Part shown: in pieces, positions 1-64,000 of the stretch
How positions within the stretch are numbered: the stretch's first letter is position 1
How the letters are laid out: the number at the start of each line of letters is the position of its first letter
Assembly: GCF_964204865.1 (NCBI RefSeq)
Contig: NC_135255.1
Span: forward strand, 9,763,135 to 9,827,134
Origin: Styela clava
Taxonomy: Eukaryota > Chordata > Ascidiacea > Stolidobranchia > Styelidae
DNA: 64,000 bases
Reading direction: 5' to 3'
Translations under genes and position numbers: made by a program
The notes under the pieces: model-generated
What the model was told of the DNA's origin: nothing
Database searches by the model: none
Seen by the model: the letters and a program-made list of their open reading frames with translations, nothing else

Positions 1-21
1 TATATGGGTAAATATATATAG

Positions 22-361
22 CAGGGGTTCTCAATCAGGGGCCATTCAAAGTGGCCACAGAGCAGTTAAAGGGGGCCACAATGCTAGACGCAAAACTGAA
101 TTTAATTTATCGTTGAGCAGAAAACTTCGTTCTTTCTAGTTTCATTGCTTGAAAGGGTTATTTCACAGGATATTTTCACTTTGTTGAGCATGAATTGTTT
201 GAACATAAAGGGATTTGGAACCTATCAATCAAAATAACACTATAAATTCCACTAGTATGATAAAAACAGGGGGCCATGAGTGCTAAAAGCCTATAGAAAG
301 GGGCCATGAATGCTAAAAGCCTATAGAAAGGGGCAAAGAGCACTAAAAGGCTGGGAAACTG
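22..361. mobile_element. hAT-type MITE (340 bp)
   Basis: The left end begins CAGGGGTTCTC and the right end, read on the minus strand, begins CAGTTTCCCAGCC, the usual style of hAT termini. It is flanked by 8-bp near-identical duplications, atatatag at 14-21 and ctatatag at 362-369. The right half has about three degenerate ~31-bp units built on ggggccatgagtgctaaaag (about 270-350). There is no coding capacity. It lies downstream of the last tetraspanin exon found. Confidence 0.75.
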
Positions 362-1097
362 CTATATAGAATTCCCATCCTCCATACTTTGAAACGAGGC
401 CAAATCATTACAACTACCTATAAAATCAATATTAAATCACGGATGCAATTCCAGATTTTTTTGAAAGTTTATGGATATTGTAACCCAGGCAACAATTAAG
501 ATGAGTTTGTACATACATTTGCCGTGAAATCGGTCCCACATTTATTTCAATAGTATAATTTTTACTAGTTAATGACATGTGAAATTCGCTTATGAGTACA
601 ATAGCCCCAAATCGTCTGAATGACCTAGGCTAAAGAAAATGCAGGGGATAAATGGCAAAAATCAATAAACTCCCAACCAACAAGGCCCTTGCAAAATCTG
701 CAAATGAATTATTTATGACTCAATGCACACAGCTCACAAATTTGAAGATAGTTCCGCTTTCGTTCTCAAAATTGCAAAGGTTGGGCTTCGTATTTATATT
801 CAGAAATGATATGCCACTTGTCCGTACCGTTATTTCCATTATCAAGAGAACGGCAAATATATATGCACACAAAGTCCAAATACCACATAAGAGTGTTCCC
901 ATACGTCATAGAAAAGTGTTCCAACAAATTAAATAAAAATACAAAATTTGTGTTGGATATTGGGGTCCCGTAGGGCTCGAGAGTGAATTTGATAAAATAA
1001 ATGTTATGATCTCCGTATTATTTCCTGAGAAAATATATTTATTACACGAAAATAACAACAAATTTTCAAATAAAGGCACAGTGAAGAGCGTACTAAC

Positions 1098-4000
1098 CTC
1101 GACTACCCCAATGCTGATTGCAACAGCTACAACAATGTCAATATTCTTCTCCAAAACTTCCTTTATGCGATCGCGACATCCGATTGTGATCTGGCAACGA
1201 AATAAACAATAACTATTTGTATTCATAACAAATACAACGGCAAGACCAATAAATCGCCAAAAATATGCATATTCAGTTTACAGGCAAATTGGACTATTAT
1301 CAATAATTATATCATACTCCTAAACTTTTTAACTGAGATAGTTACAGCCTGGCACATTTAGTGCATTGCTCATTGGTACATTATTACAATATTCTGACCA
1401 GTTGAAAATGACTTCCATGTATCAAGATACATAAATGATTTCAGGCTAGCCGCAACGAGTTTGCGCTGATGAATTGAGTTCAGTCAACAAACACATCTAA
1501 TCATTAGATACAGACTGTTGAACTCGTTGATTTGCGCGATACACGGTCTACAAAGTTATAACAAAATCTTCTCTGAAACTTGGTGAGAGTTGAAAAAAAA
1601 AAATGTTTGAAATTTGAGTTGAATATTACGAGGTTTCTCACGTGCATGAATAATAGAACTGTAGCTAGTCAAATGAAAAAAACAAAATAGCTATCTGCGG
1701 AATACGTTATATATAGTAATGAAATGAAAAAGTAAAAATAATACCACTACTACTATTTTACCGATTCCAGAGAAGGGCAGTAGTCCAGAACAGTCAAGGC
1801 TTTGGTCGCACAGTTCAAGGTGGTAGAGAGCGACTTGATGATGATGTCACCAAATCCACCGTCGGAGATTTTGTCCAGATCGCAGTAATCGGCGGCATTG
1901 TTGTAACCACAGCAGTCCAACTAAAAATGAAGGAAATATTGATTGAAGTTCTAGACACGACTCTCAGTCCTTGGACAAGTTCATGGATTATAATGTAGTT
2001 TATCAATGAAAGTAGGTATATAGCGTACGACGAAATATGTGTTGTGCTATATTATCATTGGGACGCCTGTACGTAAACGTCCAAGTTTTTATGCTAATAT
2101 TAATTACTGTTGTTGGGCTTAATGACGAGTGTCGCGGCTCAATAATTTGTATTGATTTTCATTTTCCATGCCTCCCCTCACCCTGGCATGCAATTTTACC
2201 TCTTTTTATATTCTGTACGTACGGAGTGAACGCGAAAATATTCAAGAGATTGGTAGTTGATAGTTCCGCACTGCCCAAATCGAAAACAAATATTTATTCG
2301 CGTTGACATGATCAAGTATGATCATTCAAGCAAGCGAGCAATACTCAAATATATGGAAACGACAAGTATCGAATCTTTTACGGCAGCGGTAGTTTTCTTC
2401 AACGAAAAACTTCAGACTTCGCTCACCACCGACCGCGGAACCTCCACACGGTGCGCAATTTTTAATTCTGATTACGCCATCACACAAAACTTCATAGTGA
2501 AAAACGAATCTCGTATAGCCAACAGACATTTTGGAAATATATTTAAGGAATAACATTTTAGCGACAAGAGCAATCTTTAATCACTGAAAATTTCAAAGCC
2601 ATTGGTCCAGTAACTGAAGGGAAAGACGATTTTTCCACAACAACAACGAGAAGAGTAAAAAGAAAATACCACGAAAAACAACAATTGTTAATCCTTCCAA
2701 TAATATTTTGTACTGCAGGCCTGTGTAATGTAAAGGCCATGACCATAACGTAAGTGTCGCGTGTTATTCGAATTTGCTAAGACATTGGGAGTGTAGCGAT
2801 TGTTATCATACAGTATGGCGTGAATTGCAGAATGAATACGGAATGCGTCATTACGATATATTTGAAAATATTTTCATTTTATTTTATAAACAATTTGGTT
2901 TACTTTCTATGCTACCAAGCTTATTACCAGTGGACAAATATACTTTCAATGTTGTTTCCACGTGAAACGTGGGAATTGTGTTGCATGTACTTCTGATATA
3001 AAACAACGAGTTATACAAACAAATAGAACGAGCTCAATAACAAATTACATAAATTAGTTTTTACCCGGGGTGTGAATATGAATAGCACATTTGGGAAAAT
3101 TAAATTCTTTTATATACAGTCATGTGAAGTTCTGTGAACTCAAAAACCAATTCAGAATAAAAACTTTTATAACGCGTATTCAATGTCCACAATGGCCAGG
3201 GGCTATTTTAATTATTCATCAAAAATGAACGTTGAAAATTGGGGGTAGAATAAACCATAAAAATTCATTTCTATCATGCATAATTTAAGAAGCCCATGAT
3301 AAGATATTCGAATAGGCGGAACCTTGTAAACGCGAAACTATCATGCTGAGTACAGCGCAATGAAACTCGGTCAAGCGAGAAGCACATTGCTGGTTGCGAT
3401 GTCCCGCATGGGAAGGATATAATTGAAGCTTTTTAGTACGTGAATTACAAAACAACATATTCTCAAGTCGAAAGCCTTTATGGTCTGCTGACTATTCAAT
3501 TATGCAGTGGTATAATAACAACGCAACTACACCATAAATAACCAAGTGATTTGGTATATTATTCATGGTAGTGTGGTCATAAACAAATATGAACCGTATT
3601 ATGGAGGCTTGAATAATTTCTGTTATGATTTATGTTGTAGAAAATTTGACCGTATTATGCTTTTTTCAAGTTAAAATAACGAATAGGTCAGTTACCTCTC
3701 AGAATGAAAGTTGAGAACTACAGAAGTGCATCTTTCGGATGCGGTCAACCGTTGATAAGGGCCAAGCCGCCCGTGGTCATCCATTATTATTATTATTGAT
3801 TTGACAATCGACATTCTAAATCTCAATTCAATAATAAAAACAGTTTTTGGGTTGCGGTTTGTTCATTTAACGTGCTATGATGATTAAGACTTTAAAACGA
3901 CACCGCGGGATATATTTTGAGTGTGTAAAAGTATCTCAAAAGCAACCACAGTCAATGTCAACTTGAACAATTTACGCAATGTTCATCCACCCACGCCGCT

Positions 4001-7000
4001 GCTCAGCAATACATTTTACGTAGGCGTGCATAGAAACAATACAGGCCACGAACAATGGACACATTAAAATACATTGTCGAAGCTATCGAGTTCACACGCT
4101 GTTAAAATGGCGGGATCATTTTTACAATTTCCTCACGGGAAATGAATTCATGTTGCTGTTCATAATCCACTCACAGCGATTATTTTGTCATTATTTTGAT
4201 GCAAATATATTGTTTGATTTCCTTAAAATATGAAGGGAGTTGATTTGCTATACCAAGCATTTAAAAACGGCCAATGGTTTACCCGTTGCGGAATGCTGAA
4301 AAGGTACGGTCGCTGAAATTAGAACTTTTATAAAGAGGGTGAAAAACTAACAAGAAACTCGAAATCGTAAGTCGATACCATCGTCTGAAGCGTAAACAGT
4401 TTCAATATAAAATCGCAGCGTCGTACAACAGACGATCAAATTACTCAGTAATACAATTCAATCAACCTATCATATTCAGAAGATGATGTATTCCAGACAA
4501 AACCGATAAATAGAATAGCGGTCGAAAACAAAGTCATCGGCACGGGGATTTTCGAAATGAACAATGAGATATCGGTATACGCAAACTCTAAAATGTGTCA
4601 TCCCATTATTACTGATATTGACTATCCAAAGAACTAGGTCTGCTAAATGCAAGAATGAGAGGCTGAACTTTTCGACAATTTGAATACTGTACAATTTTTG
4701 AAAAATACACAAAAATTGTGTTGTTGCAATTGTGTTATCGTTCTGTACGCGGAATACAAAATAAAACCGGATATTTTAACTTTTTTGTATCTCATTTTTT
4801 ATTATTACGTTACATAAAGTGAGCAGCTATGTAGCTTGTGATTCATTCTTCCAATATACAAATGCTTGTTACCACTTCCATGAAGACTACGCATTGGCAA
4901 TGAATTTGTTTTTGCGTTTTTGATTGCCGAGTCGATTTGACAAAATGTATAGCAGAAACTCCGTGATCCTATTGTTATAAAGTCGTCTTACAATTTTGCT
5001 ATTTTAGCACTGGGGCTTTTGAAGCCATTCCTACCGTGACGCTGCCACAACAAATCGTGTATGCCTGTATTCACAACGTATTTTTCTTGAAATTCATCAA
5101 CAATAAGATTTTACATCCACGAGTTCTATAGAACGAAGAAGGTACAAGAAGGAAAACTCACTCTTGCTAACAACTTCGTTGGACAATCATTTGTTGCCAT
5201 GTGTATTGATTTTATGTTTACTCAAGAATTATCTCATGTGAACATTATTTGGCGATCTGTATAGTACGGTCTGGTTAAGCTTATACTCACGTCTCTTTCA
5301 ATCTCATCAACGATGATTCCCGTTGCATTCGTAGCAGCAGATCCTTTCCACAGTTCTAATGCACCTTCGTTGACCGCGTCCGATACCTATAAATTGTATT
5401 ACAGACTAGAGGATTGTTTCCAATTAATCGTCAACTTTGCAAATAGAGAACGAGAACTCTTGAATTAGACATTAAAACAAAGTATTGAACTTGGAAAATG
5501 AATTATTCCTACACACAATTAAAGTTAGCAGTTGTATCGAATCGATAAATTTTGAGGTTAATTCATATATTACTCATACCTGTTGTCTATGGAAGGCGGT
5601 GTACACGCCAGCACCGATCTCGGATCCGAGTAACAAGAACAGAGCAACTGCGAACTGTAATATAAGATAGGATGTTATTTCGGTCCTAATGAATGATGAA
5701 GTTTAACTTTTGTGGTTAAACGGGCATGGAAACAACTCGTTCATGCTTTATCATTCAGGGTTTCTCAAACAGGCCATGTGGCCCCATTCTGGGCTATGCA
5801 GCGGTCCCCACACACTCCTTTGAAAGTTTACAGTATAATGTGAAGATAGCTTGTGAAATTCAATGATAGAATAAAATTTGAATTTGATCTCGCACTACCT
5901 TTGCAGCTAATTTTTTTCGTATTTTTTTTGTATATATTTATAAAGGTGTGAACGAAACCGCATATTCACAAATGCAACAACAATTACATACCAGGGTTAA
6001 AAGCATTCTGGACTCCTGAGCGGCACCACAGCATCCACAGAATCCAACAACCATGATAGCACCTCCTGCAGCCATGAGAACATAACATACTCCATTGAAC
6101 AGCTGGCGTTTTTCTTCGTCTGAAGTCAAGATGTTTTGAGTCGTGGAATCAACGCGAAAGTATATGGCAAGAGCAAGAATTGCAATTCCAGCAAGCTGTA
6201 AAAAGTTATTTGATGCTTTATATAAATAATTCAGATCAACGGACTATAATAGGTTAACGGCTCAGTAAAATTTGGTAATAATGGAATGAGCCAAACTAGC
6301 TAGCACCACACTTCATGAAACTGTATAATAGAACATTAATTTGGTAGCGTTTAGTTGATTTCCAATCGATTGAGATACTTTTCGTTGTAACATCGTAGCG
6401 TAAATCCGAGGTTCGATCATGTGGAAAATAGAGACTAAGTAGGTTTTTACAAGGGAGAGACCAAATCATAGGGTGGAGTAATCGAACTAAGTTGATATAA
6501 TCATCGTGTGGGATTTCAGCAGACATTACTAATTGATAAGTAAAAAAGGAGAAAGGCAAAATTGACTAGTTTGCGCATCTTTAATAGGGGTTGCATTGTT
6601 TATACCCGCAGGCAGAGGCAATTCATTATTTATTAGCATCGATCATGCCAATTATAGCTAGGCTTCAAGTTGAGCTGTAACGGCTTAATAGTGAGTCATA
6701 TAAAAAGGAGAGATGAAGTTAGCACTTCAGATTACCATTAGTCAAATATTTATCTATCTTTCGGTTTGGGAAGCGCTAAGAGTAGGCAAAAACTTGCGCT
6801 TTGAAATACCGAACCGACAATCTTTCACAAAATTGTCCCAAAAGAACGTGCGACTGCTAACATAAAGGGTAAATAAAGAAGATTGAAATTAACAGTTTGA
6901 TAAGTTCACCCGTATTCGAAACAGTTTTCAAGTGATTTTTGTGGGACAAGAAGCCATACAACGCCGGTTATCACGACATAGTTTCGACAAGTGATCAAAC

Positions 7001-8258
7001 TGTAAAACATTTAGATCAAGATTAACTAACATTTCATTAAAGATGGATTTTAACAAATTTGAATTTTTTATATGTTGGAACTTGGAAACACTAATTACAA
7101 GATTGCATATTCTCTGCAATTACGTTATTTGTTTACTGCGGGGCAATGATTATACAGTGCGTTATCATTATATTTATGTATATCAAGCACACTGCTCATC
7201 TTCTGGCCAATTATGTATGCAGGGTATTATTCGACTACGTCAGAACCACGTGAGCATGAACGTAAACTCGTATAAACTCTTATCAATTTACAGCGAAACG
7301 CACCATGTCGTTTAATAATTTCGTGTCAATCTCTGCATCAATGGGCCTTATAGGATTGTTGTTGATTTCCACGCGGCATGCTATAGAATTAGGGAGAAGT
7401 GCGGGGAAAGCCTTTAAAACAAATTCACTTTGTGTCAATAAAGATCTTTTGTCCCACAATAAGCCCCGATTGAAGGCTGTATAGAATCTCACAAAATTAC
7501 TTCACTATATCAACAAACCGTATCTATCACAAGTACAGAGTGGCGTCAGCAGGACGAAGTACTATTATCTTATCCTATATCGCTTTATATACAGACATGC
7601 GCCTGTATACTGAACATATTAAAATTTTCAACTACACAAACTGACAGTCATTTCACTGGGCTAATCTATTATCAATCAACGATCAATGCAGACCAAATTT
7701 TTAAAGTTAGATAGTCATACGTCATCAAAACTTTTTACTGTCTACAGAATCTACAAAATATATCACCACTTTGAATGCGAGATCCGTGTACTGTACATAT
7801 AGGGTATACGCCCAGCATACGTCTTATATGCATTAGCTTTCCCGCCTAAAAGCTTTGGGGCAGTTTGATGAAATGTACTGAAACCACAAACAAATATAGG
7901 AGATAGACATCTCAGTGACGCAGAAATCACGATACGCTCGGTGATCAACTAGGACAAACCGTTCGGGGACTATGTCGTGTTTCCTGTGGGAAATACTTTT
8001 CAAGCGAGCGATCGGACTGCGACAAATATTATCTATTTAATTGATTTCTTCCGCTGTTTAGAATTAATTAAATATATTGATCGTCCATGAAACAGGTCAA
8101 AAACATGGCAGAACGTATCAAACTTTTTTGCATAAACAAAATCTTCATTATTTTTTATCAATATCGAGAGAACTTGAATACTGTTTACTTACCCAAAATA
8201 TGAAATTGAAGGCAAACAGGAGGTACTTCAGACAAGACATGCATCCGCTCAAACCCAT
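1098..8258 (-). CDS. Tetraspanin, 3'-partial (six exons, 231 aa seen)
   Basis: Four-pass membrane scaffold protein of the plasma or endosomal membrane. Exons on the minus strand: 8258-8193, 6195-5992, 5654-5580, 5386-5291, 1920-1762, 1190-1098. All junctions are GT-AG and all are phase 0. Residues 1-22 begin MGLSGCMSCLKYLLFAFNF and lead into TM1. Exon 2 carries the rest of TM1, the small loop and TM2, which ends in the GCCGAAQES signature. Exon 3 is TM3. Exons 4-6 form the large loop, with the diagnostic CCG (C150, C151, G152), further cysteines C160, C184, C195 and C205, one NAT glycosylation site in exon 4, and the start of TM4. A short final exon with the end of TM4 and the cytoplasmic tail is expected; nothing convincing lies in 1-1097, so it is probably left of the window. 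Introns hold a dispersed repeat (2331-2700) and a hAT end (5756). The family call is firm; which vertebrate tetraspanin is closest cannot be judged here. Confidence 0.9.
1921..5290 (-). other. Large tetraspanin intron
   Basis: This 3.4-kb intron lies between the exon before the CCG motif and the CCG exon. Apart from a minus-strand copy of the dispersed repeat at 2331-2700 and a short (tta) run near 3785-3798, I see nothing that reads as an exon, RNA gene or recognisable mobile element. Confidence 0.6.
2331..2700 (-). repeat. Dispersed repeat family, copy 1
   Basis: On the minus strand this shows the family core ggaccaatggctttgaaatt followed by ttcagtgattaaagattg, then the family 3' block with ttccatatatttgagtattg, ending near 2331. 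The same blocks recur at 11.6-12.0, 19.6-19.95, 41.4, 49.3, 53.6, 59.9 and 63.8 kb. There are no clear terminal inverted repeats or coding frame, so the class is unknown. Confidence 0.7.
5756..5850 (+). mobile_element. Solo hAT-like left end
   Basis: Begins CAGGGTTTCTCAAACAGGCC, the style of hAT termini also seen at 22 and 53808. No matching right end was found before the tetraspanin exon at 5992, so this looks like a truncated insertion inside an intron. The right limit is approximate. Confidence 0.4.
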
Positions 8259-9226
8259 GTTTCTCCTTTTTACTAGAATAGAACTACTGTTAGCAATGAA
8301 TCTAAACAGAGCTCTGAGTATTATCGATACAAATATCCGTAGGCATTTATTCAAATGGCAACAATATCATAGTCGGTTTTCAATGCTACAAAATGTGATT
8401 CAATCATAACCATAGCTATTATGAATGACTGGCTTAATCCGTACTCCTATCTGCCTATTGAATAAAAAACCTGGTACAAAATCTAAAGAGATCGGATTGC
8501 CCCCATTCATTTCAATGCCGCTCTCTTTCTATGCGCCGTGGCGGAGCGAAACGAGCCTACTTGTTCATACCGAACCTCGTTATTCAAACGCTTCATATAT
8601 ACCCTTGCTTTAATAACAATGCTATTTCACGTGTGGATCTCAATCCCCATGCTCGCACGAAGTTGACACAAACATCTCGGTCCACGCGACGTGACGAGCA
8701 GTCAAAATAGTAAACTAAAAGCGTGGCCTGAAGCAAAAAATAATAATACACACAATCAACTGAGTCTATGGCGACGATTCGCTTTCGTCACGAAGAAAAA
8801 AGTAAAGCCTTTTTCTCGGTCACGCTCCGCCAACGTATTTTGACGACTGCTCAGGTAACGCGGGATTTTCAGTGTTCAAAATGACTGGCTCGCATATCCA
8901 AAATTAGAATTCTGGCACTTTCAACACTTATACGTGTACATCGACATGGCGTCGCAAAACTTTAATTTTACCCTTCTTTGTCATAGTCAAATCTGATGAT
9001 AAAAAAGTCGGTGTTACGACAAGATATTATCCAAAAATTGTACGCAACTAGACGTTTTTTGTTAAATTTTCATGATAATACTATCGAAATGTTGTTGCAA
9101 AATGTTTGATCTGAAAGTACTCTACTATGTCAATTTGGCTGCCACTTCAAAAACTCCATCGTTGGACGATTGTCGATGCCGCCGTTATATACGTATGTAT
9201 ACTATTTCAACACGTCGATTGTTGTA
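8259..9226. other. Tetraspanin upstream region
   Basis: Upstream of the tetraspanin start codon on the minus strand. It includes a more GC-rich stretch with many CG dinucleotides (about 8620-8840) that could contain the promoter or an untranslated exon. No TATA box or other defined site stands out and no coding exon was recognised. Confidence 0.4.
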
Positions 9227-9298
9227 GGGGACGTAGCTCAGTGGTAGAGCGCGCGCTTTGCATGCGCGAGGCCCCGGGTTCGATACCCGGCGTCTCCA
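9227..9298 (+). tRNA. tRNA-Ala (TGC)
   Basis: A 72-nt cloverleaf. The acceptor stem GGGGACG pairs with CGTCTCC (one G-T pair), the D arm is GCTC...GAGC, and the anticodon stem CGCGC/GCGCG encloses TTTGCAT with anticodon TGC. The T arm is CCGGG TTCGATA CCCGG, and the discriminator is A. The internal B-box GGTTCGATACC is intact. A short T run (gctttttgc) follows at 9301-9309 as a Pol III terminator. There is no intron and no encoded CCA. Confidence 0.96.
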
Positions 9299-9346
9299 CA
9301 GCTTTTTGCAATTCGTAACTCGAATTTGAATAATTTAGTCAAAACT

Positions 9347-9417
9347 TGCATTGGCCGGGAATCGAACCCGGGCCTCCCGCGTGGCAGGCGAGAATTCTAC
9401 CACTGAACCACCAATGC
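9347..9417 (-). tRNA. tRNA-Gly (GCC)
   Basis: A 71-nt cloverleaf on the minus strand. The acceptor stem GCATTGG pairs with CCAATGC, the D arm begins TGGTTCAGTGG, and the anticodon loop CTGCCAC carries GCC. The T arm is CCCGG GTTCGATT CCGGG-like, with discriminator A. The downstream TTTT (plus aaaa at 9341-9344) can terminate Pol III. It converges on the tRNA-Ala gene only 48 bp away. Confidence 0.95.
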
Positions 9418-9894
9418 GACAAGGTTGGAGGGATTAGATTAGTAGTTTAAAGCGGGAGCTAATCTACTGTGACATGTGCAAAAAGATGGGGCACAGTAGA
9501 AAAATTTAGGGAAAAGGCCTATGGACCTTTCCCCGACCTATGATCCCCGGAAAATTCTTCCTATACTTTAACATTGCAAAATTTTCGGGGCTATTTTAAG
9601 AGTGCTTTTGCGAGTTGGCGCCTGTAAAATGGGGTATGTGTTTCAAACCATCATTATGATTCATCGCATACAACAATCTGTTTTTTAAAAGTACCGGTAA
9701 AGAATTTCAGGCTAGTCTATCACAGCTATTTCTACACTAATTTTTATTACTGCAATTAAATAAAAACTTCTAGGAAGACAGAGTGATCCTTGAATTATCT
9801 GATTTTTATTCAAGTTTCCGAAACACAACTGAAAACTAACGAATAGAGTTCAAAAACGCGAAAACGAGGTAATGTTTACAACCACGCTTTAAAA

Positions 9895-9990
9895 TCTGTC
9901 TGAGTGAGACAAGTGTCTGAGCGGATGCGAAAGGGGGCATTGTTACGTCACTTTTGCATCTTGCTGATTGGCCAATGTCACGAAGTGAAC
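9895..9990 (+). mobile_element. hAT fragment similar to the right arm of the 53.8-kb element
   Basis: The segment around gtgtctgagcgg, with gttacgtcacttttgcatct, matches the 55.9-kb segment around gtgtctgagaaa with gttgcgtcactattgcatct, which lies about 200 bp inside the right end of the 53808-56115 hAT. Similarity fades near 10015, where different repeat-like sequence (ctggattaaccattaagc...) begins, so this is a truncated copy. Confidence 0.5.
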
Positions 9991-10264
9991 AAGGAAGTCG
10001 ATGCTCGGGGAAAGGTCATACGCAGCGCTGGATTAACCATTAAGCAAAATAAGCACGTTCTTAGGACACCAAGAAAAAGGTGGCACCAATGACACTATTT
10101 TTTGTAAAATGTAAACTAAAATGGACCACAATTAAAAACGGGATATCATATTATTTGCACGTATATTCAAACGTTTTATATTCGGAGCAGCGCACACGAT
10201 AGTCACAGATGAACGCCTTCTATTCATGGCATAAATATATAGGCTTACCGTACGCTCCATTTTA

Positions 10265-10335
10265 GGCGGGACAGTCCCGCTTTTTACCGTCTTATCCCGG
10301 CGTCCCGACTGGTAAGCCAAAAGTTCCGCTTTATC
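10265..10335. repeat. GC-rich repeat-like block
   Basis: Contains ggcgggacagtcccgctttt followed by ccgtcttatcccggcgtcccg. Such alternating GGGAC/GTCCC blocks are common in terminal regions of animal hAT elements, but I found no partner terminus or target duplication here. Tentative. Confidence 0.3.
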
Positions 10336-10379
10336 ATTCAGCCAGCCAGCACAATACACGAACATTACCAATCAGCATG

Positions 10380-11001
10380 TTCTCGTTACTGTTGTTGCTG
10401 TGTGGCAAACCGGTAACCTACTTGCTGACGGTGAAAGCGTGATTTTGTTTGTTTCGTTGTTTTCCGCGAACATTGTTGGTGGATAATTGCTACAATTTGT
10501 TACGTGTATAAGTCCTGTACGTCAAGAGTATGCTGGTCAGCCACTTTTGCAATAGCCAGTGCTGTAGGCTTGAATTACTGGTTTATAAAATTGTCTTACT
10601 GTATTTCTTAATTTAAAATCAATACTGATTGGTCCTGCTCTGACTTGTACGAGAATGTAACATTGAATAACGTCTTTTTGAAGAAGGTGTTATCTACAGA
10701 AAAGTATGATTGGGCGAGTAAGTAAATTATCAATGCTTGAAAGACGACAAGCTATTTTATAATTCTTTCTTTCTTTTGCTGTACATAAAAAATCTGAACA
10801 CGAATTATTTTGTATCTTCATCGTCAATTATATTTTTCGAACTGAAACCGATACTTAGACAGAGAATATGCGCATGAACTGTCGATGACAATATGGTCAA
10901 TGAGGTGTGTCGCGGATCTTTTTTTTTAATTTCGGAAAATGAGCTGCTTGTATTACACACTGGCATGCGGGCAAGCTTGTGAAACTTGAGGGTGCACTAT
11001 C
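10380..11001. other. Intergenic, nothing recognised
   Basis: Between repeat fragments. No ORF with family resemblance, RNA gene or transposon terminus was seen. Confidence 0.5.
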
Positions 11002-11009
11002 CATTAGAT

Positions 11010-11491
11010 CAGGGGTGTGCAAAATGCGGCCCATAAGGAAAAATTGTGAGACCCACGGAGAAATTTGAAATGCCAGCGAAACGAGTTTTTAGTTTAGTTA
11101 ATTAATCTGGTACGTGCGAGCAATTCTAATCTTTCTGCGTCGCAAAGCCTATCTATACCAGTAAGCCTACCTGAGTGCTACTGTCATATTAGCAAAACTA
11201 GCTAGCAAAATCCTGTTGCAAAATGCACGATGTTATTAAAACGTATTTCTTACTGAATTCGTTTAAGGTCGGTGTGACAATAAATTTGAATAGCAGTTTT
11301 CTTTAGAAACTTATGCGTTTTAACTCACCACTTTTGCAAGGACCGCTAATAATGCCGTAAAATCACTAACAAAAAAGAACAATTTTTTGTGCCTGCAACT
11401 AGAAAGGCTATCTCAAATAGAGGTGCGGCCCGCGGCTTCACCCAGTTACTTGTATATCTGACCCTCCTGTAATAAAGTTTGCACACCCCTG
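11010..11491. mobile_element. hAT-type MITE (482 bp)
   Basis: The terminal inverted repeats are perfect over 14 bp: CAGGGGTGTGCAAA on the left, TTTGCACACCCCTG on the right. They are flanked by 8-bp duplications cattagat (11002-11009) and cattaggt (11492-11499), 7 of 8 matching. The interior starts with a GCGGCCC block on the left and has GCGGCCCGCGG near the right end, a pattern typical of hAT non-autonomous elements. There is no ORF of note. A related element lies at 60493. Confidence 0.85.
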
Positions 11492-11575
11492 CATTAGGTA
11501 ACTGATAATATTATTGCATTCGCCTTGTCAATGTAGTACGAGTGATTGTCACATGTAAATGTACTGGATTGTTAT

Positions 11576-12030
11576 TGGACACGTTTAGTGGACATAACGA
11601 TCATTTTGTTTTTATGTTGTTCTTGTTGTTCTCTAACACTTTTTGGACACCTAGTGGAAATATTAAAAAACCGCTTTTCTCTTCGATAACTGGACCAATT
11701 GCTTTGAATTTTCAGTGGTTAAAGATGAAATTTTGCTCCAGGAGGCTATTATTTTCATTTATTTCAAATATTTCTGTTAGCTCTGTAAGATTTGTTTTTG
11801 TTTGCTATGACGTCACCGAACGTTCCGCGGATATCGGACGCCATTTTGTGTCCTACTGTACTGCTTCGCTTGGTGTGAATATATTTGTAGACTGTTATCT
11901 GACGATACGGTAAACCGTACTGTACTGCTTCGCTTGGTGTGAATATATTTGTAGACTGTGATCTGACGGTACGGTAAACTGTACTGCGAACAGACGTGTC
12001 CATATCTTTGGGCGTAGCTCTCTTGTGTTA
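11576..12030 (+). repeat. Dispersed repeat family, copy 2, with tandem duplication
   Basis: Contains the family core actggaccaattgctttgaa, then tcagtggttaaagatg, and near its end the 3' block cgtgtccatatctttgggcg, agctctcttgtg. A 64-bp unit starting tactgtactgcttcgcttgg is tandemly duplicated inside it (11854-11917 and 11918-11981), with only a few differences between units. ORFs through it appear fortuitous. Confidence 0.7.
11854..11981. repeat. 64-bp tandem duplication
   Basis: Two adjacent units, each starting tactgtactgcttcgcttgg and containing gaatatatttgtagactgt, then a bidirectional-looking gataccggta-like end. They differ at about three positions. A third partial unit (tactgcgaac) follows. 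This gives the minus strand a spurious repeated peptide. Confidence 0.8.
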
Positions 12031-12660
12031 TAATGTATTTGTGAACATGACGTCCACCTTCCACCATGTTCGTGACGTTGTTAATTGAGTAAGATTTCTG
12101 ATCCACTCGGTCTTCGTCGGTAGCGATAGGGCAGGCGAAGCGTAGGCTACGTCCACTTCCACCATATTGACTTGCGCACTCAGTTGGGCTAACAGGGAAG
12201 CAAGTTTGACCGAGTTTTGACTACCTGCCCACGAATCCTATTCAATCATCGGCGCATCGGCGAACCCTACAAGGTAAGCGAAGTTGTAGGGAAGCAACAG
12301 CAGACAAGAAAGAAAACAGGGGAGGGGTCTTCGGCAGTCAGGACACCGGACGAACAGAGGGCAAGGGAGACAGCATACAAACAAGAGCAGTAGCCAAGGA
12401 GATGTAGGGTAGGCCATCAATGCCAGCAGCAGGGCGACCAGCCCGCAAGCAGGTAACAGGAAATAAATGTCGGTCATCGATTCCAGCAGCAAAAGTTAGT
12501 TAGTAGTCAAGAAAAGAAGCTGGAGTAAGGGAAAATAAAATAGAGTGGTGGTAAATCAGCGAGGTCCCTACCTATAACTAACAGAGGGAGAAATGAGAAA
12601 AGTCAGGTAGTAGTTCACCTAGGCTGCTGCGTTGGTGCAGCAATGAATTGTTACCAAATA
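12031..12660. other. GC-richer island, no gene called
   Basis: This stretch is less AT-rich than its surroundings, with CAG/AGCAGC runs, and ends at accaaataaaacc (about 12653-12665). The longest minus frame (12492-12238) is very rich in Leu, Cys and Pro and resembles no family, so it is probably chance translation of purine-rich DNA. It could be repeat or retroelement untranslated sequence, given the retroelement relic at 13.7 kb. Confidence 0.35.
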
Positions 12661-12749
12661 AAACCATGCAAAATCGCAACACTTTACTAATTAATTAGCC
12701 ATGAATACTGAAATTTTGTCTTTTAATCTCAGATATAAGACCACTGTGA

Positions 12750-12789
12750 CACGTGTCCCACTTGTACCACGTGTCAAGTGGGACACGTG
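12750..12789. repeat. Perfect inverted repeat with CACGTG arms
   Basis: Left arm CACGTGTCCCACTTG (12750-12764) and right arm CAAGTGGGACACGTG (12775-12789) are exact reverse complements around a 10-nt spacer that contains another ACGTGT. A further partial copy (tacaagtaggacac) follows. It could be a hairpin, a MITE core or an E-box cluster. Confidence 0.75.
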
Positions 12790-12799
12790 ATACAAGTAG

Positions 12800-13680
12800 G
12801 ACACGGCATTTTGGAGACACCGCTACAGATCTAGATAAATCACAGTCTGAAATGTCCTGTATTTTGCAAAACATCAACTGTCAGCCTACAACTTGACACA
12901 TGATTTCTCACCTCTCAATCTCTCCATTTCTTTCAACTCCTGCATGGCTTATCATTGCTGCCCACGTTCTTGTCGACCTTATGAATTTGGACCAACTGCC
13001 ATCAGTAAAATTGGTTATTTTCCCCTCTTCCTCACAAACGTGCATTACAAAAACGGTCATTATTTTCTGAATCAAATATGCTGTTGCCTATATAGTAGTA
13101 CGGTATAAGTCTGCTGAATATTTAAGAATTGCCATTAAATTAATCATAAACTTTACATTCAAGCATGAAAATACCGAATCGTTGTTTGTGGCATATCTTT
13201 CTAGGGCTAGCCTTTCTTGAAGTTACCGCACCGTACCTATTCAACAACGTTATATGAACTAGTGCTCAACTAAAATTGCTATCCATGGTAAGGATCTGCA
13301 GGTGTTTAATAACCTACTTTTTAACACCGTCTTAGCATAACCTAACTACTAATAACTAAAAAAGGCGATGGGAAGGCTACTCAACACAAGAGTGGGCAGT
13401 ACAAACTGAGATTCATCCAACCGCCAACAGCTGATAAGATTTTAATTGTAAGGTCATGCAGAAGTCTGCGATCATTGGCCAATGTTACCGGATACGCAGG
13501 GAATATAGGACAGATGGTAGCACATATTTCTTGTAGTAAAAGCGTCTTTTTCGTAAAACGTGCAACTTTTGGAATTGGGAACAAGGTATTATTTGTTACT
13601 AAATTTCTAAGGAACATTTTAAAAGTTATTTCCAAGTAATCTCCTTATGTACGCTACGAAACTGAAATATAAACGTCCGC
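12800..13680. other. Intergenic, nothing recognised
   Basis: AT-rich sequence with no exon-like or transposon-end signal. It may include decayed retroelement sequence upstream of the protease-like relic. Confidence 0.4.
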
Positions 13681-13689
13681 GTCTCACGC

Positions 13690-14125
13690 CTATACGTATA
13701 CGCCTATACCTTCATATGATGTTCATGACAATGAAAACCAGACTTCAGTGCATGAGATTAATGATAAGTACAATGCTGATAATTTTTTTGCCGGTTCATA
13801 TAATTAAGTTGATTCATTTAATATTAATGGTCCTGATGAAGCTTTTGCTGTTTTATATGTGAATACCAACCGTGTCAAACTGAAAATTGGCACTAGTGCT
13901 AAATGCAATGTCCTGCCATTATGTATTTTTAATCGTGCCAGTTCTGATTAAAAGATTGATTGAAGAAATCGTGCATTTTTGATTGACCATGGGTCTTCTA
14001 ATAGAATTCCTCTAATTAGATTTAAATTTCAAGTTGTTGATAAAAATGTCACACCTATTCTTGGAATAAATGATTGTTCTAATTTGAATGTTTTTATTTT
14101 GAATGTGCATGAGTCGAAATCCCAA
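13690..14125 (+). pseudogene. Ty3/gypsy-type retroelement protease relic
   Basis: One plus frame reads DEAFAVLYVNTNRVKLKIG, then SAKCNVLP, and further on FQVVDKN...PILGINDC. This order matches the retropepsin region of gypsy-like retrotransposons: a K-x-K-I-D-T-G-A active-site block, a V-L-P strand, then I-L-G near the end. The copy is dead. The catalytic Asp-Thr-Gly triplet is altered to Gly-Thr-Ser, there are in-frame stops near 13806 and 13949, and frame continuity is lost. No LTRs, reverse transcriptase or integrase were recognised nearby. The open frame at 13647-13862 is a different frame and not meaningful. Confidence 0.6.
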
Positions 14126-14149
14126 AGTGTTCCTTTCGTACTTTTTGCC

Positions 14150-15235
14150 TGAGTCCGTTTGCAAAACTGCAAAGTGTTGTCACCTGTTTTGAGGTCCTGC
14201 TTAAGCTAAGTAAGCAAGGCCAATCTATCAGCTTCTTACCATGCTCCTACAACAACAAATTGGCATCTGAATCGCATCAGAAAACACGAATGTAACAGCA
14301 GGCAGTTTATTTCATACGAATAAAACGCAACCTGTTATTGTTCAATAAATAAAAGCGATCACAACAATATTTTGAAACAGCATAATAATATTTAAGTAAA
14401 TAAGATGAATTAGGAAAGGAAATAGTGGACATATAATTTACGTCACAATTTGCATGAAAAAATAAAATATTATTAAAAAGAAAATACCTGCAATAAGGAT
14501 AGTCATTATTTGTAACGCTGTTGGGAAGGCTTCTTGTCTAAGCACAATATGGTTATAGTTCTGATTATGTAAATATTAGTATTGAGAGTCAACTGTATTG
14601 AACGACAGTTTGCAGCAATGTTGATTTCATATAAACCTGTTTTCCATAATCGAACGATATAGCTACCATTTTTAGGATCGAATTTCTGGAGCTTGTGAAA
14701 AATCTTCTCGAGGAATATATTTTTCTGAAACAACAGTAAATAGTAGCCGTCTCAAAACGAATATAATTTTGTCTAATGTGACTGATGATTTGTACAGCAT
14801 GCAATCTCTTATCATTCATTCTGTAGAAGAATATACAAATGAACGAAATGTATATTATTTTAAATGAGTTTTATATAATTTTTTATATTGTAGAACATTT
14901 CATTAAAAATTCAGAATGAGAACACGAATCTTTGTATATCCGATGAAATCATAAAGCGCGTAACAGATACTCCAACGGAATGGGCAGCGAGCACTTAGCT
15001 TTTAAATATTGTTTCAAATTTTCTGTTGTTGGTATGATCGTCTGTGTTTTGCCTATTGAATGAAGGCTATAGCTATCCGGTATTTGTTGTGCGTCAGTGA
15101 TTGTCCTTGTCGCTCCAGAAAATTGAAGTGTTGGCCTGATTTGTGTGTCAAGCTTCGATATTTACTCTTTCCGATGCAGCGCGAACCTCGGACATCAATC
15201 TTTGTCAAGCGATTTGCTCGCACTCATTCTGTTCT
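14150..15235. other. Kv channel 3' flank
   Basis: Downstream of the channel stop codon on the minus strand, and presumably includes its 3' untranslated region. A clear polyadenylation signal close to the stop was not found; the next AATAAA-like hexamers on the minus strand are around 14.3 kb. No other gene was recognised. Confidence 0.4.
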
Positions 15236-18200
15236 TTACACGTCAGTTTCCACATGCGAAGATGTAATAGGCGAACTATTACTGATCACTTTAATGGATT
15301 CGTGACCCATCAAAGCTACATTATCGCAACATTTATTGTTCGGAGTTAGATTTTCTCTGCTGCTTTCTCGCGATAAATTTTTTGACATCAAGCTGGACGC
15401 ATCTTGGCGTGCTTGAGTCAATGACATCAACATCGTGGCGCCCTCTCCGATATTGATAGATGCTTGACTGCCGTGGATAGGAGAACCTGCATCAGATGAC
15501 ACGACGCTCTTTTTGCGTGTAAATGGTAGATATGGACACGTAGTGACGTGACTATACTGCGACTGTTCTTCTCCATCTGATTCACGATGATAAAAGTAAT
15601 TAAAGTTTGAAACGATAACAGGAACGGGTAGAGCAATGCAAAGCACGCCGGCGATAGCGCACAATGATCCGACGAATTTGCCGCCAACTGTTTTCGGACG
15701 CATGTCACCATATCCCACCTGAAAATAATCACAAAAATAGAATTATGGTTGGGTGTTAAATGAGCTTAAATCACGAGAAACACTACTTAGTGATGATCAA
15801 TCGTTTTGTAGCTGAAATCTCGATAATTCAGCAATAAACGGACGCTAAATTATTAGGGCGTGGAAACAAGTTTTGTCACTTGGTTCATGTTTCAAAAATA
15901 AGTTTAGAAATTAAATAACCGATCTGTTGCCAAAATGTTCATCGCTAAAGTAAATAGACAAAACAAATATTTGAAGAAATTTTTGTGTTGTGTAAAGTTG
16001 TTAAAGTTTACTTACCGTAGTCATTGTGACAACTGCCCACCAAAACGCCTCTGGAATCGACGTGAAATCGGTTCCTTGATTCGAATCGGCTTCGGCAAAA
16101 TACACTGCTGACGAAAACAATATAACTCCAATGAACAGGAAAAATATTAGCAGACCGAGCTCTCGCATTGATGCTTTTAAAGTTTGAGCCAAAATTTGTA
16201 ATCCTTTCGAGTGGCGTGAAAGCTTAAAGATGCGAAATACTCTTACAAGCCTTATAACACGAAGTATTGCAAGTGACATTCCTTTATTTGATGTATCCTC
16301 TCCCTCTCCTTTCGATAAATCCGTTCCAAGAGTAATGAAATAAGGCGCTATCGCCACAAGGTCTATTATGTTCATCATATCTTTGAAGAAATTGCACTTG
16401 TTGGGACAGCATAGGAAGCGTACGGTAACTTCTAAACTGAACCAGCAGATGCAGATAGTCTCAATAACCCAGAAAGGATTGTCGAACAGACTACGCGTTG
16501 GAGTTGTCGGCTCTGTGGATGTTATGCTATCTGATGATAATATAGCGGCAAGGGTTGGCGATATGATGTCAGAATTTGACGAAGATTTGATTCCACTGGT
16601 GCTGTTACTTGTTTGGCGATTTGGGTTCAGGGTCGGTAGTGTTTCCAGGCAAAAAGATATAATAGAAAGTAGAATAACAGAAACCGACATAATGGCGACG
16701 CATCGTGCAGCAGTGGAGCTTTCGGGATACCTATAAAAAAAGTACATTGAGAGTTAATTTTTACTTATCGACAAAAAGAGTGCACATTAGGTATAAGTCC
16801 GTATCGATTAGTTTTGTGTTTCGAATAATTTTAATGTTTTTCACTGATATATTGGCTTTGTGGCCTGGAATCACACATTACGGAATCGAGTCTTCTCTAT
16901 ATTTACCAAATCATAAACACAATATGCTGCTTGTTATGTCTCAGTTACTCGGAAGTTTTATTCAAACAGAAGGCTAGTGAAAACATTCTAATAAACAAGA
17001 GTTTTTGCGGACCATTCAACACTAACTTACTCGAACAACAGCCATATGCTTCTTTGTGGTTCCGTATTAGGCAGTGGCTTCTCTTTCTCTTTAATGTAGC
17101 CTTCATCCGCTTTATATTTTTCCAGAGCTGTTTGTCCGAGTTGATAAAATTTTATTTCTTCCGTAAATACGTCAATGGGAACATTTACAGGACGTCGTAA
17201 TCTTCCACCGCTCTGTTAATGGGAAAAAAATCTATAAATAGAAGGATTATAATGCAGAACGTTAAGTCCGATTAAAAACCCGTCAGTTGCCTCAACATGG
17301 TAATGTATACTCTAGTCAGGTTATTTGTTCCAGTTGATATTACCACAGATTCCACAAATTTAGGCCATTCGATTCAGAAGGTTAGTATCCCAGCGAGTTC
17401 TAATGGTAAAAAAATTCCTTCACTTCACTCAATAACTAAAGTAAAGTGTGTAAAAATACTATCTAAAAAATTATTGCCAACGCTACGCTTCATCTCCTAA
17501 AGGCTGAATTACAAAAATGTAACACTGTATTGTTATTAAAAATCAGGTAAACAAATATAAAACAATAGTTAGTTCCCAGTTCGAATCATTCCTATGGGAT
17601 TGAACTGGTATTGTTAGAACCCGTGATCGTTATCTGTCTTGAAGTCATATCAAATAGCGTGCGCTCTGTAGTCCTCAAAAGTTTTGTTTCGTTAAAGGTT
17701 GTGGAATTCCCCAATAATAACATTGCTGTTTATGTTGTCGCTATTCCCCAAAGCGACATCGAAATCTTGTTAATGAGAACGTTAAAATGAGTCACCTTGT
17801 TTTTGTCGTTAACAATTGACAACGCTACATGTATTTGTCGACAATATGCTTGTTGGCGGTTATTGAACCGCTCATTAACTAAGTTTGACAAACTAGTGTT
17901 TCATCACGTCCTCATTAGCAAGTCAATTTTATGCAAAAATAAAAACGTAGAAATGTATTACAATGCGATAACGACATCGTACAATCCGCTATAAGTTGCA
18001 TGTTAGGTGAACCCGTAACAGATTTAATGTAAAATAATTTTGTTCGTCATTTTTCGATGTTATAATCATATGTGGACATTTCTTTTTTAAATGTATCTGT
18101 ATATACTGCACAGTAAGTTTTTGTGATCCAGAAACCCAAACCTAAATTTACCTTTACATAGGATAAGTATTTGTGTACTACGCATCTGTAAAACGTTTTG

Positions 18201-21200
18201 GGTATGGACAGAGCTTTTGAGCGTTATCGGCAATTTAATCGAGAAAGATGCCGCAACGAGAACGGTCATGAAATATTTATTACGTTTCTTGCGCGCTGTG
18301 CAAATGGCAGTTACAGTATAACTCTAAAACCCGTAGCTTTGTGGAAAATTTATCATATTGATAATACACCCCATGTTCGGCTATACCATGAATTGAGTAT
18401 AAACATTGAATTTTCTGTATGCTCTTACTTGACCTTTCACATAAAGAATTTTAATATTGAATGAATTTTATCATGTTTATTACTGAGGAGGTATTTGCAC
18501 CGCGGCGTTCAAAATGATTTTCTTTGTTCTCATACGATAATGACAAATTGATAAATATGAATTATATTATTGGTATATTGGATGCATCTAATATTAAAAT
18601 TATTTTTTCGAAGGAGGATGGCAAAGAAACGTTTATTTACAATGAAAAATCGAGGCCAGACAAATATTTCGAAGAAGTTTTTCTCTATCTGATCGACCTT
18701 AGACTTCCCGGATTCAGGCTCCATCTCCGCCACCTCATCCATGTATTTTAAAGTTAGTTATGAGAAATATCATTGCGGAAGAATTCGGTACTAGCAAACA
18801 CAATAACCTATTATGTACAAGTAAGTCTACTGAGATATACAGTATGAAACGTCTTATTATTAAAGTGCAATTCCCAGCGATATATTATTTACTTCATACT
18901 GAGTTGAAATAAGTTTATTATTATATGAAGAAGAGACATTCCTAGCGACTGATTATGGATAGGGATGGCGGAATCGACTCCGGTATCGATTCTTCGTGGA
19001 TTTGACTAGAATCGATTTCGATGACTTGGAATCGATTCTTGGAGTAAAACTTGGATTGCAAACAAAGCATAACGTTTTGTGACACAAATATGTATAAACC
19101 GCTATGTGGAGTTGCTACTACGCGGCAAACTTCACTATATTTTACACTCTCTTCCCACTCGCTCGTTTGCGCGGGTCATGGACACGGGCCACATTTCATT
19201 CGAATACTTTTTTCTCTTATCTTTTGTCTATAAAATGTTTACACCCCAATCCGGCACACCGGAGTAGCAAAATAGCTCTTCAATAGGAAGAATGAAGCAT
19301 ATATTGAAAACCTGAACAATGATGGTATTGACAGATTAGAAGCAAGGGGCGGCGACATTGTTGACCAGGGAGGTGGAGGCTTCAACTGAGATATCAAAAT
19401 GTTTGAATGACAGAAATTTTGGCATATCGGCGACCCAAGAATATGTTGCAATGGTGGCAACAAAACAAAAATCTTATCCAAACATCGCAGTTGTCGTCCA
19501 AAAGTACCTCTTTGTCCCATCAACATCCGCTGCATCAGAAAGAGCATTTAGCTCAGCGGGGGTTAGACTTGAAGGAAGGCATGTAAACGAATTGAACTTT
19601 TTGGGTTGCAATAGATTTTTGTTTGCTACGACAGTGATGTTTTGGACCCAAAGTGGACATAGAGATCGTTTGGTTATTATGTTGTTTTTGTTAGAATTCA
19701 TTTTCTTGTTATTGTTAAAATATCTTTTCTCACCTACTGGAACTATTTATTGCTTTGAAATTTTCAATGGTTAAAAATTGTATTTTTTTTTCTCTAGAAG
19801 GCTTTTATTTTATGTATTTCAAACATTTCCGTGGGCTTTTGATGAATACGTTTTTTTGTGTGATTTTGTCTACTGTGACAGATTGAAAACCCATACTACT
19901 TAGTTTTGATCTTCGTGTCCATATATTTGAACATCGTCTCTTGTTCGATTTCCTATGGTATTGTTTAAGTGGGTATGTTTTCTCGGTAAGCTATGTCGAG
20001 GAATCAAGATTCGGAATCGAAAATTTAGGAATCGGATAATAATCGAATACTTGTAAGTAGTCATACTTAGCATTCCTAATTATGGAATCTATACCACATG
20101 AAAAAGTAGAAGATCCGATACAAATGGCGGAAGGTCTTAAGGTCTTTAAACAAAACGTTACTGAAACTTATTTGAATAAATTGATTTTATCGATTTTTTA
20201 CTTGAGTTGGGAATTCAGGGTTGATTCAATTGTCCAAAATGCAAGTTCCAATATGTGGTGGCTTATAACAAGTTCATTAACACGGGCCTGCTTGTGCCCT
20301 ATTTGTTCACGCTTTACATGTAACATTTTGTTATGGAGGGATTAATTGCTTGCCTCGGTTTGTTCATTCTTAAATGTTTATGGAAGGTTCAAAATGTCAG
20401 TGAGAACTATTTTAATTGTGAATGTATGTTGACCTTTTACGCTGATTTAATTCGTATATAACTTATACCATTACAGGTACAAACAATCGATGATCTCTTA
20501 TGATCGACACTTGGACATGTATGAATTTCCAACAATTTTCGTCCATGTTACATCAGGTGATTTACCCATAATGCACTCTTGAGCATAGGTTTAGTGAAGT
20601 AGCATTCAGATTTAGAGATTACATTCGTAAAATGTCACGTCCGTATCTGAATGAATGCTCTATATATAGCGTATTTCCTATTATAAGCAACATTTTCAGT
20701 GAAATTAACTGTTCTAGTACACAAAGCGCTTTAAATCATCAACCAAAACCGAAAGAATGGTCGCTCTGGTACGAGTAACAATAGAATAGATTTTAAAAGA
20801 TCAGACATGGTATTTATTACCTATCTCACTGAAAATACCCTTTTATCTACAAGCCATTAATAGCGACTTGAATCTAATGATTTTTTAGATACGACGAGGA
20901 AGTAGGGTTAGATGCTTTTTATTTCTCCGAATAAGAAGTCAAATTGAAGATTTTATTTCCATGTATAACAATTCGAATATAAAGTTCACGGCAAAATTCG
21001 AATGTTTAACCCATTTTCATAGTGCACATAATCTAAATTATTTGCTAGTTGCAAAAATGAAAAATGAACTCTTTATGCTCATCTCTACAAGTAAGGTCAT
21101 AAGTACTTGCAAAAAATTTTTACTCCATGAGGTGGTAGCGTGTTAATGAAATTTGTGAAATACAAACTAACTGGTGCTAGACCCAACAAAGGCGGCATCA

Positions 21201-24200
21201 GATTATGTGTACTTGTAATAAGTATGACGAGGGTAATGATGCCTGATATTTCTGAATTATTAAAATTGTTTATATTTAAAAGTGGTGAATATTTTATCCA
21301 TAATTTGCATGCATGAAAATTTAGCCAAAATATATGATATGGGTATCAAGGATTGGAGTGATGAAAATTATGTTGAAAAAATTGTATGATATGTTTGCTC
21401 GACGAAATACCATACTTGATAAAGCAAGTTGGACGGAAGATATGAAAACTTTTTGGTACTGCACTTAAACGATTTTGAATTCATCTATTATTCAGTAATA
21501 CCGAGAACACTCCTGTAATGAGATGACAAAATAAATTCAATAAATTATGTTTCAGTTCGCATATGCACTTCTGCATTGTTGACCCCGGGAGCACAAAATA
21601 CCCCGCTGTATGGATCTTAACTAGGTTTTTGAATTAGGAATTTATTTCGAACATAACATGGGCCCAAAATACGTTAACTATTGCCCAAAGTTCGTCCGTA
21701 ATGATCAGAATGGGTGATGCGCGCAGAACAGTCTGTGTATAAGTGAGTATACTTTTACCGAATGAAGGAATCTATCGGAACGATTTACTCTTACTTGGTT
21801 TTAAATTTCATTCTTCATTACATCACAAAATAAATTGGGCAGTCAATAGCAAATCAGGAGGTCAACGTATATTATAAACAATCATGGAAGTTTAATCGAT
21901 TTAGATTGACGTATTCAATAGCAAGAAGAAAATTGCGTTTCAAAATATGAAGCAATTCGATTGTCTTGCATAAAGTGAATACTATTTTCTATTTTATTTT
22001 GAATATTAGTTGAAATTCGATTATTAAGTTATCAAAAAAACATCGATTCGACAGATTTTGAATTTTAGTATCAAATGTGCTTATCGATGTAAGAGCCGGG
22101 GCTGATTCTTCGTTTTTTTTTATATTTTTTATTTTATTTATATATTATACAGCTCCCAAAATGGCAATATCTACCGTTACTCAAATCATTCTTTTTCATA
22201 TTTAACTTTACCACCATAATCTTTCTTTGCATGATTAAATTAGGCGGGAAATTATCACATGATCGTTTTATACTATTTCGGCGGAAAAAAGGCCACAGAA
22301 AATCCGCAGAATAAAAAAATATTTTGTTACGTATCACATCTGCACTTTTCACGCATTAGTTTTGCATTTTTCAGTTCGAATTCAACTAAAAGGCAAAAAG
22401 ACAGGACAATATTATCGCATAATTTGATTGCCGTGTCCACCTCTCGTGTCGAAGTATCATTGATCAACTTCGGGGGATTGGAAAAAATAGAAAATTATTT
22501 ATTGCCCATGGGTGATCGACTAGTATATAAAATTGAACAACAGATATGACATTACAGCGTATATCACGCAACAGAGCGTAGATAATGCCACGCACCGCAC
22601 GCAGCAAACCACACCTGCCCTGAAATGCGTGATGCGGTTAATTCGCTCAACGTACAGACGGAAAATGTCTTTCCTGAGGGAAATACGAATTTTAAATAAT
22701 CCCGCGGTTAAAAACAATCTGATTTATCATGCAAGGAGAAATTGAAACTCAGTTTATTTATTTTATTAGGTTTGTCTGATCTATTTTCGTTATATGTCCC
22801 ATTTTCATCTGCAATATGACGGAGATCGGAAAATATTTCAAATGGATGACGAATATATTATGTTTTGAAAAAAAAAATTGAACATCACAGATGAGTCGGA
22901 TTTTGAGTCAAACACACAGTACATAGGACAATATTAATCTAAGGTCTTACCTGATAATAATATAAAATAGCGTCGAATGAAGGCCTATTTCGGTCGAAAA
23001 AATATTCATTTCTCAGTGGGTCATAAAATTGCATCCTTTTTTCCCTGTCTCCCAACAAAGTATCTGGAAATTGGTCTAAAGTTTGCAATTGTGTCTCAAA
23101 TCGAAGTCCGGAGACGTTTATGACGATTCGTTCGCAGCAGTCGTGATCCATATCTGAAATGTTGAGTAAAAGTCGCAAAAAAGGCAAAAGTCTGAATACT
23201 GATATAACTGTCGTCTATTGGAGTAATTACAATGATGTTTGAATAAATGAATGCGATTTGAAAGGGAGTTTTAACATATGGCTCATGCCGAGATCAAAGC
23301 GAAGAGCTCGCCACGATTTACAGCTTGGAACTGCACATTAAGGTCTTAAAATTCAAACATGCTGTCTATATGGAAGACTTAAAATCTATTTCAGAGAAAA
23401 ATATTTAAATATCCAATACTTTTTAACAAATATATTACATCATATTATAGCTCAATTTCAAATTAATTAAAGTAAGAATTCATTGGCATTTTCCCAAATA
23501 CCTTTGCAGATATCAATTTAATTGTTATCACGGATCTCGGATATTATGTTTTGGATAATCAATAATAAAAATATTTGAGTTGTAAGCAAATTCAAAATTA
23601 ATATTCACATATAGTGAAATTTCATTTTGTAATATATTTGTAAAATTTAAGTCAGTTGTATGAAAAAAGAACAATATTAAATTAGTACTGTGTTTGTATG
23701 GTGAAATAAAATATTTTTTATACCTGCTGCGTGATCCAGTAACTTTTCTGTAGAACTCTCTGCCCGGGGAAAAAAGACATCTCCATCTACTCGCAGAAAC
23801 GAATGAGAGCTTGGAAACGTCCTGTAACAAAATTGCATTTTACTTAAGGTACGGAAAGTACTTTTTGAACTCAGATGCAGTCAACACCATGAGTTAAACA
23901 TTTCTGTTGTTGACAGTTCAAAAGATGATCTGTAAGAAAAAGACAATATTTTTGAACAATTGTCCAAAGATTTTTAACACATTCGTGGATGATATAGAAT
24001 TTGTCAGATATAGATATTTTTGTCAAGTCTCAATTCGATGACTGACCCTTTACAAGAATTTACTTCGAAATACCAGTTAGTTTATTATGTTTTTAACACT
24101 AGCAACACATTACGCATATGTGTGTTTCGTTAAGAGCATTTGATCCGGGAAAAGGCTTTGCTGGTTGAAATAAAACAGCGTCCACCTTTCCACTTCACCT

Positions 24201-27200
24201 TCGTGAATTATTTATTTATCGTCGGTGAAAAAGGTGGCTTCGATAATAGAAACTGCGAAAGAATATATGGAATTGTGACCGACAATTTATTTTTTGTTTG
24301 TACAAAGCTTCGAAAGAACAATATTCATCTCGTATTTCAGGATTTCATTTGGAATTTTCTAAAAACTACACATTAGGCAGACAAATATATTGTGGATAAA
24401 TGCAATTGTGTATTTAAAATACAAAACCCAAGTATAAAAACGAGTCACCCCATGCCGTACTAAAGTTGAACACAAGAAATGCAACCATTGGGCAAATGCT
24501 CCCATGAAGTTTCAGCTGTTCGAGGCTTTTGGGCGAAATGTAATTTTCGAAGGGTGATTTCCTTGAGCACAATAGCGTTGGCTGTTGAATAATACATTTA
24601 GCGTTCTTGAGCGTACAAGCTGATGTTATTGTACTTTCAATATAGCTTACATGTAAATTTACTTTATATGACTGGATAACATGGCGTCTTGCTTCAAGTT
24701 GCCCCGATTATAACGAAACATCAGTCTGCTTTTACACTACTAATATCTTTAAAGTTACCTTACTTCGCAGTTACATTTGAATAATTTGACTTTCATTTTG
24801 TAGCAAATACCTATGCATTCGCTACAAAAAGAGAAATTCTATAGTAAAAGAATTCGAATTCATTTTTTTCTGCTTCTTTCATTTCAAAATTTTGTAGTAA
24901 AAAAATTTCAGACACAAAGTTGACACCATTGGAATTTTTGTCGCAAATCTTTTGCAATATTTTTTGCTGCGACGGTCAATTCATCAAAATTATTGTAAAA
25001 CTAACTTTAGAAGAATTACACTCGCAAAATATATCTACCATGCCATATCGTGCACAAAAAACAAAAAATATCGATTGGAGGCGAGTACAATATATCACTT
25101 TATAAAATTTGCTGAATCTAAAACACAGATAGGAAAAATGTAACAACGATATCATGGAAGAAGCTGCGATTTTTAGAATAACATATTTCTACCGACCAAG
25201 CTTCAACATTGTGACAACTGCTCGCTGCTCGGGTAGGAATACCGGACAGGATTTTTGACCGGCCTGGCTAATGATATTAAAAAACAACGGATCACGTTTC
25301 AAACTGAACTTCATAATTTTATTGGGGAATTAATAAAATACAACTACTATATAAAATTACTTTTGTGGTATTAAACTGCTGGTGATATTAAAATAATTTT
25401 GTGGTTAGGTAATATACTATGTATTATTACATTGTATTATATTAATTTAATCCTGTAAATAGTTATTTGATTATTTATCATCATTCAAAATTTTTGCAAT
25501 ATTTGCATTTTCAGAAACATTATTCGATCCTTTTTTGATTTTTCTCAAATGATCCAGACTCAGTTGATTTAATTTGATCAAAAGATATAGAATACGAAGG
25601 TAAAACGAACTGGAATCGCTTAGTATATTAAAATTTGAACGACGAACATTCAGAATTAAAGAAAGTTTGCAAATATACTTCACACGTAAAAAAGCGTTAT
25701 CATCTCGAATATTTTCCGATTTAACCGATGCGAATTACATATCACAAGAAAATATGTAGGGAACTCAATTTTAGGTAAATAAAACTTTTTATCGATCTAT
25801 GCCCGCTCTGACACATCTGAGATAGACGTCCGAGAATGATGCCAACGAAAAGAATAAAAATTGAAAGCATAATATCTCTGAAAACGCAATTTTGTTTCCG
25901 AGAACATTCTGGAGATCAGACTGGATTAAAATTGCGTCTGCTCTTAGGATCTCATTTAGTGCGTGATTGAAGCGATCGATTGATCGATGCTTGAACGAAT
26001 GACTCCAGTCAGACGTTGTTTAGCAAAACAAACTGAGTAATAGATTAAACTAAATTAATATAAGAAACGATAAATCAGTATGAAAAAAAAAATAAAAATC
26101 AGTAAATGATAATGCACAGAAGCACTATTCGAAAAACTGTTAGACGACAACAACATGCACATTCGGACTGGGTTCCACCACACACACACAAGGAGAAACC
26201 GTACCTATATTTACAAATATATCCTCTTTGTCTACATGCTAATGTTTTCGCAAAAGGGGTCAAATTTGTTGATGTTGCATTTACAGTTCAGTCATTTATG
26301 TATAAATATAAGTTTTCTGCATATAGCAAATAATTTGCTGACATTTACACAGAAATTAATTGGCCATACAGGTTCAGACGCAAGGTACATGCTGTTTATT
26401 GCTATATTTTCACTGACCCGAAATATAGTCAGCATGTTGAATTGTTATAATTAGGAATACAACTGTATATTCACTTTACTCCCTTCTTTCGATTACTCAA
26501 ATGCAACTATGACCACGGGTGTCTGGTCGATAGATAATTATGTGGTATTTATGTGTACATTGTTGTAGTGACTGAGCCTAATCCCGGACAAAGGATCAGC
26601 ATTGTTCTCTACATTGTATAATTCTGCATTCAGATAACTACAATTTTACTAGATCAGCTACTGGATCAGATCATCTTTTCAGTTAATGCGGATAGAAGTG
26701 ATAACAAAAGGCTAAAATTTCCCCGATACGAGTATTTTTTGACAATGATCTTGTAAGGACCAAATCGATACAATATAACGTTAAAACAAATAATTAGTAT
26801 GGAGACTGATACATTTATAACAATTCGTAGGAAGAGCGACTAAAGATTGAATCAATTCTGTGATTGCCATTCTAAATATGCGACTCCAAAATTCTATATG
26901 AAAAAACGTTTAAGAATTCGATTAAGTGTAATAATTTAATCATCGGTACCTCCTCCTCAAGGACGAGTCCAACACCCCTTGATATAACCTGGAGTTGGGA
27001 CTTCTTTTAGTTCCTTCCTCACAACGTGTTGACGCAACGACACAGTTTCCAATAGACATCTTCTTTACATGCTATGTAATCCGACCTGGTTAATAACTTC
27101 TTCCTTAATCTACGCTCGAATCATATTTTCTATTTCTGTTGAGAATAGCGTTTGTGTACTAATTAATTGTTCTATGTATAAAATAGCAGTATGGGCAATG

Positions 27201-30200
27201 AGTGATAATTTCAAGAAATTTCATTGATCGTCTTAAAATAAACCTAATAATCAACATGTACAGGATGAACAAATATAGGTCTTTTCATCTCAGCCGTTGA
27301 AGGCATAATTACATCTACCCATGGTACGGAAATGGTAATTTACCAAAAGTGCTAAAATGCTAAAAAGAGGGATGGGTGAAAAAGAGTTGATTAGAGCTCA
27401 AAAAGTCTGTCCGTTATACACTAGGTATAATAAACACTTTCTTTCAGCCAAACCTTATATGTATTGCGCGTCGTGGGTTATCTTAGGCCTACAACCTATT
27501 TAACTCCCACATTCTCTTTTAGAATCACATCAAATTTCCCAATAATTTTCAACTTTTCCCTTTCATCAAATTTTTGCTTTTTCCCTTAACTGTTTACCTA
27601 TTGATCTATGTAGTTCAAACCAGAGAGATATTATTAAAATTAAACGGTAAGATATCACGATTTATTACTATTTATTATAATTCCTGAATAATTATCGGAA
27701 ACGAATATAAAATTACCCTAAATAGCCTGTCGAACTGAAATCCGCTATATCTCGTTTGCCATTGAGAAAATAGTACCGCAGCCAGAATGTGTTTTTGATC
27801 AGTCGTCTTACGTTTACAAGAAAATTCTGAATTCACATTCCACAAATTGACAGCCTAGAGACTTAGAAGGTAAAATGAAATTTAGGAGCAATATGACAAT
27901 TTGATCCCATGAGAGCGTTTCCTTTTGTCTGGCGTCTGATTTTAACGCATACTAACAATCGATACTGTCAAGTCAAAGCCCGTTAACTACTTTACTCAAG
28001 TACATTAGCCTTGAAGCTGAAACCACGTGGCATCATTATTATAATATTTTGAAGGAATCAACGCGTTGCGGTGCAGTTTCCTGCAAAAGGAGTGTGAGAA
28101 AGGAGTGCAAGTATTGCATAATCTGATATATCGTACTCATGTTTTAACAAAGCTAGCTAGTGATTTAAAGCCTACAACAGGGCTACTAAACTGGCGGACC
28201 GCGGTCCGAATCCGGACCTTTCGAGTATTCGATTCGGACAGCGCCCGATTCTATATTTCGATGCATTGGCCCGTTGGGTCAGGATATGTGTAGGTTTCCT
28301 TATATTAATGAATCAATTTTTTTTTCATATTTTTGGAAGTTATGTTATTATTTGCACCAAACTTATAAGAAAAGAACTGTGACGCCGTAACATTTAGAAT
28401 AGCGTTGACTGAATTAGCGAACAGTCACAAGCCGGAAACTATCGTACGGTATGAATGTTTAGTTTTTTGCTTTTTCCCAGTTTTCCACGAGTCGGTTTTC
28501 TGTTTACTCTCTAACCTCAATATTGTAGGCACTGAAATATATTTGGGCGCACTGTGAAACTATTTTCTGGTAAGACGGGACCCCAATAATTTCAAAGTTT
28601 TGTATACGGATTTTCGGTGAAAATAGTTGAGTAGCTCTGGCCTACAATACGATATATGAAACTTGATCTTTCGCTACAAGCTTAAACATTGTAATGAACC
28701 AACTTGAACCAATGAATCAAGCACTTGCGAAATAGTTTTTACGCCGTTTGATACTCGTATGTGAGAGCATGGAATTTTGAAACGGCAGTTTATTGCTATT
28801 GAAATATGAAATCACTTTGCGAAATGGTTATTGTCGCTGAGGTTTTGACAAATTATCACACGATCACCTATGCTCAATTGAGTATTATTAGGACAAACTA
28901 ATTTAGGTACTTAAACATATCATAGAATCACAGTAATTTCAAGTTTTCGTTATAGCCAACTGATCACTATGTTACGTGTTCGTTTGACATTGCGCTTCGA
29001 CTACCTGTGGGCTGTATGCAGAGCAAAGCGTGTGTCTCCATATTTCGCCAAAGTGACTTCAACTTGTATCTGATTTGTTACGATATGAATCTGGTTGTTA
29101 AACATGAAAGGTAGGTAAGCAATGCAATACTATCGTTACACCAACTAACAGTCTGTAACTGTAATCCTTTATAAACTGAATTGGTACTTGTACCGGTAGC
29201 TTATAGAAACATCGATTACGGTGTTATTGAAGTCACCCTTGTTTTAGGTAAAATTTGGAAACGCTTACATTCAATCTAAAGTATATATTGATAGTAATAT
29301 ATTGATAGTGGCAATATACCTCCACTGATCATATCAATTCGAATATTTGTAACTGTTATTAAAATATTTAATAGAATAATAATGAACCATATAAACGTGA
29401 ACTCTTTGTTTATCATCGAAAGATTTAGTTCTGAATATGTCAATAGCAATATTGAAAACCCTGTAAATACACAAATCGCCTTATTTTGTTTTAAAGCAGT
29501 GTAGCTAACTAATTTTGTTGTTGACATTGATCTTACTCTATTTCGTGCTAAAATCTGTTATCGTCAACCCAACCCACAATTTTAGTGCAAAACTACCTGA
29601 AATGAGTGTGATTCATTTCAAATTAAGTTTGCTTCTACTAAATTAGGCGAATAATGTCGGCCCAAGGATGTGTGTTGCAAGATCAAGCCTACCCAATTAT
29701 CCTCCAGTAAGCGACTGGGACAACATTTCTAACTGATTGGATTATAACCGTATTAACACCATGCGCTTCGATACCCCTTCGGTTATATTCTTAGCGTTTC
29801 TGGATAAATTATCTAGACTACCCAAGATTTAAAAGACACAATCCGGAAAGAATTTGACTTCATCATGTTGTTTTATCAATATACATACGGGGGCCTTTGG
29901 TATTGGAAATCGATCCTCGGAGTCGGGAAATACTCTTTAAACGAAAAACTTGCTAAAAAATAACCAGACACTACAAAAGAATTTTAGCGCCGAGGTACCA
30001 GCATGTGTCGCGAATACCCACTGAAGTTTTATGAAATTTAAACAATCTTCCGATGTAGACCGAAAACGCATTTCACGTGTAACGGAAGGCTGTAATAAGT
30101 CGCGAATATTACGCATTAGATAACATCACCAGGACAAATCACTTTAAAATATACATAACAATGATTTATTTTTTAACAATAAGACTAAAATGCTTTTCTT

Positions 30201-33200
30201 GTAAATCCTTTAAAATCAATTTCACTTAGGCAAGAAATTGAATAAAAATTCAGAATTCGTTGTTACGAAACCAACCTGTATACTTGGTTTGATTTCTCGT
30301 TGAAAAAATCTATTTGCCGTATTGCGTCTGCTATTGATACAATTTTCGACAACTGGTTTGATGGAAACACTAATCAGACTGGGTCTGATTATTTTTCTCG
30401 ACCTTTCAAATTACTGCTTCCAAACTACTCGAAGTTATGCAGATATAACATTTAACAGATTTTCCTGGCGTTCACAGCACAATGTGACTACTAATAATCT
30501 TTGTTATTGGTACCTGCGAACGTGCGTGTGTTTCATTCGAACGCACATGTGTCGTAAAATTTTATAACACATTTATATATGTCTTATTGTCTACAAAAAA
30601 AAGAAAAACAATTTTCAAAACGTTGCGATCGAATGTATATTATTAATTTTTTTTTATTATTCTGAAGGGAGGTTGCTTCATTTATTTTGTTTTTATCAAT
30701 TATTTTACCGTTTTTTATACTGATTAGGATTTCAAAATAAACTTATATATATTATATTACTTATATTCATCGATCGACAATATTTCATTTAGGAGGATAT
30801 GGAAATTTTTGACCTAGGCTGTTCCAACTCGGGTTTTCTGCTACTAAAACAAATTGTTGGCTATTTCTAGCCATCCTCCTAGAAACTATTATCTAATTCC
30901 CAATTTTAGAACGATATGTTTAACATATGTAAGAAAAATTAAATAAAATAGGTTCGTCCGACCTGTCCATTTCTCTTTATTAATCCAGTTCCCATTTTTA
31001 CCTATATGAATTTTCCCTAGCATTTTTCATCAGTTTAAACATAAAACATATAAATACTAATTTTGGTAATTCAAGAATTAACTCGTATACGGTATAATGC
31101 ATTCCAAACATCAACCCACTAGTTACATTTCTTGCAAGGAAAATTCAAAGTATTAGTTATTTCTCTGACAACTATTTAAATACAGCGGTCTAATTATTTA
31201 AACGGCTATTTCGTGGTAATAAAGACAGACCCACGACGTCATCTCTATCTCGTCAGCAATAATATACCAATAAAGGAAAACAAATCGAAAGTATAAAATA
31301 CTGCTATTTTGACTTCTTATTTGTCTCCAGTGAGAAAATAATTTAGATTATCGACATTGCTGTTTCATTTATAACGGCTTGCGACTCTGCCAAAAGGTTA
31401 TAACGTCAAAAGAAAACTATGTTCAATAATATGAATGATATAAGTCCATCGACACATCGGGCGAAAGCTGTAGCGGCTACCAATGGTTGAACTAAACTTT
31501 TCCCATTACCCTTCATTAGCGATTTACTGAGGTGCTTCGGTACAATAGACATATAATGTGTAATGCACTAGTGTAATATGAAGCTGAAGGTGAAAAGACG
31601 TACACAGCTGTTACGTCTTTGCGACTGGTTATTTTACCGCACATGATCCTGATGCTTTTTGAATAACTCTGTTATGTTAGCACAAATTTTCTTTAAACTA
31701 AGAAGAAATTTACTCATTTCACCTCATTATTGAACTGAATTTGATTCATTTTACTCTACATTTAATCTAATTATTCAAAACTCTTTCTCGTATATATTTT
31801 TTATATGACTTCGCTTTGAAAATTGAAAATTCTTCTCTGTACAGATTCTACCATTTGGCATTACAATGATCTGAATATTTATTGCATTCCGCCAGCAAAA
31901 AAAGTTCACGTCATAACAAATTTCAACAAAGAAAATCGCTGTCGTTAAGAAGGGTTAAGATAAAAAGGACAATCGGAGTGACAGGATTAGATTTATGACA
32001 CATTAAAGCACGGTGATGATCGATATATGCCAATTACTTTTCATCAATAATAAAATTATGATCTTCATTAAAGTAGTATTGAAGAAATAACTAAATTCAA
32101 AAATCCACACAATTCTCAAATGCTCTGCTATCCATGCGTAAACGATCATGAAAATATCTACACAAAATTATACAAATTGAAGCAAATAGGTTCGATGCGG
32201 TTCTTGTAAGTCACTCCAAACAATGCTCAAAGCAGTACGATTGAATATATATATGGTCATTCTGTATAAATATTGGAAAATTGAAAGAAAGTCAGAAACG
32301 CTTATGGAAATAACTGGGGGTTTTAAGGCAATATATTCTCATTTATCTATATGGTCTAATCCAATTTAAAAATTATGTTTAGTGAAGGCATAGAAACCGT
32401 TTTTTTATCAATTTCATTTATTACAGAAATCAGTGAAAAATCGAAGAATGGTTTTAAACCTAACTCGCGAGACAGGCAACAATTATGAAACAATTTGAGT
32501 TTTGACAAACGAGAGATTTTGTGATAAATACTTCATTCATTCCGAACTTTCTTTATTTGGCTGCTCATTTAAATAGTGATCAAATAATCAGAAAAACGAC
32601 ATATTCGGATACTTGTGTACATCAGGAATCCTATCACGATTTTTCCAACAAATTTTCCTTGATTTACTGTCATTGTTATCAGTTTTCTTTTTCCTTACCA
32701 TAATTACATTTTCCTTATAAAAGCGGATATGTGAACTTAGAAATATTATTATTTTTTTATTATAAAACCATTCTTTTTTATATCGGCGTTTAATAACATC
32801 TTTGAAGAAGGAGATGGGAAACCTTGGGTAAAAAATTACCTTTATCAGATAATAAGTGAATATCGAAGGAATTTCTGTCGAAAGTTCATAATGGTAATAA
32901 AAAGTATTAGTAAGGCAACTGCAGCAGGTACGAATTGGAACTAAGGATATTTGGGGCGATTAAAGAAGCTGAAGACAACATGCTCTTCAGATTGTTTTTC
33001 AAATAATATCCATGAATTAGGGGAATTTGTTTAATTAAATCTGTTACTGCTACCATACGATGAAGTGCTCGCAATCAATATGCTTGTGCAAAACGTAAAT
33101 AAACACACGATTTCTCAAACTATCGGATTTTCACCACTTTCGTTTGAGATATGAAACACGAACACGACATTGTGATTTTGTTGTCAAATTATGACGTCAC

Positions 33201-33290
33201 TCGAATTTACCTCTGATTATGGTTCCTGTGGTGGCAGGTGGTAAATGAACCCGCCACTCCCGAGTCCAAGCCCGCCATTGCAAACTCCAT
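15236..33290 (-). CDS. Voltage-gated K+ channel, Shaker/Kv1 family (586 aa, six coding exons)
   Basis: Pore-forming subunit of a tetrameric plasma-membrane delayed-rectifier or A-type K+ channel. Exons on the minus strand: 33290-33211, 23821-23724, 23153-22951, 17212-17031, 16730-16016, 15718-15236. All junctions are GT-AG and phases match throughout. Residues 1-27 ([11 protein letters not shown]..., then HHRNHNQR) resemble an N-type inactivation ball. Residues 61-187 are the T1 tetramerisation domain ([28 protein letters not shown]). S1 is about 199-219, followed by a long S1-S2 loop with an NST site at 230. S2 is about 273-293 and S3 302-323. S4 is at 341-365 with regularly spaced Arg/Lys ([17 protein letters not shown]). 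S5 is about 378-399, the selectivity filter TMTTVGYGD is at 423-431, and S6 has the PVPV bend. The C-terminus ETDV is a PDZ ligand. Arg433 occupies the external TEA site. An in-frame upstream ATG at 33395 exists, but the ball-like start at 33290 is favoured. Best match by eye is KCNA4-like. Confidence 0.93.
19358..19620 (+). pseudogene. hAT transposase C-terminal relic
   Basis: The frame contains [20 protein letters not shown] followed by [10 protein letters not shown], the hallmark dimerisation region of hAT (Ac/hobo/Tam3) transposases: a Tyr-Pro block, then the Ser-Glu-Arg-x-Phe-Ser-x-x-Gly motif. The RNase-H-like catalytic core and zinc-finger N-terminus are absent. The frame then runs into the dispersed repeat, so the tail beyond about 19620 is not transposase. 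No functional enzyme is encoded. Confidence 0.85.
19640..19950 (+). repeat. Dispersed repeat family, copy 3 (nested in hAT)
   Basis: Core attgctttgaaattttcaat followed by ggttaaaaatt, then the 3' block cttcgtgtccatatatttga. It is embedded in the hAT element right after the transposase relic, so this copy inserted after the hAT arrived, or was mobilised with it. Confidence 0.7.
28178..28639. mobile_element. hAT-type MITE (462 bp), perfect target duplication
   Basis: The left end is CAGGGCTACTAAACTGG and the right end, on the minus strand, is CAGAGCTACTCAACT. The flanking 8-bp duplications are identical: gcctacaa at 28170-28177 and at 28640-28647. A ggcggaccgcggtccgaatc block follows the left terminus, a hallmark style of hAT MITEs. 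Non-coding. It lies in Kv intron 1. Confidence 0.9.
33192..33199. promoter_or_regulatory. Palindromic CRE (TGACGTCA)
   Basis: A consensus cAMP-response element, TGACGTCA, lies about 10 bp inside intron 1 of the Kv gene, next to the donor of its first coding exon. Position close to the gene start fits a regulatory role, but a single 8-bp match is weak evidence. Confidence 0.3.
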
Positions 33291-36200
33291 GAGTATTTCA
33301 TCCGTCAAATATATTCCGAAATTTATGTTAACTACTCTTATTTTCTGTCTTTGTACGATCAATACTTTACCGTTGTCGTATTGTATCTCAAGCATACATT
33401 ATTGCCTAAGTTATATTAAACCATAACCTTATATTAGTGCTACATGTAAATCTGAAAATAAAAAATTGTAGTAGGTTAGAACAATGAACACGTTAGTGTT
33501 TGTTAGGCATTTATAAAATTATTCCAGTGAGTTGTTGACTCAATTGTGAAGATGATGTAAAGGACTCAAGGACGACCAACCTACATACATGTTACCAATA
33601 CAAAATACTATTTCTAGAAATCAAATTACTGGGTAAACTATTTAGCTACGAGGGGGATAAAAACGTGTGGTTGTATTATTCTTAACATTAGGGTGAAATT
33701 GTACCCCCATCTGCAAGCCGTCTGTGTCACATGGTGTATCAGTTTATCGTCTTCGATTTCTCCAACATTTAGTGATGTAGTGGTTAAACGACTGCGAGTT
33801 CCACAAACCTATGAATGAAATTTGGCATGTGTTTTTTAAAACCTTCTTGTCATTTAATTTCAAAACACTAAAATTTGTATGCAAGCAAAAATGTCGTTTT
33901 AATTAATTAAATACAATTTAATAATCTAATTGTAGAGAAAAATTTATAGTGATCGTATACTTCTATATTAAGGTAGCTACTGTTCGAAGCAATCGTGAAT
34001 AAAAATGCTAAAATTAAGAAGACTAAGATTTCATTTCCATACTTCATATAAGCTGCCTTTCAAACAAACTAATACTACTTAAACACAGCCGGATCAATTG
34101 AGACAGGAAACTTACTACTCTTATCCTATAATTCGCCTTATCAAATCCTAAATCAAGCTAACCCCTCGAGGACTATCGTGTAATTAAGGAACAAGACAGA
34201 ACAGATGTGTAATATCAAAAGAAGTTTTCCATTTCTGGTAAGACTCGACGGTTCTTGGATACATTCATTCTATCCTATCATAGAAAAAGTTATATTTATT
34301 CGCTAAAACTTGGGGGAAATCTAACAGAAATAGTTACCAAGCAACACAAATTCGGCATTGGGTTCGCTGAAACAATAAATTAAGATTATGATCTCTTCTA
34401 TCTGATGCTTACAGTACATTTTGGTTTATATTTCCTCCCACTACTCTACAATATTGTAGCATATATAAAACTCGAGAGAGATTAATGCGTCCCACAGGCA
34501 TTGAAACGGTAAGGGATCAATAGCCAATCTTGCGAGGAATATCCATTAGACTTGTGGTTGTATTCTCTCGCACAAGTTAAGCAGGACGTTTTGCTCTTGC
34601 CTCATAAATAGTAATAAGACGATTCAAATTGGAACCGTCAACGGCCGACTTGACATCTTTTAACATCATTATGTTGAGGTGTAAATGAGCTCTTAATCTA
34701 GCATTGTGCGTGTTTGGTGTTTGTTCTTGATCGTATCGTGGATAAGTGTTTCTGCTGGAAATGACGAAGATTGCGTTATTCATACCATTATAGACATCAC
34801 ACTTTTTTGTTGGTACTTTTCTCTAAATATTGCTACGACTGTTTGTACATCGACACGTGATGTGAAGCTTTAAGAATGTATTATCTATTATATTTACTGA
34901 ACTATGACAACAATGAAATCGGCAGCAGTTGGTGGTGGCCCTTCAACTTAATTGAATGGTCTTCCATGGCAAGGTTATTGTGACATTGTAAACCTCGGAG
35001 TATTTTACACAAATTAGCATTGATTTAAAATAAATGCTGTTGCTTTTTTTACAAACAAATTGTCTTTATAATTTATAACATCCAAATACAATTTAATCTT
35101 AGTCAATATTTCATTTATATCACCTCTCCTAAGCATATGCTTTGTACAGATAGCGTGAATTGTGCGAGATACCATAAATAAGATCAGTACATCTAGAGAA
35201 AATACATTACGCTTCTACATTAAATTAACGTCTAATTGAAAAATGAAGAATATCTGAACAGAAGGTTTTGTTTGCTTGGGATAGTGTTTTTATGTAGCTT
35301 CAACTCCGGAAGCCATTTTATTCACCAAATCATAAATAAATCCATGTTTGAAATCATCAATTCTTCGACATGTTAGCGTTATATCTGCCGACTGACTTTT
35401 CAAAACGAATCATTCAAGTGGTAAATTCGCAAAAAGGCTTGTTCTCGTTTTTTTTTTTAATATCACATCTACTTTGCAATATATTACATTCAGCTATACA
35501 AATTACACGTGGTAATGACCTCCCCGACTAACATCGTATCACGGCGATCTACCAAAATAAAATCAAGGTGGTGATTTTATCTAATCGCTTTATCGTGAAG
35601 CAAATACCGAAGTCGCAATTCAATAACCGAAGAAACTACGTCAATAATCTATAACTAATAACGTAAAATATTGATAATTGAAGAATTATATGGCGTACGT
35701 TGAACCATAAATAATACCGCACATTAACTAATATACATTAAAATTACACACCGTATAGCGTAAATGAGCCATCAGCGCATTATATATTTAGTAACAGGAA
35801 TTACCAGTATGATCATGTTTTGGAATGTATTAAATATGGAAATTTCAGTTTATACTTGCTTTCATATTTCGACTATTTACTCCATTAATGAAATACCCGA
35901 AATTCTCAAACGCAACTACGAATGTTTAGAATTCATGTACCAGTGTCCAATGCCCACGAAAGGGTAATAACTTAAAATAAAGGTACGGAGAATTTATATC
36001 ATATCGTATTCAGTCTTAGAAAACTTAAAATTTACCTGCGTCGCGCGTTCACCGTGTAAGATTTCAATGCAATCTGACACAGTTATGTTTGGAGCAATAC
36101 TTGACTCATTTATGAAGGTTTTCTGAAAGGCATTTCGTCCACCATCATCGAAGAAATCATTTCAACAATTTTCAATCACAACTTATTATCTCACGAATTA

Positions 36201-36823
36201 ATGAGATTCGATATGCGGATTGTCACTTTGGGACCATACGTCAATACCAAATTCGTAATGGGGTGTCCAAAAATAAAAATAACAAAACTGCAATCTTTGT
36301 GCGTTTAGAATATGTAAAATCGATTTTTTTTCAACGTTAAGTAAGATAGATAACGGAAATGATAATATCCGACACCACAACCCATTTGAACGTCACATTC
36401 AGGTGCCGGCGGAAGAAAATCCGAACTATATTTAGAAAACGACGACACACTGATCGTATCTGTTTTATCACAGCATGTTGCCAGATATTATTTTATTAGC
36501 AACATTCAGAGTTTTTCCTTTATCGTTGCAATTATTAATCAAATAATATAATTTGTAGCATCTAACCTCACTCTCCTCCCATTCAAAAAACATCAATCAA
36601 CCTAAACTAGGAATAATTTCCGATGCCAGGTTGAAACACGTGGATATAAAATTCTCTTCAATATAAAATCGTTAGTGTCTTATTCCAATACGTTACCGAG
36701 CGGAAAATAGAATTATATACCTAATAAATAAATATTAGGTTTTATAGTTATTAAAAATGAAATTAGATTCACTCGAATGACTGAGGCATTTAGAGAAGTT
36801 TATTGGTTTTTACTGCGTGATGT

Positions 36824-36846
36824 TATTATATATATATATATATATT
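36824..36846. repeat. (TA)n microsatellite
   Basis: An uninterrupted run of about eleven TA units. Similar shorter tracts are at about 39177-39195, 41588-41610 and 43950-43964. Confidence 0.8.
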
Positions 36847-37389
36847 CATTATATTATTAATGATATTAAAATTGAACAACACACAATGGTTTCAGATGTT
36901 TAAATCAATGCGGTATTCCAGTTTACCTAATAAACCTCTTGATAGTTATTATTTTATTCTCATAAACAAGAAGAAAGCACTCGCAGTTCAGTGCACACTA
37001 CCCTAATACCCCCATTATTTTCTTAACTTTTACAAGAACTGCGACTGAATACCAAAAGCGTCTAGTTACAGGTTCAGTCTTGACTGCATCTACCGTGTCG
37101 ATGAACCGTGCATATTCAACAGAAGTGTTAATGAGAGAACTTCGGATGACAGTTGCCAGAAACAATTTGAAACATTGGTCAATATCAGTATCTTTTAACC
37201 GTGAGGAACAGAAGACAAAAAGCTTATCAAAATACCACAAAATAAGTGAGTGCAATAGTTTACAATAATTGAGTATGGAACGCAATTCAACAAAATCTGA
37301 CCTTCTATGCTTTAATATGCAATATAGACAAATTCCACAATACTTTAATTAAAAGATATTGCTCATCCACAAAGCCATACGCGACAGGT

Positions 37390-37611
37390 TCAATAGCTTC
37401 GAGTTTCTGACGAATACCGCGTCACCGGCGCGGATACCGTCCGTCTTGTGTGCCTATTTACGTTATGAGATAAGCCGTGATCAATACGACGCCTAATATC
37501 GTAACGTCTCAGAATCTGTCCACAGCAATAAACTATGAAAACATCTACAAGTTGGTACAGACAATAATAAATACTAAGTAATATCATTACCACTGATAAA
37601 ATTGATATCAT
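37390..37611 (-). CDS. Possible terminal exon of a membrane protein (tentative)
   Basis: The minus frame has a strongly hydrophobic stretch (VVMILLSIYYCLYQLVDVF, then IVYCC), a basic juxtamembrane tail (LRRYDIRRR) and a Ser/Thr/Arg-rich end before a TGA. An acceptor-like ttttatcag lies just inside the start (about 37588-37596). This looks like TM plus cytoplasmic tail of a type I or multi-pass protein. No family is recognised and upstream exons are not proven; it could also be a chance frame. Confidence 0.3.
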   Translation of the reverse strand: MISILSVVMILLSIYYCLYQLVDVFIVYCCGQILRRYDIRRRIDHGLSHNVNRHTRRTVSAPVTRYSSETRSY

Positions 37612-40600
37612 TTACTCATATGTGGAGAATATTTGAGGAAAGACAAGATTATGGGTTGACAACTTTAACCATCGTAGTGTGTTTCCACCGCAATTGCGAT
37701 TGATTTCAATTATCGGATGAATATTTTAAAACCAGCTGAAAAAGCAGCACGGTTGTCGCCATGTCCTAAACGTGTATTATTCATGAATGCGTGGCCTAAA
37801 AGCAAGTTTTACGGGAGTTTCAAAGACTGTATGGTATGGCTGCGTCCGGTATTTGGAATGCTCATCGTGAACAACTTAAATGCATGCTTCTTCGTTTAGC
37901 AAATTCCATATTGAAATATTAATTTTAGGCTTTTAATTTGAATTTCACGATGTTTTGTCATAACAAAGACTACATGCCTCGCAATACGCTTTGCGAGGAC
38001 CTAATCTTTCGCATATGAATAATCTGTTGTGGAACTTCCATGACTGGTTACAGTCATACTGAAAACGAAGGTTATCAAGATTTGGAGTGGAAAGAAAATA
38101 CGTGAATTCAGCATATACTCAAAATACATTCGCACTTCGCTTCTTTGGCCCAATATGACCAAGTTTGTAAATGATGCATGAAACGAATTGTGGATTTTTT
38201 TGTTTGACACATTTCTTTAACTTTTAACTTCTCTAATTGGTCAAAATCAATTTCTTTTTGCGTCATCACCCCTTTTTACGAACTGAAAGTACTGAAAAAG
38301 TTATTCTATAAGTATTGTATGAATTCGAAATTTTGGTACCAGTTTTTTGGCTTCCCTGAGAATGGAAAATAAATGACTAACTAACTATCATGAATGGCAA
38401 AAATATAAATTCACAGATATATACAAGGCACCCCGATGTAGGTGTGATAGAGTTGAGCATGACAATGCTAAGAACATCATTATTTCTTACAGCTAGCAAC
38501 ATTACAGTAGTTTCTCATGCCGTACATAACCAGACCATGATGTCTTTCCATAGTATCTCGCAGCGTATAAATTTCCTTGTGGCAGAATCGCCATTTCGTT
38601 AAAACGGAAAGGGGGCTAAAAGCGAGATCCATGCCTCTAATAAATTATTTACGGTGATACAAACTGGAACGATATTGAAAAAGAGAAACTTAACACTATA
38701 CTTCCAAAGGACAAGCGACTTTTACAACCATCCAATTTGCCGATGGTCTTGACCCCGTTAAACTAAAGTAAACATTCCAATCAACTGTCGCAATAGAAGA
38801 ATGATGAAAATTGAATAGAGACCAATTTGTGTGTGCTCGCGTCAACGTAGAATTGAATATGAATAGTAAATGAAATTACAGCAATTGTAAATTCTCGAAT
38901 AAACTGACAAACATCACACTGGCACGAAATGTTTGAAGTTTATTAAAATCAATGGATTCATTTGGAATTTTATGTTACTGTAGGATATATATATACAAAG
39001 GTATTGTCTTATAAATGGCGACGTGATTAATAAACAGAATTCATCTATAATTGCTATAGAATTTGAATTGCATTCTGATAATTTAGATCAACTTTATTCA
39101 CTGAGTGTATCGGTTCACAAATATAAGTTGTGGATATAGGATAGAACAAGTATTGTAATAGCAACTTAACGTACTGGATATATATATATATATAATATGA
39201 AAATTACATTGTGTTTTTATTCAATTTGATATATCTTTTGAGTCAAGAAGGTCTCGTTATTATGCTGGTATTGCTTTTCGAGTCGCGTAATATTTTTGGT
39301 AATATTGAAGCCAACATGAAATGCATTGAAATGTCGGCTCAAAATTTTAGCAACACAGAGTAGCCTACTTACCTGGTTTCATAGATGAAAAGTTTTTCAG
39401 ATTCAACACACGAAAAAAATTAAATTGTGAAAATCTTGAGTAACTACAACATGCGTTGTTTTCCTAGTGTTGAAGCTGTTCATTATCTGAACTTAATTTT
39501 TTTTCAACTCTTCTTCGGCCTCTGAATGCTTTCTCACTTTTCTATCTTGCCCCTTCTGATATACCACCAACATAATCAGCTGAAATATTTTATATTCACT
39601 GAAAGGGGCTCCAAATAAAGTATATATTTTAAATCCATCCTTTTGTCTGGGTTTACACGTAAGCAGAAACGTTGCGTCTTAATTTATTTACGTTCGATTA
39701 TTGAAACACGTGGCGGACTAGGATTGACGTTTACGCAGAAACTTTTTCGCAGTTTTTACGCCCGTTATCGAATCTGGTATTTTGCTTCACTCGATCGTTA
39801 GTGTTAAGTTAAAGGCTAGAAATCGCATTAGGGTGAGTTTATCGCGACATGTACACAGAAAAGCAATTAGAACTGAACTAATTCATAACCCCATCGATTT
39901 AGCCGCTAGATGAGCCTATTGAGGCAAACAGTAAGCGCTGACGACAAATTTATTGTAGATCGGACTCCATTCATACACTACCCAACGTTTTGAAATCTAT
40001 TTCAAAAAAAGAATACAGGTTTAAATTATTCGGAATGCGAGATATTCGTATTTTACGCCACGCAGTTAAGCACTTACCTTAATGATTCATTGTTTATTCT
40101 CCGAATAACTCGCAGTCCTTTATCTTGCCATAGTGAAATTTTAATTTTCCAAATTTTCAGATAATTAGTTCTAAATGAAGTTATTCAAACGTCACTTTTC
40201 CAATTCGGCAATTTAATCCGTTTCGAAAAATTATTCACATTTTCGAAAGAATAAAACTTACCAGATTTTTCGCGTATTTGAATATTTGAATTAATTCGGG
40301 AATTATTCTAGTCGATTATGGGCCTTACTTAAATTGAACAATTTCGACTTTTCCGCGATGGTCAATAGGTAAATAAATAGGCATGACAATTGAATTCCTG
40401 TAAAAAGAATCTTCCCTTAAAATTTTAACAGTGCTTTTTAGGTTGGTTTTTGAATGGCAAAAAATAATCATTCGCCGGTCGCCTGAAAGCTTCTCTCTCT
40501 TGGGATTATGGACATTGGGCGTAAAACGGAAATTACATAAATGAATATTACGCATGAATGAATATTATAGTTTGCGTGTGTATATTGCACTGAAAATATC

Positions 40601-41429
40601 AGAATTACGTTATGTTTTAATCGACAATATTGTAATTGACATAGGTATCTCAATGCTACGAAGAACAATGAAACATTAAATGCGGTTAATTAAATACTAA
40701 CATAAAGAGAATATGTGTACATTCATCCATAATATATTTCCTCTTTTGCTTTATAACATTTAAGCTATTATAGACGCAAATCATTAATTTGTGTGATCAT
40801 TAATTGGGTTTCAGATCTATCAAACACTAATCAGAACCCGAATCAGGAATTCCTCATTCAGAATTCCGGCGTAGGTCTGAAAGCTGAAAATAGCCTATCA
40901 GAAGTAGCTGTCTTTAATCAGTAGCCAGCACGGATGACGACTCCTGTTTTGAATGTGATTTACAAAAATGTTTGTTTGTTCATCTCGACCTTCAATCCCA
41001 CAGATTACCAAAACTGAATTTGACTTTGTTTTCTGATAGTTATTACAGAGCCATTATTTTATTAAAACTTTGCGTGCAAACAATGCGATTCTATGTTGAT
41101 TATACATTTTTTAATTTACCCAAATCAAGCGATCAATATGGTGTAATAAAAGAACTTCTTTATATTGTAGTTGGTGTTATAGTTCATTTCTTTTATTTTT
41201 CTTATTGATGATTTCTTTAGCGTCCGCAAATTATAAGGATAAGAACTTGGCAAAGAACAATTACAACCTGGAGATTCCCATCGGAAACATTAAACTGTAT
41301 TGGGACGAGGCACCCTCCCCACATTAATAAGCATTACGCCGAAATTACTGAACTCTATAGCGCCACCTTGCTGAAATCCGATGTCTATTGCTATGATGTG
41401 ATGAGATATTGAGGAATACCACCTGTTAG

Positions 41430-41565
41430 ACACAAAATGGACCTATGGGTCGTTTTGTTATTATTGTTTTTGTTCGTATTTCTCTTTTCGTTTTTATGAA
41501 AAAATCGCTTTTCTCATTAACTACTGGATCAATTCCTTATTTTACTGTGGTTTTTATTTATTTAT
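41430..41565 (+). repeat. Dispersed repeat family, copy 4 (truncated)
   Basis: Starts cacaaaatggacc, continues through the TTGTT-rich stretch and aaaaaatcgcttttctcatt to aactactggatcaattcct. The 3' half with the tccatatatttgag block is missing. Confidence 0.6.
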
Positions 41566-44500
41566 TTAGTATGTAAAACAATCGAGGACATATATATATA
41601 TATATATATGTTTTTTAAATATCATAAACAATCCGAAGTGGATGCTCAAATAAAAATTCACACTTGATCAAATTATTCAATGTTGTATTATGTGAATGTA
41701 ATGTACAATTCTCTGCTCTCGCCTGGTTAATCCAGAATATCAGCATATATTCGAGTTCTTATTTCTGAAAATGTTTTTGAGATCGAATGTAAGCCTATCG
41801 TAGCGATATTTTACAAAAAAAGGGCATGACAAGCTCGACCGCAAGTCAAATTTATAGAATAATTTTATTTAGTCCCATAGATGGAGAAGAAACGTTACCG
41901 ACGGACCTCATGCTTGTATCCGTATCAGCGCCTGAGATACAAATTGATGACAGGAAACATTTGCACTTGCCTACATTTTTGTACTTGGTATCAATATTCT
42001 ATATTAGTATGTTTGAATGGCACATGTAAAATGTTTAAAGCAACGGTGTGTATTTTTACAATTCATATGAGAGCCACATGTAAACTAAACGGAAAGATTA
42101 CTATTAGCAGTGTCGCAAGCGACGATAAGGCCAATGAGTTATACATATATACATATTTACTGTTGTGAAAATGTTGACACACTATTAGAACTGTTGGGTG
42201 TGGCCGAACAATAAGTTTATCCTATCGTCGATGTATATATAAGGAGGGAAGAAAATTTTCCAAAATAAAGTTATTGAGGAAACAATTTTAGCATACCAAA
42301 TTACGTTGGAAAGTTGGAGTCTCCGCAGTAAATACCACAGTGTCGAAACCACAACAACGTTCATTGCTAAATATGTAGTAAAATAGACTGAGTTCGGTTT
42401 CAGGAACATGAGAACGATCATGCCCATATAAAACTTATGTCATATATGACTCATATTGTCATTGTTTTCAACATGATATTCAATGTTTAATTCTCTATTG
42501 AAATGTTCTGTGTATAGTTTGCAAAACTTAACTCAAAAAAAACTTTCACTGGAAATAATACACGACTTTTTCCATAATAAAGTATGGATAAAATGCACGA
42601 AAACAAGTAACGTCAGATTGTCAGGCAGCAAAACTATCAATATATTACTGATGTAATACTACGGTGAATTATTTTGTTATGTGCACGCCTTCATTTCGAT
42701 TACACCTAACATTGAACTGGAACTTTCGACAGTTTGGAAAAAAAGAGGTTTGAAAAGAATAATCGGCCTGTTGTATTTACATAATGAAAGCAATGCCCTC
42801 ACAAAGCCAGTATTCGAAACGGCGCCGGTCAGGGAGTAGTCATGAAAGAAAAATTGATGAAATAAAACAATTAAATTATAATATACGTCTGTATGGTGTT
42901 CATATATTTCAAAAATACTCTACTATGTCCGTTTTGAACAAAGAAAATTCTTTGCAATTTGGAACCAAATTTGGAATGCAAATTGCTCAACTTTCGACTT
43001 CAATCGACTGAAAAATATGGTCTGGTAGCAGGATGAACTTGCATTGACTAGTTATAGTTTTCCACGTGGCGTTTCTGGTAACAACGAATTGCATTGCTGA
43101 ATATTATTAATTGTCAAATCAGATCAAATATCCAATGCACTAATGAATATAAGTAATACATTTCTATACCAAACATTGGAAAATCTGCTCAAGCCCATTT
43201 ATTAGGAATTTATTTTCCGGAAATTTAAGTTAGATGTAATAAAAAGGAACGCCTCGATCGACACAATGTTATATAGAGCGTGGGCTAAATTATGATGACG
43301 TTAACGACGAATTCAGGAAGCGTAATCGCTTATCGCCATCAATGATAAGGCATTGAATATGAAAACTTTTTGTCGGCAATTTGAGATATGTTCAGAGGTC
43401 GATAAATGGAGAGGGCGTTATGTTTAAATCCGATCTTGGGGTCTCCTTCTCGTAACATCCCAACACAATATTATACTTCGAATACATCAGAAACAATACG
43501 AGTAATCCATAGAATGAGTGGTGTGCGAGAAATTGTAGTGAACTCTTTTCAGAGAACGTATATACAGAGCAAAAGAAGATGTAAGATCACGTCGTTTTTC
43601 TAGTTGTTGGTCGTAAACGATTTCATTAATGGTTTTCCACACGACGGTTAAACATTGTTTTTATGATTCAATTGTTCGATAAGCTCATGCATTCAGTGCC
43701 GTATAAAAGATAATTAAAATTTTTCAAACTCATGACATAATAGCGGCATGATTTTTTCGATGATCTAATTCTAGTTGAAAATATTGTAATATTAACAGAT
43801 CTTTGTGCTTTATGCTTCACTATCTCGCCCCGGATAACGCTATATCAGGAAACAGATACCCGAGCATACGTGATTACTGGTCCATTTTTTTATTTTCCGC
43901 TTGGCTAATACAATATTTACGCATATTCGGAATAATTTGAAAAATGGAATATATATATATATAAACTTTGATTGCATAAGTGTAACAAGATTTTATTATA
44001 TGTAATTAAAGAGTCCTTCTGCTCGCAAACACAAATGTACTTCTGTGACGTTAAGTCTGATTAAAGTCATACTTTCTCAGACAAGCAGTTTACAACAATG
44101 ACAAGAAAAGAACAATCATGCGGTTAAAATATAGCGATGAATAAATTTGTTTAAAATTTAAATTTCAGATTAATTGCAACCAAACAATGGATAAACAATT
44201 ATTTATATTTAGTAAGCAGAGTACGATGTGAAAATGCGATGGGTATCTATAGATTAAAATAACTGTTTCGTAGCGTTCTCAACTGATAGTTATATATATA
44301 TTACTATAATTTAGTAAACCATAATTTTATGTCGTTTCATGTTAACCAGGGCGTCAAAATAGGGAGAAGTCACGTCATTGTCCAGGTTCGAGTAATTTAG
44401 ATACAGTTTATCATCGATGGAAACTACAGTGAAATATGAGTAAACTCGGAATGTTTTTATTCATTGCATCCGATCAATAACCTTTATTGTGATTGATAAT

Positions 44501-44591
44501 TATTTTAATGAATGGGGAAGTAATGTTCTATGCTTTCGTGTAGGTAAACAAGCACTACTTCATGAATATGTGTAACACGAATGTTCCATTT

Positions 44592-44599
44592 TATAAAAG
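44592..44599 (+). promoter_or_regulatory. TATA box, lectin-like gene 1
   Basis: TATAAAAG, 137 bp upstream of the start codon at 44729. The spacing implies an untranslated leader of about 105 nt if there is no leader intron. Plausible but not decisive. Confidence 0.4.
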
Positions 44600-44728
44600 A
44601 TATTGAAAGGTATAACATTATGTCATGTGTTTAGTGTAAGCAGTCTAGGAATGTACAAAAAGCGGTACGAAGATCTTGAAAATTATTCCTTCGATTTGTT
44701 CCGAAAGTGAAACAACTAACTCGAAAAA

Positions 44729-46108
44729 ATGAAGTTTTTACTCGTTCTCGTGGCAACCGTTGCGTATGCAACAGCAGGTAAGGTAATTTTTGGTTCAGAA
44801 CGAGTCTCTAGACTAGACAACCGCGTCGGAATGTATTTAGAACTGTCGTAATTTTCCTGGCCAGGTTTATACCCAAATTCTTAATATATTTATTACGGGG
44901 TTATTCAGCTTGTGGGAACGAGGTTTGCAGTCGGTATCTTAAATTTACAACTTATCATAAATTTACCTCAACGTAAGATTATTCTTTAAATGTATAATCC
45001 GTTATGTCGTCTTCAATGGCATATCTGTAACAGACATGCACAGCGACTGGTAAATATCAATTTCTTCTAATGGTAGCATAAGAAGAACACGGAATCCATA
45101 AAATTCCGGGGATGAACCCATACAATAAAGCTTTAATCGAAAATAAAATAATCTAACTAGCCTACTGGGAAAATTTATGGATTTCAATTTTTTTTTCAGC
45201 TCCTGCCTGCAAAGGAAAAATTTCAGATGGTTTCTGTTATTTCATTGGTAAAATGGCGCGAGGTGGTGCTCTGGTAGAACAGGCTGAAAGCAACTGTGAG
45301 CAAGAGGGAGCAGCACTTGGTCAATTCAGAAGCTTGAAGGCATACAGTCAGGTTCACGATTTCCTGCTTGCCAGTGCACCTGGAACAATGATCCTTACAG
45401 GAATGTCATACGATGTAAGTATAAAAATATATACGTGGAACTTTTACTAGTATGTTCCGGTATGTGGTTTATAAATAATTATTGACGTTTGGTGAATAGC
45501 TTTAATATCACTCACCATTATGTGTCCTGCAGTTAAATTACTAGTTTTTTGTCACTTAGAAAAATGTAAATCCATGCGGGTTTATGTAAAGTTTTCTTGT
45601 TATGAGAGTCTTAGGATAGTCCATTGAAAAATTCAAAGGCGGCAAACACACAGCGTGATAAATGATGTCGGGGTTGAGGTATTAGTTGCTAAACGGAAAG
45701 ATAAACACGAGACGTTCATTTTCCATTTTCAAAGAAGTTCCATAATTTGTACCTTAGTACGTAGCTTCTGAGCATGGCAAACGTTTTTCCATCTACATGC
45801 TGAAATTGAACACAAAAAATCATCTCATTCGTGGAAACTGTTGTGACGCTAATCACAACTCTCATTTTAAATACTCTTTTTTATATTTTCAGCAAAAGTT
45901 AAACAAAAAGGTCCCCCTATTGGCGGATGGTGAACCAATTTCCTACAAGCCTAAGTGGTTCGAAGGTCATCCCATCAAAGAAAACAAACACGGAGAAATG
46001 GTTTTTATGGCTAACAGAAACGACAAGTTCAATGGAATGATGAATGCTCAAGATGGCAGCCGTTACAGCGTGTACCTGTGCGAAAAAAAAATGGAGGAAG
46101 ATCTCTAA
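44729..46108 (+). CDS. Secreted C-type-lectin-like protein 1 (159 aa, three exons)
   Basis: Exons 44729-44777, 45200-45414, 45893-46108, with GT-AG junctions of phase 1 and phase 0. Residues 1-17 are a signal peptide (MKFLLVLVATVAYATA). The mature part is a single compact CTLD. Cys20 and Cys29 (GFCYF) form the N-terminal pair seen in long-form CTLDs. Cys49 and Cys151 (YLCE) match the invariant C1-C4 pair. ILTGM stands where WIGL normally lies, and KPKWFEGHPI where the W..GEP block lies. The EPN/QPD sugar-specificity triplet is replaced by GHP, and both C2 and C3 are missing (MNAQDGS in place of WND..C). Canonical calcium-dependent sugar binding is therefore unlikely. Secreted; function unknown, and defence or adhesion is only an inference from the family. 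A polyadenylation signal AATAAA is at 46195. Paralogous to the gene at 50560. Confidence 0.87.
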
Positions 46109-46194
46109 ACATACTATAACTTTACATCGATTTCCCATTTTTAATTTATGTTATAATATCAATTGCCTCAAAAATTTCATAAATGTTTGTGCAA

Positions 46195-46200
46195 AATAAA
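46195..46200 (+). terminator. Polyadenylation signal, lectin-like gene 1
   Basis: AATAAA, 87 nt after the TAA stop, followed by a moderately T-rich stretch. Confidence 0.6.
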
Positions 46201-46423
46201 CATCACGCTTGACAAACACTTGGTAACACGTCATGATTAACTGCATTTGTGGGCGATCATATTCACTTCGACCAGTCGCAGCATTCAGTTTGAGCTGGTA
46301 GAAAGACGAGATCAAAGTCATATCGGCTTGAGTGCAGATGGCGGCATTTATTCAAATGTTTGTTCCATCCGAATGTTAATCAGAACATATTTTAAGGTTG
46401 GGCAATGTAGCTCAAAAAATCGC

Positions 46424-46490
46424 CAACCTGCTCTCGACCGCGATCGACTGAAATCTTTAAAATAGCTCGCGATCGACTAAATCCCACACA
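46424..46490. mobile_element. hAT-like terminal fragment
   Basis: Contains tcgccaacctgctctcgacc followed by gcgatcgactgaaat and a second ctcgcgatcgactaaat. This layout resembles the subterminal region of GATCGAC-bearing hAT elements of animals. No second end or target duplication was found. Confidence 0.4.
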
Positions 46491-49319
46491 AAAAAGTATG
46501 GGTATATAGATAACTGCACACACGCATACAAAAAATTCCATCACTGCCAATAAGAAGGCTTTGTGGGCGCATTGTGAAATCAACACAAAATTTGTATTTT
46601 TTATGTTCCATTTGAGTTGTAGATTTAAATATTTAATTGAACACGGAGTATATGTTTCATCATTTATTTAAGATTTCTTCATATCATTCAGATATAAGGC
46701 GTGCCTAATTTTTAGTCGTAAGTGTTGAAAATTCTTTATTAAGAAACCTTGCCAAGTACTCATGTATTATCTGAACAGCAATAAAAATAATTTTTTAAAC
46801 CATGAATGTTACATGACTGCTTAAACTTCAGTATCTAATTTACAATTTCCCCCAAGTGCGATTCTTCGCTCGCTTGTAAACAGAAAAATTGCGCATACTG
46901 ATGCTATCATTGCGACTAAAATTTATCTCACTACTTTTGGAGTGAGACAATAACTTTGCATATTGCAGAGGCTATTGTAGGGTCGTTCGTCAGTCAAGAC
47001 ACGCGATATTCGGCACTTCATTTTCAATTGAATAATAAAAATAATTAATTAATTAAATTATATATTTTTGCGGAGACAGAGGGTATACGTATGCCAAACA
47101 GGGATGTGCACATGTTATGCCAACATAGTTGAGTCGAACATTTTGATCACTAGTACATCACACACATTATCCTGAGTGCTTCGGTTGTACGTGACAACGC
47201 GCACATTTTTCCGCACATGCATCAAATTCCACTTGTTTATTGATCTATAGGTTTTTGAAACCCTTTTGTGTATGATTTCATCCCTAGAATTTGTACGCTT
47301 TTTCTTTCATTCAAGCCGCGTGTTGGAAGTAAGTTTTGTAATATTGCGTGTTGGTTTTCAACTGGTTTATTTATATCCATCATTTGACATCCTCAAATCG
47401 ATGATGCCAGTAAATGTTTGACACAAAAAGATCAGTATCATCTGCAATAAAAACAGCAGTACCCACTCAAATAACAGCTTGGGGATGGATACTCATATTG
47501 TCTGCTCCATCCCGTAGCGTTTCAAAATGAAACCTGCCTCTTACCAGTTTACATGAGTGTCGCTATCTAAGCTCAGCCAGAGACAAAAAAGTGCGGTTGG
47601 CGTGACGAAATGTTTTCAAATATATATTCAACAATAAGATTATTTGATTGCATATTACTGAAAGTTACGTGTTATATGTTATATGTTTTTTCCCATTGCA
47701 CTATTTCTTTACTGATATTCGATGATAGGACGCATATCTGACATAGTTTTTCAAGTGTTTAGATAGGTTTAATCTTTTCCACGCAGTTCTGATGGGAATG
47801 CGCGAATAAATCTAAGAATCGCTAATATTGGTTTGCAATGCGATGAAATCCCATCTTGGCATTTCTGCCTCTTGCAATTGCTCCGTATATTTATCGGAGA
47901 AGTTCTGTGACGTAGATGTTCTGTCCTCAGTAGATATTGCAGAATTGATCTTTATTTTACCATTTTACATGTAATGCTTTTTGTTAAACCTGTTATCTAT
48001 CGTAAATACAGCACATTTGACTATGTTGTAGTGTAACTTTTTTGGCCTCACTTTTTTGATATTTGTAGTTAGATCTCTTGGGTCTCTGTCAAACAATGTT
48101 ACATACAAAATATTCATTGTAAGTTGCAAAATATGATTATGTTGTTGGAATAGCTTTACATTTTACTATCCGTATATCATTCATTGTCGAGAATATTAAT
48201 GAAATCATAAAATCTAAAACCCGTTTTCGTGAATTTTTTTGTTGTAGCTGAACTTGAGGGACAGCATGACAACAGGCAAGGGAAGCACGGTCGCCTTTTT
48301 CAGTTTCTGGCATGGTTTCTTAAAAGGGGACCCCGGCCTCCTTGGGGACCACGGATCGGTTATCTGGGCGCATGATCAAACAGATGGAAATGCGAATATA
48401 TAATAATTATGTATTTTTATAGAAGAGGAGAAGCAAGTGTCGAGAGTCTTTAGCAGTTTGAAAAGCATTGGCATAGAACATAAAAATTCATTCTTTCCAA
48501 GGGATATACTATGAAATGTAGCAATTTTTTCATTCGTGTTTTCGTGATGGCATTATCTTTCACTGCATCGTCGTGATCATCCCGCTGCATAACAATCCTT
48601 GCTAACAAATAGTTGACTTTTCTCCACCGGGAGAAATATATTTGCGCACAAACTGTACGCAATCCAGTTGAACCACTGTCGACTGGATTAGCAGACTTGT
48701 ATTCTTAATTGCAACAATAGCGGGTATTTTGAAATAGTACTCTTTATTTTATTGTTTCCAACATTGTTTCCCTATCTATGGGTCGCCTGAAAATATTTTC
48801 TGTACGATTTTTTTCAACAAATTTCTAAAAGTTCTCGATTTCATTTCCTAGTAAATTTGGTGCTTCCGTAATATGTGCACCAAGATGGCGCACAACATGT
48901 GTACTCGGTTAGGAGTCAGGTTGTGCGCCATTATAGTGCACAGATTTGACGAAAAACACTAATACAAATATCAAGCCGTAAAAAAATTGCTCAAGCAATT
49001 CTGCGAACTTCACACCCATGTAGAAATGATGGGCAATGACCTCAAGGTGAATATTCACAAATAAAACATTATGTCTGAAAACAAGGTTGGGCCCAAAAAG
49101 GCCCCTTGTCTGCAGGACTATATGTTGTATTTTACGCATGTACAGTACTGTATTCTTCCTGTTTTAAAACACACAACTAGTTCCAGGCAATTTTTTGGTG
49201 TATTTTTATAAAATTCACTCAGATGTTTTCTAAACCCGGATGTCAATTTCGGTATTTCAGGACTAACATGCGTTAAATTGTACTTATTTTAATTTTTCTT
49301 GCAAGCAAAAAGGGCGAGG

Positions 49320-49385
49320 CTCTGTGACGCAAGCATTTGATCTTCGTATCCATATTCTTGAGCATTGCCTTCGTGCTATTCTAAA
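49320..49385 (+). repeat. Dispersed repeat family, copy 5 (3' tip only)
   Basis: The 3' block gatcttcgtatccatattct followed by tgagcattgc matches the ends of the other copies. The core is absent. Confidence 0.5.
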
Positions 49386-50487
49386 AATTACCAAGCATTG
49401 CTCGTTGTAATAACCCTCAAATGCAGGCGTAACTTGGCTTTAAATTTTGTCCAAATTCGGAGAATTCGAAAAATAAAATAATGGTTGTAAGTAACGGTAG
49501 GTCGTGAGTGCCCGTGACTATAACGTTTTACAAAAAGAAAAATGGATATTGTGTAGATCAAAACATTATTACGTCACGTTTTAGAGGAAATCAACAGCGT
49601 CAAAAATGCTGTGACGGCATTGTTACTGTGAAGATTGTAACTGCAACAAAGATTTACGTCAACTTTCCGGAATTTCGACGCCGGAACTATTTACATGACG
49701 CTTCTTTATTAAAAATCATGAACATATTTAAAGAAAATGGCAGGTAATTGTCAAGCGGATAATTAATAGTTTTGTATAATTTTATATTTTTCAAATAATT
49801 GTGACTGAACAGTAGGAATTTTATCACAGACTCGTACTCGCACCAAACGCATCCTCTAAATTAAATTGAAGTAATAACGTTCAAATCTCACAAGATAATA
49901 TTGAATTGTTACCTTTTTATTGATGGATATAGGAAAATGAGCAAATTAATTTTGAGAATGCGTTGCAAAATCTCCATTGTGGTGGCGATATTTAGTGAAT
50001 AATTTTGAGTAGCATCATCATTTCATAAATACCATTAAAATCAAACAAAGATACTTTCCAATATCTGGTGTACAAATCATACGACGGAAATTGTTATTTA
50101 GACGGCATACTAACTCTTAATCGCTGCATTGTTGGAAACGTTCAGTAATTATACTACCGGCAATGTTTCAAAAATAATCTAATTATATCGCACATAGGCG
50201 TATTACAGTAATAGCCCATAAACATGATTACAAAAATACAATAAGCATGTTTCATTCGAGCAATATTTGCTCTGACAAATATGATTACTACAGTCAATTT
50301 GAAATTGTGCGTGGCTGCCATTGTTCTAATCTAATTCCTTTCTCTATTTTGGCGCGTTGTGAATACCGTTACGCAATATTTAGCTTAGAGAGAATATCGG
50401 CGGGAGTTAGTTGATTCTTTTAGCTGGTAAACATAGTTTAATCACGATTCTGATGAACATGTGTATTGTCAACAACAAAGAATAGGG

Positions 50488-50495
50488 TATAAAAG
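50488..50495 (+). promoter_or_regulatory. TATA box, lectin-like gene 2
   Basis: TATAAAAG in the context gggtataaaaggcgc, 72 bp before the start codon. This gives a leader of roughly 40 nt, the expected geometry for a TATA-driven gene. Confidence 0.65.
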
Positions 50496-50559
50496 GCGCA
50501 CTTGAACAAGTCTAACATTTAATGTTCAGCATCGAAAAGAAACAACAACAAACTGAATA

Positions 50560-51765
50560 ATGAAGATACTTGTCGTTTTCGTCGCTCTGGCTTTTGTCTC
50601 TCAAGCTGCAGGTATGAATGCATATTGGTAAGGAGCATAAAGCATGACCGGACCCGGTCTTTGCAGTACACAAGTGCTCTTCAATTGAATAAATTATTTC
50701 ATATTTTTGATATGCTCCTGCCATTTGAAAAATGTGTTTTTGGGTGACAATCCTAAGAAACGATCCAGCTACAGAACTCTAGCAGTGACAACGTGGATAT
50801 TTGTGTAATTTGATCGCCACGTTGATTGTGTCATAAACTTTAAATGCAATCTTTCTCTTTGAATTTTTCTCACAGTGATAAATGCAACAAAATGATACGA
50901 TCTTATAATTCTTATTACGCAACAGTGCCTCTAGCGTATATTATGAAACAATAAATTTACCTGTGTCCATACTATGTCGCAAACCCCCCATCTGTAACAA
51001 CTAATTTGTCCAGCTTGACTCACTGGTAGTTATCACAACGAGATGACATCGTAATGAAATACTTATCAGGTGAATGTGATGGAGTTGATGTTGACGGTTC
51101 CTGTTACTTCTGGAAAGGAACCAAAGTAGGTGGTTTGAAGTTCAAAAAAGCCGAGGAGGCCTGTGCTGAAGAAGGAGGACATCTCGCGGAATTCCGAACC
51201 CAGCAAGCATATGACACAGTTCGTTTCTATTTGTTAGGGGTAAAGCCACAGACCATGCTTCTTATTGGAATGAAGTACAATGTAAGTAATCACATTATAT
51301 AGAATATATGGAAACTGTTGAATCGTGTCTACGGAATAAACATCTTAAAAAACCACACGTTGTTTCGTATATCTTCCATTTAAATATACAATTTTCCTTC
51401 AAGGCGCGATTGATGTCGTCTTGTACTAAACACTAGAATGACTAAAAACCATAAAATAAATGCTATCATATTTTGAAGGTTAGAAAAATAACGACATGTT
51501 AAAACGATTTGTTACGATGAAAATTTTTAACATCTGAATATAATTGGTTCCTTTTCAGTACAAGAAAAAGAATAACCCAGTAATGTTGAGATCCGGCAGT
51601 GCCATTACGTATAAACCTGACTGGTTTGAGAATCACCCCATTGACTCACACAAAAATGAAGAAATGGTAATCATCGCCAGCAAGAACAGTAAATTCAGCG
51701 GATTGATGAATTCCGAAAACGGTTGCCGATACGCTCTGTTTCTGTGCGAGATATCATTAGAGTGA
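50560..51765 (+). CDS. Secreted C-type-lectin-like protein 2 (156 aa, three exons)
   Basis: Exons 50560-50611, 51070-51281, 51559-51765, with the same intron phases (1, 0) and equivalent positions as the gene at 44729. The signal peptide is MKILVVFVALAFVSQAA. Cys20, Cys29, Cys49 and Cys151 coincide exactly with gene 1. LLIGM replaces WIGL. KPDWFENHPI replaces the W..GEP block, so the EPN triplet is lost here as well. Unlike gene 1 it keeps a C3-equivalent Cys144 (MNSENGC), but the C2 position is Met, so this cysteine is unpaired within the domain and might bridge to a partner or a second chain. Polyadenylation signal AATAAA is at 51842. A TATA box sits 72 bp upstream. Ligand unknown. Confidence 0.87.
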
Positions 51766-51841
51766 TCTGGCTATGACCTTAGAATGAATGGATCGACATT
51801 TAATATTGTTTTCAATATTTAATTTAATTATTTCATGAGAA

Positions 51842-51847
51842 AATAAA
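51842..51847 (+). terminator. Polyadenylation signal, lectin-like gene 2
   Basis: AATAAA, 77 nt after the TGA stop. Confidence 0.6.
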
Positions 51848-53188
51848 ACATAATCTTGCATTAGTTACATGTTTATTTGAATGCAGTATATTGTAAAAGC
51901 ACATTGCGAATAGAAGTGAACCAGAATAAGGCTATAGTCAAAAGAGTCTATTCATCTTGAGCTCATTCACATCTTGATCTGCCCACAGAACCTTCTGAGA
52001 ATTCGCTGTGGTACTTTACCTATAGTTCCAAATATGCAATGTGTCAGATAACCTCGGGATGGGTGCTAGTTTGCAATTTTATAAGAAAGCAATATATGAA
52101 GAATAAAATATTTTACAGCCTTCAAATTAGCGAAATAACAAAAATAAAAGAATTACTAGTCGAAATGACTAAAAACTTGTTCTCGATAAAGTACGGTCCA
52201 CTGATAAATCATTTCGTTTTGTGTAATTGCTACAAGTTGTTATCAGGCAGAGAATTCTAACGGTTAACGGTTTTTTTGTGAACACTAGCTGATTTCGTAT
52301 TTTGTCGCAAACGTTCTTGGATATTCGTGCATATGACCGCATCTCCTAAATATGAATATGGATTAATGGCCGGAGGTCCTAATACATTTCCAAATATTTT
52401 TCCTTTACAATGACCTTGACTGTGAATTTATGCACGCTTGTGAATACAAATATTGACATGTACGAATGTACATAGGATTCATTCCGCATGTGTACAAAAA
52501 CATATATATACATACAAACATTAGGCTTGCCCGTATCAACTAGTATATAAGGATACTCAATATCGGATCCTTATCTTCCACAATCAATTTAACTATTTTC
52601 CAATTCCAATCAGATGTTTCAATCTTTCTACCAACATTTATAACTGAGAACATACATTAGAAAACTACATATCAACGAAAAAATCGTGTACAAAGTGTCG
52701 AATACATGTCTACGCAGGTAATGCAGAGTTAATTACAGTAATAACGCCCTAAAATTAATCTGCGTCTCATTGTTTCTCACAAAAGACATGTGCTTTTCGA
52801 GATGCTCATTTAATGTATATCTCAGCTAGTTCTGAAAAATGATTTGAATATTTTTCACTTTGGTGAGTTTGCGTTTCGATTCAGTTACAGCCCTAAAGTC
52901 GATGTGGCTAATAAAAACCCAGTATGATTGTTCACTTGGAACCGTTTCCGCAATATAAGGTTCAAAAGCCAGCATTATACTCAATAGACGTAAATGCAGA
53001 AGACGACAAAACATAACGACTGTGAACATATATGGAGGCAAAATAACACCGTCATGATGTAATGCGATTAGTGGTATACTTGTTTGACATATTGTATCAA
53101 CATTGAGGGTACCGCTGAAATAATAACAGGTGCTACCCACGGAGGTGCCGTTCAAAATCTAACGGCAGTATTGACGAGATAGAAAGAA
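51848..53188. other. Intergenic between lectin-like gene 2 and dehydrogenase 1
   Basis: AT-rich, without a recognised exon, RNA gene or mobile-element end. The dehydrogenase 1 promoter should be here, but no TATA box at a sensible distance stands out. Confidence 0.45.
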
Positions 53189-56100
53189 ATGAAGCGGGCA
53201 GTGATTAGGGTTCCAAAAGGATCTTTTGTAGTAGAGACTTCAAATAATATCCCAGTTCCGCCCGAAAATGGAGCAATTGTAAAAGTGAGCTTCTCGTAGT
53301 GCATTTTAGGCTCAGAATAGAATAACATTGCCGCGACCATGGGCGGACAATGAAAGAATACTATTCAATATTTTTCAGAGGATTTCGAACCCATGTTCAG
53401 TCAGGCATTGAGTATTAGGATTCGAATATTCGGTAGAATCGAGTTTTCCTTATGAAATTAGGAAAATATCTGAATACATGAATATCATATTCAAATCTGT
53501 ATTGAAAACACTTTGAGCAACTCAAATAAATTTTTTTTAGTATTTGTCTACTCTTAATAAGATTAAACATATAGAATATAGATGGATAACACGAAGCAAT
53601 CGAAATAGATTGACAAATCCATTTATTGGGGACAAAATGGACCGTTTTGGTATCAAAGCCTTTCTCATCAACTACTAGACCAATCGCTTTGAAATTTCCA
53701 GTTGTTAAAGCTTGGTATTTTTGCTAGCCCTCGTGTCCATATATTTGAGCATTGCTCACTCGTTATTATTTCCAAACATGGTTCAATGAAATATTATAAC
53801 CCTACATCAGTGGTTCTCAAACTTTTTTAGTCTCAGAGCCGCATTTCAAACCTCAAAGCTGTGAAGAGCCGCACACAAGCAACGCAAGGTAAAATAACAA
53901 CAAACCTTAAGCGCGTATTTAAAATACCAAGTCCTCGTAACAATAACACACCTAACAACTAGAGCTGGGCAAAATATTCGAATAATAAAATATTCGAATG
54001 CCATTTTACTATTCGAATATCCGGTACCACGTGACCTGCGCCGCTCTGCTTGGACACCGAACTCGCGCGTCTCCAACTCAATCGTGAATTGTGCGAGATT
54101 TCCCACGCCGCTCGCTATCAGAAAAAAAAAGACAAATTTGAAAACTCTTTGTTTTTGCGTTATGGTGTTATATGCTTATCTTCGCACTTAACGTATCGTT
54201 CCAATACATTATTTTGCAAAAAAACGTATCGACCGTTCCGTAAATTTAGAAATGTCAAATCAGATTAGGTATTTAAAATAAATTTTCCAGATTTTAAACA
54301 CCGCATGCTTGGTGACATATCATTAGCCATTTCTCGCATTACCGAACATAAAGTTGATTGAAATTAAATGTTAAAATGACTTTTCGGTGTTTCATTGTGA
54401 AAAAGGCAATTTTAGATCGTTAGAAAACTCTAGTTATGTAAATAGCATGGATTTAAAAATGACCAGAAGTTTTTCCAAAAGCTGGTATGAGTTACTTGTA
54501 TGAAAAACACTCATTAAATTGTAACCAGATAAGAAATGTCATAAGCCTACTCCCTTTAAAGCACTTTGTATTAACTCTTTAGTTATCCCTTCCATCCTTG
54601 GCCAAGTGATGTTTCGAATATGTAACATTGTACTCGACCATACATGGCCGCTGAGCCAAGAGTAAAACGTAAAATTAATCGTGAATTTCGTTGTGACAAT
54701 GCACACTGACTCGTTCACGAATTGTTGCGTCTATTATCATCGAAAATGATTACAATTGGTAAATTTCGAAGCAATTGGGCAGTACTAATTAAGTCTTATA
54801 GCATGACATAATCAAAATCATTAAGTGAAGTGGTGAATTTGCAAATTCCGTAAAGAAAATTGAGCATTACTCAGTAAGTATTTTAGCTATAATAACCATC
54901 GGGGTGTTGTTTTGTTGAAAAAAAAAAAACCTTAAAACTTTAGAGAATTAGGTATAATTAGCGTCTGACCCTCGATTAGGCACAATGGTCTAGGAATGCC
55001 TTTATTGCCAATTTATTTAATAGCTTTTTCAAAATCAACATTCAGGATTCACGCAATCGTAAATTTGCTAGGTTTATCTATCTAATACTAAAATAACACG
55101 AACAGCATAAGAAAGCACGAGAAACTCAAGTATCGTTTTAATAAATATCTGCATCTCGGTTACCGTTCACTTTAAACAGGCACGGTTAATTTACAAGCGT
55201 TGATAAGGAAGATCAAATCCAAGACAGGGAATAAAACTCAGAATAAAATTAATTTGGTTTAGAAAATCAGCCCGTAATGTATTCAACAGCTGTCGCTGAT
55301 GTGAACGCAAGGGTATACTAGAAATATGAAACTTCGATATTCGGCGACCGCTTATTCTTGCAAAAAACGAGAAAGGGCGGGAATATAGAATACAAACTTT
55401 AGGATATCGCCGCCAAAACGATCGCGGTGACAAAGACAATCAGCGATTATGATGAAATCAACCAATAACCAATAAAAAAAAAACGCTTTTTTGCCGACGT
55501 TTCAATGTTTCTATCAATTTCTAAATGGTGTATCGAACTCCGACGTTCTGGATCCCTGTTATGTATTAAAAAAATATTCAAGTTATTCGATTTCAAAAAA
55601 GATTAGATTTTGCCCAATCTAGACTAACAGCCATTTAATTTGGCTTTGATTTCTAATAGGTTTGTCAAAGCGGGTCGTAATCGCGGAGGATGCAAAGTGC
55701 AGTAACTGCTTGAGATGATCGCCAGATATTTCGGGACTATTTTCGATTACTGGAACAAAATTAAAATGCTCTAGGATTAAAATAATCATTGAGTTATTTG
55801 ATTTATTAATAATATCCGGGAATGCGACAAACACTGAAAATCCACGGAAGCAAGCCAATGATTACAGCCATGTCTAAAATCTTGCCAAGTGAAAAGTGTA
55901 CGAGTGTCTGAGAAACGCTTACTGTTGCGTCACTATTGCATCTTGTAGGTTAGTCAACGCTACGCAAATAAACACGGGAAATTCATTCGACTAACTAATA
56001 GACTTCAGCATTTTAATTTCGAGTCAATGATTAGTTTTCAAAGCATTAACGAGAGCCGCAGGAAAGGTTGTTGAGAGCCGCTTGCGGCTCTCAAACCCTA

Positions 56101-59100
56101 GTTTGAGAATCACTGCTCTACATGATTACTATTTTAAAAAAGTAAACATAATAGATCACTGCGACGATATTTTTCCAAAATCACAAATGAAACGCCTCAT
56201 GCAAAAAGAAATCGGTTTTTAAAAAACAGTGATCTACGAATATATACCTGATTTCAGACAAAGTTTTGTGGAATATGCCATTCAGATCTTCACATGTGGG
56301 AAAAGGAAATAGTGCCATGCCCTAGTGTCTATGGTCATGAAGTTTCTGGAGAACTATATGCATTGGGAGATAAAGCAGGTTGGTTGCTGCTATAGCATAT
56401 ATATTTTTTTAGGTTTTTAAAATGGGGATACTGGTTGCATGTGGTTTGCTTACATGACGATTAAAATTTTAAACACACGTTTGCTTACATAGTGATCATT
56501 TAATATATAAATGTATACTTACCTTACCAAGGGAAATTTTGTAATAGTCACAGAATGAGGGATTGAAAAATTTAAGTGCGAAACTGAGGAAATAATCTCA
56601 ACCGCCCAAGCCTTTGTTGCTTTTTCAACGATATATATTTTAGTAATTTGATTTATACCAACGTTACTGTTAATACAAAATTTTAACCCTGTCGGTCAGT
56701 AAATACTCGCAACTCTGTCTTTTCACTTATTGTTGATATCACAATGTACAAACTTTAGAAATAGTCAATATGAATATTGGTGATAATGTCATGATATATC
56801 CATGGATGGGTTGTGGCAAGTGTGACGAATGCACGGAAGATAAAGATAATCTTTGCAACATAAGAACGCACGAAGTAGGATGTGGTGCAGATGGAGGGTG
56901 AGTTTTTTTTATCTCGATAAAGCCGTGCTATTGAAGTTTAAAAAGTTCACAGTTTGAGAATCAGTGAACTTTTTTGTTATATTCAAAATTCGCCTTCGTC
57001 GTCGCCATTTGGATGAGGTAGAAGCAAAATCAACTCACAACAAATCATAAATTTGTACACATGAGATGCTGGTATCAAATTTGAACAAACTATATGTTTG
57101 ACAGCCCTTTTGCCATTAAAAGTAATAAGGCAGGAAATTCAACCGCTTAATCACATGGCGATTATTTAGCATGCGTAATGTCTTGAACTTACTAACGTTC
57201 ACGCCGAGCCACACAAACAATTTAGGAACAACTCTTCTAATAACAATTTTAAATTTAACTCCAGGTACTCAAATTACGTTTCTGTTCCTGACACTAAATT
57301 TCTTATCAAAGTACCAGACTCAATTCCAATGGATGTTGCTTGTTTGTTACCTTGTTCTGGTGTAACCACGTATAGCGCAATTAGGAAGCTCCGACCTTAT
57401 ATTGAGAAAATAAAAAGTACGTTGCTACGATTCAAATATATATATATATAAAAAGCTTTCTGCAGTGATACAAATATATAAGATTTGTTGCTAGGCCATA
57501 CCGACTCATAATGCCTTCGGATGAGGTAGAAGATGAATGCATGGCAACGAACTAAGGTTGCTACCAATATGTGTATATAGGCCAGCAAAGTAATTAGCAA
57601 GGCATTGAACTCTCACCCAAATGGAACTTAATTACAAGCAGAGAATTTACAAGCGATAACTGACACGCCAAGATTTACATGTGATTACGATACAGCTACG
57701 CACACTTTAGCTATGTTGAACTCAAGTTAGCTGGCCGATTCACCAGTTCCGGGTAACACCCACCATCAAAACTCATTTTAGTCTATTATCCAATATCGTA
57801 TGATAAATTCTGGGAAGAAATACTATTTTTGTTTTCAGGAAAAAGTAGTGTATTGATCGTAGGAGCGGGAGGACTGGGATTGTGGTGCTTACAATGGGCT
57901 AAAATATGTCTACCAGACAGGGTAAAAATCGTATGTGCTGATATAAACGTGAGTATCAATCATTGATTATCAGGCTTGTCCAAGGGACACATTTTTCTGT
58001 CCCACCCCATGGTAATTTAAGCCTGTCCCATCCCATCCCATGGGATTTCCATTGGAAATACTTTTCAATAAAAAATTCTGAATTTAGGTTTATTGACTTT
58101 GTTAACTTCAAAAATTCAGAACTATATATCACTAACAAGAGAACTATGCTCAAATACATGGACACGATTATACGAAGTCCATAGCGAAATATTTGCCGTC
58201 AATTCCCCGAAAATAATACGGTATACGGTAATTTTGGATGAAATATCAGATCTCATAGCATTCATAGAAAATTTAGAAAAAAAAGTAATGGTTTAAAAGG
58301 AAAACGATTTTGCAATCGCAATCTTTGTACTTTGTGCCACGATAACATCAATACCTAGACTTTTTCCCGGAGCAGTGCATCCAGTTCAAAAAACGCCCTG
58401 TTATGCTATCGTCGGCGACGTAGCGTAATTGAAGGAGTGAATCCGCAACTTGAATTTTCGACTGAAAAGAAGGGAATGAATACCGAGACTGAAAAAATGG
58501 TGCTATAACATACTATGAATAAAACAAAAATATAAATAACTTTTTTTTTGAGAGCTCCGTGACAGATAAAAAATAAACGCTATTTTAACAGGAAAATTTT
58601 CGTATGTACCACACACATTATACCAAGTTTCCTCTAGAAACAACACCATAATCACAAAGTTGAAAGACAGTTAATTATTAGCGCGATGTACCTTCTTATA
58701 CATTCTTGAAATAACGCCGGGGTCGCACTCGACTTTTTCCCTCAGAATATGATGATATGAAACTAATCAATGTACTACAATAAATTAAACTGCTTCGTAT
58801 TTTCTCGCAGATCTCGTGGATTTTCTAACGATGGTATTTTAAAATTGATCTCTCGTGGCAGCACTTCAATAGAGCAAGCCAGTACTGCACGGGCAGCTAA
58901 AATTTGGCGGATTTGCATAATGGCAAAAATATGAATTAAAACTAGATATAATCAGGCAGTTTACCACGCATACTATTTGAATACAATGCTAAATGAGAAC
59001 GCAACAAAAACGGAAAATGTGAGGACATTCATAATTCAGAGTAAAATTACAATTAAAATTACGATATCGTGAGCTACACAACATGTCAAACTTGTAATAT

Positions 59101-60348
59101 AAACGAGAGGACATCAAACACCGCTTGGCAGGAAATTCAAATCACTTATAATGTACCATGGAAAATAGGTTCAGAATTTTATTCTCCAAGAAATTTGGCA
59201 ACCAATTGATTACAGATGGACAAATTGAAAGTTGCTTCAGAACATGGCGCTGATGACGTTATATGCTGGTCGACACAAAAAGAAGAACGTTTAGTTTCAG
59301 ATGAAGACATCACAAAAGAGTTGATGGAGAAGACAAATGGAGGATTTGATGGTGTTATTGACGTTGTCAATTCCAGCATGACGTCGAAAAGAGCATTTTC
59401 AGCATTGAAGCGGGTAAATACCATTCATTCATAACCCCAACGTAGAGAACATATTTATCTGAATTTATGGTGATTTGTATGCTATTTTCATTTATATAGA
59501 CAGAAATGTCGTTTTCTTAAATTGGTGTAATCATCCATTATACTTTTCTTCTGCAGAACGGTACTCATGTTATGGTTGGTTTGTATGAAGGATCGATGAG
59601 CATCCCTCTAAGACCTATGGTTCTGACTATGAAGAGAATATTAGGATCGTATGTTGGGAGTATACAGGAACTGAATGAATTGGTGAAAATGATAGAAACA
59701 AGAAAGGTATCATCGATTGTATTAATGCGTTGGATGCTAAGTTCAGAGAGAAAAATCAAGCGTGAGAAAAATATTATTACAGAAATAAGAAATGTTTTGA
59801 CTATAGTGTCAGATCAATGTATATATTCTCATTGTTCAGATTCATATATATTCGTTTCTTTGACCGACAAAGTTGCTTTGACCAATTGCTTTGAAATTTT
59901 CAGTGGTTAAAGATAAAATATTTTTTCAGAATGCTATTATTACTTTTATTTATTCCTAAATTTTCTAAGAATCTTATGAAATATGATATTTCATCCAAAT
60001 TTGCGCTGTATTGTTTTTTAATTATGGGAACACGGTTTTTAATTCGCCAAGCGTGACGGCTGACTGTGAAAATTCTTGCGATTAAAAACTCGGAAGTTTT
60101 TTGAGGGTACGTTACCGGTAATGTCAAAGGTAAGGACTGCTTCGCTCTGGTCCACGTGTCCATCATTTTGAGCGTTGCTCTCTTGTAATTAGCAAATTAG
60201 CGTTTTTGATATTCAAGTTTCAACTGTTTTTGCTTTAATATAGGTGAAACCACCTCCAATTATTCCGTACAAACTGGAAGAAATCGAGACAGCGTGGGTA
60301 GCACTAAAATCAGGAAAAATGCCCGGAAGAGGCGTTATTCGGTACTGA
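53189..60348 (+). CDS. Zinc-type medium-chain alcohol dehydrogenase 1 (356 aa, eight exons)
   Basis: Predicted NAD-dependent oxidoreductase of the MDR superfamily; substrate unknown. Exons: 53189-53284, 56258-56378, 56759-56897, 57265-57416, 57839-57948, 59216-59413, 59557-59706, 60244-60348, all GT-AG and phase-consistent. Catalytic zinc ligands are Cys36 (FCGICHSD), His59 (GHE) and Cys149 (LLPCSG). Structural zinc ligands are Cys91, Cys94, Cys97 and Cys105 (CGKCDEC...LC). The Rossmann motif GAGGLG is at 178-183, and Asp204 at the end of the second strand favours NAD over NADP. The C-terminus GRGVIRY is typical of the class. The loop after CHSDLH is short compared with the neighbour at 61749. 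Intron 1 is 3 kb and holds nested hAT elements; intron 7 holds a dispersed repeat. Polyadenylation signal at 60368. Threonine/sorbitol-type or general alcohol dehydrogenase cannot be distinguished. Confidence 0.92.
53630..53765 (+). repeat. Dispersed repeat family, copy 6
   Basis: Starts gacaaaatggaccgttttgg, continues through accaatcgctttgaaattt, and ends with ctcgtgtccatatatttgag and cattgctcactcg. The middle is deleted compared with copy 7. It lies 42 bp left of the hAT insertion. Confidence 0.65.
53800..56123. mobile_element. hAT element with nested insertion (2.3 kb)
   Basis: The element proper is 53808-56115. The left end is CAGTGGTTCTCAAAC and the right end, on the minus strand, CAGTGATTCTCAAAC. 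Flanking 8-bp duplications are ccctacat (53800-53807) and ctctacat (56116-56123), 7 of 8 identical. Both arms carry AGAGCCGC blocks next to the ends. A second hAT is inserted in the left arm. The unique right part (55640-56060) contains a minus frame (55858-55619) of uncertain nature. Located in intron 1 of the dehydrogenase. Confidence 0.85.
53959..55622. mobile_element. hAT-like element nested in the 53.8-kb hAT
   Basis: The left end CTAGAGCTGGGCAAAAT and the right end, on the minus strand, CTAGATTGGGCAAAAT form an imperfect inverted pair. The flanks cctaacaa and actaacag share the hexamer ctaaca, consistent with a decayed 8-bp duplication. Subterminal attcgaat motifs repeat on the left (attcgaataataaaatattc) and appear on the right. 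No transposase was recognised. Exact borders may be off by one or two bases. Confidence 0.65.
57971..58075 (+). mobile_element. Possible hAT left end
   Basis: CAGGCTTGTCCAAGGGACAC followed by repeated GTCCCA(T)CCCATGGGA blocks, within intron 5 of the dehydrogenase. It resembles GTCCCATCCC-bearing hAT termini; no right end or target duplication was found. Confidence 0.35.
59855..60187 (+). repeat. Dispersed repeat family, copy 7
   Basis: The most complete right half: ttgaccaattgctttgaaat, ttcagtggttaaagat, the interior, then ggtccacgtgtccatcattt and tgagcgttgctctcttgt. It lies within intron 7 of the dehydrogenase. Confidence 0.7.
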
Positions 60349-60367
60349 ATGAATTCGTGAATGATAC

Positions 60368-60373
60368 AATAAA
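60368..60373 (+). terminator. Polyadenylation signal, dehydrogenase 1
   Basis: AATAAA, 20 nt after the stop codon, in the context gatacaataaaaag. Confidence 0.6.
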
Positions 60374-60492
60374 AAGATTTGGTTGTGCATTCTCTTTTAA
60401 GCAATGTCATATAGGGTACTTATTTTATGTATTGCGGAGGAAATACTAGATCATACTTTATTTAGGCTGCAGGTGATAAACATGCTTCAAGT

Positions 60493-60743
60493 CAGGGGTG
60501 TGCAACCTTTCATACAGGAGGGCCAGTACCCTTATTTAACAAAGACATCCTAGTAGTTGCACGCACAAAAATTTTGGTTATTGATCTTATGACATGCGTT
60601 GTTCGACTCAGTTCTAGGCTATACAACACAACGGAGTTGGAACACGTTTCGCGGGCTGGGCAACATTTAAAACAGGCCCTTCTCCGCGGGCCGCACAGTT
60701 TTCCCTTGTATGCTGCTTTTGGCCCGCAAGTTTCACACCCCTT
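60493..60743. mobile_element. hAT-type MITE related to the 11.0-kb element
   Basis: The left end CAGGGGTGTGCAACC matches the left terminus of the 11010 MITE, and the right end has GTTTCACACCCCT. Interior GCGGGCC/GGCCCGC blocks are shared in style. The flanks cttcaagt and ctctgagt agree at 5 of 8 positions, so the insertion is old or the right border is slightly misplaced. Confidence 0.6.
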
Positions 60744-60944
60744 CTCTGAGTCAGCACTCCTACCAAAACCCTTATTTTGAGTATTATTTGCCACTGAGGA
60801 ATTTTGTTTTTGCTTGTCGTTGTTCGCTCCAAATGAGTTGGGCATAACCAGAATACAGACAGACGCTAGAAATAAGATGGCTAAAGGGAATCTTTTAATA
60901 TAAAAACAAAAACAAATAGTTCTGTTCTTGAGTATGAAACTCAT
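60510..60944 (-). CDS. Candidate secreted Cys-rich protein, partly MITE-derived (144 aa, tentative)
   Basis: Unspliced minus-strand ORF starting at a true ATG. Residues 1-40 contain a basic start and a long hydrophobic run (RFPLAILFLASVCILVMP) like a signal peptide or anchor. A polar, Asn-rich segment with NSS and NNT sites follows. From about residue 68 the frame enters the MITE 60493-60743, which supplies seven cysteines in 32 residues (70, 73, 84, 91, 94, 95, 101). Minus-strand AATAAA at 60462-60457 lies 48 nt past the stop. Alternatively, residues 1-60 are a first exon that splices out at GTAGGAGT near 60764 to an exon elsewhere, or the frame is accidental. No family is recognised. Confidence 0.35.
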   Translation of the reverse strand: MSFILKNRTICFCFYIKRFPLAILFLASVCILVMPNSFGANNDKQKQNSSVANNTQNKGFGRSADSEKGCETCGPKAAYKGKLCGPRRRACFKCCPARETCSNSVVLYSLELSRTTHVIRSITKIFVRATTRMSLLNKGTGPPV

Positions 60945-61748
60945 TAATTAACTGCGCGTTATACAAATTATTCTGTAAGTAATAAGGATGATGGCATTTT
61001 TCACTGATTTTGAGAACAAAGAATAAAGTATCTCCCGTCAGGTAACAGCTACTATAATAGAAAACACTGCGAATGTGTAGTCTCATTCCTACCAATTTTG
61101 TTGTACCTGGATTGACGGGGTAGTTAGTTATCGAACTGACATTCAAAGTGGATCAATTTTTGCAACAGCAACGATAAATCTTGAAAAATATTAATATGAT
61201 ATGGGATAAAATGTACGACGAGATTATAAACAATATTTTACGGATAATTTCAAATATTGAAGAAAACAGAACATTGTTAGCTTCTGAACCCGGAGGCAAC
61301 CAAATGTGTATACTGTAAATACATTTGTCAATCTTAAGCTGCTTCCGGCGACCAATTTATTAATACTTCAAAAAGCCTTATGCAAATTTGGGAGATAGCG
61401 AATGATAAAAAAAAATCGTACAGATCGTGAAGAATTAGTTCAAGCAATACATAATTAACGTATATCTGATGTTATAGTGTGATGTTATATATATGTGTAT
61501 AAAAGTTGAGTAAGCTAGAAATAAAAGATAATTTTCGGGAAGCCAACAACTCATCGCTTCAACATTTCTGTATAATCATAATAAAGTTAATAATGAGTAT
61601 ATATCATACTTCATTGACATATTCGAAGGATCCATGCATTTTGTGATAGCGATTGTGAGAGTAAAACATTTAATTTCTAATAATAGAAGGCAATAGAAAA
61701 TTTATATCACTTTTATCATGATGTTCTACAGGGGTAAAATTATACATA

Positions 61749-63443
61749 ATGAAACGTTTAGAAATTCCGAAACCGAAAGATCCAATGGTTGTTCGGACGT
61801 TTGATACAATACCAAGTCCACCCGAGGGAGGTGTGGTTATTAAGGTGAGAAATAGGTGAATAAAACTAGTGTAAACAGGGCTGTGGACTCCAAAATTTAA
61901 ACTACGCTTTTAAAAGAAAACCACTCCAGGTCGATGGAAATAACAACTCCAAAATCACGAAAAAATTATATATTGACAACAGAAAACTTTGGCATCCTTT
62001 TAATGAATAAAATGTTAAAAACGGCTTTTTTTTTATTTTTGTAAAAAAATTTTGATCTCAATTATCACTATTAAACATCTGAAATACCGAATTTAATGAG
62101 TTTAGAATTGTAATTTTATTGAAATTAGCTATTTCAGGACTGAATAGGTTAACATAAAATTTACGATACTAGATTTTTATTAAGCACTCTTGATTCTGAT
62201 TATTGTTGCTATATTTTGTAGGTGGAAAAAATAAACGAAATAAATTCTTATCATTTTAAACAACGTTGATTATATATGTATGCATTTTAGCACGTTTCGC
62301 AGACAGCAGCAAATAAGCGCTATAAAAAAATTACGAATTTTTTCTCAAACTTATCTACCGATTACACTAAACACACATTATATATATTCCAGACTGCTTT
62401 CTGTGGTATTTGTCACTCCGATCTCCACTTTGTTGACGATGAATGGATAATAGGAAATCATGACAAAATAACTTGCGAAGAAATGAATCCTCGGCTTCAA
62501 TATCCTCTCGTACTGGGACACGAAATATCGGGCATTGTTCACGCAATTGACGGGGACGAAAAGGGTAAAGTGATGAACTGTTTGGAGTTGGATGAATCCT
62601 TTTTTCCTAAAACTGTTTCGAATTTTTTCATGCGTTTACACATTTATATTCATGGTTAAATAAGCCAAAGAAAGAGAATATAGAGCCAGAGAATATAATC
62701 TCCATACGTATAAGATAAATTTTTTAAGATGATTAAATATAGATTCCTATCACCACGAGTCCTGCACAGACCTACCACGATGTAAACCGAAAAGAACTCT
62801 TGATATTACCATATATTTTTTAGACGACCTCAAAGTGGGAGATAGAGTAATTGTTTATCCTTGGCTTGCATGTAATAATTGTGACTTCTGTGCTACTGAT
62901 TTTCCAAACTTTTGCTACGGCCCATCCTACAGTATTGGTTGCTCTGGATCAAACGGCGGGTAAGAAAATTTGCATATTGAACAAATAAGTGAAAAACACT
63001 TTGTAGTCGAGATTCTCTTATATAATAACGGCTGAAGATGATGTTCTATAAGAAAAAATGCTTAGTTATATGATGTCTGGAATGTTGATATTAGTTAATC
63101 TTTGTTCAGCAAAAGCGGTTAAGATTTAGAGATATACTTGAGTAGGCAAATCTCTCAGTGTTTAACTGACGCGTGTATTCACGAATTTCAACTCGTGTCA
63201 CCATTTGCTTCAGAAGTATATTAGTTGATGTGTTGTTCATTTATCAATATGAACTGATATTTAATTTTTTTTTAATTCCAAGTTATGCGCAGTATGTCAC
63301 AGTACCAAAGAAGAGTTTCGTATTAAAGATACCCGATACAATACCGTTAGATATTGCCTGCATGTTGCCTTGTTCTACGTTAACCGGATATAATGCTGTA
63401 ACTAAAGTAAAACCCACTATCGAGAAGTTTATCAAACTTCAAG
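61749..63443 (+). CDS. Zinc-type medium-chain alcohol dehydrogenase 2, 3'-partial (first four exons)
   Basis: Tandem paralogue of the gene at 53189. Exons: 61749-61844, 62393-62564, 62824-62959, 63283-63443. The intron phases (0, 1, 2, 1) are the same as in the neighbour, and exon 1 also has 32 codons. The catalytic zinc site is FCGICHSD (Cys36), LGHE, and MLPCS. The structural zinc cysteines are ACNNCDFC with a fourth in NFC. A loop after CHSDLH is 17 residues longer than in the neighbour (FVDDEWIIGNHDKITCEEMN...). The nucleotide-binding half with the glycine motif must lie beyond the right edge; no further exon is visible in 63444-64000. Likely cytosolic and NAD-dependent by analogy. Substrate unknown. 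Confidence 0.9.
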
Positions 63444-63744
63444 GTAAGATACTATAAGTGAAAAGTGGTTGCAAATATATTTTATTAAAGATACTGAGAC
63501 TTGTATTCAATTCAATATTTGTGCTTCAAACTATACGATCACAATTATCCAATTCAAAATGGGTGTGATATACATTCTGGCCTTTAATATGATGTATACT
63601 AATATATAAATTAATATTAAATGAAAATATACACTACAGTTCCATACCCGATTACTAGCTATCAATTGCGCTTATGACATTTACATACCGAGGTGAAAAG
63701 TACCAGTTTTAGATCAATTAGTACTACGAGTATGCAATCTTTCA

Positions 63745-63870
63745 CAGCCTTCTAGCGACAAATACAATCTTTAACCACTGACAATTTAAAGAAAATGGTC
63801 TAATAATTAAAGAGAATGCGATTTTTTCCTAACAACAATAACATTAAAACGATCCATATGTACACTCCGT
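63745..63870 (-). repeat. Dispersed repeat family, copy 8 (truncated)
   Basis: On the minus strand: gttattgttgttaggaaaaa, atcgcattctctttaattat, then cagtggttaaagattg, the same order as the other copies. The 3' block is missing. It lies in intron 4 of dehydrogenase 2. Confidence 0.6.
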
Positions 63871-64000
63871 GTTCTATAAATGCTTTATAAATATGTAAGG
63901 ATAACAGCAATTGCGATCCACGAAAAGAGAGCGTACCATTTAAATCGAACCGCAGTACCATGACCCAATAAGATCGTAAATAGGAACTATGAAACTTATA

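Follow-up and report, generated by a model that had tools for sequence, protein, structure and literature searches.

Introduction

The N-terminal inactivation domain named Kv1AnID has been reported from vertebrate Kv1.4 and from molluscs, annelids, hemichordates and urochordates (PMC3634772). As described in that source, its hallmark is a glutamate at position 2 (E2) together with a charged residue (E, D or K) at position 9, and a second conserved block (Block 2 of Figure S2) is found before the T1 domain. Shaker and most ecdysozoans are reported there to be without the Kv1AnID acids, and adding one negative charge to the ShB ball (L7E) is enough to abolish its inactivation (PMC3634772). The same source describes Kv1AnID genes as generally simple and often single-exon, states that the ball disappeared along with this simple organisation in most ecdysozoans, and links retention of Kv1AnID to simple genes and its loss in ecdysozoans to complex, alternatively spliced ones.

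The N-terminus of Aplysia AKv1, a characterised example, reads MEVAMAGIEGNGGPAGYRDSYHSSQRPLLRSSNLPNSRSFP (PMC7987177). According to PMC3827413, it consists of a pore-blocking part, which is removed in del2-5, and a pre-block tripeptide, and the deletion of residues 2-5 abolishes the N-type inactivation of AKv1. Here we describe a 64-kb stretch of Styela clava DNA (64,000 nucleotides, the window), in which the minus-strand segment 33290-33211 is very probably the first coding exon of a Kv1 gene, predicted from its sequence to encode the bilaterian ancestral inactivation domain (Kv1AnID) of a channel with fast A-type current.

Results

Identification of a Kv1 gene in the window

When six minus-strand exons of the window were joined, a coding sequence of 1761 nt (586 aa) was obtained, which stays in frame to a TAA at 15238-15236. 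All five introns are GT-AG and their phases are consistent, with exon 2 ending in phase 1 and exon 3 beginning at 23153. The parts of the gene model are as follows (a slash within a DNA motif marks a splice junction or the base before an ATG).

33211..33290, minus strand: exon 1, start codon and putative N-terminal inactivation domain, residues 1-26 and two bases of Arg27
23822..33210, minus strand: intron 1 of the spliced gene model, 9,389 nt, phase 2
23724..23821, minus strand: exon 2, linker, with the NQRTFP block spanning its junction with exon 1 and a weak donor, GCAG/GTATAA
22951..23153, minus strand: exon 3, N-terminal portion of T1, through YYYQ
17031..17212, minus strand: exon 4, remaining T1 and linker, SGGRLRRP... 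to LLFE
16016..16730, minus strand: exon 5, S1 to pore, YPESS... to VTMTT
15236..15718, minus strand: exon 6, VGYGD filter, S6, C-terminus HVETDV and stop

The weak donor of exon 2 scores 0.16 bits and the other donors 3.1 to 7.2, the donor and acceptor scores coming from a consensus matrix.

The 586-aa protein possesses a T1 domain, S1-S6, the TVGYGD filter and a C-terminal ETDV, its last residues (SSHVETDV) forming the ETDV PDZ ligand that is typical of many Kv1 channels. A Pfam scan of the whole protein gave BTB_2 at 98.8 bits against a cut-off of 21.4, and Ion_trans above its cut-off. Among the PDB matches listed, the nearest solved chains were Kv1.2 (654 bits), Kv1.3 (639) and Shaker (629), with T1 chains of Kv1.1, Kv1.2 and Kv1.3 also present, while the non-Kv1 chains listed scored much lower (Kv3.1 272, Kv2.1 265 and Kv4.2 257 bits). 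Judged from its sequence, the gene is a Kv1 (Shaker-type) alpha subunit gene.

Two further features were observed inside this gene. A match to the Rfam family RF00485 (potassium channel RNA editing signal) covers 15605-15718 on the minus strand at 92.5 bits (gathering 51); its start coincides exactly with that of exon 6, and it may reflect coding conservation of S6 instead of editing. Intron 3 holds a hAT transposase C-terminal dimerisation region on the plus strand (19340-19774).

The first exon and its splice join

Exon 1 starts with the ATG at 33290 and its frame is open down to 33211, where the donor is AATCAGAG/GTAAATTC, the 3' end of the exon reading CAGAG/GTAAAT. The acceptor GTTACAG/G at 23821 completes the codon split by this donor (AG+G = Arg27). 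An earlier note on this DNA had proposed this exon, its donor, its phase and the join to 23821, all of which were borne out, as the split codon gives Arg27 and the whole gene reads in frame. The basic patch that it had also placed in exon 1 is present but weak, being made up of R22, R27 and three His.

The GC content of exon 1 is 0.55 over its 80 nt, a value reached by 0.57% of the 80-nt windows in 23,900-64,000, and the GC peak is restricted to exon 1. In the same interval, five minus-strand ATG-to-donor candidates were found that end in phase 2 with a donor score at least that of exon 1, and the GC content was at least 0.45 in only two of these five, namely exon 1 and a version starting from its own inner ATG, which share one donor. 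Within the limits of sequence evidence, exon 1 was confirmed as real.

Comparison of the N-terminus with AKv1 and other inactivation balls

The first nine residues, MEFAMAGLD, were compared with MEVAMAGIE of Aplysia AKv1, and six of nine are identical while eight of nine score positively. Both Kv1AnID acids have their counterpart in the predicted protein, E2 and a charged residue at position 9 (D9), and the pre-block motif (A/V)-(G/S/C)-(I/L/F/A/V) is present as A6-G7-L8.

33264..33290, minus strand: predicted Kv1AnID core, with E2, the pre-block tripeptide A6-G7-L8 and the acidic D9

Scored against AKv1 residues 1-10, the 10-mer of exon 1 reached 32, the best of the 1,409 ATG-started 10-mers on both strands of the 64-kb window, with the runner-up at 20. 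In 60 simulated 64-kb windows (Markov-1) the maximum was 29, so that this score was never attained, and the analytic chance expectation for a score-32 match is 1.8e-4 per window, or about 1.1 over 376.6 Mb. Since about one chance match is thus expected genome-wide, the weight of the match comes from its place, on the strand of a Kv1 gene and upstream of it, with a phase-correct donor.

A second match to AKv1, NQRTFP against NSRSFP, lies across the junction of exons 1 and 2, its R being created by the splice, and is a candidate counterpart of Block 2 of Kv1AnID. With the block fixed beforehand, this match was reached in 10 of 20,000 shuffles, and a match at its level occurred in 29 of 3,000 shuffles when any AKv1 6-mer from residue 12 onward was allowed. 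Apart from this block, the alignment with AKv1 beyond the first ten residues is weak and gapped. A PDB search with the 61-residue N-terminus alone (E up to 10) returned six unrelated chains and no Kv1 ball, and the whole-protein Pfam scan placed nothing on the N-terminus beyond a STAS match (residues 32-78) that stayed below the cut-off. When the protein was searched against its own genome, residues 1-31 were covered in only one of 32 matches, which was the gene's own locus.

We consider it extremely improbable that exon 1 is a random open frame ending in a fortuitous donor, with the gene's actual first exon at another place; the exon is short and roughly one such 10-mer match is to be expected somewhere in the genome, but such a frame would have to combine strand, phase, donor, GC peak and a junction-spanning block. 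The MEFAMAGLD match, its low chance expectation and the NQRTFP block together make the reading of exon 1 as an inactivation ball well supported.

The N-terminus shares with Aplysia AKv1 (AKv1.1a) the MExAMAG(I/L)(E/D) start, E2, the acid at position 9, the pre-block tripeptide and the N-x-R-(S/T)-F-P block. It differs in having L8 and D9 where AKv1 has I8 and E9, and in a shorter chain between ball and block, RTFP starting from residue 27 here and RSFP from residue 38 in AKv1; moreover, ball and chain are spread over two exons here, AKv1 being compared as a protein. With the ball of vertebrate Kv1.4 (KCNA4; PDB 1zto, 1kn7) it has in common the ME-AM start, E2 and the acid at position 9 (E9 there, D9 here), with four of nine residues identical. 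The Kv1.4-like ball claimed by the earlier note therefore holds, AKv1 being even nearer with its six of nine, and the best local alignment scores 57 against AKv1 residues 1-41 and 26 against Kv1.4 residues 1-36. Nothing like the tandem second domain of Kv1.4 appears in the Pfam listing for the whole protein.

Drosophila Shaker B works on the same N-type principle, and the pre-block hydrophobic residue corresponds to ShB Leu7 (PMC3827413), but Shaker is described as being without the Kv1AnID acids and the ShB ball as intolerant of the L7E charge (PMC3634772). The comparison with Shaker B drawn in the earlier note was inapt, as PMC3634772 treats Kv1AnID as a separate ball type with acids at positions 2 and 9, and its surprise at a ball in an invertebrate Kv1 was overstated, given AKv1.

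By analogy with the AKv1 work, from which both the pore block and the kinetics are inferred, a free N-terminus of the tetramer would enter the open pore. MEFAM would be the pore-blocking part, with E2 close to the N-terminal amino group, while the pre-block motif A6-G7-L8 would settle in the side-window vestibule, and the remainder of exons 1 and 2 would form the chain leading to T1. Such a channel would be expected to give a fast A-type current.

Candidate start codons

Several other start codons were considered for the gene, and these are given below with the acceptor-like site upstream of exon 1.

33393..33395, minus strand: upstream in-frame ATG (MLEIQYDNGK...MEFAM), context TAATGT/ATGC, AT-rich; would bury the ball if used
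33452..33453, minus strand: possible 5'UTR splice acceptor ACAATTTTTTATTTTCAG, by consensus only
33276..33278, minus strand: M5 codon, possible second start (initiation inferred), context TTTGCA/ATGGC
23836..23838, minus strand: candidate ball-less start, an in-frame ATG shortly before exon 2, which could be used from an intron 1 promoter

Translation from the in-frame ATG at 33395 would add 35 residues before MEFAM, so that the ball would no longer be free and N-type inactivation would be absent. Although the frame is open from 33398 and the mRNA could include this stretch by way of the good acceptor-like site at 33453-33452, the context of the ATG (TAATGT/ATGC) is poor, three short out-of-frame ORFs precede it within the candidate exon, and the stretch is AT-rich like the adjacent non-coding DNA. 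AKv1 and Kv1.4 both start at the methionine of MEVAM, and we consider the 33395 start very unlikely.

With MEFAM taken as the beginning of the protein, M1 is flanked by C at -3 and G at +4, and an out-of-frame overlapping ATG is located 11 nt upstream of it. The M5 codon has G at both -3 and +4, an ideal Kozak context, which arises because the codons of A4-M5-A/V6 are GCN ATG GNN. It is conceivable, though in our view unlikely, that the ball includes a start codon able to switch it off, with ribosomes that skip M1 beginning at M5 to give MAGLDSG.... By analogy, this product would be equivalent to AKv1(del2-5), without N-type inactivation and with the pre-block motif kept; AKv1(del2-5) is reported to retain a negative activation shift (-14.6 vs -11.3 mV). 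If M5 were used, one mRNA would give both A-type and delayed-rectifier subunits, in proportions that could be tuned. Since MEVAM of AKv1 and Kv1.4 has the same residues, an M5-type start could hold there too, and would then be relevant to Kv1.4 as well. Kv3.3 is similarly described as using a pair of in-frame start codons on a single mRNA, one giving the ball and the other omitting it, the second being at residue 77 (PMC11480015), as against residue 5 proposed here. Among the papers listed in literature searches for a ball-removing alternative start, none was seen on M5 of a Kv1 channel.

Besides M5 at 33278, the candidate ball-less starts are M at 23838 and M at 23151 (exon 3). Exon 1 may be real and yet supply just one of multiple N-termini, with further promoters giving ball-less channels as in Drosophila Shaker, an arrangement that we regard as possible but doubtful. 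Consistent with it, the first intron is 9.4 kb long, an in-frame ATG with A at -3 stands sixteen bases before exon 2 and another ATG at the T1 boundary, and protostome Shaker genes are described as able to splice alternatively (PMC3519636). Yet an in-frame ATG close to an acceptor is not rare, and intron 1 has just one other comparable phase-2 ATG-to-donor candidate (24796-24759, 12 codons, GC 0.29), as found by a scan that is blind to weak donors, exons <18 nt and non-coding first exons.

Gene structure and other Kv1-like loci

The simple or single-exon structure that is general, not defining, for Kv1AnID genes is absent here, as the gene has six coding exons, with the ball exon lying 9.4 kb away from the remaining ones. 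Protostome Shaker genes can be complex, with functional alternative splicing, according to PMC3519636, so that introns alone are unsurprising. The locus is a new example of a known device, and its gene structure is the less usual part. An ancestral Kv1 ball would thus be retained in a split gene, on an exon open to skipping or swapping, which raises the question of whether placing the ball on its own exon was an intermediate step toward Shaker-style N-terminal switching.

A second, more divergent Kv1-like gene with more introns was found at C3:25120494-25126251. Its ungapped T1 match breaks between YYYQ and (S/T)GG, the same point as in the gene of the window, and it is unbroken between FE and YPESS and between TT and VGYGD. 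No ball-like start was found near this gene in 40 kb (25,095,001-25,135,000, including about 25 kb upstream), the best score being 17 against 32 for exon 1. Elsewhere in the assembly, a COX1 family search gave no match, leaving no mitochondrial code to be read, and the arthropod cuticle domain PF00379 likewise gave none, a negative that would argue against an arthropod although the controls of that search were silent too.

A search of contigs from other genomes gave 22 loci, none of which was usable as a ball comparator. One of them (L033, filed under Epulopiscium) has 63% identity and reads as an intronless animal Kv1 beginning MEVSLVDFDN...; it is probably fish contamination, and we take it to be KCNA10-like. 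The other 21 loci have 24-38% identity, except for L054, a 31-residue match at 61%. No relatives were found in viral contigs, and the first 25 kb of the window gave no match when searched against plasmids.

Other features of the window

An open frame on the minus strand (60510-60947) encodes a product that begins with hydrophobic residues and contains a stretch rich in Cys, and has no Pfam match. Zinc alcohol dehydrogenase exons are present on the plus strand (59521-62659), with ADH_N above and ADH_zinc_N below the cut-off; the ADH_zinc_N piece lies at a lower coordinate than ADH_N, so that they may belong to different genes. The interval 9227-9417 carries a pair of divergent tRNA genes, Ala(tgc) and Gly(gcc).
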